A stretch of DNA of 64,000 nucleotides, from assembly GCF_003634935.1 (NCBI RefSeq), contig NZ_RBXO01000001.1, positions 7,031,501 to 7,095,500 of the forward strand. The letters run 5' to 3'. Under the pieces are notes generated by a model. It made no database searches, was not told the origin of the DNA, and saw nothing but the letters and a program-made list of their open reading frames with translations. Origin of the DNA: Saccharothrix australiensis (lineage in GTDB: Bacteria; Actinomycetota; Actinomycetes; Mycobacteriales; Pseudonocardiaceae). A program made the position numbers and the translations under genes. This document shows, one piece after another, positions 1-64,000 of the stretch (its first letter is position 1; each line of letters opens with the position of its first letter).

Positions 1-272
1 ACGAGCTTGCCGAGGAAGCCGCCGAACGCGGCGATCATGATGAACTGCACCGGCAGGGCCGCCGTGCGGTGCATCAGCCAGAGCGTGATCAGGGAGCACG
101 CGATGGCGAGCGCGCCGCCGATCAGCGCCGCGACCAGGCCGGGGACACCGGCCAGCACGGTCCAGACCACCGCGCCGATGGCGACGGTGGCGAGCGCCGC
201 CCAGATGAGGCCGCGGAACATCTCGCCCGCGAGCCGCTGGACGACCTTCTCGTGAGTCCACTCCTGGCTCAT
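1..272 (-). CDS. AtpI-like small membrane protein (partial, 3' end outside window)
   Basis: The reading frame starts at ATG 272 and runs off the left edge. About 90 residues are visible: a short charged N-terminus (MSQEWTHEKVVQRLAGEM), then two hydrophobic segments of about 20 residues separated by a short turn, then the start of another (QFIMIAAFGGF). An AAGGGG ribosome site lies just upstream. Its position directly after a WecA/MraY-family gene, where actinobacterial F-ATPase operons begin, matches the poorly conserved AtpI-like protein thought to help assemble the c-ring. Function is inferred from context and hydrophobicity, not from a motif. Confidence 0.6.
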   Translation of the reverse strand, partial: MSQEWTHEKVVQRLAGEMFRGLIWAALATVAIGAVVWTVLAGVPGLVAALIGGALAIACSLITLWLMHRTAALPVQFIMIAAFGGFLGKL

Positions 273-337
273 GTCACCCCTTCCCACTGGTCAGGAACGA
301 GTGTAAGAGGGCCTCGCATCGCACCCTGCGGTCGGGG

Positions 338-1516
338 TCAGGAACGCCGCACTTCGCGGAGCTTCGGTATCGCCGAGACGACCAGCGCCAGCAGCAGCCC
401 GAGGGCCAGGCACCACCCGACGAGGGCCGCGTCGAACAGGGTCAGCGACACCGTGCCGAACGCCAGCACGCCCGCCCACAGGTAGATCAGCAGCACGGCG
501 CGGCGCTGCGAGTGGCCGATCTCCAGCAGCCGGTGGTGCAGGTGCATCTTGTCCGCGGAGAACGGGCTCTCGCCGCGCCGGGTGCGGCGCACGACGGCCA
601 TCAGCAGGTCCAGCATCGGCACGAACAGCACGGCCGCGACCACCAGCAGCGGTGAGAGCAGGCCGAGCAGGTCGGTGGTCGCGATGGCCTGGTAGGACCC
701 GTCGATGCCGGGGTAGTTGAGCTTGCCCGAGGCGGACGTGACGGCCGCCGCCAGCATGAGGCCGATCAGCATCGACCCCGAGTCGCCCATGAAGATCCGG
801 GCGGGGTTGAAGTTGTGCGGCAGGAAGCCGAGGCACGCGCCCGCCAGCGTCGCCGCGATCAGCGCGGGCGGGTAGGAGCCGACGTCGCCCTGGTTCTTGG
901 CCAGCACGCCGATGGAGAACGCGCAGGTCGCGACGGCGGCGATGAGCCCGATGCCGGCGGCGAGCCCGTCCAGGCCGTCGACGAAGTTCATCGCGTTGAC
1001 CATCGTGACGGCCAGCAGCACGGTCAGCAGCGCGCCCTGGTTCTGGTCGAGCACGAGCAGCGAGCCGCGGTCCGGGACGTCGCCCCACGGCACCCAGAAC
1101 AGCAGCCACTGGAGCCCGAACAGGACCAGGATGCCCGCCGAGGTGACCTGCCCGGCGAGTTTCGTCAGGGAATCCAGCTCGAACCGGTCGTCCAGCACGC
1201 CGACCAGGACGATCACCCCGCCGCCGACGATGACCGCCCACGGGTCGCCGGAGAAGTCGAACGCGGCGCGCAGCACCGGCAGCTGGTGGGCGAGCAGCAT
1301 GCCGCCGAGCACGCCGCCGTACATGGCGAGCCCGCCCATCCGCGGCATGGGCTTGACGTGCACGTCCCGCTGGCGCGGGTAGGCCACCGCGCCGATCCGG
1401 AACGCGAGCGCGCGGACGAGGCCGACCAGCAGGAACGTGACGACGGCGGCCGTCAGCGCGACGAGCAGGTACTCCCGGACGGGGAGGACGTTCGTGGTCT
1501 CGGGCAACGGGCCCAC
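338..1516 (-). CDS. wecA: MraY/WecA-family UDP-sugar:undecaprenyl-phosphate glycosyl-1-phosphate transferase
   Basis: This 392-residue polytopic membrane protein carries the family signatures: an early PRMGG loop, the catalytic NAMNFVDGLDGLAAG aspartate motif in the middle, NPARIFMGDSGS further on, and the cytoplasmic HLHHRLLEIGHS histidine motif near the C-terminus. Such enzymes transfer a sugar-1-phosphate (usually GlcNAc-1-P) to decaprenyl/undecaprenyl phosphate at the inner membrane face, starting linker units for arabinogalactan or other wall polymers. The start is GTG 1516, preceded by GAGGGAC. It lies 64 bases after sua5 and 65 bases before the AtpI-like gene, as in other actinobacteria. 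MraY proper is usually inside the dcw cluster, so WecA is preferred. Confidence 0.85.
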   Translation of the reverse strand: MGPLPETTNVLPVREYLLVALTAAVVTFLLVGLVRALAFRIGAVAYPRQRDVHVKPMPRMGGLAMYGGVLGGMLLAHQLPVLRAAFDFSGDPWAVIVGGGVIVLVGVLDDRFELDSLTKLAGQVTSAGILVLFGLQWLLFWVPWGDVPDRGSLLVLDQNQGALLTVLLAVTMVNAMNFVDGLDGLAAGIGLIAAVATCAFSIGVLAKNQGDVGSYPPALIAATLAGACLGFLPHNFNPARIFMGDSGSMLIGLMLAAAVTSASGKLNYPGIDGSYQAIATTDLLGLLSPLLVVAAVLFVPMLDLLMAVVRRTRRGESPFSADKMHLHHRLLEIGHSQRRAVLLIYLWAGVLAFGTVSLTLFDAALVGWCLALGLLLALVVSAIPKLREVRRS

Positions 1517-1580
1517 TGGTGCTAGTCCCTCGGGGTCGTGGACGCTGAGGGCACCACGCTACTCCGCACGCGAAGATCCA

Positions 1581-2231
1581 CTAGGAGGCGACCTCGACTT
1601 CGTCGCCCAGCACCTCGCGGACGGCGTCGAGGGGCACCGCGCCCTCCCGCAGCACGAGCGGGTCGGGGCCCGTCAGGTCGACGATCGTGGACGCGACGTT
1701 CTCCTGGGCCGGCCCGCCGTCGAGGTAGACGCCCACCTCCTCGCCGAGCTGGTCCCACGCCTCCTGCGCGGTGCCCGCCGGGGGGAAGCCGGACTTGTTC
1801 GCGCTGGACACGGCCATCGGGCCGACGTCGCGGAGCAGTTCCAGCGCCACCGGGTGGAGCGGCATCCGGAGCATCACCGTCCCGCGCGTGTGGCCGAGGT
1901 CCCAGGCGATCGACGGCGCGTGCTGGAGGACCAGCGACAGGCCGCCCGGCCAGAACGCCTCGATCAGGGCGCGGGCCTGGCGGGGCACCGAGAGGACGAG
2001 GCCGTCGATCGTGGTCCAGGAGCCGACCAGGACGGGCACCGGCATGTCCGGGCCGCGCCCCTTGGCCTCCAGGAGGAACCGGACGGCTTTGGCGTTGAAG
2101 GCGTCGCAACCGATGCCGTAGACGGTGTCGGTGGGCAGCACGACCAGCCTGCCGGACCGCACCGCGCCGGCGGCGGCGGCCAGGCCGGCGGTCCGATCGG
2201 ACTGGACGCTGCAGTCGTAGAGCGTGCTCAC
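1581..2231 (-). CDS. sua5: L-threonylcarbamoyladenylate synthase (Sua5/YrdC/YwlC)
   Basis: This 216-residue protein makes threonylcarbamoyl-AMP from threonine, bicarbonate and ATP for the t6A37 modification of ANN-decoding tRNAs. The YrdC fold signatures are visible: LPTDTVYGIGCDA near residue 35, the KGRGPDMPVPVLV strand (usual K-R-x(3)-P pattern), the WPGGLSLVL loop and the SSANKSG segment. The C-terminal extra domain of long Sua5 proteins is absent, so this is the short form. I chose GTG 2231 (VSTLYDC) because the frame is open far upstream only as low-complexity Pro/Arg codons. It follows prmC across an unusually long C-rich (sense strand) gap. Confidence 0.93.
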   Translation of the reverse strand: MSTLYDCSVQSDRTAGLAAAAGAVRSGRLVVLPTDTVYGIGCDAFNAKAVRFLLEAKGRGPDMPVPVLVGSWTTIDGLVLSVPRQARALIEAFWPGGLSLVLQHAPSIAWDLGHTRGTVMLRMPLHPVALELLRDVGPMAVSSANKSGFPPAGTAQEAWDQLGEEVGVYLDGGPAQENVASTIVDLTGPDPLVLREGAVPLDAVREVLGDEVEVAS

Positions 2232-2743
2232 GGGACGAATCCTGGCACAGGTCGGGTTCGGGGAACGGCGGCGGTCACAGGTATCGGGGGTGCGGGGCTG
2301 GTGTGGGGCCGGCGCGGGGGTGTGGGGCTGGGTGTGGAACGGGGGTTTGGGGCGGGGTGCGGGGCGGGGGTTTGAGGCGGGGCGTGGGGCGGCGATGCGG
2401 GGCGGGGTTCTCAGGTTGGCGGGCTGGGAGTGTCGTACCCGCGTGGTTGGGTGTGTGTCGGGGGCGTTCGGTTTCGGGGGACGCCTGGTTTGGTGTGGCT
2501 GCGTGCGGGTCGAGGCGCGTGGCGGGGTTGGCCGGGGCGCAGGGTGGCCGGGGCGCCGGGGCGCAGAGTGGCTGGCTTGGGCGGCGGTTCGGCGCGGAGT
2601 CAAAGCGTGAAAAGCGTCCTCGCCGGACGGGCCGGCCACCGAGGATGAACCCTGGCCCTTGGTCGGTGCGGCGCGGTGCGGAGGGCGAAAAGCGACACGC
2701 TCGGGTGAGGTGTGCGGCGCTGCTCGCGGTGGGAGGGGCGCGG
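2232..2743 (-). promoter_or_regulatory. C-rich, G-poor transcript region between prmC and sua5; possible Rho-dependent terminator (rut)
   Basis: No gene is supported here. Between about 2280 and 2610 the plus strand is packed with G runs, so RNA made from the minus strand (prmC to sua5 direction) is very C-rich and G-poor. That composition is typical of Rho utilisation sites. The plus strand could instead form G-quadruplexes. Reading frames through it encode only Pro/Arg or Gly/Trp low-complexity peptide. Confidence 0.4.
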
Positions 2744-3601
2744 TCAGGTTCGGCGGGCGGTGGCGTAGCGCGGGCGGCCGGCCAGGTCCGCGTGGTCCTG
2801 CACGTCGGTCAGGACTCGGCGTGCGGACAGCAGGGCGGGCACCGCCTCGGCGTGCGTGTCGTCGTGCTCGATGCCCACGTGCCCGCCCGGCTTGAGCAGG
2901 CGGGCGGCCAGGGTCACCACGTGGCGGATCACGTCGAGGCCGTCCGGACCCCCGAAGACGGCCGCCCGCGGGTCGTGGTCGGCCACCTCCGGCGGCACCG
3001 GGGTGTCGTCCGGCACGTACGGCGGGTTGCACAGGACCAGGTCCACCGTTCCGTCCAGGTCGGACAGCACGTCGGGGTGCGTGACGTCGCCCGCGTGCAG
3101 GTGGATCGGCCGGTCGCCTGCCGTCGTGCGCGCGTCGGCGTTGCGCCTGGCCCAGGACAGCGCGACGGGGTCGCGTTCGACCGCGTGCACCACCGCGCCG
3201 GGCAGTCGGTGGGCCACCGCCAGCGCCAGCGCGCCGGAACCCGTGCACAGGTCGACCACGACCGGGTCCGGGCCCACTGTGGACAGCGCCCACTCCAGCA
3301 GCAGCTCGGTTTCCGGCCGCGGGACGAACACGCCCGGACCGACGTCCAGGTCCACGCCGCCCAGGTGCGCCCACCCGGTGAGGTGTTGCAGCGGGACGCG
3401 CGCCATCCGCTTGCGCACCAGCCCGTGCAGCGCCTCCACCACGGGCGGGTCCACCAGCGGGATCAGGGGCAGGCGGGAGCGCTCCACGCCCAGGACGTGC
3501 GCCGCCAGCAGTTCGGCGTCCACGCGTGGGCTGGCGACGCCCGCCGCGGCCAGCAGCCGTTCGGCTTCCAGCACGGCCGGCCGCAGCGGGTGTCGGGTCA
3601 T
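2744..3601 (-). CDS. prmC: Peptide chain release factor N5-glutamine methyltransferase (PrmC/HemK)
   Basis: This 285-residue protein methylates the glutamine of the GGQ motif in release factors RF1 and RF2. The N-terminal helical domain recognises the factor (residues about 1-75). The Rossmann methyltransferase follows, with the VVDLCTGSGALALA SAM loop and the diagnostic NPPY tetrapeptide (LCNPPYVP) that holds the substrate glutamine. It starts at ATG 3601, 15 bases after the stop of lpd. The RF1 gene prfA lies two genes upstream on the same strand. The prfA-prmC pair is normally adjacent, so the two intervening genes are an insertion into a conserved order. Confidence 0.95.
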   Translation of the reverse strand: MTRHPLRPAVLEAERLLAAAGVASPRVDAELLAAHVLGVERSRLPLIPLVDPPVVEALHGLVRKRMARVPLQHLTGWAHLGGVDLDVGPGVFVPRPETELLLEWALSTVGPDPVVVDLCTGSGALALAVAHRLPGAVVHAVERDPVALSWARRNADARTTAGDRPIHLHAGDVTHPDVLSDLDGTVDLVLCNPPYVPDDTPVPPEVADHDPRAAVFGGPDGLDVIRHVVTLAARLLKPGGHVGIEHDDTHAEAVPALLSARRVLTDVQDHADLAGRPRYATARRT

Positions 3602-3616
3602 GGCGTGAGCCTAGAG

Positions 3617-5002
3617 CTAGAAGTTGATCATGTGACCGGCCAGGCCGTGCACGGCCTCCTTGACCGCCTCGCCGAGGGTCGGGTGCGCGTGGACGTTGCG
3701 CGCCACCTCGTGCACGGTCAGGTCCCACTGCTGCGCCAGCGTCAGCTCCGGCAGGAGTTCCGTCACGTCCGGCCCGATCAGGTGACCGCCCAGCAGCTCG
3801 CCGTACTTGGCGTCGCTGATCAGCTTGACGAAGCCGCCCGAGTCGCCGATGCCGTGCGCCTTGCCGTTCGCCGTGAACGGGAACTTCGCGACCTGGACGT
3901 CGTAGCCCTTCTCGCGCGCCTGGGCCTCCGTGTAGCCGAAGCTGGCGATCTGCGGCTGGCAGTACGTCGCGCGCGGGATCATCACGTAGTCGAGTTCCTG
4001 GGTCTCGGCGTCGGCGATGGTCTCCGCCGCGATGATGCCCATCGACTCCGCCGCGTGCGCCAGCATCAGCTTCGCCGTCACGTCGCCGATGGCGAAGATG
4101 TGCGGCACGCTCGTCCGGCACCGGCCGTCGACGGCGATCGCGCCGCGCTCGGTCAGGGCGACACCGGTCTTCTCCAGGCCGTAGCCCTCCACGCGCGGCT
4201 GGAAACCGATGGCCTGCAACACCTTGTCGGCCTCCAGCACCTCCTGCGCGCCGTCCTTCGACACGGTGACGCGGACTTTCTCGCCTGTGTCGTCGATGGA
4301 CTCCACGCGCGTGCCGGTGCGCACCTCGATACCCAGGCGCTTGTAGCGCTTGGCCAGCTCGGTGGACACCTCCACGTCCTCCAGGGGCACGACGCGGTCC
4401 AGGAACTCCACGATCGTCACCTTGACGCCGTAGTTGTGGAGCACGTAGGCGAACTCGACGCCGATCGCGCCCGCGCCGGCGATGACGATGCTGCCCGGCA
4501 GGTCGGAGGAGAGGATCTGCTCCTCGTAGGTGACGACGCGCTCGGACAGGCTGGTGCCGGGCAGGAGCCGGGTGGTCGCGCCGGCCGCGATGATGGCGTG
4601 GTCGAACGTGACGGTCTCGTCACCCACCTGGATGGTGTTGGCGTCGACGAAGGTCCCCCGACCGTTGTACTCGGTGATGCCGTTCTTCTTCATCAGGAAG
4701 TGCACGCCCTTGACGCGCCCGTCCGCGACCTTCCGGCTGCGCGCGAAGGCGGCGCCGTAGTCGAACTTCACCGTGCCCTCGACCTCGATGCCGTAGGTCT
4801 TCTGCTCGTGCGTGAACAGGTGGGCCAGCTCGGCGTTGCGCAGCAGCGCCTTCGACGGGATGCACCCCACGTTCAGGCACACCCCGCCCCAGTAACGCTC
4901 CTCGATGATCGCCGTCTTCAGCCCCAGCTGGGCCGCGCGGATCGCGGCGACGTACCCGCCTGGCCCAGCACCGAGGACCACGACGTCAAAGTGTGCGCTC
5001 AT
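3617..5002 (-). CDS. lpdA: Dihydrolipoamide dehydrogenase (E3)
   Basis: This flavoprotein disulfide reductase of 461 residues reoxidises lipoamide in 2-oxoacid dehydrogenase complexes. It has the FAD-binding [21 protein letters not shown] at the N-terminus, the redox-active pair in [13 protein letters not shown], an NAD-binding [13 protein letters not shown] in the middle, the FAIGDVT second FAD site, and the C-terminal HAHPTLGEA histidine-glutamate pair of the partner subunit. I prefer ATG 5002 (MSAHFDV). A GTG at 5011, in frame, would add three residues and overlaps the end of the upstream gene. The upstream gene stops at 5013, so the two are probably co-transcribed. Confidence 0.95.
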
Positions 5003-5012
5003 GGGCGACACA

Positions 5013-6209
5013 TTAGGTGCCCGGTTGGTCGGACAAGAACTCGATGGCCCGACGCCACGCGTCCACCCTGGCCGCCGCCGTGGCCTCCGGCGTGCCGCCC
5101 GTCGAGAGCCCGCCGCCGGGACCGGGCGCCACGAGGTCCGCGGTCGGGCGGTGCGGCGGCCCGGCCATCAGGTGCCCTGCCTCCGGGTACACCACGTGCT
5201 CGTGCCGGAACGGGTGGTCGTGCGCGGTCAGCCGACGTTCCGCGACCGCGCTCAGCTCGGCGCTCGGCCAGGCGTCGTCACGCCCCGGTGAGAGCAGCAA
5301 CACACCGCCGGAGATTCGCTCGACCGGGATCTCGGCGGCCTCCGGGATGCCGTCGGAGAGGTCGTACGCCAGGCGCAGCGGCACCGGCCCGCCCTCGACC
5401 ACCGCGCGCCGCAGCTCGTCGGGCACGGAGTACGGCAGGTACGGCAGCGGGCGGCGCTGGAACGTCCACGACGCGGCCTCCAGCGCCAGCCGCTCCAGCA
5501 GCCGCTTGCCCGGACCGGAGCACTGGGTGACGACACCGCTGCCCGCGACGCTGACCACGGCCGTCACGTCGGGGAACGTGGCGCCGGCGAGCAGCGCCAG
5601 CTCGCCGCCCCGGCCGGAGCCCAGCAGGCCGACCGCGCCCGCCCGCCCCTTGAGGAACTCGACCGCACGGCCCACGTGCTCCAGGGGCACGTCCACCAGG
5701 TCGTCCGGCACGCCGGCGGCGCCGAAGTAGGCCAGGGCGAGGGTGGTGAAGCCGTGACCCGCGAGGAGCGCCGCGTCCAGCTCGGGTCGCCCGCCCTCCG
5801 AGCCACCCAGCACGATGACACCCGGACGGGTGGCGTCGACGGGTTCGAACAGGACGGCCGACAGGTCCGCCACCTCGGTCCGCCGGACGCCCTCCGGGAC
5901 GTGCAGGCGGGTCAGCTCGACCTTGCCGACGCCGTCCACCTCGACCAGGGTCGGTCCCGGCTCCTCGCCCGTCGGCGTCATGGACCAGAACAGGCCCATC
6001 GGGTCGACGCGGGAGTAGTCGCCGCGCAGCGGCGCGTGCCTGGTCAGGTCGACCACGCCCCGCTCGTCCGAGCGGAAGACCGCCCGCGCGGACCGGTCGC
6101 CCGTGGTGGCGCGGACCGCGGCCTCGGTGTCCGGCTCCAGGCCGACCACCCGGATGTCGAGCGTCCGGTCGAGCGGGGCGCACTGCGGGTTCACCAGGAT
6201 TTCCGCCAT
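5013..6209 (-). CDS. BAAT/acyl-CoA thioester hydrolase family alpha/beta hydrolase with altered nucleophile motif
   Basis: This 398-residue protein has the two-domain layout of acyl-CoA thioesterase / bile acid-CoA:amino acid N-acyltransferase proteins. An N-terminal beta-sandwich (residues about 1-125, with the [18 protein letters not shown] pattern) is followed by an alpha/beta hydrolase ([11 protein letters not shown] oxyanion region, [11 protein letters not shown] acid, [10 protein letters not shown] histidine). The nucleophile elbow reads [10 protein letters not shown]. The position normally filled by Ser or Cys in G-x-S-x-G is glycine, with serine one residue earlier. Activity is therefore uncertain. 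The start is ATG 6209, after GGGGAGGG. It sits between prfA and lpdA. Confidence 0.75.
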
Positions 6210-6228
6210 CGCGCGCCCTCCCCGTCGA

Positions 6229-7284
6229 TCACCCGCCGGCAAGCCGTTCCGCCCGGTCGGCCGCCGCGAGCGCGTCCAGCACCGCGTCCAGGTCGCCGTC
6301 CAGGACTTGATCCAGGTTATGGGCTTTGTACCCGACACGGTGATCGGAGATGCGTGATTCCGGGAAGTTGTAGGTCCTCACCCGTTCGGACCGGTCCACG
6401 GTGCGGATCTGGGTGCGCCGGGCGTCGGACGCCTCCTGCTGCGCCTTCTCCTCCGCCAGCACCTGGAGCCGGGACCGGAGGACCTGCATCGCGCGGGCCT
6501 TGTTCTGGAGCTGGCTGCGCTCGTTCTGGCAGGACACCACGATGCCGGTCGGCAGGTGCGTGATGCGGACCGCGGAGTCCGTCGTGTTGACGCTCTGACC
6601 GCCCTTGCCGGACGAGCGGAACACGTCGACCCGCAGGTCGTTCTCGTCGATCTCGATCTCGACGTCCTCGGTCTCCGGGAACACCAGGACGCCGGCCGCG
6701 CTGGTGTGGATCCGGCCCTGGCTCTCCGTCACCGGCACCCGCTGCACGCGGTGCACGCCGCCCTCGTACTTCAGCCGCGACCACACGCCGTCCGGCGAGT
6801 CCGTCCGGGCCTTGATGGCGACCGTGACGTCCTTGAACCCGCCCAGGTCCGAATCGGTGCCGTCGAGCACCTCCGCCTTCCAGCCCCGCCGCTCCGCGTA
6901 CCGGAGGTACATGCGCAGCAGGTCGCCCGCGAACAGCGCGGACTCCTCGCCGCCCTCACCGGACTTGATCTCCAGGACCACGTCCGCCGAGTCGTGCGGG
7001 TCGCGCGGGAGCAGCAGCTCCGTCAGCCGCTCCTCGATCTTGGGGATGCGCTCGGTCAGCTCGTCCACCTCGGCGGCGAACCCCGCGTCCTCGGCGGCCA
7101 GCTCCCGCGCCGCCTCCAGGTCGCTGCGCGCCTGGGCCAGCTCGCGGGCGGTGCGGACGATAGGGCTCAGCTCGGCGTAGCGCTTGCCGAGCTTCCGCGC
7201 GCCTGCCTGGTCGGCGTGCACCGAGGGGTCGGCGAGCTTGGCCTCCAGCTCGGCGTGCTCGGCGAGCAGTGCTTCCAGGGTCAC
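6229..7284 (-). CDS. prfA: Peptide chain release factor 1
   Basis: This 351-residue class I release factor reads UAA and UAG and triggers peptide release on the ribosome. It shows the RF1-type PVT tripeptide anticodon ([16 protein letters not shown]) and the catalytic [17 protein letters not shown] loop, whose glutamine is methylated by PrmC. GTG 7284 ([10 protein letters not shown]) is the likely start: a GGAG lies 8 bases upstream and the length then matches family members of about 355 residues. A longer in-frame start at 7335 would add 17 residues that overlap the rpmE terminator. Confidence 0.95.
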
Positions 7285-7324
7285 GTTGGCGCTCCGGTCT
7301 CGAAGAAGTGCTGGTGAGACGACA

Positions 7325-7360
7325 ACGGCGCCCACCCGGAGAGGTCCGGGTGGACGCCGT
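7325..7360 (-). terminator. Hairpin terminator after rpmE
   Basis: Two 16-base arms (7325-7340 and 7345-7360), with one mismatch and a 4-base loop, lie immediately downstream of the rpmE stop codon on the minus strand and upstream of prfA. There is no U-tract, as is common in high-GC actinobacteria. It probably reduces readthrough of the abundant ribosomal-protein message into prfA. Confidence 0.7.
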
Positions 7361-7368
7361 CGGTTCGG

Positions 7369-7584
7369 CTACTTGCCCTTGCGCTTGCCGTAGCGGGCCT
7401 CGAAGCGCGCGACCCGGCCACCGGTGTCGAGGATCTTCTGCTTGCCGGTGTAGAACGGGTGGCAGTTCGAGCAGACCTCGACGTGGATGGAGCCGGAGGT
7501 CTTGGTGCTGCGCGTGGTGAAGGTGTTCCCACAGCCGCAGGTGACCTCGGTCGTCACGTACTGGGGGTGAATGCCGGTCTTCAA
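7369..7584 (-). CDS. rpmE: 50S ribosomal protein L31, zinc-binding (C+) form
   Basis: This 71-residue protein starts with the invariant KTGIHPQY. The four zinc ligands are present as a CGCG pair and a [12 protein letters not shown] pair, so this is the zinc-replete paralogue rather than the C- form induced in zinc starvation. The start is TTG 7584, after GAGAGGGAC. No ATG is available in a sensible position. It lies between rho and prfA, the usual actinobacterial place. Confidence 0.96.
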
Positions 7585-7776
7585 CGTCTTGTCCCTCTCT
7601 TCGGTGGCCGCCGGGTCCTCGGTGTGCCTGAGGTGAACCGGAGCCGGACTCGACCTGACAGTCTGCCAGACGCCGTCATCGCCTACGTCAACACATTCCG
7701 GGCCCGTGGTGTTCCCGTGGCCGACGTCACTACCGCTTGTCGTCCGAAGTCGACCATCCGGCGCACGACGTAACCG

Positions 7777-8241
7777 TTGGACTACCCAAAGCGTCCCATT
7801 CTCGTCACGGAGCGCGAAAATGTCCCCGTGTTGTGCGCCTCCGGACGCCCCCTTCAGTTGACCAGGTGGCTCGCCGTGCCCTTCGTGTTCGGCAGCGCCG
7901 TCCTCGGCCTGACCGGCCTCGCCGGCCTGCTCGTCGGCGTGCCGGACGACCTGACCCTCTCCAGCCCGCTGTTCGGGGCGGCAGCGGCGGTGGGCGTGGG
8001 CACGAGCGGCGTGGTGAGCTGGCGCCGCCCCTGGCAACGCGTCTGGCTGAGGTGGGGCTACACCGCCGCCTGGCTGGTGACCGGGATAGCGGTGGACGGC
8101 CTGCGCCTGCCCGTGGCGGCCGTCGTCGCGATCGGCGTGCCTTCGCTGATCGCCCTGCTGTCGCACTGGGTGGCAGAACGCCGCCGGATGCCCGAATCCA
8201 CCGACCAGGGCATGAACCCACTCGGCAACAACTACTGCTGA
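7777..8241 (+). CDS. Hypothetical four-helix membrane protein
   Basis: This frame of up to 154 residues (TTG 7777; a GTG at 7822 would give a shorter form) encodes about four hydrophobic segments ([36 protein letters not shown]; a third beginning [34 protein letters not shown]). The tail is hydrophilic and ends NPLGNNYC. No family is recognised. Codon use (third-position GC) looks genuine. It converges on rho, with a very long hairpin array between the two 3' ends. There is no convincing ribosome site before either start. Confidence 0.6.
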
Positions 8242-8316
8242 CCCGAACCCGGACGACGACCGAACACACCCGCGCAGACCTGAACCCACCGCACCGCGCA
8301 GCACAGACTCCTGGTC

Positions 8317-8444
8317 TCGTGTTCTCCCCGTATGGCCTGCCCGCAGGGCAACCACGCTTGTCGTGGCAGGTCAAGCACGCTTTCCGCTTGACCTGCCACG
8401 ACAAGCGTGGTGGTCTTTTGACAGGCCATGCGGGGAGAACACGA
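8317..8444. repeat. Long hairpin module 1 of a nested palindromic array
   Basis: Perfect 26-base inner arms (8351-8376 and 8386-8411) surround a 9-base loop. Outer arms of about 22 bases (8317-8339, 8423-8444) match except for one base. Between inner and outer arms the two sides do not pair: an 11-base bulge on the left and a 10-11-base bulge on the right. The module is an inverted copy of the one at 8641-8773. Confidence 0.9.
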
Positions 8445-8473
8445 CGCCTTCAAAGCTTTTCCTCCCCGGAGGT

Positions 8474-8572
8474 CTGCCCAGCGGCGAGCGCCTTCTTTCG
8501 GCTGAGATCAGCACGGAAGTTCTTCGGTTTTAGCGGGTCAAAGCTTAAAGAAGGGCGCTCGCCGCTGGGCAG
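8474..8572. repeat. Central hairpin of the array
   Basis: Arms at 8474-8498 and 8547-8572 are complementary over 25 bases with a single one-base insertion. The 48-base interior is AT-richer than the surroundings. The hairpin lies between the two related long hairpins. Confidence 0.8.
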
Positions 8573-8589
8573 GCCACCAAGGATGAGGG

Positions 8590-8638
8590 CAAAGCTTCTT
8601 CGAAGCTTTGCAAGCTTTCACGCTGCGCGTGAAAGCTT
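8590..8638. repeat. Two small AAGCTT-containing hairpins
   Basis: A 9-base perfect stem (8590-8598/8602-8610) with a 3-base loop is followed at once by a 12-base perfect stem (8612-8623/8627-8638), also with a 3-base loop. Both are built around AAGCTT, which also occurs at 8453 and (as AAGCTTA) at 8541. Confidence 0.85.
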
Positions 8639-8640
8639 TG

Positions 8641-8773
8641 GCTGCGTGTCATCCCCGTACGGCCTGTCAAAGACCACCACGCTTGTCAGGCCAGGTCAAG
8701 CGAAGGGCGTGCTTGACCTGGCCTGACAAGCGTGGTTGCCCTGCGGGCAGGCCGTACGGGGATGACACGCAGC
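8641..8773. repeat. Long hairpin module 2 of the array
   Basis: Perfect 26-base outer arms (8641-8666, 8748-8773) and perfect 26-base inner arms (8676-8701, 8711-8736) are separated by unpaired bulges of 9 and 11 bases. The loop is 9 bases. The bulge sequences are those of module 1 on the opposite sides, so module 2 is module 1 inverted. Confidence 0.9.
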
Positions 8774-8827
8774 CCGACCGTGGTGTGCCCTTGCGGGCGG
8801 CAGGGGTGGGTGCCGGAGCCGTTGCGC

Positions 8828-8864
8828 GGAAGGCCCGCCCGACTGGGTGTCGGGCGGGCCTTCC
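8828..8864 (-). terminator. rho terminator hairpin
   Basis: A perfect 15-base stem (8828-8842/8850-8864) with a 7-base loop lies 20 bases after the rho stop codon. No U-tract follows on the minus strand. Confidence 0.75.
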
Positions 8865-8883
8865 GGGTGTTGGTTCGGCTTGG

Positions 8884-10917
8884 TCAGTCGTTGTCCGCGC
8901 CGGGGGTGGTCTTGGCCACCTGCATCAGGAACTCGATGTTGGTCCGGCTCTTGCGGAGGCGGTCCAGCAGCAGGTCGATCGCCTGCTGGCTGTCGAGCGC
9001 GTGCAGGACCCTGCGGAGCTTGTGCATGACCGCCAGCTCGTCCGGGGACAGGAGCAGGTCTTCCTTGCGGGTGCTGGACGAGTCGACGTCCACCGCCGGG
9101 AAGGTGCGCTTGTCCGCGATCTTCCGGTCGAGCTTCAGCTCCGCGTTGCCGGTGCCCTTGAACTCCTCGAAGATCACGCTGTCGCCCGCCGAGCCGGTCT
9201 CCACCAGCGCCGTCGCGATGACGGTCAGGCTGCCGCCGTTCTCGATGTTCCGCGCCGCGCCGAGGAAGCGCTTGGGCGGGTACAGGGCCGTCGAGTCGAC
9301 ACCACCGGAGAGGATGCGGCCGCTGGCCGGTGCGGCCAGGTTGTACGCGCGGCCCAGCCGGGTGATCGAGTCGAGCAGCACGACCACGTCGTGGCCCATC
9401 TCGACCAGGCGCTTGGCCCGCTCGATGGCCAGCTCCGAGATCGTGGTGTGGTCCGACGGCGGCCGGTCGAAGGTGGAGGCGATGACCTCGCCCTTCACCG
9501 ACCGCTGCATGTCGGTGACCTCTTCCGGGCGCTCGTCCACCAGGACCACCATCAGGTGGCACTCCGGGTTGTTCACCGTGATCGCGTTCGCGATCGACTG
9601 GAGGACGGACGTCTTGCCCGCCTTCGGCGGCGAGACGATCAGCGCGCGCTGCCCCTTGCCGATCGGCATCACCAGGTCGATGACGCGCGTCGTCAGGATG
9701 TGCGGTTCCGTCTCCAAGCGCAGGCGCTCGTTCGGGTACAGCGGGGTCAGCTTGGTGAAGTCGGGGCGGTTCTTCGACTCCTCCGGGTCCAGGCCGTTGA
9801 TCTTGTCGACGCGGACCAGCGGGTTGAACTTCTGCCGCTGCTGCTCGCCCTCGCGCGGCTGGCGGACGGCGCCGATGATCGCGTCGCCGCGGCGCAGGCC
9901 GTACTTGCGGACCAGCGACAGCGACACGTAGACGTCGTTCGGGCCGGCCAGGTAGCCGGACGTGCGGACGAACGCGTAGTTCTCCAGCACGTCGAGGATG
10001 CCCGCGACGGGCAGCAGGACGTCGTCCTCGCGCACCTCGGTGTCGGGGCCGCCGCCCGCGCCGTCGCCCCGGCCGCCACGACGGCGGCGGTCGCGGAAGC
10101 GCCTGCCCCTGCGGCCGCCCTCCTCGTCGTCCTGGTCGTCCTGGGCGTTCTGGCGGTTGCGGTTCTGGTCGCGGTCACCCCGGCCGCCGTCGCGGTCCCG
10201 ATCGCGGTCGCGGTCACGGCGGCTGCCGCGGTCACCGCGGTCACCGCGCTCGCCCCGGTCCTGGCGCTGCTCGCGCTGGTCGCCGCGGTCCTGGCGGTCG
10301 GACCGGTCCTGCTGCGGCCGGTCCTGGCGGTCCTGCTGCGACCGGTCCTGCTGCGGGCGGTCCGCGCGCTCGGCGCGGTCGGCCTGCGGCGCGGCGGGCG
10401 CCTCGGCGGGCGCCTGACCCCCTTCGGGGCTGCCCGCGGGGCGGTTCGCGGAACGGCGGCGGCGGCTGCCCCGTCGTCCGCCCTCCTCCTCGGTGCCCGC
10501 GGGCCGGTCGGCCACGTCGAGCTGCTGCTGCGTCGGCTTGTCGACGGGCTTCTCGGCGGCGGGCGCGGGTGCGGCGGCGGGCGCCTCGGCGGCGGGCTTC
10601 CCGGCCGCCGGCTTCTCGGCGGCCTTCTTCTCGGCCTTCGGCGGCGTCGCGGCACTGCCCCGACCGGAGGTGCCGCCCTGCCGCTCCTTGATGGCCGCGA
10701 TGAGGTCGCCCTTGCGGAGCCCCGCGGTGCCGGTGATGCCGAGCTGACCCGCGAGTTCGCGGAGTTCGGCGAGGACCATGCCGGAGAGGCCGGCGCGCTT
10801 GCGCGGCGGGGCGCTGCCGTTCGAAGGGGTGGTCAGAGCGTTCTCCTCAGCTCCGGAACTGGCAGCGGCGTTGGGAGCAGCAGGAGCTTGGCTGCTCAGC
10901 ACATCGGTGTTGCTCAC
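8884..10917 (-). CDS. rho: Transcription termination factor Rho with long charged insert
   Basis: This 677-residue hexameric RNA helicase terminates transcription at C-rich sites. The Rho_N helical domain lies at about residues 47-85. A low-complexity insert follows to about residue 295, first Ala/Pro-rich, then dense in Q-D-R and D-R repeats. The cold-shock RNA-binding domain comes next (DVLLPVAGILDVLENYAFVR). The RecA-like ATPase has Walker A PPKAGKTSVLQ and Walker B DVVVLLDSITR. Actinobacterial Rho proteins commonly carry such inserts, and they bind RNA. The start is GTG 10917, with AGGAAGGAC 7 bases upstream. A promoter-like pair at 11207-11235 implies a leader of nearly 300 bases. Confidence 0.96.
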   Translation of the reverse strand: MSNTDVLSSQAPAAPNAAASSGAEENALTTPSNGSAPPRKRAGLSGMVLAELRELAGQLGITGTAGLRKGDLIAAIKERQGGTSGRGSAATPPKAEKKAAEKPAAGKPAAEAPAAAPAPAAEKPVDKPTQQQLDVADRPAGTEEEGGRRGSRRRRSANRPAGSPEGGQAPAEAPAAPQADRAERADRPQQDRSQQDRQDRPQQDRSDRQDRGDQREQRQDRGERGDRGDRGSRRDRDRDRDRDGGRGDRDQNRNRQNAQDDQDDEEGGRRGRRFRDRRRRGGRGDGAGGGPDTEVREDDVLLPVAGILDVLENYAFVRTSGYLAGPNDVYVSLSLVRKYGLRRGDAIIGAVRQPREGEQQRQKFNPLVRVDKINGLDPEESKNRPDFTKLTPLYPNERLRLETEPHILTTRVIDLVMPIGKGQRALIVSPPKAGKTSVLQSIANAITVNNPECHLMVVLVDERPEEVTDMQRSVKGEVIASTFDRPPSDHTTISELAIERAKRLVEMGHDVVVLLDSITRLGRAYNLAAPASGRILSGGVDSTALYPPKRFLGAARNIENGGSLTVIATALVETGSAGDSVIFEEFKGTGNAELKLDRKIADKRTFPAVDVDSSSTRKEDLLLSPDELAVMHKLRRVLHALDSQQAIDLLLDRLRKSRTNIEFLMQVAKTTPGADND

Positions 10918-11235
10918 ACATGTCCTTCCTGACCGGACCGCGCCTCCTACGCGACCCAGCGGACCTGCCGTCCGACGGAATGCGGACAGGCAGTTCGCCT
11001 GCCTTCCGGAGGACCTCGACGTCGCGACAACGCGCACGAATGCGGAGTCCACCGGCACAGACGTTTCTCGGTCACACGGCGAGCGGGTGCCTTCCAGCCC
11101 CGACCCCGTCCATACGGCACAGGGCCAAGTCACTGGAGGAATGCGATCCGGAGCGAATGTCCGGGCACCACACCGGCGCCCGTGCGCGCGGTGACTGATG
11201 GCCCCGAGGGTAGACGGCGGTACGGCCGGGTGCAA
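10918..11235 (-). promoter_or_regulatory. rho promoter and long 5' leader
   Basis: On the minus strand TTGCAC (11235-11230) and TACCCT (11212-11207) are separated by exactly 17 bases. A transcript would start near 11200 and give a leader of about 280 bases before the rho GTG. No gene is supported inside it. Long Rho-controlled leaders are known for rho in other bacteria; here this is inference. Confidence 0.5.
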
Positions 11236-11262
11236 CAACCGGCACCCGGCGCGTCGCCTCGC

Positions 11263-12138
11263 TCAACCGAGTGGCGCAACCCGGACTCCCACCTCGTCCA
11301 CCGGGACGTGGTGCGTCGTGAACCCGCTCAGGTCCACCCCTTCGGGTGGTTTGCCGTCCTCCGGAAGGGCCAGCACGGTCGGTCCCGCGCCCGACACCGC
11401 CGCCGGCACGCCCGCCGCCCGCAACGCCCTGACCAGCGCCGACGTGGCCGGCCAGGCCGGTTCCCGGTACGGTTCGTGCAGCCGGTCGTCCAGCGCGGCG
11501 AGCAGCAGCGAGGGGTCCGCGGTCAGCGCGTGGACGGCCAGCGCGGCCCGCCCGGCGGCGAACGCCGCGTCGGCGTGCGGCACCGATCCGGGCAGCAGAC
11601 CGCGCGTGGTCTTCGTCGCGGACATCTGTTCGGGAACCAGCACCACGGGCGCGAGCGCGGGGTGCGGGTCCAAACGCACCGCGTGGAAGCCGTCACCCTG
11701 CGTCCACGCCACCACGACGCCGCCGAACATCGCGGCGGCGGCGTTGTCGGCGTGGCCCTCGAACTCGGCGGCGAGTCGCAACGCGGTCGTGTCCAACTCG
11801 TGCCCGGCCAGCGCGTATCCGGCCGCCACGCCCGCCACGACGGCCGCCGACGAGGAGCCGAGGCCGCGCGCGTGCGGTATCGCGTTCCGGCACCGCAGGC
11901 GCAGGCCCGGCACGTCCACCCCCAACCGGGCGCACGCCGCCCGGAACGCCCGGACCACCAGGTGCGACTCGTCGTCGGGCACGCCGGCCGCGCCCTCGCC
12001 GGACACCTCGATCACCAGCCCGGACGGCGCGACCTCGAACTCGACCTCGTCGTGCAGCCCCAGGGCCAGCCCGAGCGCGTCGAACCCGGACCCGAGGTTC
12101 GCGCTGGACGCCGGGACGGTGACCCGGACGCCCGTCAC
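11263..12138 (-). CDS. thrB: Homoserine kinase
   Basis: This 291-residue GHMP-family kinase phosphorylates homoserine at the last-but-one step of threonine synthesis. The N-terminal [19 protein letters not shown] is the family signature, the phosphate loop is [15 protein letters not shown], and the C-terminal motif is [16 protein letters not shown] 12138 overlaps the thrC stop by four bases (GTGA), so the two are translationally coupled. It is the last gene of the argS-lysA-hom-thrC-thrB operon. Confidence 0.97.
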
Positions 12139-13238
12139 GCGAGGTCCAGCGCCGTGGCGACCGCGCCGGGGTCGACCGGCACCGGCTCGACCTCGGCCAT
12201 GCCCAGCAGCGCCGTGTCGGGGTCCTTCAGGCCGTGGCCGGTGACCGTGCAGACGACCACGGAGCCCCTGGGCAGCCGGCCGTCGGCGGCGGTGGCGAGC
12301 AGGCCCGCGACGCTGGTCGCGGACGCGGGCTCCACGAAGATGCCGTCCCGCGCCGCGAGCAGGCGGTACGCCTCCAGGATGCGCTCGTCCGCGACCGCCT
12401 CGAACAGGCCGCCGGACTGCTCCTTGGCGGTCACCGCGCCGGTCCACGACGCCGGGCTGCCCACCCGGATGGCGGTGGCGATGGTCTCCGGCTCCGCGAC
12501 CGGCGCGCCGAGCACGAGGGGCGCGGCCCCGGCGGCCTGGAACCCGAACATGCGCGGCGTCGAGCCGACCACGCCGTCGGTGGCGTAGTCGGTGTACCCG
12601 CGCCAGTAGGCGGTGATGTTGCCCGCGTTGCCGACCGGGAGGCAGTGGACGTCCGGCGCGCGGCCGAGCACGTCGCAGATCTCCCACGCGGCGGTCTTCT
12701 GGCCGATCAGCCGGACCGGGTTGACCGAGTTCACCAGCGTGATCGGGTACTCGACGGAGGTCTTGGACGCCAGTTCGAGGCAGTCGTCGAAGTTGCCGTC
12801 GATCTGGAGGATGCGCGCGCCGTGCGCGACCGCCTGGGCGAGCTTGCCGAGCGCGACCTTGCCGCGCGGCACCAGCACGGCCGCGGTGAGCCCGGCCTTG
12901 GCGGCGTAGGCGGCGGCGGACGCCGACGTGTTGCCCGTCGACGCGCAGATGACCGCCTTGATGCCGCTGGCCAGGGCGTGCGTCATGGCCACGGTCATGC
13001 CGCGGTCCTTGAACGAGCCGGTCGGGTTCGCGCCCTCGACCTTGATGTACACCTCGCAGCCCGTCACGTCGGACAGGTGGTCCGACGCCACCAGCGGCGT
13101 GCCGCCCTCGTGCAGGGTGACGACCCGCGCACCGGCCGGGAGCGGGACCCGGTCCGCGTAGGCGTGGATGATGCCGGGCCACCCCGGCCGCGCTGTCGTC
13201 CGGTTGTCGGCCCCGCCGAGGGTCACTTGCGCCGCCAT
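12135..13238 (-). CDS. thrC: Threonine synthase
   Basis: This 367-residue PLP enzyme converts O-phosphohomoserine to threonine. The PLP lysine is in the [12 protein letters not shown] motif, the phosphate-binding loop is the Gly/Asn-rich [11 protein letters not shown], and [18 protein letters not shown] is the usual N-terminal domain motif. It is the short, AdoMet-independent actinobacterial type. ATG 13238 shares one base with the hom stop codon (TGATG), showing translational coupling. Confidence 0.96.
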
Positions 13239-14563
13239 CACTCTTCGCCTTCCACCCGCATCACGCTGACCACTTCCCGTACCGCGGGCAGTCCGCCGAT
13301 CTTGTCCACGGTCGACCGCAGCGCCGCGTCGGTCGCGGCGTGGGTGACGATCACCAGGCTGGCGTCGTCGACCCGTCCCTCCTGCCGGACCGCGGCGATG
13401 CTCACGTCGTGCTCCGCGAACACCGCCGCGACCTGCGACAGCACACCTGGCCGGTCGGCCACGTCGAGGCTGATGTGGTAGCGGGTCGGCGCCTGGCCCA
13501 TCGGCCGCACGGGCAGCGCCGCGTACGCCGACTCGCGCGGGCCGCGCCCGCTGACCACCCGGTTGCGGGCCACGGCGACGAGGTCGCCGACCACCGCGCT
13601 GGCCGTGGGCGCGCCGCCCGCGCCCTGGCCGTAGAACATCATCTCGCCCGCCGCGTCGGCCTCCACGAACACCGCGTTGAACGCGCCGTGCACGCTGGCG
13701 AGCGGGTGCGTGCGGGGGATCATCGCCGGGTGCACGCGGACGGAGATGCTCTCCCCCGCGCCGTTGCCCGCGCCTGCCTGCTCGTCGGCGGCGCCGGTCA
13801 CGCGCTCGCAGATGGCCAGCAGCTTGACCGTGCGGCCGAGCGCCTTGGCGGCGGCGATGTCGGCCGCGCTCACCGACGCGATGCCCTCGCGGTGCACGTC
13901 GGCGGCGGTCACGCGGCTGTGGAACGCCAGCGAGGCCAGGATCGCGGCCTTGGACGCGGCGTCGTACCCGTCGACGTCCGCCGTCGGGTCGGCCTCGGCG
14001 TAGCCCAGGCGGGTCGCCTCCTCCAGCGTCTCCGCGTAGCTCGCGCCGGTGGAGTCCATGCCGGAGAGGATGAAGTTGGTGGTGCCGTTGACGATGCCCA
14101 TCACGCGGGTGATCCGGTCGCCGGCCAGCGACTCGCGCAGCGGGCGCAGCAGCGGGATCGCGCCCGCCACGGCCGCCTCGAAGTACAGGTCCGCGCCGCT
14201 CGCGTCGGCCGCCTGGAACAGCTCGCCGGAGTGCTCGGCGAGCAGCGCCTTGTTCGCCGTCACCACGGACTTGCCCGCGGCCAGCGCCTTGACCAGCCAC
14301 GTCCGCGCGGGCTCGATGCCGCCGACGACCTCGACGACGACGTCCACGTCGGACTCGACCAGCGCGTCGGCGTCCGTGGTGAGCAGCGCGGCGGGCACCT
14401 CGCGGTGCTTGTTCGGCTTGCGCACCGCGATACCGGCCAGCTCGACGGGCGCGCCGACGCGCGCGGTCAGGTCCGCCGCCTGGTCGGTCAGCAGCCGGAC
14501 CACCTCGGTGCCGACCGTGCCGCAGCCGAGCAGCGCGACTTTGATCGGTTTCTGGCCAGGCAC
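13238..14563 (-). CDS. hom: Homoserine dehydrogenase
   Basis: This 441-residue enzyme reduces aspartate semialdehyde to homoserine, the branch point to threonine and methionine. The NAD(P) loop is [13 protein letters not shown], the catalytic domain contains [11 protein letters not shown] and the D-G-Y-D-A-A-S-K segment with the active lysine, and residues from about 350 form an ACT domain that usually binds threonine as feedback inhibitor. The start is GTG 14563, one base after the lysA stop; the GGAGGT ribosome site lies within the last codons of lysA. Confidence 0.96.
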
Positions 14564-14564
14564 G

Positions 14565-15989
14565 TCATACCTCCAGGCGGAACAGGTCTTCCTCGGTCTC
14601 CCGGCGCAGCAGCAACCGGGACTGGCCGGCCTCGACCGCGGCGAGCGCGGGCCGGGGCAGCCGGTTGTAGCCGCTGGCCATCGAGTAGCAGTACGCGCCG
14701 GTCGCGGCGACCGCGATCAGGTCGCCGGGTGCGAGGTCGTCGGGCAGCCAGCAGTCGCGCACCACCACGTCGCCGGACTCGCAGTGCTTGCCCACCACGC
14801 GGCACAGCACGGCCGAGGAGTCCGGCTCGGCCTTGCGGGACACCAGCTTGCAGTCGTAGACCGCGTCGTACAGGGCGGTGCGGATGTTGTCGCTCATGCC
14901 GCCGTCCACGCTGACGTACCGGCGGATGGCGCCCGCGTCGAGCTGGACGTCCTTGATGGTGCCCACCTCGTACAGGGTGACCGTGCCGGGGCCGACGATG
15001 GCGCGGCCCGGCTCGACCGCGATCTTCGGCATGGGCAGGCCCGCGTGCTCGCACTCCTTGCCGACGATGTCCTTGAGCTGGCGCGCCAGCTCCGCGGGCG
15101 GCGGCGGGTCGTCGTCCGCCGTGTACGCGATGCCGAGCCCACCGCCGAGGTCCACGGTGGACACCTGGTCGAGGACCCCCGCGCCGTGCTCGTCGCGCAG
15201 CTCGGCGAGCAGGCCGACCACCCGGCGCGCGGCGACCTCGAACCCGCTGGCGTCGAAGATCTGCGAGCCGATGTGGCTGTGCAGGCCGATCAGGCGCAGC
15301 CCCTCGGACTTGAGCACCCGGCGCGCCGCCTCGGCCGCGTCGCCGGAGGACAGCGAGAAGCCGAACTTCTGGTCCTCGTGCGCGGTCGCGATGAACTCGT
15401 GGGTGTGCGCCTCGACGCCGACCGTGACCCGGATCATCACCGGCTGCACCCGGCCGCGGTCGCGCGCGACCTGGTCCAGGCGGGCGATCTCGTGGAACGA
15501 GTCGAGCACCACCGCGCCGACGCCCGCCTCGACCGCCGAGACCAGCTCGGCGACGGACTTGTTGTTGCCGTGCAGCGCGATCCGCTCCGGCGGGAACTCC
15601 GCGCGCAGCGCGATGGCCAGCTCGCCGCCGCTGCACACGTCGATGCTCAGGCCCTCCTCGGCGACCCAGCGGGCCACCGCGACGGACAGGAACGCCTTGG
15701 ACGCGTAGTGCACCTGCGCGGGGTCGCCGAACGCCTCCGCGTGGTCCCGGCAGCGGGACCGGAAGTCGCCCTCGTCCATCACGAACAGCGGGGTGCCGTA
15801 CTCCTCGGCCAGCGCGCGGACGTCCACGCCGGCGAGCGCGACCGCGCCGTCCTCGCCGCGGGCGGCGTTGCGCGGCCACACGCGCGGGTGCAGCGCGTCG
15901 AGCGCCTCCGGGGTGGTGGGTCGCTGGCCCGCGGTGTTCGACGGGACCAGGACGTCGGCGTGCCGGGGACCGGCCGGGTGTGCCCTCAT
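14565..15989 (-). CDS. lysA: Diaminopimelate decarboxylase
   Basis: This 474-residue fold-III PLP enzyme makes lysine from meso-diaminopimelate. The PLP lysine is in [10 protein letters not shown], the phosphate loop is [15 protein letters not shown] binds cofactor, and the interface cysteine motif is [11 protein letters not shown] 15989 overlaps the argS stop (TGATG). The lysine made here would compete for aspartate semialdehyde with homoserine and with the diaminobutyrate route encoded at 27.8-34.5 kb. Confidence 0.97.
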
Positions 15990-17632
15990 CACATGCGCTC
16001 CGGTGCACTCACGCCCAGCAGGGCGAGGCCGTTGGCGAACACCTGTTTGGTGCTCGCGCACAACTGGAGGCGGGCGCGGTGCAACTCGGTCGTCTCCTCG
16101 TCACCGCGCGGCAGCACCCGGCACGCCTCGTAGAACCGGTGGTAGGTGCCCGCCAACTCCTCCAGGTACCGGGCGACCCGGTGCGGTTCGCGCAGCTCGC
16201 CTGCGGTGGCGATCACGCGCGGGAACTCGCCGATGGTGCGGATCAGGTCACCCTCGCGGTCGTGGTCGAGCAGGTCGAACGCGTCGCCCGGCGTGACGCC
16301 CAGGTCGGCGGCGTTGCGCAGCACCGAGCAGATCCGGGAGTGCGCGTACTGCACGTAGAACACCGGGTTGTCGTTGCTGCGCTTGCGCAGCAGGTCCAGG
16401 TCGATGTCCAGCGTCGAGTCGGCCGACGATCGGGTCATCGCGTAGCGGGCGGCGTCGACGCCGACCGCCTCCACCAGGTCCTGCATGGTGATCACGGTGC
16501 CCGCGCGCTTGCTCATCCGCACCGGCTTCCCGTCGCTGACCAGGTTCACCATCTGCCCGATCAGCACCTCGACCGCGTTCGGGTCGTCGCCCACCGCGGC
16601 GGCGGCGGCCTTGAGCCTGCCGATGTAGCCGTGGTGGTCCGCGCCGAGCATGTAGATGCACAGGTCGAACCCGCGCGACCGCTTGTCCAGGAAGTACGCG
16701 ATGTCACCCGCGATGTAGGCCGGTTCGCCGTCGCTCTTGATGACCACGCGGTCCTTGTCGTCGCCGAACTCGGTGGACCGCAGCCACCACGCGCCGTCCT
16801 CGAAGTACAGGCCACCCGACTCCTTGAGCCGCGCGACGATCCCGGCGACCGCGCCGGACTCGTGCAGCGAGTTCTCGTGGAAGTACACGTCGAAGTCGGT
16901 GCCGAACTCGTGCAGGTCGCGCTTGATCTCGTCGAACATCAGCTGCACGCCGACCCGGCGGAACACCTCGTGGCTGTCCTCGGCGGACAGCGCGGTGGGC
17001 TCGCGCCTGAGCACCTCGGCGGCGATGTCGGTGATGTAGCCGCCCGCGTAGCCGTCCTCCGGGGCGGGCTCGCCCTTCGCGGCGGCGATCAGGGACCGGA
17101 CGAACCGGTCGATCTGCGCGCCCGCGTCGTTGAAGTAGTACTCGCGGGTCACGTCGCCGCCGTTGGCGGTCAGGATGCGCCCCAGCGCGTCGCCCACGGC
17201 CGCCCACCGGGTGCCGCCCAGGTGGACGGGGCCCGTCGGGTTCGCGGAGACGAACTCCAGGTTGATCCGGGTGCCCGCGAACTGGTCGCCGTGGCCGTAC
17301 CGGTCGCCGGCGGCGATGACCTCGCGGAGGATGTCGCCCTGCGCGTCGGCGGCGAGGCGCAGGTTCAGGAAGCCGGGACCGGCGACCTCGACCGACGCGA
17401 TCGCGTCCGTGCCGGTGAGCGCGTCGGCCAGCCAGCCGGCGAGGTCACGGGGCACGACACCGAGCTTCTTGGCGGTCTGGAGCGCCAGGTTCGTGGCGTA
17501 GTCGCCGTGCTCGGGGTTGCGGGGTCGCTCGATGGTCACCGCGGCGGGGAGGGCGGCGGGGTCCAGGCCGCGGGAGGACAGCACGTCCACGGCCGTCGCG
17601 CGGACCAGTTCAGCGAGCGCAGCGGGAGTCAC
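15989..17632 (-). CDS. argS: Arginyl-tRNA synthetase
   Basis: This 547-residue class I synthetase charges tRNA-Arg. The ATP-binding HIGH motif appears in its actinobacterial form [15 protein letters not shown] and the KMSKS equivalent is RMSKRAG. An N-terminal tRNA-binding domain and the C-terminal DALR anticodon domain ([10 protein letters not shown] onwards) are present. The start is GTG 17632. On the minus strand TAGACT (17644-17639) ends exactly six bases before the GTG, so the operon transcript is probably leaderless. Confidence 0.96.
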
Positions 17633-17644
17633 CCGTTAAGTCTA
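17632..17644 (-). promoter_or_regulatory. -10 element of leaderless argS-lysA-hom-thrC-thrB operon
   Basis: TAGACT at 17644-17639 is followed by six bases and then the argS GTG. No ribosome site is present and no good -35 is seen. Confidence 0.5.
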
Positions 17645-17816
17645 GGGAAACGTTCCCGCTGGTCTCGACCGGGTTACGAGTCCCGAGGAGTGGGAGGCGC
17701 GCGGGCCTGGCAAGTGTTGACGGACACCCCCGGTGACCGGCAGTTGACGGCAATCCGACACCGGGTCCCTACACTGGCCCGCGGCACGGGCGTATGACGA
17801 CGGACCTGAGGCGGAC

Positions 17817-18632
17817 ATGACCAGCGGCAAGAAGACTAAGGCCGCGCGCTCCAGCGTGGCGGCGGCGCGGTCCTCGGTGGTGGCGAAGAAGCCGAAGCCG
17901 TGGGGCACCATCATCGCGGTGATCGCCGTGTTGGCGCTGGCGGGAACGGTGTTCGGGTACGCGTACTCGCAGATCTCGGAGCAGAGCGAGCGCGAGGCCG
18001 CCCTGGCCAAGTGGAACCCGTCCGAGGAGAACAAGGACCCCTCGGACCAGATCCAGGGCGTGGTGAAGAAGGAGTACGCCGCCGGCAAGCACGTCACGCC
18101 GACGCAGCGCGTGGCCTACGACCAGTCGCCGCCCTTCGGTGGTCCGCACGACGGCGCGTGGGCGAACTGCACCGGCATCGTCTACTCGAAGCCCGTGCGC
18201 ACCGAGAACATGGTCCACTCGCTGGAGCACGGCGCGGTGTGGATCGCGTACAACCCGGACCAGGTGTCCGGCGACGCGCTGGACAAGCTCAAGCGCCGCG
18301 CCGAGGGCCAGCAGTTCACGATGATCTCGCCGTACCCCGGCCTCGACAAGCCGATCTCGCTCCAGGCGTGGGGCCACCAGCTGAAGCTGGAGAGCGCGGA
18401 CGACGAGCGCATCGACCAGTTCATCCAGTCGCTGCGGCGCAACCAGTACACCTACCCGGAGATCGGCGCGGCCTGCGACTCCACCACGTTCGACGTGGAC
18501 AACCCGCCGCCGTTCGTGGCCGAGCAGCCGGGCGCGGACGCGGTCCCGATGGACGGCGGCACGGAGGACCAGGCCGAGACCGGCGGCACGACCGGCGCGC
18601 CCGCGCCCACGACCACCCAGCCGAGCAGCTGA
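17817..18632 (+). CDS. DUF3105 family membrane-anchored protein
   Basis: This 271-residue protein has a basic N-terminus (residues 1-32), one transmembrane helix (about 33-53), and an extracytoplasmic DUF3105 domain with the typical PPFGGPHDGAW, NCTGIVY and VHSLEHGAVWIAY motifs. The histidines and cysteines (one near 123, one near 222) suggest a metal or disulfide site. A Pro/Thr-rich tail follows. It is paired with a DUF305 protein starting three bases later, a recurrent actinobacterial pair of unknown role. A TACACT at 17770-17775 is a possible -10. Confidence 0.85.
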   Translation: MTSGKKTKAARSSVAAARSSVVAKKPKPWGTIIAVIAVLALAGTVFGYAYSQISEQSEREAALAKWNPSEENKDPSDQIQGVVKKEYAAGKHVTPTQRVAYDQSPPFGGPHDGAWANCTGIVYSKPVRTENMVHSLEHGAVWIAYNPDQVSGDALDKLKRRAEGQQFTMISPYPGLDKPISLQAWGHQLKLESADDERIDQFIQSLRRNQYTYPEIGAACDSTTFDVDNPPPFVAEQPGADAVPMDGGTEDQAETGGTTGAPAPTTTQPSS

Positions 18633-18634
18633 CC

Positions 18635-19312
18635 TTGACCTCGGACACCGGGCAGCAGCGGCACGCCTCCACCGCGACGCGGACCGTCGTGGTCACCGTG
18701 GCGGTGGTGGCCGTGCTGCTGCTCGGCGCGGCGGTCGGCCTGCTGATCCGCCTGCCGGGCACGGACTCCTCGACCACGCCCGGCAAGGACTCGGTGGACA
18801 TCGGGTTCGCGCAGGACATGGCGGTGCACCACCTCCAGGGCATCACGATGGCCAACACGGCGCGGGACAAGACGGCCGACCCGGCGATCCGGCAGCTCGC
18901 GTTCGACATCGAGTCCACCCAGCTGGAGCAGGTCGGGCGGATGAAGGGCTGGCTGACCCTGTGGGGCGCGCCCGAGCAGTCCGTCGACGGCACGCACATG
19001 GCGTGGATGGAGTCGGCCTCGCACCACTCGTCCTCGTCGAACGGGGGCACGAGCGGGCTGATGCCCGGCATGGCGACCTCCGACGAGCTGGCGAAGCTGC
19101 GCTCGCTGTCGGGCACGGAGTTCGACGTGTACTTCCTCCAACTGATGCTGCGGCACCACGAAGGCGGCGCGCCGATGGCCCAGTACGCGGCCACGCACGC
19201 CGGGCTGCCGGTGGTCCGCACGCTCGCGGACAACATGCTGAAGTCGCAGGCCGGCGAGAGCACCTACATGAAGCAGCTGATCGCCGAACGCGGCGCCGCT
19301 CCCCTGCCCTGA
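18635..19312 (+). CDS. DUF305 family secreted/membrane-anchored protein
   Basis: This protein of about 225 residues has an N-terminal transmembrane helix (TVVVTVAVVAVLLLGAAVGLL) and two ferritin-like DUF305 repeats carrying HH motifs: DMAVHHLQGITMA near the start and LMLRHHEGGAPMAQYA near the end. DUF305 proteins are linked to copper handling in some bacteria; that role is family-level knowledge only. The likely start is TTG 18635, three bases after the DUF3105 stop. No ATG or GTG fits before the membrane helix. Confidence 0.8.
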   Translation: MTSDTGQQRHASTATRTVVVTVAVVAVLLLGAAVGLLIRLPGTDSSTTPGKDSVDIGFAQDMAVHHLQGITMANTARDKTADPAIRQLAFDIESTQLEQVGRMKGWLTLWGAPEQSVDGTHMAWMESASHHSSSSNGGTSGLMPGMATSDELAKLRSLSGTEFDVYFLQLMLRHHEGGAPMAQYAATHAGLPVVRTLADNMLKSQAGESTYMKQLIAERGAAPLP

Positions 19313-19332
19313 CACCGCCCCACCCGCGTGCC

Positions 19333-19363
19333 CGCCCATCCCGCCCGGCCGGCGGGGTGGGCG
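19333..19363. terminator. Bidirectional terminator between convergent genes
   Basis: Thirteen-base arms (19333-19345/19351-19363) with one mismatch and a 5-base loop lie between the DUF305 stop and the P450 stop. Confidence 0.65.
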
Positions 19364-19378
19364 TGCGCGGTTCCGGGG

Positions 19379-20698
19379 TCAGCCGCGGGGCACGGCCGTC
19401 ATCAGCAGGCCGGTCGGGTAGGCCGCGGTGGTGAACTTCGTCCGCACCGGCTTGCCAGGCACGGGCACCAGCCGCCAGCGGGCCGCCACGGTCGCCAGCG
19501 TCAGCACCGCCTCGGTCCGGGCGAACGCGTTGCCGACGCACTGGCGGACACCGCCGCCGAACGGGACGAACGCGCCCTTCGGCAGCGCCGCGGCCCGGTC
19601 CGGCGCCCAGCGGTCGGGGTCGAACCGCTCCGGGTCCGGGTAGTGGGCCGGGTCGTGGTGCACGCCGTGCGGGCTGACGATCACCTCCGCGCCCGGCGGT
19701 AGCACGGTGCCGCCGAGGTCGACGGGCGCGACCGCCTTGCGCATGAGCAGCCAGATCGGGTACTTGCGCAGCACCTCGTCGACCACCCGGTGCAGGTAGC
19801 CCAGCCCCGCCAGGTCCTCGAACGCGGCGGGGCGGCCGGCCAGCACCTCGTCCACCTCGGCGTGCACGCGCCGCTCCGCCTCCGGGTGCTCGGCCAGCTC
19901 GTGGAACACCCACGCCAGGGCGAGCGCCGTGGTCTCGACGCCCGCCGTCAGCAGGGTCAGCACCTCGTCGTAGACCTGCCGGTCGGTCATCCGCGCGCCG
20001 GAGTCCTCGTCCTGCGCCAGCAGCAGCGTCGACAGCAGGTCGCCGCGGTCGACGCCGGCGGCGCGCCGTTCCTCGATGACCTCCAGCACGATGCCGCGCA
20101 TCCGCTCGGTGGCCCGGTCGAACCGCCGGTTCACCGGGAGCGGCAGCCTGGCCACGACGCCCGGTGACAGGGCGCGCACGATGCCGTCCTTGGTGATGTC
20201 GAACACCGAGCGGCGGATCTCGGCGATGGCCCGCCGCCCCAGCTCGGCGGAGAACAGCGCCTCGCCGACGACGGTGACCGCGAGCGCCTGCATGTCGTGC
20301 TCGACCACCCGCACCTCGCCCGGCCGCCAGGTGGCGGTCAGGTCGGCCGCCGCCCGGACCATCGTCCCGGCGTAGCGCGCGAGGCGCTCGCGGTGGAACG
20401 CGGGCTGCACCATCCGTCGCTGCCTGCGGTGGAAGGCGCCCTCGGACAGCACCAGGCCGTTGCCGAGGTACGGCCGGAACCGCTCGAACAGGATTCCCTT
20501 GCGGAACCGCGCGCCGTCGGTGACCAGCACCTGGTGGACCAGTCGAGGGCTGGTCACGAAATAGGTCGGAACCGGACCTAGATACACCTTCACAATTTCG
20601 CCTCGGGACCGCAGATCGGCGGTGAAAGCGGCCCGCCTGCGCAGCAGTGACAGGGTGTGCCCGAGCAAAGGCAGTCGGCCCGGCGCAACGGGGACCAT
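19379..20698 (-). CDS. Cytochrome P450
   Basis: This 439-residue haem monooxygenase has the I-helix oxygen motif AGVETTA, the K-helix E-x-x-R (DEVLRK), the PERF segment (DPERFDPDRW) and the haem loop FGGGVRQCVGNAF, with Cys387 as axial ligand. The N-terminal PGRLPLLGHTLSLL and overall pattern resemble bacterial class II-like P450s near CYP110/pentalenene-oxygenase-type proteins. The substrate is unknown. There is no ferredoxin gene nearby. It is divergent from a DUF574 methyltransferase 156 bases away, which may or may not be related. Confidence 0.92.
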   Translation of the reverse strand: MVPVAPGRLPLLGHTLSLLRRRAAFTADLRSRGEIVKVYLGPVPTYFVTSPRLVHQVLVTDGARFRKGILFERFRPYLGNGLVLSEGAFHRRQRRMVQPAFHRERLARYAGTMVRAAADLTATWRPGEVRVVEHDMQALAVTVVGEALFSAELGRRAIAEIRRSVFDITKDGIVRALSPGVVARLPLPVNRRFDRATERMRGIVLEVIEERRAAGVDRGDLLSTLLLAQDEDSGARMTDRQVYDEVLTLLTAGVETTALALAWVFHELAEHPEAERRVHAEVDEVLAGRPAAFEDLAGLGYLHRVVDEVLRKYPIWLLMRKAVAPVDLGGTVLPPGAEVIVSPHGVHHDPAHYPDPERFDPDRWAPDRAAALPKGAFVPFGGGVRQCVGNAFARTEAVLTLATVAARWRLVPVPGKPVRTKFTTAAYPTGLLMTAVPRG

Positions 20699-20854
20699 CG
20701 GCGCTCCTCGGTCCGCGACGAATTCGGAGGCATCACCATAGGCGGCATTCCGGTCGGGGTGGACGCGGCCGCGCGGGTGTCACCCCGTCGGCCCAGCGGA
20801 GTTCGACCCGGCGCTCGCTAAACTCGGTGCCCCCGACTCGGAGAGGTGTTCCCG

Positions 20855-21670
20855 GTGACCCGTCCGGACTGGGTTCCGCAGAGTGTCGACGTTTCGGTGC
20901 CGAGCATCGCTCGGGCTTACGACTTCATGCTGGGCGGCGGGCACAACTTCGCCGTCGACCGCGAGATCGCCCTCCGGATCGACCTCATGATGCCCGGCCT
21001 GCGCGCGGGCGCGCGGGTGAACCGGGCGTTCCTCGGCCGGGCCGTGCGGTTCATGACCGAGCGGGGCGTCCGGCAGTTCCTGGACATCGGGTCGGGCATC
21101 CCGACCGTGTCGAACGTGCACGAGGTCGCGCAGGGCGTCGACCCGTCTTGCCGCGTGGTCTACGTCGACCGCGACCCGATCGCCGTGGCGCACAGCGAGC
21201 TGATGCTGGCGGGCAACGACCTGGCCGCGGTCGTGCGGGCCGACATGCGCGACGTCGAGGGCATCCTGACCAGCGCGCCCGTCCGCCGCCTGCTCGACCT
21301 CGACCAGCCCGTCGGCGTGCTGATGCTGCTGATGCTGCACTGGGTGCCGGACGAGTGGGAGCCGGCGCGGCTGGTGGCCCGCTACCGCGACGCCCTACCC
21401 GCCGGCAGCTACCTGGCGGCCAGCCACGTCAGCGCGGACCACGTGGGCTCGCGGATGCACCGGGCGGCCGAGATGATCGAGCGGAGCGGCAGCCCCGACC
21501 GGATGGCCGTGCGCACGCACGCCGAGATCCTGGCCCTGTTCGACGGTTTCGACCTCGTCGAACCGGGGCTGGTCGGCTGCGGCGAATGGCGGCCGAGCGG
21601 GCCGGCCGACATCGCCGACGAACCGATGATGAACATGCTGCTCTACGCCGGAGTCGGTCGGAAAACGTGA
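20855..21670 (+). CDS. SAM-dependent methyltransferase, DUF574 (Methyltransf_19) family
   Basis: This 271-residue protein has the family hallmarks: PSIARAYDFMLGGGHNFAVDRE near the N-terminus and the SAM-binding FLDIGSGIPT loop, with D-R-D-P following. These proteins are abundant and paralogous in actinomycetes; substrates are mostly unknown. GTG 20855 is chosen because GAGAGG (20841-20846) lies 8 bases upstream. A possible -10, TAAACT, is at 20819-20824. Confidence 0.88.
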   Translation: MTRPDWVPQSVDVSVPSIARAYDFMLGGGHNFAVDREIALRIDLMMPGLRAGARVNRAFLGRAVRFMTERGVRQFLDIGSGIPTVSNVHEVAQGVDPSCRVVYVDRDPIAVAHSELMLAGNDLAAVVRADMRDVEGILTSAPVRRLLDLDQPVGVLMLLMLHWVPDEWEPARLVARYRDALPAGSYLAASHVSADHVGSRMHRAAEMIERSGSPDRMAVRTHAEILALFDGFDLVEPGLVGCGEWRPSGPADIADEPMMNMLLYAGVGRKT

Positions 21671-21800
21671 CCGGACGACACCTCCCGCGGGCCGGTTGGT
21701 CGATCGTGTGATCTTTGTTCACTCTATTGGTCGAGCGGGTGTGGACGCTCAGTGGGTAAACTGCCGCGCAACCTGGAATCAGAGCGCAGGACAATCGGTG

Positions 21801-23900
21801 ATGGCTGATCCCGAACGCACACCGGGCCGCGCGCCGTCCACCCCGGACGCCGTCCGGGACCGGGAATTGCTCGCGCGCAAGTGGGCCTACCTGATGAGCG
21901 GCCGGATCGTGGTCGCGCACACGCAGGAGCGGCTCGACGCCGAATTGCGGGCGCGGCTCGACGCCATCTGCGAAGAACTGCACCGCGAGCCGCCGGAACC
22001 CGAGCGGCTGGTGCGGTTGGGCGAGGAGCTCGGGTCGCTCGGCTACGTCGGCGAGGACGCCCTGCGCTGCACGTCCGACGTGCTGGGGCCCGGCCTGCTC
22101 GCGCTGCCCGAGTTCCGGTCCGCGGAGCGCGCCGCCGAGCGGGTCGTGGTCGGGCTGGGCGCGCTCGCGTCCGGCCTCCTCGCCGCGAACCGCCGGGCCG
22201 TGTTCGAGCAGCAGGAGAGCATGCAGCTGACGCTGCTCAAGGCCGTCCGGGACGCGAAGTGGCGGCTGCGGGAGAGCGAGGCGCGGTTCGACGAGGTGGT
22301 GACGTCGTCGACCAGCGGCGTGCTGATCGTGGACCTGAACGGGCGGGTGCTGCGCGCCAACGCCGCGATCGGCGAGATCCGCGGGCGCACGGCGGCCGAG
22401 CTGGCCGACCGGTCGCTGTTCGACCTGGTGCACCCGGACTCGGCGCCCGCGCTGCGCGAGGCGATGGCGCGGCTGCTCGACGGCGGGCAGGAGCGCGTCC
22501 GGCAGTCGCAGCGGCTGCTGCGCCGGGACGGCGACGTCGCGCGGATCTCGCTGACCACGTCGCTGCTGCGCGACGCCGACGACCGGCCCGCGCACTTCGT
22601 GACCGTGGTCGAGGACGGCACCGAGCTGATGCTGCTCCAGGGCGAGCTGCACCGGCAGGCGCTGCACGACGTCCTCACGGGCCTGCCCAACCGCCAGTAC
22701 TTCGGCACCCACCTGGAGACGGCGCTGCGGCGCGCCGACCCGGAGCACGGCGTCACGCTGTTCCACCTCGACCTGGACGCGTTCCGGATGGTGTGCAACA
22801 GCCTCGGCGCTCGCGCCGGCGAGCGGCTGCTGGTGCACGTGGCGCAGCGGCTGCGGGGCGTGCTGGCGCGGGAGAGGGCGATGGTGGCCCGGTTCGAGGG
22901 CGACGAGTTCGGCATCCTGGTGGAGAACACCGCGACCACGCCCGACGTCGCGCGGACCGTGGCCGCCATCAACGCCGAGCTGGCCGAGCCGGTCTTCGTG
23001 GACGGGCACGGCCTCGCGGTGTCGGCGAGCATCGGCGTGGTGCGGCGGCCGGCGCTCGACCTGCCGCCCGAGGAGCTGCTGCGGGCCGCCGACCAGGCGT
23101 TGCGCCGGGCGCAGGCGGGTCGGCGCGGCCAGTGGGAGCTGTTCCACCCCGAGCAGGACGAGGCGGACCGGCGCGCGCAGGCGCTGGCGGTGGGCATGCC
23201 GGGCGCGTGGGAGCACGGCGAGATCGGCGTCCGCTACCGCCCGGTGGTCCGGTTCGGCGGCGGTCTGGCGGGCGTGGCCGCCCTGCTGCACTGGGACCGG
23301 GAGGAGCCGCTGGGCCACGACGAGTGCGTCGCGCTGGCCGAGCAGACCGGCCTGGTCCTGCCGCTGGGCGAGTGGCTGCTGCGGGTGGCGGGCGGGCAGG
23401 CCCGCTGGTGGCGCGGGCGCGGCGGCGTCGACGCGCCGGTCGCGGTCGACCTGTCGGCGGTGCAGTCGGGCGACGCGGACCTCGTGTCGCGGGTGGTGCG
23501 GGCGCTGGACGACACGGGGCTGCGGCCGGACCGGCTGGAGGTCGGGATGCCGGCGGCCGTGCGGTCCGTGGCGGAGGCGGTGGACAACCTGGCGGTGCTG
23601 GCGGACATGGGTGTCCGGACGGCGCTGCACGACTTCGGCCTCGGCCCGGACGACGTGGCGGCGGTGGAGGGCCTGCCGGTGCGGGTGGTGCGGGTCGCGC
23701 GCCGGCTGGTGGACCACCGCGCGCCCTACGTCGAGCCGCTGCTGGCCGCGGTGCGGGCGGCGGGCGCGACGATCGTGGTGGACGGCGTGCGGACCGCGGC
23801 GCAGGCGGACTGGTGGCGCGCGGCGGGCGCGGACGCGGGTCGCGGCGACTTCTTCGGCGCGGCGTGCCCGCCGGCCGACGTGGCGGCATTTTTCGGCTGA
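21801..23900 (+). CDS. PAS-GGDEF-EAL protein with degenerate catalytic motifs
   Basis: This 699-residue cytosolic protein has an N-terminal helical region (about 1-165), a PAS domain (about 170-290), a GGDEF domain (about 300-455) and an EAL-like domain (about 470-695). The GGDEF signature reads FEGDEF (near residue 365). The EAL motif reads AALLHW, the metal-binding DDFG(T/S)G segment reads HDFGLGPDD, and the late E-G-V-E motif reads DGVRT, so the acidic ligands for cyclic-di-GMP hydrolysis are missing. It may therefore bind the nucleotide or be a diguanylate cyclase only. It is followed by an MHYT sensor gene. Confidence 0.88.
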   Translation: MADPERTPGRAPSTPDAVRDRELLARKWAYLMSGRIVVAHTQERLDAELRARLDAICEELHREPPEPERLVRLGEELGSLGYVGEDALRCTSDVLGPGLLALPEFRSAERAAERVVVGLGALASGLLAANRRAVFEQQESMQLTLLKAVRDAKWRLRESEARFDEVVTSSTSGVLIVDLNGRVLRANAAIGEIRGRTAAELADRSLFDLVHPDSAPALREAMARLLDGGQERVRQSQRLLRRDGDVARISLTTSLLRDADDRPAHFVTVVEDGTELMLLQGELHRQALHDVLTGLPNRQYFGTHLETALRRADPEHGVTLFHLDLDAFRMVCNSLGARAGERLLVHVAQRLRGVLARERAMVARFEGDEFGILVENTATTPDVARTVAAINAELAEPVFVDGHGLAVSASIGVVRRPALDLPPEELLRAADQALRRAQAGRRGQWELFHPEQDEADRRAQALAVGMPGAWEHGEIGVRYRPVVRFGGGLAGVAALLHWDREEPLGHDECVALAEQTGLVLPLGEWLLRVAGGQARWWRGRGGVDAPVAVDLSAVQSGDADLVSRVVRALDDTGLRPDRLEVGMPAAVRSVAEAVDNLAVLADMGVRTALHDFGLGPDDVAAVEGLPVRVVRVARRLVDHRAPYVEPLLAAVRAAGATIVVDGVRTAAQADWWRAAGADAGRGDFFGAACPPADVAAFFG

Positions 23901-23921
23901 ATTCCGACCGCGCCGACCAGG

Positions 23922-23946
23922 TATCCGGAAGCCGCGTGTCCGGATA
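23922..23946 (+). terminator. Small hairpin after the GGDEF-EAL gene
   Basis: An 8-base perfect stem (23922-23929/23939-23946) with a 9-base loop lies 22 bases past the stop codon. It could be a weak terminator or an operator. The rest of 23901-24187 shows no gene. Confidence 0.4.
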
Positions 23947-24187
23947 ATTGCGGAAATACGCCTGCGCCGGCGTGAGAAACCGCACACCACGGTGCCCATC
24001 GACGCGGAAGACCAGGTAGTGGACCTGAACGGCCTGGTGGAGGCGGTGCGCGCGAGCGGTGGTCGAGCCATTCCGCGAACGCGTTGAATGGATCACCAAA
24101 GCCTGGTCTCCGCCCGCCGGAACGATCACAGTGTGCGCTGCGGAACGGTTCGTCTCCGCGTCCTCCCCCACCAGATCGGTGCATTCC

Positions 24188-24949
24188 GTGAACCACGAAA
24201 CGACGCAGCACTTCTCCTCCGGGCCGTGGACGCTCCTGCTCGCCTACGGCGTGTCCGTGATCGGCTCGCTGATCGGCCTGGCCTGCGTGGTGCGCGCCCG
24301 CCGCGAGCCGGGCCGCGGCGCGCGGGTGCGCTGGACCGCGCTGGGCGCGCTGGCCGTCGGCGGCATCGGGATCTGGCTGATGCACTTCATCGCGATGCTG
24401 GGCTTCGACGTCCCCGCCGCGACGATCAGGTACTCCGGGCCCGTGACCGCCCTGTCGGCGCTGGTCGCCGTGGTCGCCGTCGGGTTCGGCCTGTCGCTCG
24501 TGACGCTGGCCCGGTTCACCGGCGCGCGCCTGGTCCTCGCCGGCCTGCCCGCCGGGCTGGGCGTGGCCGGGATGCACTACCTCGGCATGGCGGCCATCCG
24601 GTTCAAGGGCGAGGTCTTCCACGACGAGCTGCTCGTCGCGGCGTCCGTGGTGATCGCCCTCGTCGCCACGACGGCGGCCCTCTGGTTCGCGCTGGTCGTC
24701 CGGACCGTCGCGGCGCAGGTCGTCGGCGGCCTCGTGCTGGGCGCGGCCGTGACCGGGATGCACTACACCGGCATGGCGGCGATCCGGGCGACCTCCGACC
24801 CCAAGCTGCCCGCGCCGCAGGGCATCGCGGCGTTCGACCTCGTGTTCCCGGTGTTCGTGATCAGCGGCCTGGTCGTCGGCGTGCTGCTCTGGACGTTGTT
24901 CACGGCGTCCGGTGACGCCTCCGACGACTTCGCGGACCGCCGGGTTTGA
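24188..24949 (+). CDS. MHYT domain integral membrane sensor
   Basis: This protein of about 253 residues has seven hydrophobic helices and three copies of the MHYT pattern: LMHFIAMLGF, GMHYLGMAAI and GMHYTGMAAI. The paired Met/His residues at the outer face are proposed to bind copper and sense oxygen, CO or NO. MHYT domains are often fused to GGDEF-EAL domains; here it is a separate gene right after a GGDEF-EAL gene, so the two may act together. GTG 24188 gives a short N-terminus before helix 1; no strong ribosome site is seen. Confidence 0.85.
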   Translation: MNHETTQHFSSGPWTLLLAYGVSVIGSLIGLACVVRARREPGRGARVRWTALGALAVGGIGIWLMHFIAMLGFDVPAATIRYSGPVTALSALVAVVAVGFGLSLVTLARFTGARLVLAGLPAGLGVAGMHYLGMAAIRFKGEVFHDELLVAASVVIALVATTAALWFALVVRTVAAQVVGGLVLGAAVTGMHYTGMAAIRATSDPKLPAPQGIAAFDLVFPVFVISGLVVGVLLWTLFTASGDASDDFADRRV

Positions 24950-24975
24950 TCACCGGCGCGCGGCCGGCCTACGAT
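24946..24975 (+). promoter_or_regulatory. Promoter for the leader ORF and RNA methyltransferase
   Basis: TTGATC (24946-24951) and TACGAT (24970-24975) are 18 bases apart. The -10 ends six bases before a GTG, giving an expected start of transcription at that codon. Confidence 0.55.
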
Positions 24976-24981
24976 GGCGCC

Positions 24982-25005
24982 GTGCAGTTCTTCTTCCGAC
25001 TCTGA
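24982..25005 (+). CDS. Tiny leaderless ORF with three consecutive Phe codons (possible leader peptide)
   Basis: GTG 24982 begins a seven-codon frame (MQFFFRL, then TGA). It lies exactly six bases after a promoter -10 and has no ribosome site, so it would be the first codon of a leaderless mRNA. Three TTC codons in a row before Arg-Leu-stop, followed by stable RNA structure, resemble a ribosome-sensing leader peptide. It could be coincidence; there is no comparative support available here. Confidence 0.35.
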   Translation: MQFFFRL

Positions 25006-25163
25006 CGCGACCGCCGGCGAGCCACGGGCATCCCCCTCGCCGTCGATGCGGGGCGGCAATCCCACCGCCCCGGTCGCGACGCGGAAGAAGATCCATGATC
25101 TCTCCCCCACCGGCGTGCGTCCACGCCGGCATTGAACCGCGTCCGGGCACCCACGCCCGGACG
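25006..25163 (+). promoter_or_regulatory. Structured leader upstream of the RNA methyltransferase
   Basis: An 8-base closing stem (25006-25013/25071-25078) encloses two hairpins of 7 base pairs (25015-25021/25036-25042 and 25050-25056/25065-25071) in a three-way-junction-like layout; the last base of one and first of the other compete. Two more perfect hairpins follow: 8 base pairs (25110-25117/25122-25129) and 9 base pairs (25140-25148/25155-25163). The final arm reaches the first base of the GTG start codon. Confidence 0.45.
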
Positions 25164-26206
25164 TGACGACCGCGCGCCTGCTGGCGCGAACGGTACGCGG
25201 CGCGGAAACGCTGGCCGCACAGGAGATCCGCTCCCTGGGTGCGGTCGACCGCATCGCACACCGCGAGGTGTGGTGGACGTGCGACACCCCCGGTCCAGAG
25301 GTGCTGGACCTGCGCTGCGCGGACGACGTCTTCCTGGTGGCCGCCGAGGTGGGCGGCATCGGCCGCGCCAAGGCCGACCTCCGCCTGCTGGCGAAGGCGG
25401 CGGCGGCCGTGGACGCCGCGGCCCTGGTGTCCCGGCGGGCCGCGTTCGGCGCGGTCGACCGTCCGTCCACAATGGACGTCTCGGCGTCCTTCCTCGGCCG
25501 GCGCAACTTCACCCGGTACGACCTGGAGGACGCCGTCGGCGAACCCCTGGCCGCCGCGCTGGGCCTGCCCTACCGCAGCCGGCGGCACGGCACGCCGCCC
25601 GCCGGGCTGACGTGGCGGGTCACCGTCGCCGACGACCGGGCCGTCCTGGCGCTGCGGATCGCCGGGAGGCCCCTGCACCGCAGGGACTACCGGCGGGCCA
25701 CCCGGCCGGGCGCGCTGCACCCGCCGCTGGCCGCGGCGATGCTGCGGCTGGCCGACCCCGGCCCTGGCGCACGCCTGCTCGACCCGTTCTGCGGCAGCGG
25801 CACGATCCCGCTGGAGGCGGGCACACCGGGCGCGGTGGGCACCGACGCCGACCCGGCCGCCATCGCCGCCGCGACCGCCAACGGCGCGGGCCGGGGCGTC
25901 GCCTGGGCGGTGGCCGACGCGGGCCGGCTCCCGTTCCGCGCCGGCGCGGTCGACGTGGTGGTCACGAACCCGCCGTGGGACCGGCAGGTGCGGGCGGCCG
26001 GCGTGCTGGCCGCGCGCCCGCACCGCTTCTGGCACGAGCTGGCGAGGGTCCTGGCGCCCACCGGGCGGGCCGTACTGCTGCTCCCGGACGTCGACGACCA
26101 CCTGGCGCGGGCGGCCGGGGCGGGTCTGCGGCCGGTCGACCGCCGTCCGGTGAGCCTGTTCGGCCGGCACCCGGAGATCGTCACCATGACACGAGCAGGA
26201 GGTTGA
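25163..26206 (+). CDS. RNA guanine-N2-type methyltransferase (UPF0020/TrmN-like)
   Basis: This 347-residue protein has an N-terminal THUMP-like half (about 1-150, with SASFLGRRNFTRYDLEDAVG) and a C-terminal Rossmann methyltransferase. The SAM loop is LLDPFCGSGTIPLE and the catalytic motif IV is TNPPWDRQV, the N-P-P-W form typical of base-amine RNA/DNA methyltransferases. Members of this family modify tRNA position 6 or 23S rRNA guanines. The exact target cannot be read from sequence. GTG 25163 follows a structured leader. The 3' end overlaps a convergent small gene by 26 bases. Confidence 0.85.
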   Translation: MTTARLLARTVRGAETLAAQEIRSLGAVDRIAHREVWWTCDTPGPEVLDLRCADDVFLVAAEVGGIGRAKADLRLLAKAAAAVDAAALVSRRAAFGAVDRPSTMDVSASFLGRRNFTRYDLEDAVGEPLAAALGLPYRSRRHGTPPAGLTWRVTVADDRAVLALRIAGRPLHRRDYRRATRPGALHPPLAAAMLRLADPGPGARLLDPFCGSGTIPLEAGTPGAVGTDADPAAIAAATANGAGRGVAWAVADAGRLPFRAGAVDVVVTNPPWDRQVRAAGVLAARPHRFWHELARVLAPTGRAVLLLPDVDDHLARAAGAGLRPVDRRPVSLFGRHPEIVTMTRAGG

Positions 26207-26387
26207 CCGCGATCACCGCCGCCGACGCCCACAGCACCCACGGCACGGCCCGCCGCGCGCGGGCGACGCGCCGGGCGTCGGCGGCCCGCCGCGGCTCGCC
26301 CGCGGACAGCCGGCAGGCGAGCACGAACACCGCCGTGCTGATGATCAGCAGCAACGCCGACGCGGCCGGCACCAGTTCGACGTCCAC
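26181..26387 (-). CDS. Small two-helix membrane protein
   Basis: GTG 26387 has a perfectly placed GGAGGT seven bases upstream and gives a 68-residue protein with two transmembrane helices (ALLLIISTAVFVLACRL and VPWVLWASAAVIAVNLLLV) joined by a basic, Arg-rich loop. No family is recognised. Its 3' end overlaps the RNA methyltransferase gene tail to tail by 26 bases. Confidence 0.65.
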   Translation of the reverse strand: MDVELVPAASALLLIISTAVFVLACRLSAGEPRRAADARRVARARRAVPWVLWASAAVIAVNLLLVSW

Positions 26388-27803
26388 CAGCCGACCTCCG
26401 TTCGCCACCTCCCCATACTGCCAATCGGTGGCAACAACGGCTGCGGGGCCGCCGAAGATCACACCTCCGGCGCAGGGCCCGGCCCGGCCCCGCGCGGCCG
26501 GCCGCCTTCCGGCGGGGCTCGGTCGCGCGCCGGACGCGAGCAGCGGTCGCGACTCCGAGCACGCGGCTCCGCTGCGGGCCGCAGCGCTCAGGGGCCGCAG
26601 CGCGAAGGGGCCACGAGTGGGTGTCCCCCCGGTCGGACCGGAGGGCGGGCCGCGCGTCGAGCGTCCGCGCCGGACCTCGGGTGCACCGGACGGACCGGAG
26701 GCCGGGTGTCCGCGCGCGGGCGGCGACTCGCGGGTGGGCGGAGCCGCGTGCCGGCGGCGGGCGGCGGTTCGGGCGGGCGGCGGTCCGGTGGGCACGGTTC
26801 GAGAGGCGGCGGTTCGAGAGGGTCGCGGTCCGAGAGGTCGCGGTCCGAGAGGCGGCGGTTCGGCGTGGGTCGCGTGCCGGCTCCCCGGCCGCCGTCGCAC
26901 GGCAACCGTCCCCGGCCCGATCGGGCGTCCACAGTGGCCATCTTCCGATCGCCCGGTTGTGTGAATAACTCCACCGGGTCGGGTTGGTTCCCCCGAGCGC
27001 AAACCGCCCACCCTCCTGTCTCACCCGAACCGGTGACCCCGGCGACACGTTCGGGCGGAAGGTCCGAATGGACGGTTCCGCCCGCGCACCGGACGCGCTC
27101 GGACGCGCCCGCGACGGCGGTCCGGGGTCACCGGGACGGCGGTGGGCGCGCCCCCGCGTCCCCGCAGGCCCCGTCGGGGCGCGGCGCGGCTTCGGCGTCC
27201 CGAAGTCCGAGCACACCGCCGCAACGCGAGGAGCCCGCTACCCCGGATGGCCGAGGTGTGGCGAGAACCCCTCACGTGTGACCGTCCGTGACAGCTGGCC
27301 AAGACCATTTCCGAAGCCCGGCCGGACATTCACCCGCACAATGGCGATCAACCCCTGGAAGTCACCCCTCATAGTCGGCCGCACCGAACGCGAGCCCGCA
27401 CTGACCAGCACTTTAACAATTACCGGAAACAGCCGCGCGGCGGCGGCGGCCGAGCCGATTCCAGTCCGCCCCGGTCGCACCGTACCGCGCGGTCGGGTGG
27501 AATAGGGCAGCCTGCCCCACCGCTCGGACTGCCCCGTTCGGTTCACGACGTCCCGACGGAGACCCGCACTTGTGCGCGTCTCAAGTGCCTCGGTGGCCTC
27601 TTGACCTGTAAGCCTTCTGGAGGTGCCCTATCGCTGTGAACGTGCGCTACGTTCAGAATTGCCGCACCGGTTTCATCCGAGGCGCAATTAATCCCAGGGG
27701 CGTCCGGTCAGCCGGCGAATCAATTCGCCGTGCACCCGGCGGGAGACCTGTGCCTCACTCCGGCAGATGCACTCCCAGGGCTGAAAGATCAGGGGACCTC
27801 GCG
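26388..27803. other. Long non-coding stretch upstream of the polymer operon, with tandem repeats and small palindromes
   Basis: All open frames here are Arg/Pro/Ser low-complexity and lack ribosome sites, so no gene is supported. About five imperfect 15-base units (consensus cggtYcgagaggYSg) run from about 26795 to 26870. AT-richer DNA around 27410-27430 and 27640-27730 may hold promoters. A GGAGGT at about 27619 precedes a GTG at 27636 that is in frame with the aspartokinase; it could give a 56-residue N-terminal extension. Confidence 0.5.
27714..27729. promoter_or_regulatory. Candidate operator palindrome before the polymer operon
   Basis: A perfect 7-base inverted repeat with a 2-base centre (ggcgaat-ca-attcgcc) lies about 75 bases upstream of the aspartokinase ATG. 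A second small palindrome (gaacgt/acgttc, 27638-27654) is nearby. Regulator binding is speculative. Confidence 0.4.
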
Positions 27804-29084
27804 ATGAAGAATTGTTCGGAGCCGGCCACAACGGCCGAGTCCCGGCCGGTGCGGGACCGCACCGGCGAATTTCCGGGCGGCCTGGTCGTCCGCAAGTACG
27901 GCGGTTCGTCGTTGGCCACGCCCGAGCGGGTGCGGAACGTGGCCGGCGCGTTGGCGGCGCTGGCCGCCGAGGGCAGGCAGGTCGTCGTGGTCGTCTCCGC
28001 GATGGGCGACACCACCGACGAACTGGTCGCGCTGGCGGGCGAGTTCGCCGACCTGCCGGAAGCGCGGGAGATGGACCAGCTCATGGCCACCGGCGAGCAG
28101 GTGTCGGCCGCGCTGCTCGCGATGGCCCTCAACCAGCTCGGGGTGAGCGCCGGGTCGCTCGCGGGCGACCAGGCTGGGATCGTCGTCGGCGGTCGCCCCG
28201 GCGCGGGTGTCATCGAGTGGATCGACACGCACCGCATCGTGGAACGGTTGCGGCACTGGCAGGTCGTGGTCGTGGCGGGCTTCCAGGGCCGCACCCGCGA
28301 CGGCGAGCTGCTCACGCTGGGACGCGGCGGCTCGGACACCACCGCCGTCGCCCTCGCCGCCGCGCTGGGCAGCGCGGACTGCGAGATCTGCACGGACGTC
28401 CCCGGCGTGCACACGGCCGACCCGCGCGTGGTGCCGGGCAGCAGGCGGCTGGAGACCGTGCCGTACGACGTGATGACCGAACTCGCCGCGCGCGGCGCGA
28501 AGGTCCTGCACCCGAGGTCGGTCGCGCTGGCGGCCCGCCACGAGGTGCGGGTGAGCGTCGTGCACTCGGCCTGGCAGGTGCCCGGCACCATCGTCGCGGA
28601 CGAACCGCTGGAGGCCGGCCACCGCGTAGTCGGCATCGCCCACGAGCGTGACGTCCGACTGGTGTCGCTCACCCTGACCGGGGCCCGGCCGGGCCGGTCC
28701 GTGCCGGCGCTGGCCCGCCTCGTCGAGCGCGGCCTTCACCCGGACGTGCTGACCTGGCGGGACCACCACGAAGTGCGGTTCACCGTTCGCGGGCGTACAC
28801 CGGTTGACGTGATCGAGGAAGTCGCGCGGGACCTGGACGCGAAGTGGGCGGTGGAGGACGACCTGGGCGCCGTCTCCGTCGTCGGGGTCGGGTTGTTCGA
28901 CCACCCCGGTTACCTGGAGGGGACGCTGCGGGCGGTCGGCGGGCTGGGCGTCGCCCCGACCGCGTTGACGACGTCGCCGTCCCGGTTCACCGCCGTGCTG
29001 CCCGTCGCCCTCGTGGACGCGGCGGTGCGCGCGCTGCACGAGGCGTTCGGACTCGGTGTGCCCGCGGCCGGGGTCGGCCGGTGA
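27804..29084 (+). CDS. Aspartokinase dedicated to the diaminobutyrate polymer operon
   Basis: This 426-residue enzyme phosphorylates aspartate, the first step toward aspartate semialdehyde. The kinase motif VVRKYGGSSLATPERV is at residues 28-43, with GRGGSDTTAVALAAALGSADCEICTDVPGV in the catalytic domain. The C-terminal third holds two ACT-like regulatory segments (RDVRLVSLTLTG; DDLGAVSVVGVGL). ATG 27804 has AGGGGA seven bases upstream. The stop overlaps the next start by four bases (GTGA). Placement with a Pls-like synthetase suggests a pathway-specific, possibly feedback-relaxed isozyme. Its effector sensitivity cannot be judged from sequence alone. Confidence 0.92.
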   Translation: MKNCSEPATTAESRPVRDRTGEFPGGLVVRKYGGSSLATPERVRNVAGALAALAAEGRQVVVVVSAMGDTTDELVALAGEFADLPEAREMDQLMATGEQVSAALLAMALNQLGVSAGSLAGDQAGIVVGGRPGAGVIEWIDTHRIVERLRHWQVVVVAGFQGRTRDGELLTLGRGGSDTTAVALAAALGSADCEICTDVPGVHTADPRVVPGSRRLETVPYDVMTELAARGAKVLHPRSVALAARHEVRVSVVHSAWQVPGTIVADEPLEAGHRVVGIAHERDVRLVSLTLTGARPGRSVPALARLVERGLHPDVLTWRDHHEVRFTVRGRTPVDVIEEVARDLDAKWAVEDDLGAVSVVGVGLFDHPGYLEGTLRAVGGLGVAPTALTTSPSRFTAVLPVALVDAAVRALHEAFGLGVPAAGVGR

Positions 29085-32000
29085 GCCCGCGGGACGCGCC
29101 CGTCGGTGTCGTCGCCGACGGGCGGGTGTTGACCTGCGGTGGTTTCGACCAGGCGCCCCGGTGGCGGGAGGGCGAGCGCCTGGAGACGGTGTTCGAGCAG
29201 CACTGCGACGCGGCGGCCGACCGGCTCGCGGTGGACGCGGGCGACCTGCGGTTGACGTTCGGGGAGCTCGACGCGTGGGCCAATCGCCTGGCGCGGCACC
29301 TGCGGGCGGTGGGTGTCGCGCCGGGCGACCGGATCGGCCTGCTGTTCGACCGCCCGGCGCACGCGTACGTCGGGATGCTCGCGGTGCTCAAGGCGGGCGC
29401 GGTGTACGTGCCGCTGGACACGGCGTTCCCCGACGACCGGTTGGCCTACATCCTGGGCGACGCCGACGTGCGGCGCGTGCTGTCGGTGTCGTCGCTGCGG
29501 CACCGGCTGCCCGTCGAGGCGGTGTGCCTGGACGAGGTGGAGTCCGCCGTCGCCGCGCTGCCCGCGCACCGGTTGACGCCGGAGGAGCGGGGCGACCCGC
29601 CCGACGGGCTGTGCTACGTCGTCTACACGTCCGGCTCCACCGGGCGGCCGAAGGGCGTCACCGTCGAGCACTCCGCGATCTGCAACTTCGTCCGCGTGGC
29701 GGTCGAGGTGTACGGGATCGAGCCCGGCGACCGGATGTACCAGGGCATGACGATCGCCTTCGACTTCTCGGTCGAGGAGATCTGGGTGCCGCTGCTGTCC
29801 GGCGCGACGCTCGTGCCGAAACCCGCCGGCGCGGCGCTGCTCGGCCACGAGCTGTGGGAGTTCCTGCTGGACCGGCACGTCACCGCGCTGTGCTGCGTGC
29901 CGACGCTGCTCGCGACGATCGACGAGGACCTGCCGGACCTGCGCTTCCTGCTGGTGTCCGGTGAGGCGTGCCCGGAGGACCTGGTGGCCCGCTGGCACCG
30001 GCCGGGCAGGCGGTTCCTCAACGTCTACGGCCCCACCGAGGCGACGGTCACGGCGACCTGGGCGGTGGTGCGACCGGACTGCCCGGTGACCATCGGCGTG
30101 CCGCTGCCGACGTACTCGGTGGTGGTGCTCGACCCGGACGAGCCGCGCGTGCTGGACCGGGGCGAGGCGGGCGAGCTGGGCATCGCCGGCATCGGCCTGG
30201 CGACGGGCTACCTCAACCGGCCGGACCTGACCGAGCGCGCGTTCGTGCCGGACTTCCTGGGCGTCGAGCACAACCCGTCGGGCCGCATCTACCGCACCGG
30301 CGACCTGTGCCGGATCGACGAGGCCGGCGAGGTCGAGTACCTGGGCCGGATCGACACGCAGGTGAAGATCCGGGGCTACCGGGTGGAGCCGACCGAGATC
30401 GAGTCGGTGCTGCTGCGCGTGCCCGGCGTGGCGCAGGCGGTGGTGGAGCCGTACCGACCGGACGCGGGCACGGTCGAGCTGGTCGCGTACTACAGCCTGC
30501 GCCAGGGCGCGGCCGACCCCGGCGCCGCCGAGATCTACCGGCGGCTGCGGGAACGCCTGCCCTCGTACATGGTGCCCGCGTACCTGGAGCCGCTCGACCT
30601 GGTCCCGATGACACCGGCGGGCAAGGCGGACCGGCGCAACCTGCCGCCACCCAGGTCGGCGCGGACGCTGGCGTCCGACCGGCCCCACGTCGCGCCCGCG
30701 AACGCCGTCGAGCGCGTGCTGGCCGAGGCGCTGGCGGACGCGGTGCGCGTGGACCGGGTGTCGGTGGACAGCGACTTCTTCACCGACCTCGGCGCGGATT
30801 CCCTGCTGCTGGCCCGGTTCTGCGCCAAGGTGCGGCAGCGGACCGAGCTGCCGCCGATCGCCATGCGCGACGTGTACCGGCACACCACCGTGCGCGCGCT
30901 GGCGGCGACGCTGTCCGGGCCGCCGGCCGAGGCCGTGCGGGTCGGTCGCACGCACCGGGCGGGCACCGCGCGGCACCTGCTGTGCGGCTTCGCGCAGGTC
31001 CTGGTGTTCCTCGCCTACGCATGCGGGCTGGGCCTGCTGCTGGAGGCGGGCTTCGAGTGGATCGGCGGCGCACAGGGGCTCGGCGCGCTGTACGTGCGGT
31101 CGGTGGAGGTCGCGGTCGTCGCGTTCGCGATCCTGTCCGCGCTGCCGATCGCGGCGAAGTGGGTGCTGATCGGCCGGTGGAGACCTCGGCGCATTCCGTT
31201 GTGGGGCTGGGGCTACCTGCGGTTCTGGACGGTCAAGGTGCTGATCCGCTTGAGCCCGCTGTCGCTGTTCGTCGGTTCGCCGCTGTACGTGCTCTACCTC
31301 CGGGCGCTGGGCGCGCGGATCGGGAAGGGCGTGCTGTTCCTGACCCGCAACCCACCGGTGTGCGCCGACCTGGTGACCGTCGGCGACGGGGCGGTGGTGC
31401 GCAAGGACTCCTACCTCAACGGCTACCGCGTCCGGGCGGGGATGCTGGAGACCGGCCGCGTCACCCTGGGCGAACGGGCGTTCGTGGGCGAGATGTCGGC
31501 GCTGGACATCGACACCACCATCGGTGCGGGCGGCCAGCTCGGGCACGCGTCCTCGCTGCACAGCGGGCAGACCGTCCCGGCCGGGGAGTCCTGGCACGGC
31601 TCGCCCGCGCAGAAGTCCACTGTGGACTACCGGGCGATCGGGAGCGGGACGCTGCCGCGCGGGCGGCGGGCGTTGTTCGGCGCGGCGCAGCTCCTCTTCC
31701 TGCTGCTGGTGCCGCTGCCCGCGGTGCTGGTGGCCACGGAGCTGGCCGTCGGCCTGTTCTACGCCGGCCCGCCGGACTTCACGAGCTGGGCCTTCTACCG
31801 GGGTCAGATCGTCGACTCGCTGCTGCTGTACTTCGGCGGGCTGCTGGCGGGGCTGCTCGTCGTGCTCACCGTGCCGCGCCTGATCACCCGGTTGCTGCGG
31901 CCGGGTCGCACGTACCCGCTGTACGGCTGGCGCTACTCGGCGCAGCAGGCGTTGTTCCGGCTGACGAACGTGCGGTCGCTCAACTACCTGTTCGGCGACA

Positions 32001-33106
32001 GCTCGGCCATCGTGCACTACCTGCGCGCCGTGGGTTACCGGCTGGGCGCGGTCGAGCAGACCGGGTCGAACTTCGGCGTGGAGGTCAAGCACGAGGCGCC
32101 GACGCTGTGCGCGGTCGGCGAGGGGACGATGGTGTCGGACGGGTTGTCCATGCTCAACGCGGACTTCTCCGACACGTCGTTCCGCGTGCGGGAGGTCACC
32201 GTCGCGCCGCGCGCGTTCCTCGGCAACAACATCGCCTACCCGCCGGGTGCGCGGGTCGGCGAGAACTGCCTGCTGGCGACGAAGGTGCTCGTCCCGCTGG
32301 ACGGCCCGGTCCGCAGCGACACCGGCCTGCTCGGCTCGCCCGCGTTCGAGATACCGCGGACGGTCCGGCGCGACACGGAGCTCGACGTCGCAGGCGGCAG
32401 GCGGCACGGCCTGGCGGCCAAGAACCGCCACAACACCGTCACCGCGCTGGTCTACCTGTTCGTGCACTGGCTCCAGGTGCTGGGCGTCGTGCTGATCAGC
32501 GTGGCCGCGGGCAGCCTGCACGACCGGTTCGGCTGGCTCGCCACGGCCGCGAACGTCGTGCTGGGCTTCGTCTTCTCGGTCCTGTTCCTGGTCCTCGCCG
32601 AACGCGCGGTGCAGGGCTTCCGCCCGTTGCGCCCGAGGTTCTGCTCGATCTACGACCCGGTCTTCTGGCGGCACGAGCGGTTCTGGAAGCTCAGCCCCGG
32701 TCGCTACCTGCTGCTGTTCGACGGCACGCCGCTGAAGAGCCTGCTCTGGCGCGCGCTGGGGGTGCGCATCGGCAGACGGGTGTTCGACGACGGCTGCGCG
32801 ATCCCGGAGAAGTCCCTGATCACCATCGGCGACGACTGCACGCTCAACGCGGGCAGCACCATCCAGGCGCACTCGTTGGAGGACGGCACGTTCAAGTCGG
32901 ACCACATCACCATCGGCGCGGGCGCGACGATCGGCACGGCCGCTTTCGTCCATTACGGAGCGACCATCGGAGATCACGCCGTCGTGGAGCCGGATTCGTT
33001 CGTCATGAAGGGTACCGAGGTGCCGACGAGGTCGAGGTGGCGTGGCAACCCCGCTGTAGAACTGACGGAGAACAGCGCGGAAGACACCGCGCGGAGGCGA
33101 TCATGA
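29081..33106 (+). CDS. Pls-type membrane poly-amino-acid synthetase (probable poly-2,4-diaminobutyrate synthetase)
   Basis: This 1341-residue single-module NRPS has the layout of Streptomyces epsilon-poly-lysine synthetase (about 1320 residues). The adenylation domain (about 30-525) has YTSGSTGRPKG, NVYGPTE and PAGKADR. A carrier domain has Ser574 in LGADSLL. Six membrane helices (about 633-660, 676-699, 863-896, 911-936, 1119-1145, 1150-1175) separate three soluble hexapeptide-like domains (about 700-862, 937-1118, 1176-1341). There is no condensation or thioesterase domain. Hand alignment to GrsA gives pocket residues D228 F229 E232 C271 L291 S293 V315 V323 T324 K515; Glu at the third position fits a side-chain amine. 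It is coupled by 4-base overlaps to both neighbours. Confidence 0.9.
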   Translation: MSPRDAPVGVVADGRVLTCGGFDQAPRWREGERLETVFEQHCDAAADRLAVDAGDLRLTFGELDAWANRLARHLRAVGVAPGDRIGLLFDRPAHAYVGMLAVLKAGAVYVPLDTAFPDDRLAYILGDADVRRVLSVSSLRHRLPVEAVCLDEVESAVAALPAHRLTPEERGDPPDGLCYVVYTSGSTGRPKGVTVEHSAICNFVRVAVEVYGIEPGDRMYQGMTIAFDFSVEEIWVPLLSGATLVPKPAGAALLGHELWEFLLDRHVTALCCVPTLLATIDEDLPDLRFLLVSGEACPEDLVARWHRPGRRFLNVYGPTEATVTATWAVVRPDCPVTIGVPLPTYSVVVLDPDEPRVLDRGEAGELGIAGIGLATGYLNRPDLTERAFVPDFLGVEHNPSGRIYRTGDLCRIDEAGEVEYLGRIDTQVKIRGYRVEPTEIESVLLRVPGVAQAVVEPYRPDAGTVELVAYYSLRQGAADPGAAEIYRRLRERLPSYMVPAYLEPLDLVPMTPAGKADRRNLPPPRSARTLASDRPHVAPANAVERVLAEALADAVRVDRVSVDSDFFTDLGADSLLLARFCAKVRQRTELPPIAMRDVYRHTTVRALAATLSGPPAEAVRVGRTHRAGTARHLLCGFAQVLVFLAYACGLGLLLEAGFEWIGGAQGLGALYVRSVEVAVVAFAILSALPIAAKWVLIGRWRPRRIPLWGWGYLRFWTVKVLIRLSPLSLFVGSPLYVLYLRALGARIGKGVLFLTRNPPVCADLVTVGDGAVVRKDSYLNGYRVRAGMLETGRVTLGERAFVGEMSALDIDTTIGAGGQLGHASSLHSGQTVPAGESWHGSPAQKSTVDYRAIGSGTLPRGRRALFGAAQLLFLLLVPLPAVLVATELAVGLFYAGPPDFTSWAFYRGQIVDSLLLYFGGLLAGLLVVLTVPRLITRLLRPGRTYPLYGWRYSAQQALFRLTNVRSLNYLFGDSSAIVHYLRAVGYRLGAVEQTGSNFGVEVKHEAPTLCAVGEGTMVSDGLSMLNADFSDTSFRVREVTVAPRAFLGNNIAYPPGARVGENCLLATKVLVPLDGPVRSDTGLLGSPAFEIPRTVRRDTELDVAGGRRHGLAAKNRHNTVTALVYLFVHWLQVLGVVLISVAAGSLHDRFGWLATAANVVLGFVFSVLFLVLAERAVQGFRPLRPRFCSIYDPVFWRHERFWKLSPGRYLLLFDGTPLKSLLWRALGVRIGRRVFDDGCAIPEKSLITIGDDCTLNAGSTIQAHSLEDGTFKSDHITIGAGATIGTAAFVHYGATIGDHAVVEPDSFVMKGTEVPTRSRWRGNPAVELTENSAEDTARRRS

Positions 33107-34464
33107 CGCAGACCACCCACCACCACCCGCTGGTCACCACCACCCTACCGGGCCCCCGCTCCGCCGAGTACCTGGACCACCAGGAGCAGTGGGAGTCCAA
33201 CGCGCGCAGCTACCCCCGCCGCCTGCCCATCGCGCTGGCGGAGGGTTTCGGCAGCTACGTCAAGGACGTCGACGGCAACGTCTTCATCGACTTCCTGTGC
33301 GGCGCGGGGGTGCTTTCCTTGGGCCACAACCACCCCGAGGTGGCCACCGCCGCCGCCGGCCACCTGCGCGTGCTCACCCACGCGCTGGACTTCCCCACGC
33401 CCGCGAAGCGCGAGTTCCTGGACGCCCAGCTGTCCATGCTGCCGGACGGCCTCCGCGACCGCATGAAGGTCCACTTCTGCGGGCCGACCGGCGCCAACGC
33501 GGTGGACGCGGCCGTGAAGCTGTGCAAGACCGCCACCCGGCGCGGCAACGTGGTGTCGTTCCAGGGCGGCTTCCACGGCTCGTCGCACGCGGCGATGGCG
33601 CTGTCCGGCCTGGTGTCGCAGAAGGAGCCGATCGCCGACGGCGTGCCCGGCGTCCACTTCTTCCCGTACTCGTACTGCGCCCGGTGCCCGCTGGGCCTGG
33701 CGCCGGACTCGTGCGAGACGAACTGCGCCAACCTGCTGGAGCGGTCGCTCCGGGACCCCAACGGCGGCATAGCGAAACCGGCCGCGGTGGTGCTCGAACT
33801 GGTGCAGGGCGAAGGCGGCGTGATTCCGGCCCGGCGCGACTTCGTGCGCCGCATCCGGTCGCTGACCCAGGACCTCGACATCCCGCTCGTGGTGGACGAG
33901 GTCCAGACCGGTTGCGGTCGCACCGGCACCTGGTTCGCCTTCGAGCAGTACGACATCGAGCCGGACGTGATCGTGGCGTCGAAGGCGTTGAGCGGTATCG
34001 GGTTGCCGGTCGCGATCATCCTCTACGACCAGCGCCTGGACACCTGGCTGCCGGGCGCGCACACCGGCACGTTCCGGGGCAACCAGGCGGCGTTCGCGGC
34101 GGGCGCGGAGACGGTGAAGGTCTTCCGGCGCGACAACGTGCTGGAGAACGTCCGCCGGCGGGGCGACCAGCTGCGGTCCCGCCTCGCGACCCTCGACGAC
34201 CACCCGTGGGTGCACGAGATCCGCGGGCGTGGCCTGATGTGGGGCATCGAGCTGGCCGACCCGGCCACCAAGGCGCCGGCGGGCGCGCAGGCGTCGGCCG
34301 TCCAGTCCTACGCGCTGCACCAAGGGCTGATCATCGAGCTGGGCGGGCGGGACGACTCGGTGGTCCGCCTGATGCCGCCGCTGAACGTGGCGGAAGAGGT
34401 GATCGACCAGGCGGCGGCCATCATCGTGGAGGCGATCGAGAAGTCCTGCCCGGTCCAAGCCTGA
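33103..34464 (+). CDS. dat: L-2,4-diaminobutyrate:2-oxoglutarate aminotransferase (class III, PLP)
   Basis: This 453-residue aminotransferase converts aspartate semialdehyde plus glutamate to L-2,4-diaminobutyrate. Fold-I class III signatures are present: FLCGAGVLSLGHNHPEV, CGPTGANAVDAAVKL, the PLP aspartate in PLVVDEVQTGCGRTG, and the Schiff-base lysine K294 in IVASKALSG. A CxxC and CxxxC cysteine set (residues 192-208) is typical of this subgroup. ATG 33103 overlaps the synthetase stop (ATGA) with GGAGG upstream. With the aspartokinase it would supply the synthetase with diaminobutyrate; a general aspartate semialdehyde dehydrogenase must come from elsewhere. Confidence 0.9.
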   Translation: MTQTTHHHPLVTTTLPGPRSAEYLDHQEQWESNARSYPRRLPIALAEGFGSYVKDVDGNVFIDFLCGAGVLSLGHNHPEVATAAAGHLRVLTHALDFPTPAKREFLDAQLSMLPDGLRDRMKVHFCGPTGANAVDAAVKLCKTATRRGNVVSFQGGFHGSSHAAMALSGLVSQKEPIADGVPGVHFFPYSYCARCPLGLAPDSCETNCANLLERSLRDPNGGIAKPAAVVLELVQGEGGVIPARRDFVRRIRSLTQDLDIPLVVDEVQTGCGRTGTWFAFEQYDIEPDVIVASKALSGIGLPVAIILYDQRLDTWLPGAHTGTFRGNQAAFAAGAETVKVFRRDNVLENVRRRGDQLRSRLATLDDHPWVHEIRGRGLMWGIELADPATKAPAGAQASAVQSYALHQGLIIELGGRDDSVVRLMPPLNVAEEVIDQAAAIIVEAIEKSCPVQA

Positions 34465-34468
34465 CCCG

Positions 34469-34514
34469 ACGGCGGTGAAGGGCCCGACCGGGTACCGGGG
34501 CCCTTCACCGCCGT
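34469..34514 (+). terminator. Terminator of the polymer operon
   Basis: Perfect 17-base arms (34469-34485/34498-34514) with a 12-base loop lie five bases after the aminotransferase stop. The remainder up to 34620 has no gene; a short CRISPR-repeat-like palindrome near 34536 occurs only once. Confidence 0.85.
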
Positions 34515-34620
34515 TCGTCGCATGTCAGCGAGTGTCTTCCCCCGCGCAAGCGGGATCCCGGTTCCAGGGCCGCACGCCGGCCTCCGCGTCACCCGGCGGG
34601 GAACGGCCCCGGATCGAGCG

Positions 34621-36282
34621 TCACCCCACCTCCCGCGCGATCACGCGACCCGCCGTCCGACCCGAGAAGATGCAGCCCCCGAGGAAGGTGCCCTCCAGCG
34701 CGTGGTGGCCGTGCACCCCTCCCCCGCCGAACCCCGCCACCTCACCGGCCGCGTACAAGCCGTCGAAGACCGTCCCGTCCCGTCGCACCACCTGCGAGTC
34801 GAGGTTGGTCTGCACGCCGCCCAACGTCTTGCGGGTCAGCACGTGCAAGCGGATCGCGAACAGGGGGCCGCGGGCCGGGTCCAGGACGCGGTGCGGGCCG
34901 GAAGTCCGCGTGATCCGCTCCGGCAGGTACGCGCGCACGTTGCGCAGGGACATCAGTTGCATGTCCTTCGAGTAGTCGTTGCGCACCTGGAGGTCGCGGG
35001 CCACGACCTCACGCTCCACCCGCGCCGGGTCCAGCGGCGCCTCGGGGGTAAGCGCGTTCATCGCGCCCACCAGCTCCGGCAGCGTCGGGCGGACCACGAT
35101 GTCCGGCCCCCGTTCCAGGAACGCGCGCACCGTCGGCATCAGGCTCTTCCTCGCCCGCAGCACCAGCAGCGCGCAGTTCTTCCCCGTCAGGTCCGGGTTC
35201 TGCTCCGAACCCGACAGGTCGAACTCCTTGTCCACCATCGACTTCGTCATGATCAGCCACGAGTGGGGGTGGCCGCTGGTCGCCACGTGCCGCAGCGCCG
35301 CCAGCTCGGTGTGGCCGGGGAACAGCGGCGGCGGCAGGCGGCGGCCCGTCGCGTCCAGCCACAGCGGTGACGGGCCGGGCAGGAAGTGCACCCCGTGGCG
35401 GGGCCAGACGGGGCTGTGGTTGCGCAGCCCGGTGGAGTAGTGCCACATCCGGTCCAGGTTCACCACCGACGCGCCGGCGCGCCCGGTGATGCCCAGCATC
35501 CGCCCGTCGACGTGCGCGGGCACCCCGCTGAGCATCGACCTCGGCGCGGGCCCGAGCCGGTCGGTCGGCCAGTGCGCCCGCACCAGGTCGTGGTTGCCGC
35601 CCAGGCCGCCCGAGGTGACCAGGACCGCCTGCGCCCGCAGCTCGAACGCGCCGACCTCCTGGCGCGACGACGGCACGCCGCGCGGTTCGTCCGAGGGGAC
35701 CAGCACCGCGCCGCGCACGCCGACCGCGGCGCCGCCCTCGACGACGACCTCGTCCACCCGGTGCCGGTACGCGAAGGTCACGAGCCCGCGCGCGGCGGCG
35801 TCGAGCACCGGGTCGCGGAAGATCCGCACCAGCTCGGGCCCGGTGCCCCAGGTGTAGTGGAACCGGGGTACGGAGTTGCCGGGACCGGTCGCGGCGCCCT
35901 CCCCCCGTTCGTGCCACCCGACGAGGGGCAGCAGGCTCAGGCCGCGCCCCATCAGGTAGCTGCGCTTGTCGCCGGCGGCGAAGTGCACGTACGCCTCGGC
36001 CCACGCCCGCGCCCAGCGGTCCTCGGGACCGCGGTCGAACCCCGCCGAGGCCAGCCAGTCGGACAGCGCCAGCTCGGGCGAGTCCTCGATGCCCACGCGC
36101 CGCTGCTCGGGGCTGCCGACCAGGAACAGGCCGCCCTGCGACCAGTGCGCCTGGCCGCCGAGGTTGGCCTCGTTCTCCTGCTCGACGACGTGCACCCGCC
36201 GCCCGGCCCTGGTCAGCTCGTAGGTCGCGACCAGGCCGGCCAGTCCCGCGCCGACGACGATGACGTCCGCGACGTCGCTCAT
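34621..36282 (-). CDS. FAD-binding dehydrogenase, 3-ketosteroid dehydrogenase-like
   Basis: This 553-residue flavoprotein has an N-terminal dinucleotide fold DVIVVGAGLAGLVATYELTRAG followed by an acidic strand end (VVEQE) and GGQAHWSQGGLFL. The C-terminal FAD-closing motif is GLYAAGEVAGFGGGGVHGHHALEGTFLGG. This belongs to the fumarate reductase/KstD superfamily subgroup common in actinobacteria and usually annotated FAD-binding dehydrogenase. The true substrate is unknown. ATG 36282 overlaps the upstream hydrolase stop (ATGA), so the pair is co-translated. Confidence 0.88.
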   Translation of the reverse strand: MSDVADVIVVGAGLAGLVATYELTRAGRRVHVVEQENEANLGGQAHWSQGGLFLVGSPEQRRVGIEDSPELALSDWLASAGFDRGPEDRWARAWAEAYVHFAAGDKRSYLMGRGLSLLPLVGWHERGEGAATGPGNSVPRFHYTWGTGPELVRIFRDPVLDAAARGLVTFAYRHRVDEVVVEGGAAVGVRGAVLVPSDEPRGVPSSRQEVGAFELRAQAVLVTSGGLGGNHDLVRAHWPTDRLGPAPRSMLSGVPAHVDGRMLGITGRAGASVVNLDRMWHYSTGLRNHSPVWPRHGVHFLPGPSPLWLDATGRRLPPPLFPGHTELAALRHVATSGHPHSWLIMTKSMVDKEFDLSGSEQNPDLTGKNCALLVLRARKSLMPTVRAFLERGPDIVVRPTLPELVGAMNALTPEAPLDPARVEREVVARDLQVRNDYSKDMQLMSLRNVRAYLPERITRTSGPHRVLDPARGPLFAIRLHVLTRKTLGGVQTNLDSQVVRRDGTVFDGLYAAGEVAGFGGGGVHGHHALEGTFLGGCIFSGRTAGRVIAREVG

Positions 36283-37187
36283 GACGGTTCTCCACCTCCG
36301 CTCGGGTCGCCGTCGACGGCGGGGACGCCGTCGAGGAAGGGTCGGACGGCGGAGACCACCGCGCCGGGCGCTTCCAGCGGCAGCAGGTGGCTGGTCAGCG
36401 GGACCAGTCGCAGCCGCCCGCGCCGCAGCCGCCGCCGGGCCGCGATCCCCTGCCAGAACGGCAGTTGCCGGTCGTGGATCCCCCAGAGGACCAGGGTGGG
36501 CATGGGCAGGTCCCGCAGCCGGTCGAGGAGCGGGTCGCGCTGCCCGAACAGCCCCACGTGGACGCGTTGGGAGCGCAGGGTGGTGGCGAGCACCCCCGGC
36601 GTGGCGACGGCCTGGGCCTGGCTGGGCCACCAGCGCCGGGAGATGCGCCAGGGGCGGCAGGACCCCACCAGCGCCGTGCCGAGGACGAACAGCCGGGTGC
36701 TGTACGGCAGCAACGGGACCAGCAGCGGCGTCAGGTCGCCCAGCGGCGTCACGGACTGGAGGACCAAGGCCGGGTTGACGGCGCGCCCCATGCCGGCGGC
36801 GCTGATCAGCACCAGGGCCGGCACGTCGCCCGGCCGGTCCACCGCCGCGTGGACGGCGATCGCGCCGCCCAGGGAGTGCCCGACGAGCACCGGTCGCGCC
36901 AGGCCGAGGGTCCGCGCGAACCGCCACACGAACGCGGCGAACGCCGGGGCGGAGACGTCGGCGATCGGCTCGGTGTAGCCGAAACCGGGCAGGTCCAGGG
37001 CGATCACCCGGTAGTGGTCGGAAAGCGCTCCGATGACGTCGTACCACTGCTCGGCGACACCGCCCTCGCCCGGTATCAGCACGACCGGGTGCCCGCGACC
37101 GGCCTCCAGGTACCGGGTCGACGTCCCGTCCACGCTGGTCCAGTGCTCTGCCACGGCTCGCGCGCGCTCCGCGATGGGCGTGGTCAT
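36279..37187 (-). CDS. Alpha/beta hydrolase
   Basis: This 302-residue hydrolase has the nucleophile elbow VLVGHSLGGAIA, the acid in LVLWGIHDRQLPF and the histidine in PLTSHLLPLEAP, so the triad looks complete. The early PVVLIPGEGGVAEQWYDVI is the oxyanion segment. ATG 37187 is preceded by AGGAGGT. It is translationally coupled to the FAD dehydrogenase. The pairing recalls ring-degrading or steroid-like catabolic pairs, but no other pathway gene is adjacent. Confidence 0.88.
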   Translation of the reverse strand: MTTPIAERARAVAEHWTSVDGTSTRYLEAGRGHPVVLIPGEGGVAEQWYDVIGALSDHYRVIALDLPGFGYTEPIADVSAPAFAAFVWRFARTLGLARPVLVGHSLGGAIAVHAAVDRPGDVPALVLISAAGMGRAVNPALVLQSVTPLGDLTPLLVPLLPYSTRLFVLGTALVGSCRPWRISRRWWPSQAQAVATPGVLATTLRSQRVHVGLFGQRDPLLDRLRDLPMPTLVLWGIHDRQLPFWQGIAARRRLRRGRLRLVPLTSHLLPLEAPGAVVSAVRPFLDGVPAVDGDPSGGGEPS

Positions 37188-38828
37188 GGGGACCTCCTGT
37201 CTCTCGTCATCCGGCCCGCGGGAGCCGCCGGTGGTGCGGCACGGACGCCGGAGGACCGATCGCGGCACCGTCGCGCTGCGACGAGCGCGTCCCCGCAGCC
37301 CGGACGCTAGGTGCCGGCGCCGTGCCGCCGGCAGGCGCGCGCGGCGTCATCGGGAGCGCGGACGCCGGTGGCGCGCGCGCTCGCTCGCGGTGACGCGCAC
37401 GACGGCACCGGGCGCGCGCGAAGCGCGCGGGAATCCCGCTCCGCAATACTGATGCCCCCTCCGACGGTGGCGCGAACGCCTTTCCGGGTGACGACCCGCC
37501 TTTCGCCGCGCCCCCGTTCCGCACCGCGCCGGGCCACGCCATCCCCCGGTACCGCCGAATGCCCTTGCGGATGCCTCCGACGAATGGGCCGACCGGGTTT
37601 GGCGGCCGGGTCGGAGCGGTGCTCGGGGTGGAATTGCGGAGCACAGGCAGCCGGGACATCGGTCGCGACCGCCGCCGAACGCGCCGGTCATCCCGATGGC
37701 CTAGCCCGCTTGTGGTTCACCGAGGGCCCGAACGGGTTATTTCTCGCGGAGATCGCGAGGATTGCGCACGTTCACCCCATCGGCTTATATCCAACCCCTC
37801 CGATGTTGCGCCTAGCATTACTTTCGTCGTACTCGGAAAGAACCTCCCACCAAGGGAGCGAAGAACGGTAAAACAAGGGACGGGCACACGACGGGAACGG
37901 GCGCGGGCGCACCGCGCCGATCGTGCCGACGCGCCCGTCGCGTCCCTCGGCGACACCGCGGGCGGGCGCGGGCGTCCACACCGGTGGGCGACACCCGACC
38001 GGGCGAGGTGACCACGAATGGGGCCGGTCCGGGCCGCGGCCCGCGGTCGGTCGGTGCGGTGCGGCCACACCGGGCGGCGCTCGCCGGAGGTCCGCCGCGC
38101 CCGAGCGCGCCGCGCACCGTCGCGGGACACCGGCGGGACGGCACCCGGCGCGGGAAACGCGCACGGCGTCGGGAGAACCGAACTCACCGACGACGGGCGG
38201 AATCCGCGCGGCATATCCCGCGCGGTCGGTCCGGCAGGGCCAGCGGGGCGCGGCCGGGCCGATCGGGCGGGCGGTCCGCACCACGACCGGAACGAGCGGT
38301 GACGAGCCATTCGCGCACCCGCCCGCCGCGGCGGGCGATCGCGACGGGTCACCGGTGAAAAGACGCCTGCGGGCCCGCGGCAGGCGGACCAGTCCACCAT
38401 TACCCCACCCCGAGGTGATTTCCGTGCACCGGATACCGGTATGCGCCGAACCGGCGGTCGAAAGGCGTTGTCCCGCGCCGCGCCGGGCGGCCGGCTCGCC
38501 GCCCTGAACGCGGGCCGACGCCGACGACCGCCGACGCGCCCGGCCCCGCCACCGGGGACGGGCGTCCGACGAGGTCCCACCGCCCGTCCGACGTCCGGCC
38601 GCGCACGCGCCGGCGCGCACCGGGCGGGCGGACATCCGTTCCAGCTCTTCGACCTGGTGAGCCGCGCCCTCCGCCGCGGGCCGCGCGACGTGCCCCGCCG
38701 AGTCCCCTCGGCCCCGGCCTCCGCACCCGCTCGCCGGAAACCCCGGCCGCGGAGCGCCGCCCACCGCCGCCGGAGCCGCACCGGACCAGGTGCCGGGTTC
38801 CCGGGGATGCGAAGGAGGCACGAAGGCA
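37188..38828. other. 1.6 kb without a supported gene
   Basis: Open frames on both strands are Arg-rich and lack ribosome sites or recognisable domains. An AT-richer island at about 37720-37880 contains several promoter-like hexamers (for example TTATAT at 37784-37789) and a 22-codon frame starting ATG 37803; I would not call it a gene. Alternating GC-rich palindromes occur around 37385-37440. It separates a minus-strand operon from a plus-strand regulator, so it holds two divergent promoters. Confidence 0.5.
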
Positions 38829-40199
38829 ATGGGCGCACGACCGCCTGCCGTCCGGAAGGCGAACGAACGGCTGCGCGCCGTGATGGAGGAAGCCGGGTGC
38901 TCCAACACCGGGCTGGCCCGCCGGGTCAACGTCTGCGGCGCGGAGCACGGGCTGGACCTGCGCTACGACAAGACGTCCGTGGCGCGCTGGCTGCGCGGGC
39001 AGCAACCGCGGGGCCGCGCGCCGGGGATCATCGCCCAGGCGCTGGGGCGCAAGCTCGGCCGCGTGGTGACCGTCGAGGAGATCGGCATGGCGCCGCAGCC
39101 CGGCGCGACGCCCACCGTGGGGCTGCGGTTCGAGCCGGTGCTGGCCGGCGCCCTGCCGCAGGCGCGGGCCCTGTGGCACAGCGACGCCAACCGCACCGGC
39201 TCGCCTGCCGGGGAGCGGCTGTCGACCTCCGTGCTGGTCCAGCCCAGCCGCGACTGGCTGGTCACCGGCGCGGACCCGGCCGTCGCCGGGCGCGGGTCGA
39301 CCGCGGTCGGCACGGCGGACATCGCGGCGATCCGGGCGACCACCGCGGCGTTCGCCGACCTCGACCACCGCTTCGGCAGCACCCGCATCCGCCCCGTCGT
39401 CATCCACTACCTCGACAGCGTCGTGTCGAGGCTGCTCGTGAGCACCTACGGCGAGGCCACGGGGCGGCAGCTGTTCGGCGTCGCGGCGCGGTTGACCGAG
39501 TTGGCCGGGTACATGGCGATCGACACGGGCCAGCCCGGTCTCGCGCAGCGCTACTACATCCAGGCCCTGCGCCTCACCCAGGCCGCCGACGACCGCGGGA
39601 TGGGCGGGTACGTGCTGGCGTCCGGGATGAGCCGGGTGGCGCTGATGCTGGGCAGCCCGCACGAGGCCGTCCAGCTCGCCCGCGTCGCGCGGGAGGGGTG
39701 CCGTGGCCGCGGCAGCCCCGGTGTTCGGGCGGCCTGCCACGTGGCGGAGGCGCGCGGGCACGCCGTGCTGGGCGACGCGAGCGCCTGCGAGCTGGCCGCG
39801 GGTCGGGCGTTCGAGGCGCTGGACGACGGCGACCCCGCCGACGAGCCGGACTGGTGCGCCCACGTCGACCGGGCGCACCTGGCGGAGGAGCTGGCGCGCT
39901 GCGCCACCGACCTCGACCGCTCCACGACCGCCCTGCGCTGCGCTCGTGAGGCCCTCCAGGGCTGCGTGCCCGGTCGGTGGCGACGCCGGGCGCTGCGGCT
40001 GCTGCTGCTGGCCTCGGCGCAGCTGAGGGTGGGTGACGTCGACCAGGGCCACCTCACCGCGACGCAGGCCGTGCCCCTGCTCCGGGGGCTGTGCTCCGCC
40101 CAGTGCGCCGGCGAGCTGGAGGACTTCTGCGGTCGCCTGGAAGCGCTGGGGCGGCGGGAGGAGGCGTGCGAGCTGCTGAGCGGGTCGGAGCGGAGCTGA
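38829..40199 (+). CDS. Putative regulator with Xre-like N-terminus and TPR-like body (NsdA-like family)
   Basis: This 456-residue protein begins with a helix-turn-helix-like region (about 1-85: NERLRAVMEEAGCSNTGLARRVN and DKTSVARWLRGQQPRG, a wHTH pattern), followed by helical tetratricopeptide-like repeats (YYIQALRLTQAADDRGMGGYVLASGMSRVAL, then LAEELARCATDLDRSTTALRCAREAL). The arrangement matches the large actinomycete family of sporulation and secondary-metabolism regulators that includes NsdA. ATG 38829 has AAGGAGG about ten bases upstream. Its targets are unknown. Confidence 0.8.
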   Translation: MGARPPAVRKANERLRAVMEEAGCSNTGLARRVNVCGAEHGLDLRYDKTSVARWLRGQQPRGRAPGIIAQALGRKLGRVVTVEEIGMAPQPGATPTVGLRFEPVLAGALPQARALWHSDANRTGSPAGERLSTSVLVQPSRDWLVTGADPAVAGRGSTAVGTADIAAIRATTAAFADLDHRFGSTRIRPVVIHYLDSVVSRLLVSTYGEATGRQLFGVAARLTELAGYMAIDTGQPGLAQRYYIQALRLTQAADDRGMGGYVLASGMSRVALMLGSPHEAVQLARVAREGCRGRGSPGVRAACHVAEARGHAVLGDASACELAAGRAFEALDDGDPADEPDWCAHVDRAHLAEELARCATDLDRSTTALRCAREALQGCVPGRWRRRALRLLLLASAQLRVGDVDQGHLTATQAVPLLRGLCSAQCAGELEDFCGRLEALGRREEACELLSGSERS

Positions 40200-40206
40200 C
40201 CGCGCG

Positions 40207-40248
40207 GGGCACGGGCACCGGCTCGGGTGCGCGCCGGTGCCCGTGCCC
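40207..40248. terminator. Bidirectional terminator
   Basis: Perfect 16-base arms (40207-40222/40233-40248) with a 10-base loop lie between the convergent regulator and decarboxylase genes. Confidence 0.85.
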
Positions 40249-40263
40249 TGGCGCACGCGTGCG

Positions 40264-42015
40264 TCAGGGCACCCACTTCGCCCGGTCGGGCCGGTTGGCG
40301 GTCATGCGCTTCAACGGTGGCGGCACGTCGTCCTTGCCGACGAACACCTCGATGAGGACGAAGCGGTCGGTGGCGCTCGTCGCCCTGGCCAGGGCGCGGT
40401 CGAGCTGACCGCGGGTGCGCGCGGACAGCACCAGCGGGTTCCGCACGCCGAGGGCGGCCGGCAGGGCGGCCCAGCGCCAGCGGGCCACCTCGTTGTACGG
40501 CGCCCGCAGGCCGTGCGTGATCCGCTCGATGGTGTAGCCGTCGTTGTTCACCAGCACCACGATGGGCTTGACGGGGTGGCGGTCGACGGTGCCCAGTTCC
40601 GGCGCGGTGAGCTGCGCCGAGCCGTCGCCGATGAGCAGCACCCCGCGTCGGGAGGGGTCGGCGAGCTGCGCGCCGAGCAGCGCCGGGATGCAGTAGCCGA
40701 TGGAGGCCCACAGCGGTTGCGCGACGAACCGCGCCCCGCCGGGGAACCGGCGGTCCGCGATGCCCATGAGCGCGGTGCCGTTGTCGGCGTACACGGTGTG
40801 GTGGGGACGCAGGGACTCGCCCACCGCCTGCCACAGGTAGGACTGGGTCAGCGGGATGCCCGGCCCGCACACCTTGCGGCCCAGTGCGACGACGGCGTCC
40901 TTGAGCGTCGTCGGGAACTCCGCGGGCCGGGCGGGGGCCGGTGCCCGCCGGTCGGCGGGCGCGGTGACGGGCGCTTCACCCGGCGGACGACCGCGGACCA
41001 GCTCCGTCAGCACGTCCAGCGCCGCGGCCAGCGGCACACCGGGGAACGCCACGCCGTCCACCCGCGCGGTCGTGGGCCCGAGGTCGATGCCCTTGTCCGG
41101 GTCGAACTCGTGGGTGAACTTGCCGGTGGCCATGTCGGTGAGCAGCACACCCGCGCGGATCAGCGGATCGGCGCGGTCGATGGTGGAGCGGACCCGATCG
41201 TCGCTCATCGCACCCGCGTACAGGCCGAGGAACCCCGGCCGGCTCTCGTCCACGACGGTCTTGCCCGCGATCAGGACCGCGTGCGGGAACCGACCGGCCG
41301 CCAGCAGGGCGGCCAGTTCGGCGCGGGCGTGGCACCGGTCGACCAGGAAGTCGGCGAGGACGGCGACGGCGCGCGCGGTCGCGAGCCGATCGCGCGCCGC
41401 GTCCCGGAACGCCGCCAACTGCTCCGGGTCGGCCGCCTTGGGGTCCGGCACGTCGAGCGCCGGGCGCGGCGCGGCTGGGCCCAGCGCGACGTCGCGCGGC
41501 ACCCGCAGGTAGCCCGGCAGGCTCTCCCGCAGGCAGGTCGTCAGCACCCGGTCGATCTCCGCCAGGGCGTTGTCCGGCCGCAGCACGGCGTCCGCGCACA
41601 CCACCTGCCGGTGCGCGCGGGCGAACCGCTCGAAGTCACCGTCCCCCAACGTGTGGTGGACCAGGCTGCCCGCCCGTTCGGTGGCCCGCGTGGGACCGAT
41701 GGCGATGTGGAGCAGCGGGACGCGTTCGGCGTAGGCGCCCGCCACGCCGTTGATCGCGTTCAGCTCGCCCACCCCGAACGTGGTCAGCAAGGCGCCGAAC
41801 CCGTTGACGCGCGCGTAGCCGTCGGCGGCGTACGCGGAGCCGAGTTCGTTCACCGTGCCGACCCACTGCACGCGGGGGTGGGCGAGCACGTGGTCGAGCA
41901 CCTTGAGGTTGTAGTCGCCCGGCATCCCGAACAGGTGCCGCACCCCCAAAGCGCTCAAGCGGTCCAGGAGGTGGTCGATCACCGCGGGCGCCGCTTCCGA
42001 TGGGCTGGTGGTCAT
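40264..42015 (-). CDS. ThDP-dependent 2-oxoacid decarboxylase (pyruvate/indolepyruvate decarboxylase family)
   Basis: This 583-residue enzyme non-oxidatively decarboxylates a 2-oxoacid to an aldehyde. The ThDP-activating glutamate is in GTVNELGSAYAADGYAR, the family-specific HH pair is in LVHHTLGDGDF, and the cofactor/magnesium motif is GDGSAQLTAPE up to NNDGYTIE. The HH motif separates it from acetolactate synthases. The substrate (pyruvate, branched-chain or indole/phenyl pyruvate) is undecided. The valine dehydrogenase 5 kb away could supply 2-oxoisovalerate, but no operon links them. ATG 42015 follows GAAGGAAGG. Confidence 0.9.
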   Translation of the reverse strand: MTTSPSEAAPAVIDHLLDRLSALGVRHLFGMPGDYNLKVLDHVLAHPRVQWVGTVNELGSAYAADGYARVNGFGALLTTFGVGELNAINGVAGAYAERVPLLHIAIGPTRATERAGSLVHHTLGDGDFERFARAHRQVVCADAVLRPDNALAEIDRVLTTCLRESLPGYLRVPRDVALGPAAPRPALDVPDPKAADPEQLAAFRDAARDRLATARAVAVLADFLVDRCHARAELAALLAAGRFPHAVLIAGKTVVDESRPGFLGLYAGAMSDDRVRSTIDRADPLIRAGVLLTDMATGKFTHEFDPDKGIDLGPTTARVDGVAFPGVPLAAALDVLTELVRGRPPGEAPVTAPADRRAPAPARPAEFPTTLKDAVVALGRKVCGPGIPLTQSYLWQAVGESLRPHHTVYADNGTALMGIADRRFPGGARFVAQPLWASIGYCIPALLGAQLADPSRRGVLLIGDGSAQLTAPELGTVDRHPVKPIVVLVNNDGYTIERITHGLRAPYNEVARWRWAALPAALGVRNPLVLSARTRGQLDRALARATSATDRFVLIEVFVGKDDVPPPLKRMTANRPDRAKWVP

Positions 42016-42353
42016 GTCGTGCCTTCCTTCCTCCGCCGAGGTCGGGCTCCCGTGGCCGGTTCCGGCGGTACGCGTCGTGCGTTCGGCCGCCGGTGTGCTC
42101 CCGGCCGCGCACGGGCCGGGGGAAGAGGGATGTCCTCGGAACCGGGGAACCACCGGGACGACGACCGCGCCGGGGCTTTCCGGGGCGTGGCGGTCGGTCG
42201 ACCCACCCTGACACGGGCCGTCGATCGCCGGCAGGCGCGCTGGGCGGTGCCAGGTGTGCTCGGGCGGTGGTGGTGCGCGTGTGGTCGTCACGGTGTGCGC
42301 GGGCAGTGCTGGGGCGTGCGCGGGCGCGCTCGTCGTGCGAGGTGGCGCACCGC
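42016..42353. other. Intergenic region before the transposase remnant
   Basis: No gene is supported. It holds the decarboxylase promoter on the minus strand and GC-skewed, Val/Gly-encoding low-complexity sequence from about 42240. No terminal inverted repeats were recognised by eye. Confidence 0.4.
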
Positions 42354-42833
42354 ATGACGGCCGTGCGCCGAACGACCCCGGACCGCCTTGCCGGCACCAG
42401 GTCCGGTGCACTGGGATCTCTTGCCGTGGAGGAGAAACTGTCACGGCGTCTGGTGCCCGATCCACTGTGGACGGTCGTCGCGCCGCTGTTGCCGGGCTTC
42501 AGGCCGCGTCCGCAGGGTGGCGGCGCTGTCCCGCGCGCCTGCCGCGAGGTGTTCACCGCGGTCGTGTTCGTGCTGTCCAGCGGTTGCGCCTGGCGTCGCC
42601 TGCCGTCCTCGTTCGACGTGTCACCGGCGACGGCGCACCGCCGCTTCACCGCGTGGACGCGGGCCGGGCTGTGGCCGCGGCTGCGGCGCGCGCTGGCGGA
42701 GGACCCCGACCTCGGCGGCGACCCGGAGTGGGCGGCGACGATCGTCGACGCCGCGATCCGCCGGAGCGGGCGCGCACCGGTCCACCGGCGCGGCGGACGC
42801 CCACCCGAGCCGCACGAGGCCCGGTGGGGCTGA
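42354..42833 (+). pseudogene. IS5-type transposase remnant (N-terminal part only)
   Basis: The protein contains the DUF4096-like N-terminal segment of IS5/IS4-group transposases: PDPLWTVVAPLLPGFRPRPQ, then REVFTAVVFVLSSGCAWRRLPSSFDVSPATAHRRF. It continues to IVDAAIRRS, where the first catalytic Asp of the DDE triad normally sits, and then ends after a short unrelated Arg/Pro tail. The second Asp and Glu are missing, so it cannot transpose. ATG 42354 or GTG 42426 could start it. It marks past insertion activity in this accessory block. Confidence 0.75.
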
Positions 42834-42865
42834 CCACCACGGCCGGACCGGTGGCGCGCCCCGCG

Positions 42866-44587
42866 TCACATCCCGATGAGCCCCGCCCTGTCGCCTGCGC
42901 GGTCACCGGGTCGCCTGCCGAGGTGGACGACGTCGAGCCGGCCCTGCGCGTACCGGTCCTGGATGTCCCGCTTGTCGTACTTGCCCACCGAGGTCTTCGG
43001 CACCGACGCCACCACCGCCCACCGCTCGGGCACCATCCAGGAGGCCACGTGCCGGCTCAGGAAGTCCCGCAGGTCCGCCAGGGCGACACCGCTGCCCGCC
43101 CGCAGCGACACCGCGGCCAGGGGCCGCTCGCCCCAGCGGTCGTCGGGCACGGCGACCACGGCCGCCTCCACCACCGCCGGGTGCTCGGCCAGGGCGGTTT
43201 CCAGCGCCACGCCGGAGATGAACTCGCCACCGGACTTGATGACGTCCTTCGCCCGGTCGGTCAGCGTCAGGTACCCGTCCGGCGAGACCCGCCCGACGTC
43301 GCCGGTCCGCAGCCAGCCGTCGGGGGTGAAGCCCTCCGCCGGCCGTTCCGGCACGCCGTCGGCGCCGCGGTAGGCGGCGGTCACGCACGGCCCGCGCACC
43401 TGGAGTTCACCGGTGGCCACGTCGTCGTTCGGCACGACCACGCCCTGCTCGTCCACGATCCGGAACCGGACCGAGAGCGGGAACTGGCCCTGGGTGGCGC
43501 GGTAGGCCCGCTCCCGCTCGGCGTCCACCCCGCGCGGCGGCAGCGCGGTGGTCGCCAGCGACGAGGTCTCGGTCATGCCCCAGGCGTGCAGGAGTTCGAC
43601 GGAGTACCGGTCGCGGTAGGCGGCCATCAGCGCGGGCGGGCAGGCGGACCCGCCGACGAGGCCGCGGCGCAGGCTCGAGATGTCGCGCGGCCGGGCGTCC
43701 CACTCCTGCGACAACATCGTCCAGACCGTCGGCACCGCGGAGGCGAACGTGGGCCGTCCCGCTTCGATGACGCGGGACAGCGGCCCCGGACCGGTGTGCC
43801 GATCGGCCAGCAGCAGGTCGGCCCCGGTGGCGAACGCGGCGTGGGGGACGGTCCAGGCGTTGACGTGGTACATGGGCGCGATCGGGAAGACCGTCTCGCG
43901 GTTGGTGAGGTCGTAGCGGTTCGGCGCGGCGACCTGGAGGCAGTGCAGGTGGATCGACCGGTGGCTGTAGACGACGCCCTTGGGGTTGCCCGTGGTCCCG
44001 GAGGTGTAGCACATGGTGGCCGCGGTCCGCTCGTCCAGGTCCTCCTCCCACGGGTAGTCGGACGGCATCCCGGCGATCAGCTGCTCGTAGTCGTGCACCT
44101 CTCCGGCGAAGCCCGACAGCGGCGTCCGGTCGCCGGGGCCGGCGACGACGATGTGCCGCACGGCGGCGGGCAGCCGCGGCAGCAGGGCCGCGAACTCGCC
44201 CAGCAGGCCGGAGTCCACGACGATCACCTCGTCGCCGGCGTGGCGCACGGTGTAGGCGAGCTGTTCGACCGGCATCCGCACGTTGAGGGTGTGCAGGACC
44301 GCGCCCATCGCGGGTACCGCGAGGAACAGCTCCAGGTGGCGGGCGTTGTTCCACATGAAGGTGGCCACGACGCCCTGCCGGTCTTCCGGGCGCGTGCCGA
44401 CGCTCAACCCCAGCGAGGTGCGCAGCGCGTGCGCCAGGCGGGCGGCGCGCTCGCCCACCTCCGCGTAGGTCCTGCGGTCGAAACCGTCCCCGGTCCAGGT
44501 CGCCACGGTGGAGGAGCCCTGGACCGTGGAGCCGTACTCCAGGATGCGCGCGATGGTCAGTGGGGTGTCCGGCATGGTGCTGTGCAT
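42866..44587 (-). CDS. Fatty acid--CoA ligase (AMP-forming, medium/long chain type)
   Basis: This 573-residue ANL-superfamily enzyme activates a carboxylic acid to its CoA thioester. The P-loop is CYTSGTTGNPKGVVYSHRS, the A5 motif is HAWGMTETSS, the hinge region is GWLRTGDVGRVSPDGYLTLTDRAKDVIKSGGEFIS, and the catalytic lysine is in KTSVGKYDKRDI. The AlkK-like layout suggests medium-chain acids. ATG 44587 follows GGAGGACC. It is divergent from a PHA synthase gene, so it may supply acyl-CoA precursors for polyester or use the released acids. Confidence 0.93.
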   Translation of the reverse strand: MHSTMPDTPLTIARILEYGSTVQGSSTVATWTGDGFDRRTYAEVGERAARLAHALRTSLGLSVGTRPEDRQGVVATFMWNNARHLELFLAVPAMGAVLHTLNVRMPVEQLAYTVRHAGDEVIVVDSGLLGEFAALLPRLPAAVRHIVVAGPGDRTPLSGFAGEVHDYEQLIAGMPSDYPWEEDLDERTAATMCYTSGTTGNPKGVVYSHRSIHLHCLQVAAPNRYDLTNRETVFPIAPMYHVNAWTVPHAAFATGADLLLADRHTGPGPLSRVIEAGRPTFASAVPTVWTMLSQEWDARPRDISSLRRGLVGGSACPPALMAAYRDRYSVELLHAWGMTETSSLATTALPPRGVDAERERAYRATQGQFPLSVRFRIVDEQGVVVPNDDVATGELQVRGPCVTAAYRGADGVPERPAEGFTPDGWLRTGDVGRVSPDGYLTLTDRAKDVIKSGGEFISGVALETALAEHPAVVEAAVVAVPDDRWGERPLAAVSLRAGSGVALADLRDFLSRHVASWMVPERWAVVASVPKTSVGKYDKRDIQDRYAQGRLDVVHLGRRPGDRAGDRAGLIGM

Positions 44588-45159
44588 GGGGGTCCTCCGG
44601 GTCGGACGTCGCTGCCAGAGTGGTCGGACCGCTGGGCGCCCACGAGTCCTCACCGCCGAACGTAGGCGGCGCGCACGCCGCCTGTCGCCCTCGCGGACCA
44701 TCTCGCGTGGTGGTCGGGCTCGCGCCTGCCCGTGACGGGCGCTTCGGGTCGACAAGGCTTGCCGCTGCACGCTTTCCGGGCTCCCGCACCACTTCGCGCC
44801 CGAGCGCGCACCACCGCGTCGGCGGTGCGCCGGACCGGCGGTCGGGCACGGATTTCCGCCTGTCCTCGGGGTTTCCAGGTGAGACGGCGGCCTGTTGGCG
44901 CGTGCGGTCGTGCGGTCGGCGGGCGTGCGCTCCCCCGAGCACCCGACGTGCGCCCGGTGCGCACCCGCACGCCTCCCGGCAGTGCGCGCTCCCAACGCGC
45001 CTGCCGGCGCGGGGCGCGCGGTTTTACGTTGCTGCCACAGGAGGTGACCGCGACGAGACGCCCGGCCGCCTTCCGCGCCGCAGCGCGCACGCGGCGGCGA
45101 TCGACGTAGGCACCACGGTGTGAGCCGGCCGGCGGCCGGCTCGGCGAGGAGTGCGACCG
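44588..45159. other. Divergent promoter region between acyl-CoA ligase and PHA synthase
   Basis: No gene is supported in these 570 bases. Open frames are Arg-rich only. An AGGAGGTGACC at about 45038 has no suitable start codon after it. The PHA synthase promoter should lie in the right half. Confidence 0.4.
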
Positions 45160-46752
45160 GTGAGTCCGTACAGCGGGAACCCGTTCTCCCCCGACTCCCT
45201 GCCCGACCGGGGACGTCGGTGCGCGGCGGTGATCCGGCGGTCCGTCTCGGAGTACCGCGCGTCGGTCGCGGCGATCGGGTCCGGTCCGGACGCCGACGAC
45301 CGGCGTTTCGACGACCCCGCCTGGGACTCCGCGGGCTACCGGTGGTTGCTGCGGGCCTACTTCACGTGGCGTCGACTCGTGCTGGCCGCGGCGGAGGTCC
45401 CGTTCCTGCCTGCCCGCCACCGGTCGGAGGCCCGGTTCTGCGCCCAGGTGCTCACCGAAGCCGCGGTGCCCACGAACTCCCTGCCGGGCAACCCCGCCGC
45501 GCTGCGCCGGGCCGTGGCCACGCGCGGCGCGAGCCTGGCGCGCGGCGCGGGCAACTTCCTGGACGACCTGGCGCACCGGCGGGGACGGCCCGCCAAGATG
45601 CCGCCCGGCTCGTACGCGGTGGGCGAGGACCTGGCGGTCACGCCCGGCCGGGTGGTGCACCGGGACGACCTGGTGGAGGTGCTCCAGTACGAGGCGCGGA
45701 CCGCCGAGGTGCGCGAGGTGCCCCTGCTGCTCGTCCCCGCGTGGGTGAACAAGTACTACATCTACGACCTCGCGCCGGGGCGCAGCCTCGTCGAGTGGGC
45801 GGTCCGCCAGGGCTACACGGTGTTCGCCATCAGCCAGCGGACCCCGCTGCCCCACCACACCGACGTGGGGCTGGACGAGTACTTCCGACGGGTTCCGTTG
45901 CGCGCCTTGGACGTCGTGCGGGAGATCACCGGCTCGGCGCGGGTGCACCTGGTGGGCGTGTGCGCCGGCGGGATGCTCGCCGCGGCCACCGCCGCCTGGC
46001 TCGCCGCGGGTGGTGACCAGTGCGTCGCGACGTTGACGCTGCTGGTGTCCGCGCTCGACCAGGCGTCGCCGGACGACGGCGACGGGTCCGGCTCGGAAGC
46101 GCGGGCCAGGGCGCTGACCCGCCTGCTGTCGAACCGGGAAGGGCTCGTGGACGGCGGGCGGCTCGGCCTGCTGTTCGACCTGTTGCGCTCGCGGGACACC
46201 GTGTGGCGACCGCTCGCGGCCGGCTGGCTGCTGGGCGAGCGGCCGAAACCCTTCGACATCGTGGCGTGGAGCGAGGACTGGGTTGACGTGCCGAGCGTCC
46301 TCTTCGGACAGACGCTGCGCATCGCGATGGACAACGCGCTGGTCCGCGGGCGCCTGCGGCTCGCGGGGCGGCTGCTGGACCTCTCGTCCGTCAAGCAGCG
46401 CACCTTCGCGGTGGCCGGGGTCCGCGACCACATCGTGCCGTGGGGGACGGTGTACCGCGGTCTGCGGCACCTCGGCGGCGAGGTCGCGTTCCACCTGGTG
46501 CCCTCCGGGCACGTGGGCAGCGTCGTGAACCCACCGCGCCCGACCGCGGCGTACCGGACCGGCTCCGGCCGGCTGCCCGCCGATCCCGAGGAGTGGCTGG
46601 CGGCTGCCGCGTCGCACCAGGAGTCCTGGTGGACCGCGTGGGCGCGGTGGCTGTCCACCCAGTCGGGCCCGCTCGTGCCGGCGCGCGCCACGGGGAGCGC
46701 GCGACATCCCGCCGGCTCCCCCGCGCCCGGCCACCACGTGCTCGCGCGGTGA
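45160..46752 (+). CDS. phaC: Poly(3-hydroxyalkanoate) synthase
   Basis: This 530-residue enzyme polymerises 3-hydroxyacyl-CoA. The N-terminal synthase domain shows [21 protein letters not shown]. The lipase-like box is GVCAGG with nucleophile Cys268; Asp423 (GVRDHIVPW) and His451 ([11 protein letters not shown]) complete the triad. Length and a single gene fit class I/II synthases; no phaE or phaR partner is seen. GTG 45160 is favoured with GAGGAG upstream; GTG 45151 is possible. An SDR reductase (PhaB-like role possible) lies two genes downstream. The C-terminal 30 residues are Pro/Ala-rich. Confidence 0.92.
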
Positions 46753-46833
46753 CCCGCGATCCCCGCGTCGGCGGGCAGCCGGCCGCGCTGCCCGCCGACC
46801 ACCACACGAACACCGTTTCCGAGGAGGAGAAGC

Positions 46834-47997
46834 ATGGACATGTCCACCGACCGGGCGCGGTTCACCGCCTTCGGCCCCGAACCCTTCGAGCACGAGCAGG
46901 TCCTGCTGTGCCAGGACGCGGCCTCGGGGTTGAAGTGCGTCATCGCCATCCACTCCACCGCGCTGGGCCCGGCGCTGGGCGGCGTCCGCTGCCACGCGTA
47001 CGCCGCCGACGAGGAGGCCGTCGCGGACGTGCTGAACCTGTCGCGCGGCATGTCGTACAAGAACGCGATGGCCGGGCTCGACTTCGGTGGCGGCAAGGCC
47101 GTCATCATCGCGGACCCGGCGCGGGACAAGTCCGAGGAGCTGTTGCTGGCCTTCGGCCGGTTCGCGGCCTCGCTGGGCGGGCGGTACACGACGGGCTGCG
47201 ACCTCGGCACCGACGCGGCGGACATGGAGGTCGTCGCGCGGGTGTGCCCGTGGACGCTCAGCCGACCCACGGGCGAGAACCGCACGAGCCACACGTCGAG
47301 CTTCACCGCTCGCGGTGTGCTGGAAGGGATGCGGGCGGCGGCACTCCACCGCTGGGGCACCACGTCGTTGCGCGGCCGGACGGTCGGCGTCGTGGGGCTG
47401 GGCAAGGTGGGTGCGCCGCTGGTCGAGCTCCTGACCTGCGCGGGCGCGGAGGTGCTGGTCACCGATGTGCTGGAGGAGCCGGTGCGCCGGGTCACCGCGA
47501 AGTTCCCGCGGGTCGTCGTCATGCGGGACGCCGAGGCCCTCGTCCAGGCCGACGGCCTGGACATCTACGCCCCGTGCGCGTTGAGCGGTGCGCTGGACGA
47601 CGCCGTCGTGCCCCTGATCGCGGCCGAGGTGGTGTGCGGGGCGGCCAACAACCAGCTCGCACGGCCGGACGTGGAGCAGCGGCTCGCGGAACGCGGGGTG
47701 CTCTACGTGCCCGACTACGTCGTGAACGCGGGCGGCGCGATCCACGTCGCCGCCGAAGCGGCCGGCCACCCGCTGGACCGGGTCGCCGTGGACGTCCGGC
47801 GGATCTTCGACACCACGCTCACCGTCCTGCGGCACGCCGAGTCCGAGGGCATCCTGCCCGGCGCGGCCGCCGACCGGATCGCGGAACGGCGCATCGCCGC
47901 GGGGGCGGGAAATCGCGCGACCGCGACCGTCGCGAGCGGCGACCGTGCGGCCACCGTCGCGACCGGCTCGCGAGCGGCCGAGGAGGTCGGGCGGTGA
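46834..47997 (+). CDS. vdh: Valine (Leu/Phe/Glu family) dehydrogenase
   Basis: This 387-residue NAD-dependent amino acid dehydrogenase oxidatively deaminates a branched-chain amino acid. Substrate-binding Lys76 (MSYKNAMAG) and catalytic Lys88 (DFGGGKAVI) are present, with the NAD loop [14 protein letters not shown]. Length and pattern match actinomycete valine dehydrogenases, which feed branched-chain CoA precursors. ATG 46834 follows GAGGAGGAG. The last 30 residues are an Ala/Thr/Arg repeat-like tail. The stop overlaps the next GTG (GTGA). Confidence 0.9.
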
Positions 47998-48782
47998 TCC
48001 TCGACCGGTTCCGCCTGGACGGGAAGGTCGCGGTGGTGACCGGTGCCGGCCGGGGCATCGGCGCGGCGAACGCCGTCGCGCTGGCCGAGGCCGGTGCGGA
48101 CGTCGTGCTCGCGGCGCGCACGGAGTCCCAGCTGGAGGCCGTGGCCGAGCGGGTGCGCGACCTCGGGCGGCGGGCGCACGTCGTGGCCGGCGACCTGTCC
48201 GACCCGGCCGCGACCGCGGCGCTGGCCACCCGCGCCGCGGCCGAGTTCGGCCGGATCGACGTGGTGGTCAACAACATCGGCGGCGGGCTGCCGAGGCCGA
48301 TGGCGCGGTGCTCGACGGAGTTCGTCGAGAAGGCGTTCCGCTTCAACGTCTCCACGACCCACGCCCTGACCCGCGCCGCGGCCGAGGTGATGCTGCGCGG
48401 CGACGGCGGCGCGGTCGTCACCGTCTCGTCGGTGGTGGGCAGGGTGGCCGGCCGGGGTTTCCTCGCGTACGGGACGGCCAAGGCGGCGCTGGCGCACTAC
48501 ACCCGACTGGCGGCGGCAGACCTGTCGCCGCGGGTGCGGGTCAACGCGGTCGCTCCGGGGACCATCCAGACGTCGGCGCTGGCGGCGGTGATCGAGGACG
48601 ACGCGATGCGCGCACGGGTCGAGCGCTCGACGCCGCTGCGCCGGATCGGCACGCCGGAGGACGTCGCGGCGGCGGTCCTGTTCCTGGCGACGGACGCCGG
48701 CGCGTACCTGACCGGGAAGGTCGTCGAAGTCGACGGCGGACTGCAAAGCCTGAACGTGGACCTCAACCTGCCAGACCCGTGA
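47994..48782 (+). CDS. Short-chain dehydrogenase/reductase
   Basis: This 262-residue classical SDR has [19 protein letters not shown] as cofactor loop, NNIGGG, and the Ser / YGTAK catalytic set ([15 protein letters not shown]). The C-terminal DGG is present. Glycine loop and Arg after strand two (AARTESQ) suggest NADP. It is coupled to valine dehydrogenase by a 4-base overlap with AGGAGG upstream. It may act as a 3-oxoacyl-CoA reductase for the nearby PHA synthase, but the substrate is not determined. It ends directly at a junction with a broken helicase/PLD gene. Confidence 0.9.
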
Positions 48783-49637
48783 CCGACCACGCTGAGCCGG
48801 GCACAGGACCACCTCGTGGTCGTGGCCGACGTCGAGTTCATGCTCCAGCACGCTTAGCCCGGCAGCGAGGTCGCCAGGATGCCGGCCCACCTCCAGCGCC
48901 ACGCGCACAGGCTGTCGGTGGACGACCTGATCCCCGTACGAGGGGCCGGAGAGCTCGCCGGCCTCTCCGACGAAGAGCGCGCACGGCCCGCGTTCTTCCC
49001 GGCGGATGAGGTCACGAAGGCGGTGGAGTGGGACATCGCTCACGCCCGCCGCAGCATCGACCTCTACTGCGCCTACGTGGACCCTGTCCCGGTGCGCAGG
49101 TGGTTGCGCCACCTCAAGCCGAGGATCGCCGACAACGTGAAGGTCACCGTGCACACCCGCCCTCAGGTCGAGGACTCCGCAGCGAAGCTGGTGGAGGAAC
49201 TCCGTGCGGCCGGGTGCGAGGTGGTGGAGCGCGAGCGCATGCACGAGAAGGTGGTGATCATCGACGACACGGTGTTGTGGCACGGTTCGCTGAACCTGTT
49301 GGCCGTCGCCGGTCCAACGGACCTGATGATGCGGCTGACCGACCCTAACGCGTGCGATCGCGTCCGCCACATCGTGAACACTGCGGTGGGACGTGCCTGC
49401 CGACATCCCGCCCGACGTCATCCGTCGCTGGCTTCCCCTCGAAGCGTGATGGCACGGCGAGGCGCTGTCGGAATGTCACCGGCGGCTCGCCCGCCCGCGA
49501 CCGGGTCTCCTGGCGGAGCACTGGCCGATGCGCCCGTCAGGCCGTCCAGATCTGCCGTGCCGCAGCCAGTGCGGCGGCCTGGTACGGCGGCACGAGCCGG
49601 CCTTCGACCACGACCTCCAGCCCGCACTTCTCCTTGA
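48783..49637 (+). pseudogene. C-terminal remnant of helicase with phospholipase-D-like domain, 5'-truncated and with an in-frame stop
   Basis: From 48792 one frame reads LSRAQDHLVVVADVEFMLQHA, the last motif (VI) region of superfamily 1 helicases, then a TAG at 48855-48857, then continues from ATG 48879 with a PLD-like domain. The PLD motif HEKVVIIDD, then LWHGSLNLL, is intact near residue 125. The helicase body is missing: the frame begins right after the stop codon of the SDR gene, so a deletion or insertion joined them here. A 252-residue protein from 48879 could still be made. The last 100 bases overlap the opposing immunity gene. Confidence 0.75.
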
Positions 49638-50139
49638 GCACCACCCACAGCCGCGAAACCAGCCCCGAGTACGCCTTCAACTCGTCCGTGCCTTCGGCGA
49701 CCTGGAGCACGTACACCCAGGTCGACCCGTCGGGCGCGCCTTCGACCGGCTCCCTCCACGCACGGCGCAACCGCCGTCCCCCGTGGTAACGCGCATCCGT
49801 CGACAGCAGGATGTCGGCCTTGCTCGGGTCCTGCGCGCCGGCAGGGCCGGTCGAGCTGAAGCGGTAGCGCGGCGGCGGCACCTGGTCGACGACCGGCACG
49901 TCGGCCAGGTCGGGGTTGTCCGGGTCGTCGAGGAACGAGCGGAGCAGGTCGCGTTCCTCACCGGTGATGCCAACGCCCTCGTAAGCCAGGTTGAGCAAGA
50001 GCGTCGACTCGGCCAACTCCCACTCACCCGCTGCGAAGTGCTCCCGCACGGTGCCCAGGGTGTCGTCGGACAGCCGACCAGCGAGTCGCGCACACACGTC
50101 CGTGACCGCCGCGTAGAGCTTCACATCCATGGCGCTCAC
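49537..50139 (-). CDS. Candidate immunity protein for the EndoU toxin
   Basis: This protein of about 200 residues is cytosolic (no signal peptide or membrane helix) with an acidic, helical N-terminus (LSDDTLGTVREHFAAGEWELAESTLLLNLAYEGV) and a mixed C-terminal half. No family is firmly recognised. Its role is inferred from position: GTG 50139 overlaps the toxin stop by four bases, the usual toxin-immunity coupling. ATG 50130 is an alternative start with GAAG upstream. Confidence 0.65.
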   Translation of the reverse strand: MSAMDVKLYAAVTDVCARLAGRLSDDTLGTVREHFAAGEWELAESTLLLNLAYEGVGITGEERDLLRSFLDDPDNPDLADVPVVDQVPPPRYRFSSTGPAGAQDPSKADILLSTDARYHGGRRLRRAWREPVEGAPDGSTWVYVLQVAEGTDELKAYSGLVSRLWVVLKEKCGLEVVVEGRLVPPYQAAALAAARQIWTA

Positions 50140-50882
50140 TTCTTCTCGTAGTCGCCGAGCACGGTCGTGGTGACGTTACCCTGCGCGTCCTGGACGACCC
50201 TGATGATCTTGCCACCCTTCGGGCCCTCCCACGTCCAACTGCCGTCGCCACCCGCAGCCGGGTTGCTGTAGCGCGGCGGGTTGCCCATCGGGATGCCCGA
50301 CGGAGCGGGATGCGGTGCCGCCGGGTTGGTGATCACGCCCGGGTCGGCGCTGTTGGGCGGGTAGGCGGTGCGGATCTCGCCGTTGGCGAGCACGGTCGTC
50401 TTGACCTCGACGCCGTCGACCGTGCCTTTGTAGTCGTAGGCCCACGCGGGTCTGCCCTCGGCGTCCTTGGTCAAGTACGGCCCCTTCGCGGGCGGACCCT
50501 GCTGCGTGACCTGGTACGCCGAGTCGAGGATCTTCGCCTCGTCCCAGTCCATGGGGAACTCGGTCTTCTTCGAGAAGCCGGTACCCGCGAGGTGGCCGCC
50601 CTGCCTGCCACCGTCGCCGTGGACGATGTGCTCGCGCGACGCGTCGCTGTGCCGGATGGCGTTCGCCGTCGGAGGCTGGATCGGCTTGGTCGGCGGTGCC
50701 GGTTTGCCCGTGCCGCCGGGTTTGGTGGACTGCCCGCCGGACCCTCCGCCGGGTTTGCCCTGCTGCGCGGCCTGAGCGGTGGCCGCCTGGGCGCTGGAGA
50801 TCCCGTTGCCCGCGTTGATGTTGCCGTGCGCCTGCGAGGGCTTGCCCGGAGTGCTCCCACCGGGGTTCTTGGGTTTCGCCAC
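50136..50882 (-). CDS. EndoU-family nuclease toxin (type VII-linked polymorphic toxin)
   Basis: This 248-residue protein has a Gly/Pro/Lys-rich, disordered N-terminus (1-75), then a bacterial EndoU nuclease domain (about 78-178). The two histidines are H85 (or H88) in REHIVHGD and H97 in GGRQGGHLAG, followed by EFPMDWDEAKI, Lys161 (VEVKTTV) and the signature T172-x-Y174 in EIRTAYP. EndoU domains cleave RNA, often tRNA, in contact-dependent and type VII toxins. A further 70-residue tail follows, with a compact GSWTWEGPKGGKIIRVV segment. GTG 50882 starts seven bases after the WXG-like gene. Confidence 0.82.
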   Translation of the reverse strand: MAKPKNPGGSTPGKPSQAHGNINAGNGISSAQAATAQAAQQGKPGGGSGGQSTKPGGTGKPAPPTKPIQPPTANAIRHSDASREHIVHGDGGRQGGHLAGTGFSKKTEFPMDWDEAKILDSAYQVTQQGPPAKGPYLTKDAEGRPAWAYDYKGTVDGVEVKTTVLANGEIRTAYPPNSADPGVITNPAAPHPAPSGIPMGNPPRYSNPAAGGDGSWTWEGPKGGKIIRVVQDAQGNVTTTVLGDYEKK

Positions 50883-50889
50883 GGCGACT

Positions 50890-51591
50890 TCAGCCGTTCA
50901 GGAGCTTCGTGAGGTTGGTCAGGCTGCTGATCAGGGCCGTGGTGTAGACCAGGATGCGCCCCGCCCACTTGACCACGGCCGCGGCGATCTGGGTGGCGAT
51001 CACCGGGATCGTCACCACGAAGATCGCCTCGACCGCCCACACGATCACCCTCGCGACCAGGTCGGCGATCAGGTCGCGGACGATCTCCCGGGTCAGCTCC
51101 ACCAGGCCGCCCGCGCCCTCGGTGGCCGCAGCCAAGGCCGCCGAGACAGCGGCCAGACCGCCGAGGGCATCGATGTTGTTGGCCATCAGCCCGCGGTACG
51201 CGTCGGCGGCCTCTCCGCGCCAGTCGGGCAGGTCCTCGGCGAGGTGCGAACCGAGGTCGGTGGCCATCGACCGCAGCTCTGCGGCCATGTTGTTCCAGGT
51301 CTCGGCATGCGAGCGGACCACGTCGGGTTTGCCGGTCAGCTCGTCGAGCACTTCCCGCAACGGCTCGAAGTACTCCATGGCCCAGCCCAGGCCGTTCGCC
51401 AGCAGGGCGCTGATCGGATCCATCACGGTGGCCGCGACCTCGACCCCGAGAGCGGCGCCGGCCAGGACGTCGTCGACCCAGCCCTCGCTCTTGATCGCGT
51501 CCACCAGCCCTTCGATGCTGTCCGCCAGCCCCGAGCCGGTCCACACCTCCCGAGACGACCGCACCGGTGCGACCGGGGACTCGCCCGTCAC
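50890..51591 (-). CDS. Long WXG100-like type VII secretion partner with C-terminal membrane-like helices
   Basis: This 233-residue protein has a helical WXG100-like segment (about 70-160), with the turn motif W124-R-G126 in LPDWRGEAADAYRGL, followed by a strongly hydrophobic region (about 168-225: IVRDLIADLVARVIVWAVEAIFVVTIPVIATQIAAAVV). In actinobacterial type VII polymorphic toxin loci such proteins pair with or precede the toxin and guide export. GTG 51591 overlaps the upstream stop by four bases. Its C-terminus could be a pore or docking segment. Confidence 0.75.
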   Translation of the reverse strand: MTGESPVAPVRSSREVWTGSGLADSIEGLVDAIKSEGWVDDVLAGAALGVEVAATVMDPISALLANGLGWAMEYFEPLREVLDELTGKPDVVRSHAETWNNMAAELRSMATDLGSHLAEDLPDWRGEAADAYRGLMANNIDALGGLAAVSAALAAATEGAGGLVELTREIVRDLIADLVARVIVWAVEAIFVVTIPVIATQIAAAVVKWAGRILVYTTALISSLTNLTKLLNG

Positions 51592-51908
51592 CTCATCCCC
51601 CTGTCGTCCACCGACCTCATCAGCTGCGCGTTCGCTTCGTCGATCGCCTCGTACTCGTCCGCGCTGGCGCGCAGTGCCTCACCGACGAGTGACAGGTTCT
51701 CCTCCACGGAGGCGATCAGCTCGTCCTGCTTCACGTGGCGTTCCTCCAGCACACTGGAGATCCAGCCGCACAGCAGCCCGTATGCCTGGTCGTCCTGCGC
51801 GATGTGCGCACTGGCGGCCCTCACCGCGGCGAACCGCGCCTCGATCGCCGCCACGTTGGTCGCGTGAGCGCGCAACTGCTCGGCGTTGACGTCGTACCCG
51901 TCGCCCAA
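51588..51908 (-). CDS. EspC-like (DUF2580) type VII secretion substrate/partner
   Basis: This 106-residue, all-helical, acidic protein resembles EspC/ESX-associated small proteins: an N-terminal VNAEQLRAHATNVAAIEARFAAV helix, a turn with LLCGWISSVL, and a second helix ending in SADEYEAIDEANAQ. Y86-x-x-x-D90 matches the general type VII export signal YxxxD/E placed after the second helix. The start is TTG 51908; no ATG or GTG fits. It is coupled to the WXG-like gene by a GTGA overlap. Confidence 0.72.
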   Translation of the reverse strand: MGDGYDVNAEQLRAHATNVAAIEARFAAVRAASAHIAQDDQAYGLLCGWISSVLEERHVKQDELIASVEENLSLVGEALRASADEYEAIDEANAQLMRSVDDRGMR

Positions 51909-51911
51909 TGC

Positions 51912-52364
51912 TCACTCATCCCTGAGGTAGGAACGCCCGTCGAAGCCCTCGTCGTCGTCCACGGGCGCGGTGCGACGTTCGGGAGCGGGTCCACCACGCA
52001 GGTGCCGCCCGACGTTGTCCGCGATCGCCCGTCCAGCAGGCGACTCGGTCCCAACCGTCTCCGCGATGATCTCCTGCGACCGGTCGGCCACCTTGGTCTT
52101 GGCCTCGCGGATGGTGGCCATGATCGTCCGGGAGACGAGGTCGGGAGCCGTTCGCTGCATCCGCTCGGTCAACCGCAGGTCGACCAGTGAGCCCGTCGAG
52201 TCGACGGTGACCTCGACCAGCCCGTTCGGATCGCCGACGGTGACCCGAATCGCCTGCAGCCGTTCGCTCATGGCCTTGGTGTCCGAGGCCAACTTGTCGA
52301 TCCGGCCCTTCCACGTGGCGAGGCGCTCGCGTGCACCGTCTGGATCGAGGATGTTCCCGTCCAC
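51912..52364 (-). CDS. YbaB/EbfC-family protein of the type VII toxin locus
   Basis: This 150-residue protein has the YbaB layout: an N-terminal coiled helix (ARERLATWKGRIDKLASDTKAMSERLQAIRVTV), a beta segment (GLVEVTVDSTGSLVDLRL), and a C-terminal helix (DLVSRTIMATIREAKTKVADRSQEIIAETV) followed by a disordered acidic tail. Such YbaB-like genes commonly head type VII toxin operons in Pseudonocardiaceae. GTG 52364 sits very close to AAGGAGG. A possible -10 (TACACT, minus strand 52403-52398) lies upstream. It is the first gene of the five-gene run down to 49537. Confidence 0.75.
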   Translation of the reverse strand: MDGNILDPDGARERLATWKGRIDKLASDTKAMSERLQAIRVTVGDPNGLVEVTVDSTGSLVDLRLTERMQRTAPDLVSRTIMATIREAKTKVADRSQEIIAETVGTESPAGRAIADNVGRHLRGGPAPERRTAPVDDDEGFDGRSYLRDE

Positions 52365-52849
52365 ATTCCTCCTTCTCACCACGGCACCCTGCTCGGGAGT
52401 GTAGTGAGCGTGCCGCCTGTGCACGGCCGAACCCACAAGCCCGTCGGTCGGAGCCCGGCACGCTGCGACCTGCGTTGCTCCTGTGCAGTACGAACCCGAG
52501 GACGCGCGACACTTCCGGGTTGCTTGGAGCGGGTGGCGCTTGCCGAGCACGGGCGGCGTGGCGCTGCGCGCAGACGCGCGCCCAAGAGTGGCCCGGCCAC
52601 ACACCTGGGTTCTGGACAATGTTGTGGGCGTCAGGCGACAGACACCCGTGAACGGCCTGGCGGAGGTCCGACGGTGAGCCGGATCACCACGGGCAGGTCC
52701 TGTCCCGCCTCTTGACCAAGCTCGATGGAATCCCCTCGGCACACCATCGGAACAGACACTCGAAAACGGCCGGTTCCGGTCGGACGCAGCCGAACAAGCA
52801 AAAACCCGCCGAGCTGCATTCGTGCTGCTCAGCGGGCCTATGTCAACTG
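52365..52849. other. Intergenic region between the toxin operon and tRNA-Arg
   Basis: No gene is supported. It should contain the toxin operon promoter. Frames here are short and lack domains. No direct repeat of the tRNA 3' end was recognised that would mark an attachment site. Confidence 0.4.
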
Positions 52850-52921
52850 TGCCCCCGGCAGGATTCGAACCTGCGCACCCGCCTCCGGAGGGCGGTGCTC
52901 TATCCCCTGAGCTACGGGGGC
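52850..52921 (-). tRNA. tRNA-Arg (anticodon CCG)
   Basis: The minus strand folds as a full cloverleaf: a 7-base acceptor stem (52915-52921 with 52851-52857), a D arm with GCTC/GAGC, a 5-base anticodon stem CCGCC/GGCGG around loop CTCCGGA (anticodon CCG, reads CGG), and a T arm GCAGG/CCTGC with TTCGAAT. Discriminator A is at 52850; CCA is not encoded. CGG is a common Arg codon in this genome. Confidence 0.95.
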
Positions 52922-52925
52922 CGTA

Positions 52926-53183
52926 GCTACGGGAGGTAGCTTAGCAGGGGTGTTCGGCCCCGTTCGCACCCCCCGCCCCGAAGGCCGCAGGCCGGTCGGT
53001 CGAGCCGCACCCCACCGCTGCTGACCTGCGCATTCCCCTCCACCGCGAAACCGGCCCGACGCCGGGATTCCGGACCTCGGTAGGTAGCGACCGGACGCGT
53101 CGGGCGGTACAACGCGGAGGGTGGGTGGCGAGGCGCGGGGTTCGCCTGTTGATACGCGGAGCGGGGCGCGTCCGGACGGCCGG
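52926..53183. other. Intergenic, no gene seen
   Basis: The stretch upstream of tRNA-Arg and of the CDF transporter promoter holds no supported gene. It should carry the tRNA promoter. Confidence 0.4.
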
Positions 53184-53212
53184 TTGCACTCATGCGCATG
53201 TGACTATATGTT
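53184..53212 (+). promoter_or_regulatory. CDF transporter promoter with palindrome in the spacer
   Basis: TTGCAC (53184-53189) and TATGTT (53207-53212) are 17 bases apart. The -10 ends six bases before the ATG, so the mRNA should be leaderless. The perfect palindrome catgcgcatg (53191-53200) fills the spacer, a typical place for a metal-responsive regulator. Confidence 0.6.
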
Positions 53213-53218
53213 CGCCAC

Positions 53219-54127
53219 ATGGGTCACGGTCACGGCCACGGGGTTTCGTCGGGGAGCGCCAAGCACCTCGGTCGGTTGTGGGTCGCGTTCGGCATCGGCG
53301 CGGCCTTCATGCTGGTCGAGTTCACGGTCGGCATCGCGACGCAGTCGCTCGCCCTCATCTCCGACGCCGCCCACATGCTCACCGACGTCCTGGGCGTCGG
53401 CATGGCCCTCGCGGCGATCCTGCTGGCCCGCCGCACCTCCTTCAAGGGCAGCCGCACCTTCGGCCTCTACCGCGCCGAGGTGCTGGCCGCCCTGGCGAAC
53501 GCCGTCCTCCTGTTCGGCGTCGCGGGCTACGTGGTGTTCGAGGCGGTCGGCCGGTTCGACGACCCGCCCGAGGTGCCCGGCCTCCCCGTCGTGCTCGCCG
53601 CCGCGGCGGGCCTGGTCGCGAACGTCGTCTCGTTCCTCATGCTCCGCGAGGGCGCGAAGGACAGCATCAACGTCCGCGGCGCGTACCTGGAGGTGCTGGC
53701 CGACCTCATCGGCTCGGTGGGCGTCCTGGTCAGCGGCGCGGTGACGCTGCTGTTCGGCTGGCGGTACGCCGACCCGGTCATGGGCGTGGCGATCGGCCTG
53801 TTCGTGCTGCCGCGCACGTGGAAGCTCGCGGCCGGCGCCCTGCGCATCCTGTTCCAGCACGCGCCGGAACGGCTCGACGTCGACGCGATGCAGGCCGACC
53901 TGGCCGAGCTGCCCGGCGTGGCCGAGGCGCACGACCTGCACGTCTGGACGCTGACCTCGGGCATGGAGGTCGCCTCCGCCCACCTCACGACCTGCCCGGA
54001 CGCCGACCCCGCCCGCGTGCTGGCCGCCGCGCAGGCGCTCCTCGCCGACCGGTACCACATCGAGCACGCCACGCTTCAGGTCGAACCGGGCGACTCCGCC
54101 AAGCGCTGCCGCGAGATGTCCTGGTGA
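53219..54127 (+). CDS. Cation diffusion facilitator (CzcD-like heavy metal exporter)
   Basis: This 302-residue membrane protein with six helices exports divalent metal (probably Zn) in exchange for protons. A His-rich N-terminus (MGHGHGHG) precedes helix 1. The helix 2 site is SDAAHMLTD (HxxxD). The helix 5 site reads YLEVLADLIGS, with Glu where Zn-type CDFs usually have His. The cytoplasmic domain has EAHDLHVWTLTSG. It starts at ATG 53219 under a leaderless promoter. Its 3' end overlaps the opposing AraC gene by 52 bases. Confidence 0.93.
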   Translation: MGHGHGHGVSSGSAKHLGRLWVAFGIGAAFMLVEFTVGIATQSLALISDAAHMLTDVLGVGMALAAILLARRTSFKGSRTFGLYRAEVLAALANAVLLFGVAGYVVFEAVGRFDDPPEVPGLPVVLAAAAGLVANVVSFLMLREGAKDSINVRGAYLEVLADLIGSVGVLVSGAVTLLFGWRYADPVMGVAIGLFVLPRTWKLAAGALRILFQHAPERLDVDAMQADLAELPGVAEAHDLHVWTLTSGMEVASAHLTTCPDADPARVLAAAQALLADRYHIEHATLQVEPGDSAKRCREMSW

Positions 54128-54849
54128 TACCGCGCGGCGTGGTCGGTGGGCGTCTCGCCGAACATCGCCGTGAAGTCGCGGACGAAGTGCGCCTGGTCGG
54201 CGTAGCCCAGCCCGGCCGCGAGCGCCGCCCAGTCGACCTTCCCGCCGGCCGCCATCCGCTCGGTGACCTCGCGCAGCCGGTACCGCCGGATGACCCACTT
54301 CGGCCCGACGCCGACGTGCTCGGCGAACAGCCGCTGCAACTGCCGCGGGCCGCACCCCGCCCGCTCCGCCAGCGCCGACACCCTGGTGATCCCCGGCCGC
54401 GCCCCGATCTCCTCCACGAGCCGGTCCGCCAGCTCGGCCGCGGGGTCCGGCTCCGGTAGGCAGGTGCGCAGCATCGCCTCCACCGCGGGCACCCCCACCG
54501 GACCCTCCAACCCGGGGAACGTCGACGGCACGGTCCGGTCCGTGATCGACCGGACCGGCGCGCCCAGGAAACCCCGGAACCGCCCCGGCCGGAACGCCAC
54601 GCCGAACACGTGGCCCTCCCCGTCCAGCTCCTGGAACACGTGCCGGCTGGACACCCCGCTGACCGTCGCCCGCCCTCCCCGGAACACCAGGTGCACGTTG
54701 GGGTACGGCACGATCAGCTGCCGGTAGGGCCGGTCGTAGGACCAGTGCACCACCCAGTACCGCGCGACGTAGGGCGCGAGGTCCGCCGACGGCAGGGGGA
54801 ACTCGTGCCGCTGGTGCGCCCTCCAGTCCAACTCCCGCTCGTCCCGCAC
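54076..54849 (-). CDS. AraC-family transcriptional regulator
   Basis: This 257-residue protein has an N-terminal sensor-like domain (HEFPLPSADLAPYVARYWVVHW, the DUF6597 type) and a C-terminal double helix-turn-helix: ISRVSALAERAGCGPRQLQRLFAEHVGVGPKWVIRRYRL-like first part and DWAALAAGLGYADQAHFVRDFTAMFGETP second part. GTG 54849 is chosen because upstream codons are not protein-like. It is divergent from a TIGR03086 gene 64 bases away, which is its likely target, and convergent with the CDF gene. Confidence 0.85.
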   Translation of the reverse strand: MRDERELDWRAHQRHEFPLPSADLAPYVARYWVVHWSYDRPYRQLIVPYPNVHLVFRGGRATVSGVSSRHVFQELDGEGHVFGVAFRPGRFRGFLGAPVRSITDRTVPSTFPGLEGPVGVPAVEAMLRTCLPEPDPAAELADRLVEEIGARPGITRVSALAERAGCGPRQLQRLFAEHVGVGPKWVIRRYRLREVTERMAAGGKVDWAALAAGLGYADQAHFVRDFTAMFGETPTDHAARYHQDISRQRLAESPGST

Positions 54850-54900
54850 GCGCGCCAGCGTATGTCGCGTTTGTTCAATACACCCCGCCCACCCCGCTCG

Positions 54901-54906
54901 TACCGT
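54901..54906 (+). promoter_or_regulatory. -10 element of leaderless TIGR03086 gene
   Basis: TACCGT ends exactly six bases before ATG 54913, and no ribosome site is present. Confidence 0.45.
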
Positions 54907-54912
54907 GCGGCC

Positions 54913-55473
54913 ATGACCACCGAACGACTGGCGGAGCGGGCCGTCGCACCCGTCCTGGAGATCATCGACGAGATCAAGCCCGAGCAGCTCGGCGCGCCCA
55001 CCCCGTGCGCGGAGTTCGACGTGCGCCGCCTGATCCGCCACCTGCTGTTCTGGGGACCCGCCCTGGAGGCCGCCGCGCGCAAGGGGACCGTCACGCCCAC
55101 CGGCACGGAGGACGAGGTCGACCTGGACGCCTGGCAGTCCCGGCTGGCCGCGCGACTGCGGGCCACCGCTTCCGCCTGGAGCGCACCCGAGGCGTGGACC
55201 GGCACGACGACCCTCGGCTCACCGCACGAGATGCCCGCCGAGGTGATCGGCGGCATGGTGGTGGCCGAGCTGCTGGTGCACGGCTGGGACCTCGCCACCG
55301 GTGTCGGGCGGCGGCTCGACTGGGACCGGGAGGTCCTCGAATTCGTGCACCGCGACCTGCTGGGCAGCGCCGCGACGGGCCGGGAGATGGGGGTGTTCGG
55401 CCCCGAGGTGCCGGTCGCGGACGACGCGCCGCTGCTCGACCGCGTGCTCGGCCTGACCGGACGGAAAGCCTGA
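54913..55473 (+). CDS. TIGR03086 family metal-binding (DinB/maleylpyruvate isomerase-like) protein
   Basis: This 186-residue four-helix-bundle protein has the family pattern: TPCAEFDVRRLIRHLLFWG with the first His ligand, and GGMVVAELLVHGWDLATGVGR with the second. Such proteins resemble mycothiol-dependent enzymes of the DinB fold. Substrate is unknown. The gene starts without a ribosome site, six bases after TACCGT. Confidence 0.85.
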   Translation: MTTERLAERAVAPVLEIIDEIKPEQLGAPTPCAEFDVRRLIRHLLFWGPALEAAARKGTVTPTGTEDEVDLDAWQSRLAARLRATASAWSAPEAWTGTTTLGSPHEMPAEVIGGMVVAELLVHGWDLATGVGRRLDWDREVLEFVHRDLLGSAATGREMGVFGPEVPVADDAPLLDRVLGLTGRKA

Positions 55474-55481
55474 CCCCTCGC

Positions 55482-55517
55482 ACCGCGTCGTGCCGGGTCG
55501 CCCCGTCACGACGCGGT
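55482..55517. terminator. Bidirectional terminator between convergent genes
   Basis: Perfect 11-base arms (55482-55492/55507-55517) with a 14-base loop. The right arm abuts the GH92 stop codon. Confidence 0.7.
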
Positions 55518-58500
55518 CAGAACTCCGCGCACTGGCCGGTCTTCGGGCCGCGGACCTCGTTGGCCCACCCGTGGTCCACCGGCGGCGGGTCGGCCGACCG
55601 GCAGGACAGCGGCCCACCGATGGAGTTCGCCGCCAGCACCGTGCCGCCGGTGTTGCCGACCAGGCTGACCGGTCCGGCGACGGTCGAGTGCTCGATCGCG
55701 ACCTCGCCGGTCGAGCCCGTGACGGTCACCGGACCGTCCACCACCGCGTCCACCAGCACGACCGCCGCCGCGCCGGACGCGGACACCGGGCCCCGGAGCC
55801 CACCGCCGAACACGTGCAGCGACGCGCCCGCCCCGACCGTCACCGGGCCCGTGACCGTGCCGCCGTCCACGCAGGTGGTGTCGCGGACGTGCAGCGGGCC
55901 GCGGTGCTCGCCGGTGATGGTGGTGCCGCAGGTCGGTAACGGCCGGGCCAGCAGCTCGACCTCGGCGAGCGTCGCGGCGGACGGGAACTCCAGGCGGTAG
56001 TGCCGGTAGTGCCCCGCCCGCGCGACCTTGAACGCCCTGGTCTGCTGCCGCCACGGGAACACCTCGCCCGAGCGCTCGTCCACCGTGGACCAGTGCTCGC
56101 CGTCGTAGGAACCCTTCAGCACCCACGAGGTCGGGTCACCGGCTCCCGTGCCGGAGGTCAGCGTGTAGAACTCGACCTTCTCCTTGTCGTCCTTCGGCCG
56201 CACCTGGAGCCAGGACAGGCGGCCGGACGTGCGGGACGTGTCGTCCACCAGCGGTCCCACCGCGTCGGACGCGGTCACGGTCGAGGACGGCGTCACGTCA
56301 CGCAGCGGCCTGGGCGGTTCCGCGCCGGTGGTCGGCGACGGCGGCGCGCCGTCCGGTCCGGTGGCCCACTTCGACGGCGCGGGGCCCAGGTCGAACTCGA
56401 CCGTGCCGCCCCCCGCGATCTCGGCGTGCGGCAGGTACGCCTTGTCCCACTTCTTGCCGTTGACCGTCATCGACTGCACGTAGATGTTGCGCGCGCTGTT
56501 CTTCGGCGCGCTGACCACGATCCGACGGCCGTTGTCGAGGTGCACCGTCGCCTTGGTGAACAGCGGCGACCCGATGGCGTAGCCGGCGCTGCCCATCTGC
56601 AACGGGTAGAAGCCCAGGGCGCTGAACAGGTACCAGGCCGACTGCTCGCCGTTGTCCTCGTCACCGGGGTAGCCCTGGCCGATCTCGCTGCCCACGTACA
56701 GCCGGGAGAGGATCTCGCGCACCTTCTCCTGCGTCTTCCACGGCTGCCCCGCGTAGTCGTACATGTAGGCGATGTGGTGCGACACCTGGTTGCTGTGCCC
56801 CAACTGCCCCATCCGCACGTCGCGCGCCTCGGTCATCTCGTGGATGACGCCGCCGTAGGAGCCGGGGAACTTCGCGGTCTCCGGCGTGGCGAAGAACTCG
56901 TCCAGCTTCTTCGCGAGGCCGTCCCGGCCGCCGTAGAGGTTCGCCAGGCCCTGGCCGTCGTGCGGCACCGAGAACGCCATGTTCCAGCCGTCGGTCTCGG
57001 TGTAGTCGTGGCCCCACTCGCGCGGCTCGTACTCGGCCGCCGGCACGCGCCACGTGCCGTCGGGGTTGCGGCCCTGGAAGAACTTCGTGCTCGGGTCGAA
57101 CATGTGCACGTAGTTCCGCGCCCGGTGCGCGAAGTACTCGTGCTGCGCGAGGTAGTCCGCCCGACCGGTCCGGTCGTACAGCGCCTTGGCCATGTTCGCG
57201 ATGCCGTGGTCGTTGACGTAGCCCTCGATCGCCCAGGACATGCCCTCGTGCGTGGCGGTGGACGTGTACCCGGTGAAGATCGAGGTGTCGAGGCCCTTGC
57301 GCCCGACGCCCGGGTGCGGCGGGGCCACGGTCGCGTTCTTCACCGCCGCCTCGAACGCCGCCTCGGCGTCGAAGCCGTCGACGCCCTTGACGAACGCGTC
57401 CGCGAACGCCACGTCCGAACTCGTGCCGGTCATCAGGTCGGCGTAACCGGGTGACGACCAGCGCGAGATCCAGCCGCCGTCGCGGTACTGCTGCACGAAA
57501 CCGTCCACCAGCTCGCCGGCCCGCCGCGGCGTGAGCAGGCTGTAGGCGGGCCACGTCGTGCGGTAGGTGTCCCAGAACCCGTTGTTGACGTAAATTTTGC
57601 CGTCCACGACCTTGGCGCCGGTCTCCGTCGGTGTCGACGGTCCGGCGGGCTGCACGGGCGAGGCGTAGCGGTACCTCGGCTCGGCGGCCGTGCCGACGTT
57701 CTCGAACCCGGAGTTCGGGTACAGGTAGAGCCGGTAGAGGTTGGAGTACAGCGTGGTGAGCTGGTCCGCCGACGCGCCTTCGACCTCGACCGTCCGCAGC
57801 ACCTCGTCCCAGGCGTCCCGAGCGCGGTCGCGCACCGACTCGAAGGTGTCCGAAGTGGACACCTCCAGCGCCAGGTTCCGCCGGGCCTGCTCGACGCCGA
57901 GCAGCGAGGTCGCGATCCGCAGCGTCACCACCTTGTCGGTCGAGGTGTCGAACCGGAAGTACCCGGCGACGTCGTCGCGCCCCGCGCCGGTCAACCGACC
58001 GCTCTCCACCACCGGCCGGTCCACCACGCCGTACACGAACAGCCGCGTCGCACCGGTCGACGAGCCGCTCTTGACGTCCGAGAAGCCCGTCACCACACCG
58101 GACGCGGCGTCCAGCGCCAGGCCGCCGCTGTTGTTCACGTTGTCGAACACCAGGTTCGAGGCGTCCTCGGTGAAGGTGAAGCGGAGCAGCGCGGCGTGGT
58201 CGGTCGGCGCGACCTCGGCCCGCATCCCGTTCTCGAACCGCACGCCGTAGTAGTGCGCCCGCGCGGTCTCGTTCTCGTGCCGGAACGGCAGGGCCCGCTT
58301 CGCGCGGTCGGCGGTGGGCGTGCCGGTGGACGGCATCACCTGGAACGTCTGCCGGTCCCCCATCCACGGGCTCGGCTCGTGGCTCGCGGTGAACGCCTGG
58401 AGGGTCGGCAGGTTGTCCCGGTTGTTGCCCTTGGCGTACTCGTAGAGCCAACTGGTCGAGCCGGCGTTCGTCATCGGCGACCAGAAGTTGAACCCGTGCG

Positions 58501-59776
58501 GCACGGCCGTGGCCGGGAAGTTGTTGCCGCGCGAGAAGGCGCCGCTGGAGTTGGTGCCGCGCGTGGTGAGCACGTGGTCCGTCGGCCTGGCCCGCTCGAC
58601 GGCGGCCGGCGCGGACCGCACGGCGATGTCGTCGATCCAGCCGTTGAACGAGGCAGGTCCCTTCGGGTTGTCGTAGGCCACCAGGACGCGCTTGATCACC
58701 CGGCCGGCCGCGACTTCGCCGATCACCGACGCCACCCGGTTCCACTGGTTGGTGTACAACGACTTGGCCGCGCCCTGGCCGCGTGGCGACAGCTCGAACC
58801 CGTGCTGGTCGCGCGCGCCGAGGTCGCTCAGGTACGTGCCGTCGGCGAAGGCGAGGTCGACCGCGACGAACGTGCTCGGGTACGCCAGGTCGTCGGTGAC
58901 GAACGACGGGAAGACCAGGTAGGACAGCTCGGTCGACGGCGTCACCGGGATGTCGACCTCGAAGACCTTGTTGTACGAGTAGCCGCGCCCGGTCGCGACG
59001 TGCGCCCCCTGGTAGCGCAGCGCCTTGACGCCCGTGAAGCCCGCGCGGGCCTTCGCGTTGTACCCGCCGGTCGCGCCGCTGCCCGTGGTGGTGCGCATGT
59101 TCCGCACGGGTGGCGCGGTGGAGCCGTCGGACAGCCGCACCTCGGCGAGCTGGAGCAGCTCGGCGCCGCCCCGGTTCGCCGTGACGTCCAACCGGTAGGC
59201 GCGGTACGCCACCGTGTTCGCCGTGTCGTAGAGCTTGGTCTGGTGGGGTGCGGAGAACCGCTCGTCCGCGCGGGTGTCGACCACGTGCCACGCCGTGCCG
59301 TCGTACCCGCTCAGCGTCCAGTCCTTCGGGTCGCGCTCGGGCGCGTCGTTCGCCGAGGTCAGCGCGTACCGCCGCACCACGACCGGTTCCGTGAAGGCGA
59401 ACCGCGCCCAGCCGGTGGGCGTGGGCGTCAGCCACTTGGTCGCGGCGCTGCCGTCGACCAGGTTCGCCGCGACCTCGCCGGCGGCCGTGTGCTCGGCGTT
59501 GGCCACCACGTCCACGACCCGGTCGGTGACGTCGCCGGGGATGCCGGTCGAGTCCGCGCCGTCGACACCGTCGGTCTTCGGCGTGCCGTCCGCGGTCGTC
59601 TCCACCGTGCTCGCCCACCGGGGCTGCGGCTGCCCGTCCTCGAAGGACGTGGCGAAGAGCGGCTCGCTCACGGCTGGCTCCCCTGGTGCCGAGGTCGCGG
59701 GCGACCAGGCTCCCACGCCGCCCAGCGCCACCGCAGCCGTCGTCAGGAGGACCAGGGAGTTGCGCAGGCGCCGCAT
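55517..59776 (-). CDS. Secreted GH92 family alpha-mannosidase, multidomain, with Glu-to-Gln change at the acid position
   Basis: This 1419-residue exported enzyme has a Sec signal peptide (about 1-31, ending ATSAPG), an N-terminal discoidin-like domain (about 90-205), a concanavalin-like segment (about 215-395), the two-part GH92 catalytic unit (about 405-1130), a second discoidin-like domain (about 1165-1290) and a C-terminal repeat-rich region resembling a beta-helix (1290-1419, GPVTV-type repeats). The catalytic-acid motif, normally G-N-E-P-S-H-H, reads HSNQVSHH with Gln997. That variant is linked to mannose-1-phospho-6-mannose cleavage in the family. ATG 59776 has GAGGTGAGG upstream. A ROK regulator is divergent. 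Confidence 0.92.
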   Translation of the reverse strand: MRRLRNSLVLLTTAAVALGGVGAWSPATSAPGEPAVSEPLFATSFEDGQPQPRWASTVETTADGTPKTDGVDGADSTGIPGDVTDRVVDVVANAEHTAAGEVAANLVDGSAATKWLTPTPTGWARFAFTEPVVVRRYALTSANDAPERDPKDWTLSGYDGTAWHVVDTRADERFSAPHQTKLYDTANTVAYRAYRLDVTANRGGAELLQLAEVRLSDGSTAPPVRNMRTTTGSGATGGYNAKARAGFTGVKALRYQGAHVATGRGYSYNKVFEVDIPVTPSTELSYLVFPSFVTDDLAYPSTFVAVDLAFADGTYLSDLGARDQHGFELSPRGQGAAKSLYTNQWNRVASVIGEVAAGRVIKRVLVAYDNPKGPASFNGWIDDIAVRSAPAAVERARPTDHVLTTRGTNSSGAFSRGNNFPATAVPHGFNFWSPMTNAGSTSWLYEYAKGNNRDNLPTLQAFTASHEPSPWMGDRQTFQVMPSTGTPTADRAKRALPFRHENETARAHYYGVRFENGMRAEVAPTDHAALLRFTFTEDASNLVFDNVNNSGGLALDAASGVVTGFSDVKSGSSTGATRLFVYGVVDRPVVESGRLTGAGRDDVAGYFRFDTSTDKVVTLRIATSLLGVEQARRNLALEVSTSDTFESVRDRARDAWDEVLRTVEVEGASADQLTTLYSNLYRLYLYPNSGFENVGTAAEPRYRYASPVQPAGPSTPTETGAKVVDGKIYVNNGFWDTYRTTWPAYSLLTPRRAGELVDGFVQQYRDGGWISRWSSPGYADLMTGTSSDVAFADAFVKGVDGFDAEAAFEAAVKNATVAPPHPGVGRKGLDTSIFTGYTSTATHEGMSWAIEGYVNDHGIANMAKALYDRTGRADYLAQHEYFAHRARNYVHMFDPSTKFFQGRNPDGTWRVPAAEYEPREWGHDYTETDGWNMAFSVPHDGQGLANLYGGRDGLAKKLDEFFATPETAKFPGSYGGVIHEMTEARDVRMGQLGHSNQVSHHIAYMYDYAGQPWKTQEKVREILSRLYVGSEIGQGYPGDEDNGEQSAWYLFSALGFYPLQMGSAGYAIGSPLFTKATVHLDNGRRIVVSAPKNSARNIYVQSMTVNGKKWDKAYLPHAEIAGGGTVEFDLGPAPSKWATGPDGAPPSPTTGAEPPRPLRDVTPSSTVTASDAVGPLVDDTSRTSGRLSWLQVRPKDDKEKVEFYTLTSGTGAGDPTSWVLKGSYDGEHWSTVDERSGEVFPWRQQTRAFKVARAGHYRHYRLEFPSAATLAEVELLARPLPTCGTTITGEHRGPLHVRDTTCVDGGTVTGPVTVGAGASLHVFGGGLRGPVSASGAAAVVLVDAVVDGPVTVTGSTGEVAIEHSTVAGPVSLVGNTGGTVLAANSIGGPLSCRSADPPPVDHGWANEVRGPKTGQCAEF

Positions 59777-59830
59777 CGCACACGACCTCACCTCGACGAA
59801 ACCGCCACGCGGACCAGCGAAACCGGTGGC

Positions 59831-59846
59831 TGACATCGTTGTCAAT
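59831..59846. promoter_or_regulatory. Candidate ROK operator overlapping the GH92 -35
   Basis: The inverted repeat tgaca-tcgt-tgtca (59831-59844) overlaps TTGACA on the minus strand (59846-59841), a plausible -35 for the mannosidase gene. It lies midway between the two divergent genes. Confidence 0.5.
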
Positions 59847-59912
59847 ACCGGTCGGGCAGCTTGTCCGCAAGCCTGTCCGGTCGCTGCTCCGACCGATCTA
59901 GACTCACTCGCC

Positions 59913-61100
59913 GTGACGGTCCGCAAGTCGCCCCGGGTGGGCACCCCCGCTGGTATGCGCGTGCTGAACCAGCGCGCGGTGCTCGACCGCCTGCGGCGCG
60001 ACGGTCCCGCGACCAGGCCGCAGATCGCCAAGGACACCGGGTTGTCCAAGCCCACCGTGGGCCAGGCGCTGCTCGACCTGGAGCAGCACGGGCTGGTGCG
60101 GCCCATCGGCCGCACCACGGCCGGTCCGGGCCGCTCGGCGATGGTCTACGAGCCGAACCCGGCGGCCGGGCACGTGCTGGGCGTCGACATCGGCAGGCAG
60201 CACATCCGCGTCGCCGTGGCGGACCTGGCCGGTTCGGTGATCGCGCGGGTGGACGAGCGCAACCGGTGCCGCTCGGCGGGGGCGCTCGTGCGCACGGTCC
60301 GCGAACTGGCCGGGCGCACCGTCTCCGACGCGGGCCTCGCCCCCGACGACCTGGTCGTGAAGGTGTTCGGCACGCCCGGCGTGCCCGATCCGGGCAGCCG
60401 CACCCTGCGGCACGCGCCGAACCTGCCCGGCCTGGAGCGACCGGGGCTGCTGCACGACCTCCAGGCCGAACTCGGCCCGGACCTGGTGGTGGAGAACGAC
60501 GCCAACCTCGCGGCCGTCGGCGAGCGGGCGTACGGCGCGGCGCGCGGCGTGGACGCGTTCGTGTGCGTGACGGTCGGCACGGGCATCGGCATGGGCATCG
60601 TGGTGGACGGCAGGCTGTTCCGGGGCGCGCACGGCGCGGCGGGTGAGATCGGCTACCTGCCCTACGGCGAACCGTCCGATGTGGACGAGGTCACGCGCGG
60701 CAGGCTGGAGGCCGCGGCGGCGGCGGAGTCCGTGGTGGCGCTGGCGCGGGACCACGGCATCGCGACCGCCAAGTCGGCGCGGGACGTGTTCGCGCTGGCG
60801 AAGTCAGGTGATCCGCGTGCCCTCGCCGCCGTGCGCGACGAGGCGGAGCGGCTCGCCTACGTCGTCGCTTCGGTCGCCGCCGTGATCGACCCGGAGCTGG
60901 TGGTGCTGGGCGGCGGCATCGGCAGCAACACGCTGTTGCAGGAGCCTATGGAGGCCGCGCTGCGCCGGATGACGCCGCTCGCGCCCCGCGTCGTGGCGGG
61001 CGAGCTGGGTGACGGCGCGGTGCTCAGCGGCGCGATCGCGATGGGCCTGCGCTCGGCGCGCGAACTCGTGTTCGACCGGCGCGGAACGATCACTGTCTGA
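59913..61100 (+). CDS. ROK-family transcriptional repressor
   Basis: This 395-residue regulator has an N-terminal winged helix (NQRAVLDRLRRDGPATRPQIAKDTGLSKPTVGQALLDLEQHGLV) and a sugar-kinase-like ROK domain with VLGVDIGRQHIRVAV, VENDANLAAVGE and VTVGTGIGMGIVVDG. The zinc-binding C-x-C-G-x(2)-G-C-x-E motif usual in ROK proteins is absent; GAAGEIGYLPYG replaces it. It probably senses a sugar released by the divergent GH92 mannosidase. The GTG start lies eight bases after TAGACT (59899-59904), so the message may be nearly leaderless. Confidence 0.9.
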   Translation: MTVRKSPRVGTPAGMRVLNQRAVLDRLRRDGPATRPQIAKDTGLSKPTVGQALLDLEQHGLVRPIGRTTAGPGRSAMVYEPNPAAGHVLGVDIGRQHIRVAVADLAGSVIARVDERNRCRSAGALVRTVRELAGRTVSDAGLAPDDLVVKVFGTPGVPDPGSRTLRHAPNLPGLERPGLLHDLQAELGPDLVVENDANLAAVGERAYGAARGVDAFVCVTVGTGIGMGIVVDGRLFRGAHGAAGEIGYLPYGEPSDVDEVTRGRLEAAAAAESVVALARDHGIATAKSARDVFALAKSGDPRALAAVRDEAERLAYVVASVAAVIDPELVVLGGGIGSNTLLQEPMEAALRRMTPLAPRVVAGELGDGAVLSGAIAMGLRSARELVFDRRGTITV

Positions 61101-61419
61101 GAGTAGTCGACTCGCTTTCACCTGGTGATTCACTCAATCGTAGTACGTGCTAACCGAGGAGTAGTGGCATAGCGTTACCACACCTCCTCCTGGAGGGTGT
61201 GTGTCCTTCCGTATCGCAAGGGAGCCGGAAGGGGATTACGGGGGACGTGATCCCCGGTCGGCGAACACGGGGCAGGTGCCGCGCCCGCAACACACCTGCC
61301 CCGTGTCACACCTCCGCGCACGCGGTCGGCGAGGGAGCCGTTCGGTCGCCCACGTGGTCGGGCCGCGGACCGCGGCGGTTACATTCCCGCGAGGACACGC
61401 CGTGGGAGGACCTGGTGCG
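61101..61419. other. Intergenic region with strong hairpins
   Basis: No gene is supported. A perfect 14-base stem (61265-61278/61293-61306) with a 14-base loop can terminate the ROK transcript. Upstream, 61182-61235 can form further short stems. A TACATT (61380-61385) may be the -10 for the next gene. Confidence 0.5.
61265..61306 (+). terminator. Hairpin downstream of the ROK gene
   Basis: Perfect 14-base inverted repeat with a 14-base loop; no U-tract. It could also be an attenuator for the gene at 61420. Confidence 0.55.
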
Positions 61420-61800
61420 ATGATCGACTCGTTGGCCGTGGCGCTGACCGTGCCGGCACTGGTGGTGGCCGTCTGGGCGGTGCTGCTCGCGGTGCTGGAC
61501 AAGCCGCTGACGCTGGACACCAAGCCGACGCTCGGCATCGCCGGCGCGGTGCTGCTGCTGGAGGTCGGGCTGCTGGCGCAGGCCGTGGTCGGGGTCGTGC
61601 GGCTGGTCGGCCTGGACCGGGACATCTCCGGCCCGACCTTCGTCGGCTACCTGTTCGGCCCGGTGCTGGTGCTGCCGCTCGCGGGGTTCTGGGCGCTGGC
61701 CGAGCGGTCCCGCTGGGGCGCGGCGGTGCTGGCCGTGGGCTGCCTCAGCGTGCCGGTGATGATCGTGCGGGCGCAGCAGGTCTGGGCCGGGCATGGCTGA
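61420..61800 (+). CDS. Four-helix membrane protein of unknown function
   Basis: This 126-residue protein has four transmembrane segments (SLAVALTVPALVVAVWAVLLAVL; LGIAGAVLLLEVGLLAQAVVG; FVGYLFGPVLVLPLAGFWAL; AAVLAVGCLSVPVMIV). ATG 61420 has GGGAGGA nine bases upstream. It overlaps the next gene by eight bases, so the two membrane proteins are probably co-produced. No family name is assigned. Confidence 0.75.
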   Translation: MIDSLAVALTVPALVVAVWAVLLAVLDKPLTLDTKPTLGIAGAVLLLEVGLLAQAVVGVVRLVGLDRDISGPTFVGYLFGPVLVLPLAGFWALAERSRWGAAVLAVGCLSVPVMIVRAQQVWAGHG

Positions 61801-62218
61801 CGACCTGGCCACCGCGACGCGCTCGGGCCCCGGCCGGCTGCTGATCGCCGTCTACGGGATCTTCGCGATCGCCGCGACGTCGCGATCCGCCGTGCAGATC
61901 GCGACGCGCTTCGGCGACGCGCCGGTCGCCTACCTGCTGTCCGCCCTGGCCGCGCTGGTCTACGTGCTGGCCACCGCGACGCTGGCGGTCGGCAGCCGGG
62001 CGTCGCGGAGGGTGGCCTTCCTGTCCTGCGCGGTGGAGCTGGCGGGCGTGCTGGCGGTCGGCGGCGTCAGCGTCCTGGTGCCGTCGTGGTTCCCCGACGC
62101 GACGGTGTGGTCCTCCTTCGGCGTCGGCTACGCGTTCATCCCGCTGGTGCTGCCCGTGCTGGGCCTGCTCTGGCTGCGGCGCACCGCGCCTCAGCCCGGC
62201 AGCGGGACGAGCCGGTAG
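61793..62218 (+). CDS. Four-helix membrane protein of unknown function
   Basis: This 141-residue protein has a short polar N-terminus, then four hydrophobic segments (LLIAVYGIFAIAATSRSAVQI; VAYLLSALAALVYVLATATLAV; VAFLSCAVELAGVLAVGGVSVL; FIPLVLPVLGLLWL). It partners the gene at 61420. Its end overlaps a convergent inhibitor gene by 28 bases. Confidence 0.75.
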   Translation: MADDLATATRSGPGRLLIAVYGIFAIAATSRSAVQIATRFGDAPVAYLLSALAALVYVLATATLAVGSRASRRVAFLSCAVELAGVLAVGGVSVLVPSWFPDATVWSSFGVGYAFIPLVLPVLGLLWLRRTAPQPGSGTSR

Positions 62219-62535
62219 GACAGCGCGGTCGTGTCCGGGATGTCGTCGTAGACGTAGGCCACGTGGTCGGTGCACGACGTGTCCGAGTACAGGCCCAGCC
62301 CCGAGCCGTCGCCGAACCCGCGCGCGGCCGAGCGGGCGGTGGTGAAGCCCAGCGCGCTCACCGGGTAGCAGCCCCAGTCCGGCGGCACGACCGCCTTGGT
62401 GCCGCCGTACTGCGTGGCGGAGAACAGGCAGTAGGCGCCCTCCTCGCAGTGCGGCCCGACCTCGGCGCCCGCCGGCGCCGCGCCGAGCAGTCCCGCCGTG
62501 AGCACCACCGCGCCGACGATGGCGATCCGCTTCAT
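62191..62535 (-). CDS. Secreted peptidase inhibitor I36-like protein
   Basis: This 114-residue protein has a Sec signal peptide (KRIAIVGAVVLTAGLLGAAPAGA) and a small beta-rich domain with four to five cysteines (HCEEGAYCLF, WGCYP, DTSCTDH), matching the Streptomyces metalloproteinase inhibitor-like I36 group. The target protease is unknown. ATG 62535 overlaps the MarR stop by four bases (ATGA), so it is co-translated with the regulator. Confidence 0.82.
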   Translation of the reverse strand: MKRIAIVGAVVLTAGLLGAAPAGAEVGPHCEEGAYCLFSATQYGGTKAVVPPDWGCYPVSALGFTTARSAARGFGDGSGLGLYSDTSCTDHVAYVYDDIPDTTALSYRLVPLPG

Positions 62536-63080
62536 GTCGTCCCCCTCCGTGCAGTCGGCTGATCACCCTCACCCTGCCGGCTTCGGTCGCGCGTGTCGCC
62601 GAGTGATTCCAGGACGGTCCGCAAGGTGTCCGCGAGGGTGCGCCGATCGGCGGGACCCAGTGCGGCGAGCAGCCGATCCTCGGTGGCGAGGTGGTCCGGC
62701 AGCGCCCGGTCGACCAGCTCGCGGCCGGCGTCGGTCAGCGCCACGACGACGCCCCGGCCGTCGACCTCGCTGGGCGTCCGCGCGACGAGGCCGCGCGCCT
62801 CCAGCCGGTCGAGCCGCTGGGTGATCGCGCCGGAGGTGACCATCGAGGAGCGCATCAGCTCGGTCGGCGTCAGGTGGTGGGGCGGCGCGGCGCGGCGCAG
62901 GGTCGCGAGGACGTCGAACGAGGCGCGGTCCAGCCCGTGCCGGGCGAACGTGCGGCCCAGCTCGCCGTCGGCCAGGCGCGCGAGCCTGGACAGCCGCCCG
63001 ATCACCGCCATCGGGGAGACGTCCAGGTCAGGGCGTTGGTCGCGCCACTGGTCCAGCACGAGGTCGACGTGGTCCGGCAT
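62532..63080 (-). CDS. MarR-family transcriptional regulator
   Basis: This 182-residue winged-helix protein has LDRASFDVLATLRRAAPPHHLTPTELMRSSMVTSGAITQRLDRLEARGLVAR and the wing S-E-V-D-G-R-G-V-V-V-A-L-T. It is divergent from an EamA transporter 67 bases away, with clear repeated boxes between them, so it probably represses the transporter and itself. The C-terminus is a charged tail. Confidence 0.92.
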   Translation of the reverse strand: MPDHVDLVLDQWRDQRPDLDVSPMAVIGRLSRLARLADGELGRTFARHGLDRASFDVLATLRRAAPPHHLTPTELMRSSMVTSGAITQRLDRLEARGLVARTPSEVDGRGVVVALTDAGRELVDRALPDHLATEDRLLAALGPADRRTLADTLRTVLESLGDTRDRSRQGEGDQPTARRGTT

Positions 63081-63087
63081 GGTGGCA

Positions 63088-63155
63088 TACCTTAGCGGTG
63101 AGAGACATCACCGGCCCATTACCTTAGCGGTGAGCTAGTTTGACTTAGTGCTAAG
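63088..63155. promoter_or_regulatory. Repeated MarR operator boxes in the marR-EamA intergenic region
   Basis: The 15-base sequence taccttagcggtgag occurs at 63088-63102, and again at 63120-63134 with its first 'a' position conserved; the copies are 32 bases apart, about three helical turns. A third related palindrome, cttag-tg-ctaag (63144-63155), overlaps the transporter GTG. The boxes cover the marR -10 (TAAGGT, minus strand) and flank the transporter -10 (TAGTTT, 63136-63141). Confidence 0.7.
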
Positions 63156-64000
63156 CAACCGGCTCCTCACCGCGCTGGCCCCGGCCGTCTGGGGCACGAC
63201 GTACTTCGTCACCACCGAGTACCTGCCGCCGGGCCGCCCGCTGCTGGCCGCCCTGCTCCGGGCGCTGCCGGCGGGCCTGCTGCTGCTCGCGGTCACCCGG
63301 CGGCTGCCGTCCGGCGACTGGTGGTGGCGGTCGCTGCTGCTCGGCGCGCTGAACATCGGCGCGTTCCTGCCGCTGCTGTTCCTGGCCGCCTACCGGCTGC
63401 CGGGCGGGGTGGCGGCGACCGTCGGCGCGGTGCAGCCGCTGGTGGTCGCCGGCCTCGCCGCCGCGCTGCTCGGGCAGCGGATGACGATCCGGGTGGCGCT
63501 CGCGGCGATCGCGGGCGTGGCCGGGGTGAGCCTGCTCGTGCTGCGCGCCGACGCCCGGCTCGACTGGCTCGGCGTCGCGGCGGCGCTCGGCGGCGCGACC
63601 GTGATGGCGGCCGGGACCGTGCTCGGCAAGCGGTGGGGCTCCCCCGCACCGCCGCTGGCCATGACGGGCTGGCAGCTCATCGCGGGCGGCGTGCTGCTGC
63701 TGCCGGTCGCGCTGCTGGTGGAGGGCGCTCCGCCGGCGCTGTCGCCGACGAACGTCGCCGGCTACGCGTTCCTCGCGACCGTCGGCGGCGCGGCCTCCTA
63801 CACCCTGTGGTTCCGGGGTGTCGGGCTGCTCGCGGCCACCGAGGTGACGTTCCTCGGGCTGCTCAGCCCGGTGGTCGCGACCGCCGTCGGGTGGCTCGCG
63901 CTGGACCAGGGCCTGACCGCGGCGCAGGCGCTCGGCGCCGTCGTCGTCCTCACCGCGCTGGTCGTGGCACAACTGCCGGGACGGGCGACCGCCGCGGGGC
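63148..64000 (+). CDS. EamA/DMT-superfamily transporter (partial, runs off right edge)
   Basis: At least 284 residues are visible with nine or more hydrophobic helices and the EamA repeat pattern (LAPAVWGTTYFVTTEYLPPGRPLLAALLRALPAGL; later YTLWFRGVGLLAATEVTFLGLLSPVVATAVGWLALDQ). These proteins export metabolites or drugs. GTG 63148 lies six bases after TAGTTT with no ribosome site, so translation is probably leaderless. It is controlled by the divergent MarR boxes. Confidence 0.9.
   Translation, partial: MLSNRLLTALAPAVWGTTYFVTTEYLPPGRPLLAALLRALPAGLLLLAVTRRLPSGDWWWRSLLLGALNIGAFLPLLFLAAYRLPGGVAATVGAVQPLVVAGLAAALLGQRMTIRVALAAIAGVAGVSLLVLRADARLDWLGVAAALGGATVMAAGTVLGKRWGSPAPPLAMTGWQLIAGGVLLLPVALLVEGAPPALSPTNVAGYAFLATVGGAASYTLWFRGVGLLAATEVTFLGLLSPVVATAVGWLALDQGLTAAQALGAVVVLTALVVAQLPGRATAAG

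Follow-up and report, generated by a model that had tools for sequence, protein, structure and literature searches.

A predicted gamma-poly-L-diaminobutyrate operon in Saccharothrix australiensis with a separate lineage of polymerisation domain

Within a stretch of 64,000 nucleotides of Saccharothrix australiensis (contig NZ_RBXO01000001.1, positions 7,031,501 to 7,095,500; hereafter the window), part of a genome of 7.86 Mb in 3 contigs, genes for an aspartokinase (Ask), a Pls/PosA-family synthetase and an aminotransferase (Dat) follow one another, which raises the question of which amino acid the synthetase would polymerise, in which isomer and by which linkage. An earlier note on this DNA, made from the sequence alone, had proposed poly-diaminobutyrate with its own precursor supply. 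Polymers of diaminobutyrate (Dab) are described as antiviral in the D form and antifungal in the L form (PMC8117764), with one producing species named per form in the papers cited here, and a biosynthetic cluster class for non-alpha poly-amino acids like poly-lysine (NAPAA) is in use (PMC11004387).

Operon layout and synthetase architecture

The features of the locus are collected in Table 1. The three genes are coupled by start/stop overlaps of four bases, and both the coordinates and the overlaps of the earlier note proved exact; the synthetase starts with GTG, the bases GTGA being common to the end of the Ask gene. Downstream, two arms of 17 nt (34469–34485 and 34498–34514) are 100% complementary around a 12-nt loop, and RNA folding of 34460–34530 gave −46.4 kcal/mol (z = −5.0), with 0 of 200 shuffles equally stable. 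The perfect 17-base repeat was therefore recovered as a stable hairpin, but the terminator role given to it before is only putative, because no T-run is present in the sequence after 34514. Neighbours scanned were a methyltransferase gene upstream (25163–26206) and genes for a flavoprotein (34621–36282) and an alpha/beta hydrolase (36279–37187) downstream.

Table 1 Features of the operon in the window
Feature	Position	Strand	Basis
Aspartokinase (Ask), pathway copy with a degenerate regulatory ACT region	27804–29084	+	TIGR00657, ACT motif comparison
Pls/PosA-family single-module synthetase: A, T, polymerisation domain (three hydrophobic pairs)	29081–33106	+	TIGR02353, Pfam, hydropathy, pocket
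Pocket-bearing stretch of adenylation domain, ten residues D228 to K515	29762–30625	+	Computed from residue numbers
Class-III aminotransferase, diaminobutyrate–2-oxoglutarate transaminase (Dat)	33103–34464	+	TIGR00709
Ask/synthetase start/stop overlap GTGA	29081–29084	+	Sequence
Synthetase/Dat start/stop overlap ATGA	33103–33106	+	Sequence
Inverted repeat of 17 bp, perfect, between convergent genes; probably a hairpin terminator	34469–34514	+	Repeat search, RNA folding

The synthetase was scanned against Pfam, giving AMP-binding (261 bits), PP-binding (43) and AMP-binding_C (39); six Pfam families matched at E ≤ 0.001, none of them for condensation or thioesterase domains. The NCBIfam model TIGR02353 for the Pls/PosA domain was passed with 714.1 bits (cut-off 423). 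Hydropathy analysis revealed strong segment pairs at residues 632–659/666–698, 863–895/909–939 and 1119–1146/1150–1179 and one extra weak segment at 720–738, which, apart from that segment, agrees with the previously described layout of A and T domains and six helices in three domains. The pocket, at positions picked by motif and which we take to correspond to those of GrsA/PheA, was read as D228, F229, E232, C271, L291, S293, V315, V323, T324 and K515 (DFECLSVVTK), the same ten residues as in the hand reading. The protein thus has the features of the Pls/PosA family, namely A and T domains, six helices in three pairs, and a pocket with Asp at position 1 (D228) and Glu at position 3 (E232).

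In the PosA structure, Glu221 at pocket position 3 contacts the side-chain amine, and all synthetases of the Pls/PosA kind are said to conserve this residue (PMC10522769), so that E232 fits a side-chain amine, as had been proposed, but does not point to Dab specifically. Position 2 is reported to track chain length (Phe for diaminopropionate (Dap) or Dab, Met for Orn, Ala for Lys), while Dap and Dab synthetases are hard to tell apart by code (PMC10522769). The pocket consequently indicates a short diamino acid only, and the partner genes decide which, namely Dab; the A-domain code as sole proof of Dab was rejected, since it fails to separate Dap from Dab.

Precursor genes and their association with the pocket code

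The aminotransferase was assigned by TIGR00709 ('dat') with 431.7 bits (cut-off 401.6) and is the sole site in the genome above this cut-off, the next best reaching 225. The aspartokinase scored 288.6 bits against TIGR00657 (cut-off 208.7), and three genes of the genome, including the window copy, lie above the cut-off. The partners are accordingly of the families that make aspartyl phosphate and L-2,4-diaminobutyrate, as claimed; an aminotransferase outside the Dab families had been named as grounds against the proposal, and the protein was found inside the 'dat' model.

For the aspartokinases, cluster and housekeeping copies were compared in nine genomes (that of the window and eight relatives). 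The ACT motifs QN[VI]S and SEIR, which take part in feedback by lysine and threonine, occur in 9/9 housekeeping copies and in 0/9 cluster copies, the window copy included, and are missing as well from 2/2 copies of a third kind, which to our knowledge stand outside any such cluster. The window Ask is additionally short of six residues in the ACT region, and the cluster Ask of Streptomyces rugosispiralis retains almost nothing of the first ACT repeat. The window Ask groups with the two third-kind copies (support 100/98), so that motif loss may predate capture here; loss of the motifs only after entry into the cluster was rejected as a general account, since the third-kind copies are without them too. 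The cluster copies of the two Arthrobacter genomes instead fall with the respective housekeeping genes (100/98), which gives at least two origins for the cluster aspartokinases. On these groupings, aspartokinases without the usual ACT motifs were recruited to clusters at least twice.

The pocket code was compared with neighbouring genes at 139 loci, comprising the 79 best matches to the window and 60 others, 59 of them hand-picked from the search listing; the synthetase was long enough to read in 127, and the tabulation of codes excludes L082b and L086b. Among 77 synthetases with the code DFECLSVVT, a Dab-aminotransferase-like gene lay within the flanks examined in 62 (40 share at least 60% identity with the window Dat, and 22 belong to a second type that resembles it less), an aspartokinase alone in 2 and neither gene in 13; some of these 13 loci are at contig ends, but others, for instance the Actinomadura loci L056, L064 and L071, have 7-kb flanks. 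One of the 22 second-type genes (that of L058) was scanned and passes the ectoine EctB model (642, cut-off 552). In the four next code groups that have neither a racemase nor a Dat-like pocket, no Dat-like gene lay nearby (DFEYLGTVT 0/14, DFECLGTVT 0/4, DAESIGTVV 0/4, DGESVSVVN 0/3; 0/25 together), and for the rarer codes the counts were 3/3 (DFECLSVVS), 1/2 (DFECLSAVT), 0/2 (DFEALGSVT) and 0/2 (DFEALGTVT). Across the 80 loci formed by the 79 best matches and the window, Dat (59) and Ask (36) are the only widely recurring neighbours, and further conserved flank genes were rejected, the next neighbour cluster being found in 11. Dap genes of the SbnA/SbnB type were present at just 1 of 77 DFECLSVVT loci, and a tblastn search (E ≤ 1e-3) revealed none in the window, although S. 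albulus keeps its Dap-synthesis genes elsewhere, so that absence beside the synthetase does not exclude supply in trans. Since the rows are related, 79 of the loci were picked as best matches to the window and at least one pair, L081 and L138, is identical in sequence, the contrast of 62/77 with 0/25 is one of association, not of independent events. Read in this way, the locus comparison ties the DFECLSVVTK pocket to Dab-supply genes and, together with the enzyme families, supports the earlier proposal of poly-Dab with its own precursor supply as a predicted product.

All three genes recur in Saccharothrix tamanrassetensis (synthetase 84% identical, the nearest relative among the 79 best-match loci), in two other members of the genus (83% and 80%) and in Amycolatopsis and Actinosynnema (65–66%); a survey of the genus, with two candidates scored per genome, gave a match at E ≤ 1e-150 in 3 of 25 genomes. 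Positions 24430–26469 of the window match the left flank in S. tamanrassetensis, and no right-flank match was present in the flanking DNA examined. Neighbour clusters had first suggested unrelated flanks, but the left-flank match led to a recent insertion of the operon being dropped. A second Pls-family synthetase (L184, code DAESIGTVVK) is encoded at 4.06 Mb of the same genome; it shares 70% identity with L253, a Streptomyces synthetase that also has this code, and in our own gene calls an M1-family peptidase gene lies directly 3′ with a 4-base overlap. Coproduction of poly-L-Dab and poly-lysine is reported for Streptomyces, the cited title naming S. celluloflavus (PMC8117764), and with both clusters present the strain may make poly-lysine besides poly-Dab. 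A plasmid collection gave relatives, none marked characterised among 30 of 567 records listed. No published report of this operon was found in the open-licence papers searched, where a text search by pocket code or by accession of PldA or PddA matched only the paper listing the accessions.

Polymerisation domain, isomer and predicted product

A tree of the carrier and terminal (T-C) domains was calculated for 43 proteins; a large tree was built without L009, L086, L086b, L148, L153, L177 and L181 (degenerate, cut, unreadable or duplicate) and without the redundant L012–L038, except L024 and L031. The T-C tree falls into two sets, and the branch between them measures 1.9 changes per site. The first contains the window synthetase, the 12 other synthetases included from the same clade, L149 with a lysine-type code, and seven A-less and three full-length proteins from SbnA- or SbnB-type loci. 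The second holds the lysine-type L184 and L253, the beta-lysine-type code, the DFEY and DFECLG types, the racemase-coupled synthetases, L167 and a Streptomyces group (L244–L247 and L249, codes DFECLSAV(T/S)) with the order synthetase-Dat-Ask in 5/5 loci. Five further Streptomyces loci belong to the window clade, three with Dat and Ask and two (L239, L241) with neither; the genome of L239 carries a Dat in another cluster, L247.

The window T-C domain is 51–56% identical to six of the seven A-less proteins beside Dap-synthesis genes and 49% to the seventh, as against 28–31% to lysine-type, beta-lysine-type and racemase-coupled proteins in long alignments, with pieces of up to 40% over 113 columns. 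A tree forcing all Dat-linked synthetases together, a group defined after earlier trees were known, was rejected (lnL 507 lower, AU p ~1e-49). When adenylation domains are compared in a tree, L149 groups with the remaining lysine-type rows, so that A domains appear to have moved between the lineages. At least 95% conservation of the same residue in both lineages was found at 42 positions, while 9 are fixed differently (e.g. 1291, H vs L), and 106 and 31 are conserved in the first and second lineage only, respectively. By these comparisons the window polymerisation domain falls in a deep lineage distinct from the lysine-type, beta-lysine-type and racemase-coupled synthetases, of which we know of no biochemically characterised member. 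As it is ~29% identical to the racemase-coupled type, the linkage and length predicted here are carried over by analogy.

The isomer was approached through the racemase. In Streptoalloteichus hindustanus, poly-D-Dab is made by the synthetase PddA, coupled to PddB, a racemase of Dab that uses no cofactor, in a cluster with its own Dat (PddC) and Ask (PddD), and PddB homologues are described as constantly adjoining the synthetase gene (PMC8225329). A tblastn search of the window for a PddB-kind or DapF-like racemase gave no match at E ≤ 1e-3, and a search of the genome with PF01678 found a single DapF gene. Three of the 60 added loci (L134, L135, L172) served as positive controls: their synthetase is followed by a DapF-like gene, in L172 in the full order synthetase-racemase-Dat-Ask. 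The L172 protein passes the DapF model (130, cut-off 115); motif cysteines are at 100/229 in the L134 protein, close to 101/233 published for PddB (PMC8225329), and at 82/214 in L172 as called, from a different start. The three control synthetases carry the code DFECLSCVSK and are 35–37% identical to that of the window. With no Dab racemase in the window, L-Dab is the likely isomer and poly-L-Dab the predicted polymer.

Taken together, the operon quite probably makes a cationic isopeptide homopolymer, gamma-poly-L-Dab, by a predicted chemistry. Ask would phosphorylate aspartate, probably free of lysine and threonine feedback, an aspartate-semialdehyde dehydrogenase presumably encoded elsewhere in the genome, outside the operon, would yield the semialdehyde, and Dat would convert this to L-Dab. 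The A domain would activate L-Dab and load the T domain, and the C-terminal domain, presumably membrane-embedded, would link the units via amide bonds from carboxylate to side-chain amine. The product may have an antimicrobial use.

Another Dab compound, alpha-linked, branched, very short or capped, seems unlikely in place of plain gamma-poly-L-Dab. It would suit a T-C domain that groups with A-less proteins far from the lysine-type, beta-lysine-type and racemase-coupled ones, the rejection of the tree uniting all Dat-linked synthetases and the nine differently fixed positions; yet the 42 common positions and the one NCBIfam domain passed by both lineages make the same chemistry the simplest reading. 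That the monomer is not Dab (but Dap, Orn, Lys, beta-Lys or a mixture), with Ask and Dat serving another pathway, is quite improbable: translational coupling with Dat and Ask, the rarity of SbnA/SbnB-type genes noted above and lysine-type pockets reading DAESIGTVVK speak against it, even though such pockets are not strict, given that the S. albulus PD-1 enzyme for poly-Dap activates, besides its better substrate Dap, also Dab and beta-lysine (PMC4668381). A poly-D-Dab product, its D isomer supplied by a racemase elsewhere in the genome, would share the precursor genes of pddC and pddD, but it is very improbable given the single DapF gene, the constant adjacency of PddB homologues to their synthetase gene, and the different pocket and polymerisation-domain lineage of the three racemase-coupled loci. 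It is conceivable, if rather doubtful, that the operon represents a second, separately assembled Dab-polymer route, in which a polymerisation domain of the deep lineage was combined with a Dab-type A domain, its own Dat and a feedback-deaf Ask of other origin than in other clusters, and in which the Dab polymer may differ in linkage, branching or length from the known gamma-poly-Dab.

Comparison with known systems

The synthetase has the family and domain layout of the epsilon-poly-L-lysine synthetase Pls of Streptomyces albulus. The Pls-PldII system combines Ala at pocket position 2 with a peptidase partner, whereas the window has Phe and no peptidase among the scanned neighbours; lysine-type pocket and peptidase partner are instead found in the same genome at L184. 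Phe at position 2 is common to the window and the poly-L-diaminopropionate synthetase (PMC10522769). A further tie to poly-Dap systems and comb-like Dap polymers is the grouping of the window T-C domain with A-less proteins near Dap genes; SbnA/SbnB-type genes gave no match in the window.

With pddA-pddB-pddC-pddD of S. hindustanus the operon shares a dedicated Dat and Ask but not the PddB racemase, and its synthetase stands outside the racemase-coupled lineage, for which L134, L135 and L172 served in place of PddA. The gamma-poly-L-Dab cluster of Streptomyces celluloflavus consists of pldA, dat and ask, with no racemase named in the legend (PMC8117764); by the published gene list, Dat and Ask lie beside a Pls-like synthetase as in the window, where the order is Ask-synthetase-Dat instead. 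PldA may, tentatively, belong to the Streptomyces synthetase-Dat-Ask group (code DFECLSAV) and hence to the other lineage: its published neighbours, listed as pldA, dat, ask, fit that group, a Corynebacterium Pls is 33% identical to PldA (PMC8117764), and in long alignments with a Streptomyces lysine-type synthetase this group reaches 33–34% and the window lineage 29–32%, a weak placement because the reference enzymes differ. This kind of cluster is thus already published (pldA-dat-ask, pddA-D), and the window is a further, largely ordinary example, which adds a predicted poly-L-Dab producer also carrying a lysine-type cluster. New here are the separate polymerisation-domain lineage and the finding that clusters have repeatedly taken up aspartokinases lacking the usual ACT motifs; with the two polymerisation-domain lineages set apart, their products are now directly comparable.

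Genes flanking the operon and a second Pls-family locus

The region upstream of the operon for the aspartokinase (Ask), the Pls-family synthetase and the Dab aminotransferase (Dat) was found to carry a homoserine dehydrogenase gene and a DAP/Orn decarboxylase-type gene, both assigned by Pfam, together with genes for arginyl-tRNA synthetase, threonine synthase and homoserine kinase, which were recognized by eye. On the other side, the flavoprotein and alpha/beta hydrolase genes share a 4-base overlap and converge with the operon. This pair was matched at the DNA level over nearly its full length in 5 of 25 genomes of the genus, including the source genome; the remaining genomes gave a match to the flavoprotein part alone, at approximately 67–73%.

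A further Pls-family synthetase gene of the source genome (L184) is overlapped by an M1-peptidase gene, and the two probably constitute a poly-lysine cluster.

Features in the window and at the second Pls-family locus of the source genome
Feature	Position	Strand	Remark
Aspartate-family housekeeping genes	window 11263-17590		upstream of operon
FAD-binding flavoprotein	window 34621-36282	minus	
Alpha/beta hydrolase	window 36279-37187	minus	
L184, second Pls-family synthetase	G000:C1:4062644-4066327		lysine-type code

Pocket codes among relatives of the synthetase

Three related synthetases (L147, L149 and L150) were 44–47% identical to that of the window, and their adenylation-domain pocket codes are of the lysine type. 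In trees, the A domain of L149 grouped with the lysine types and the remainder of the protein with the window's lineage, a pattern that looks like an A-domain swap.

Codes of the form DFEY(L/V/M/F/I)GTV or DFEC(L/M)GTV were read at the loci L141, L151-L159 (except L160-type codes), L161-L163, L166, L168-L171, L189-L191, L248 and L250-L252. Many of these synthetases are followed, as seen by eye, by an amidotransferase-like gene (~219 aa) and a membrane protein, and no Dat, Ask or SbnA/SbnB-type genes were found in the locus DNA examined around them.

At L083, L092, L093, L096, L099 and L106, a 4'-phosphopantetheinyl transferase-like gene (recognized by eye; for L083, from the protein) lies near the synthetase relatives, and its product would activate the carrier domain.

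Degenerate and missing adenylation domains

Two full-length relatives, L148 and L181, adjoin Dap-synthesis genes and have adenylation domains that look degenerate, with an altered GPTE motif and loss of the pocket Glu, a state that is possibly a step toward proteins without this domain. Such A-less proteins, ~800–930 aa long and carrying the carrier and Pls terminal domains, were seen at L173, L174, L176, L182, L183, L185-L188, L192, L193 and L255-L257. When 295 Streptomyces genomes were drawn and compared with the window's synthetase, the majority of the matches listed spanned only the carrier-terminal half. The A-less proteins may produce comb-like Dap polymers; many of them adjoin another large protein together with genes of the SbnA-like, SbnB-like and TauD-like kinds.
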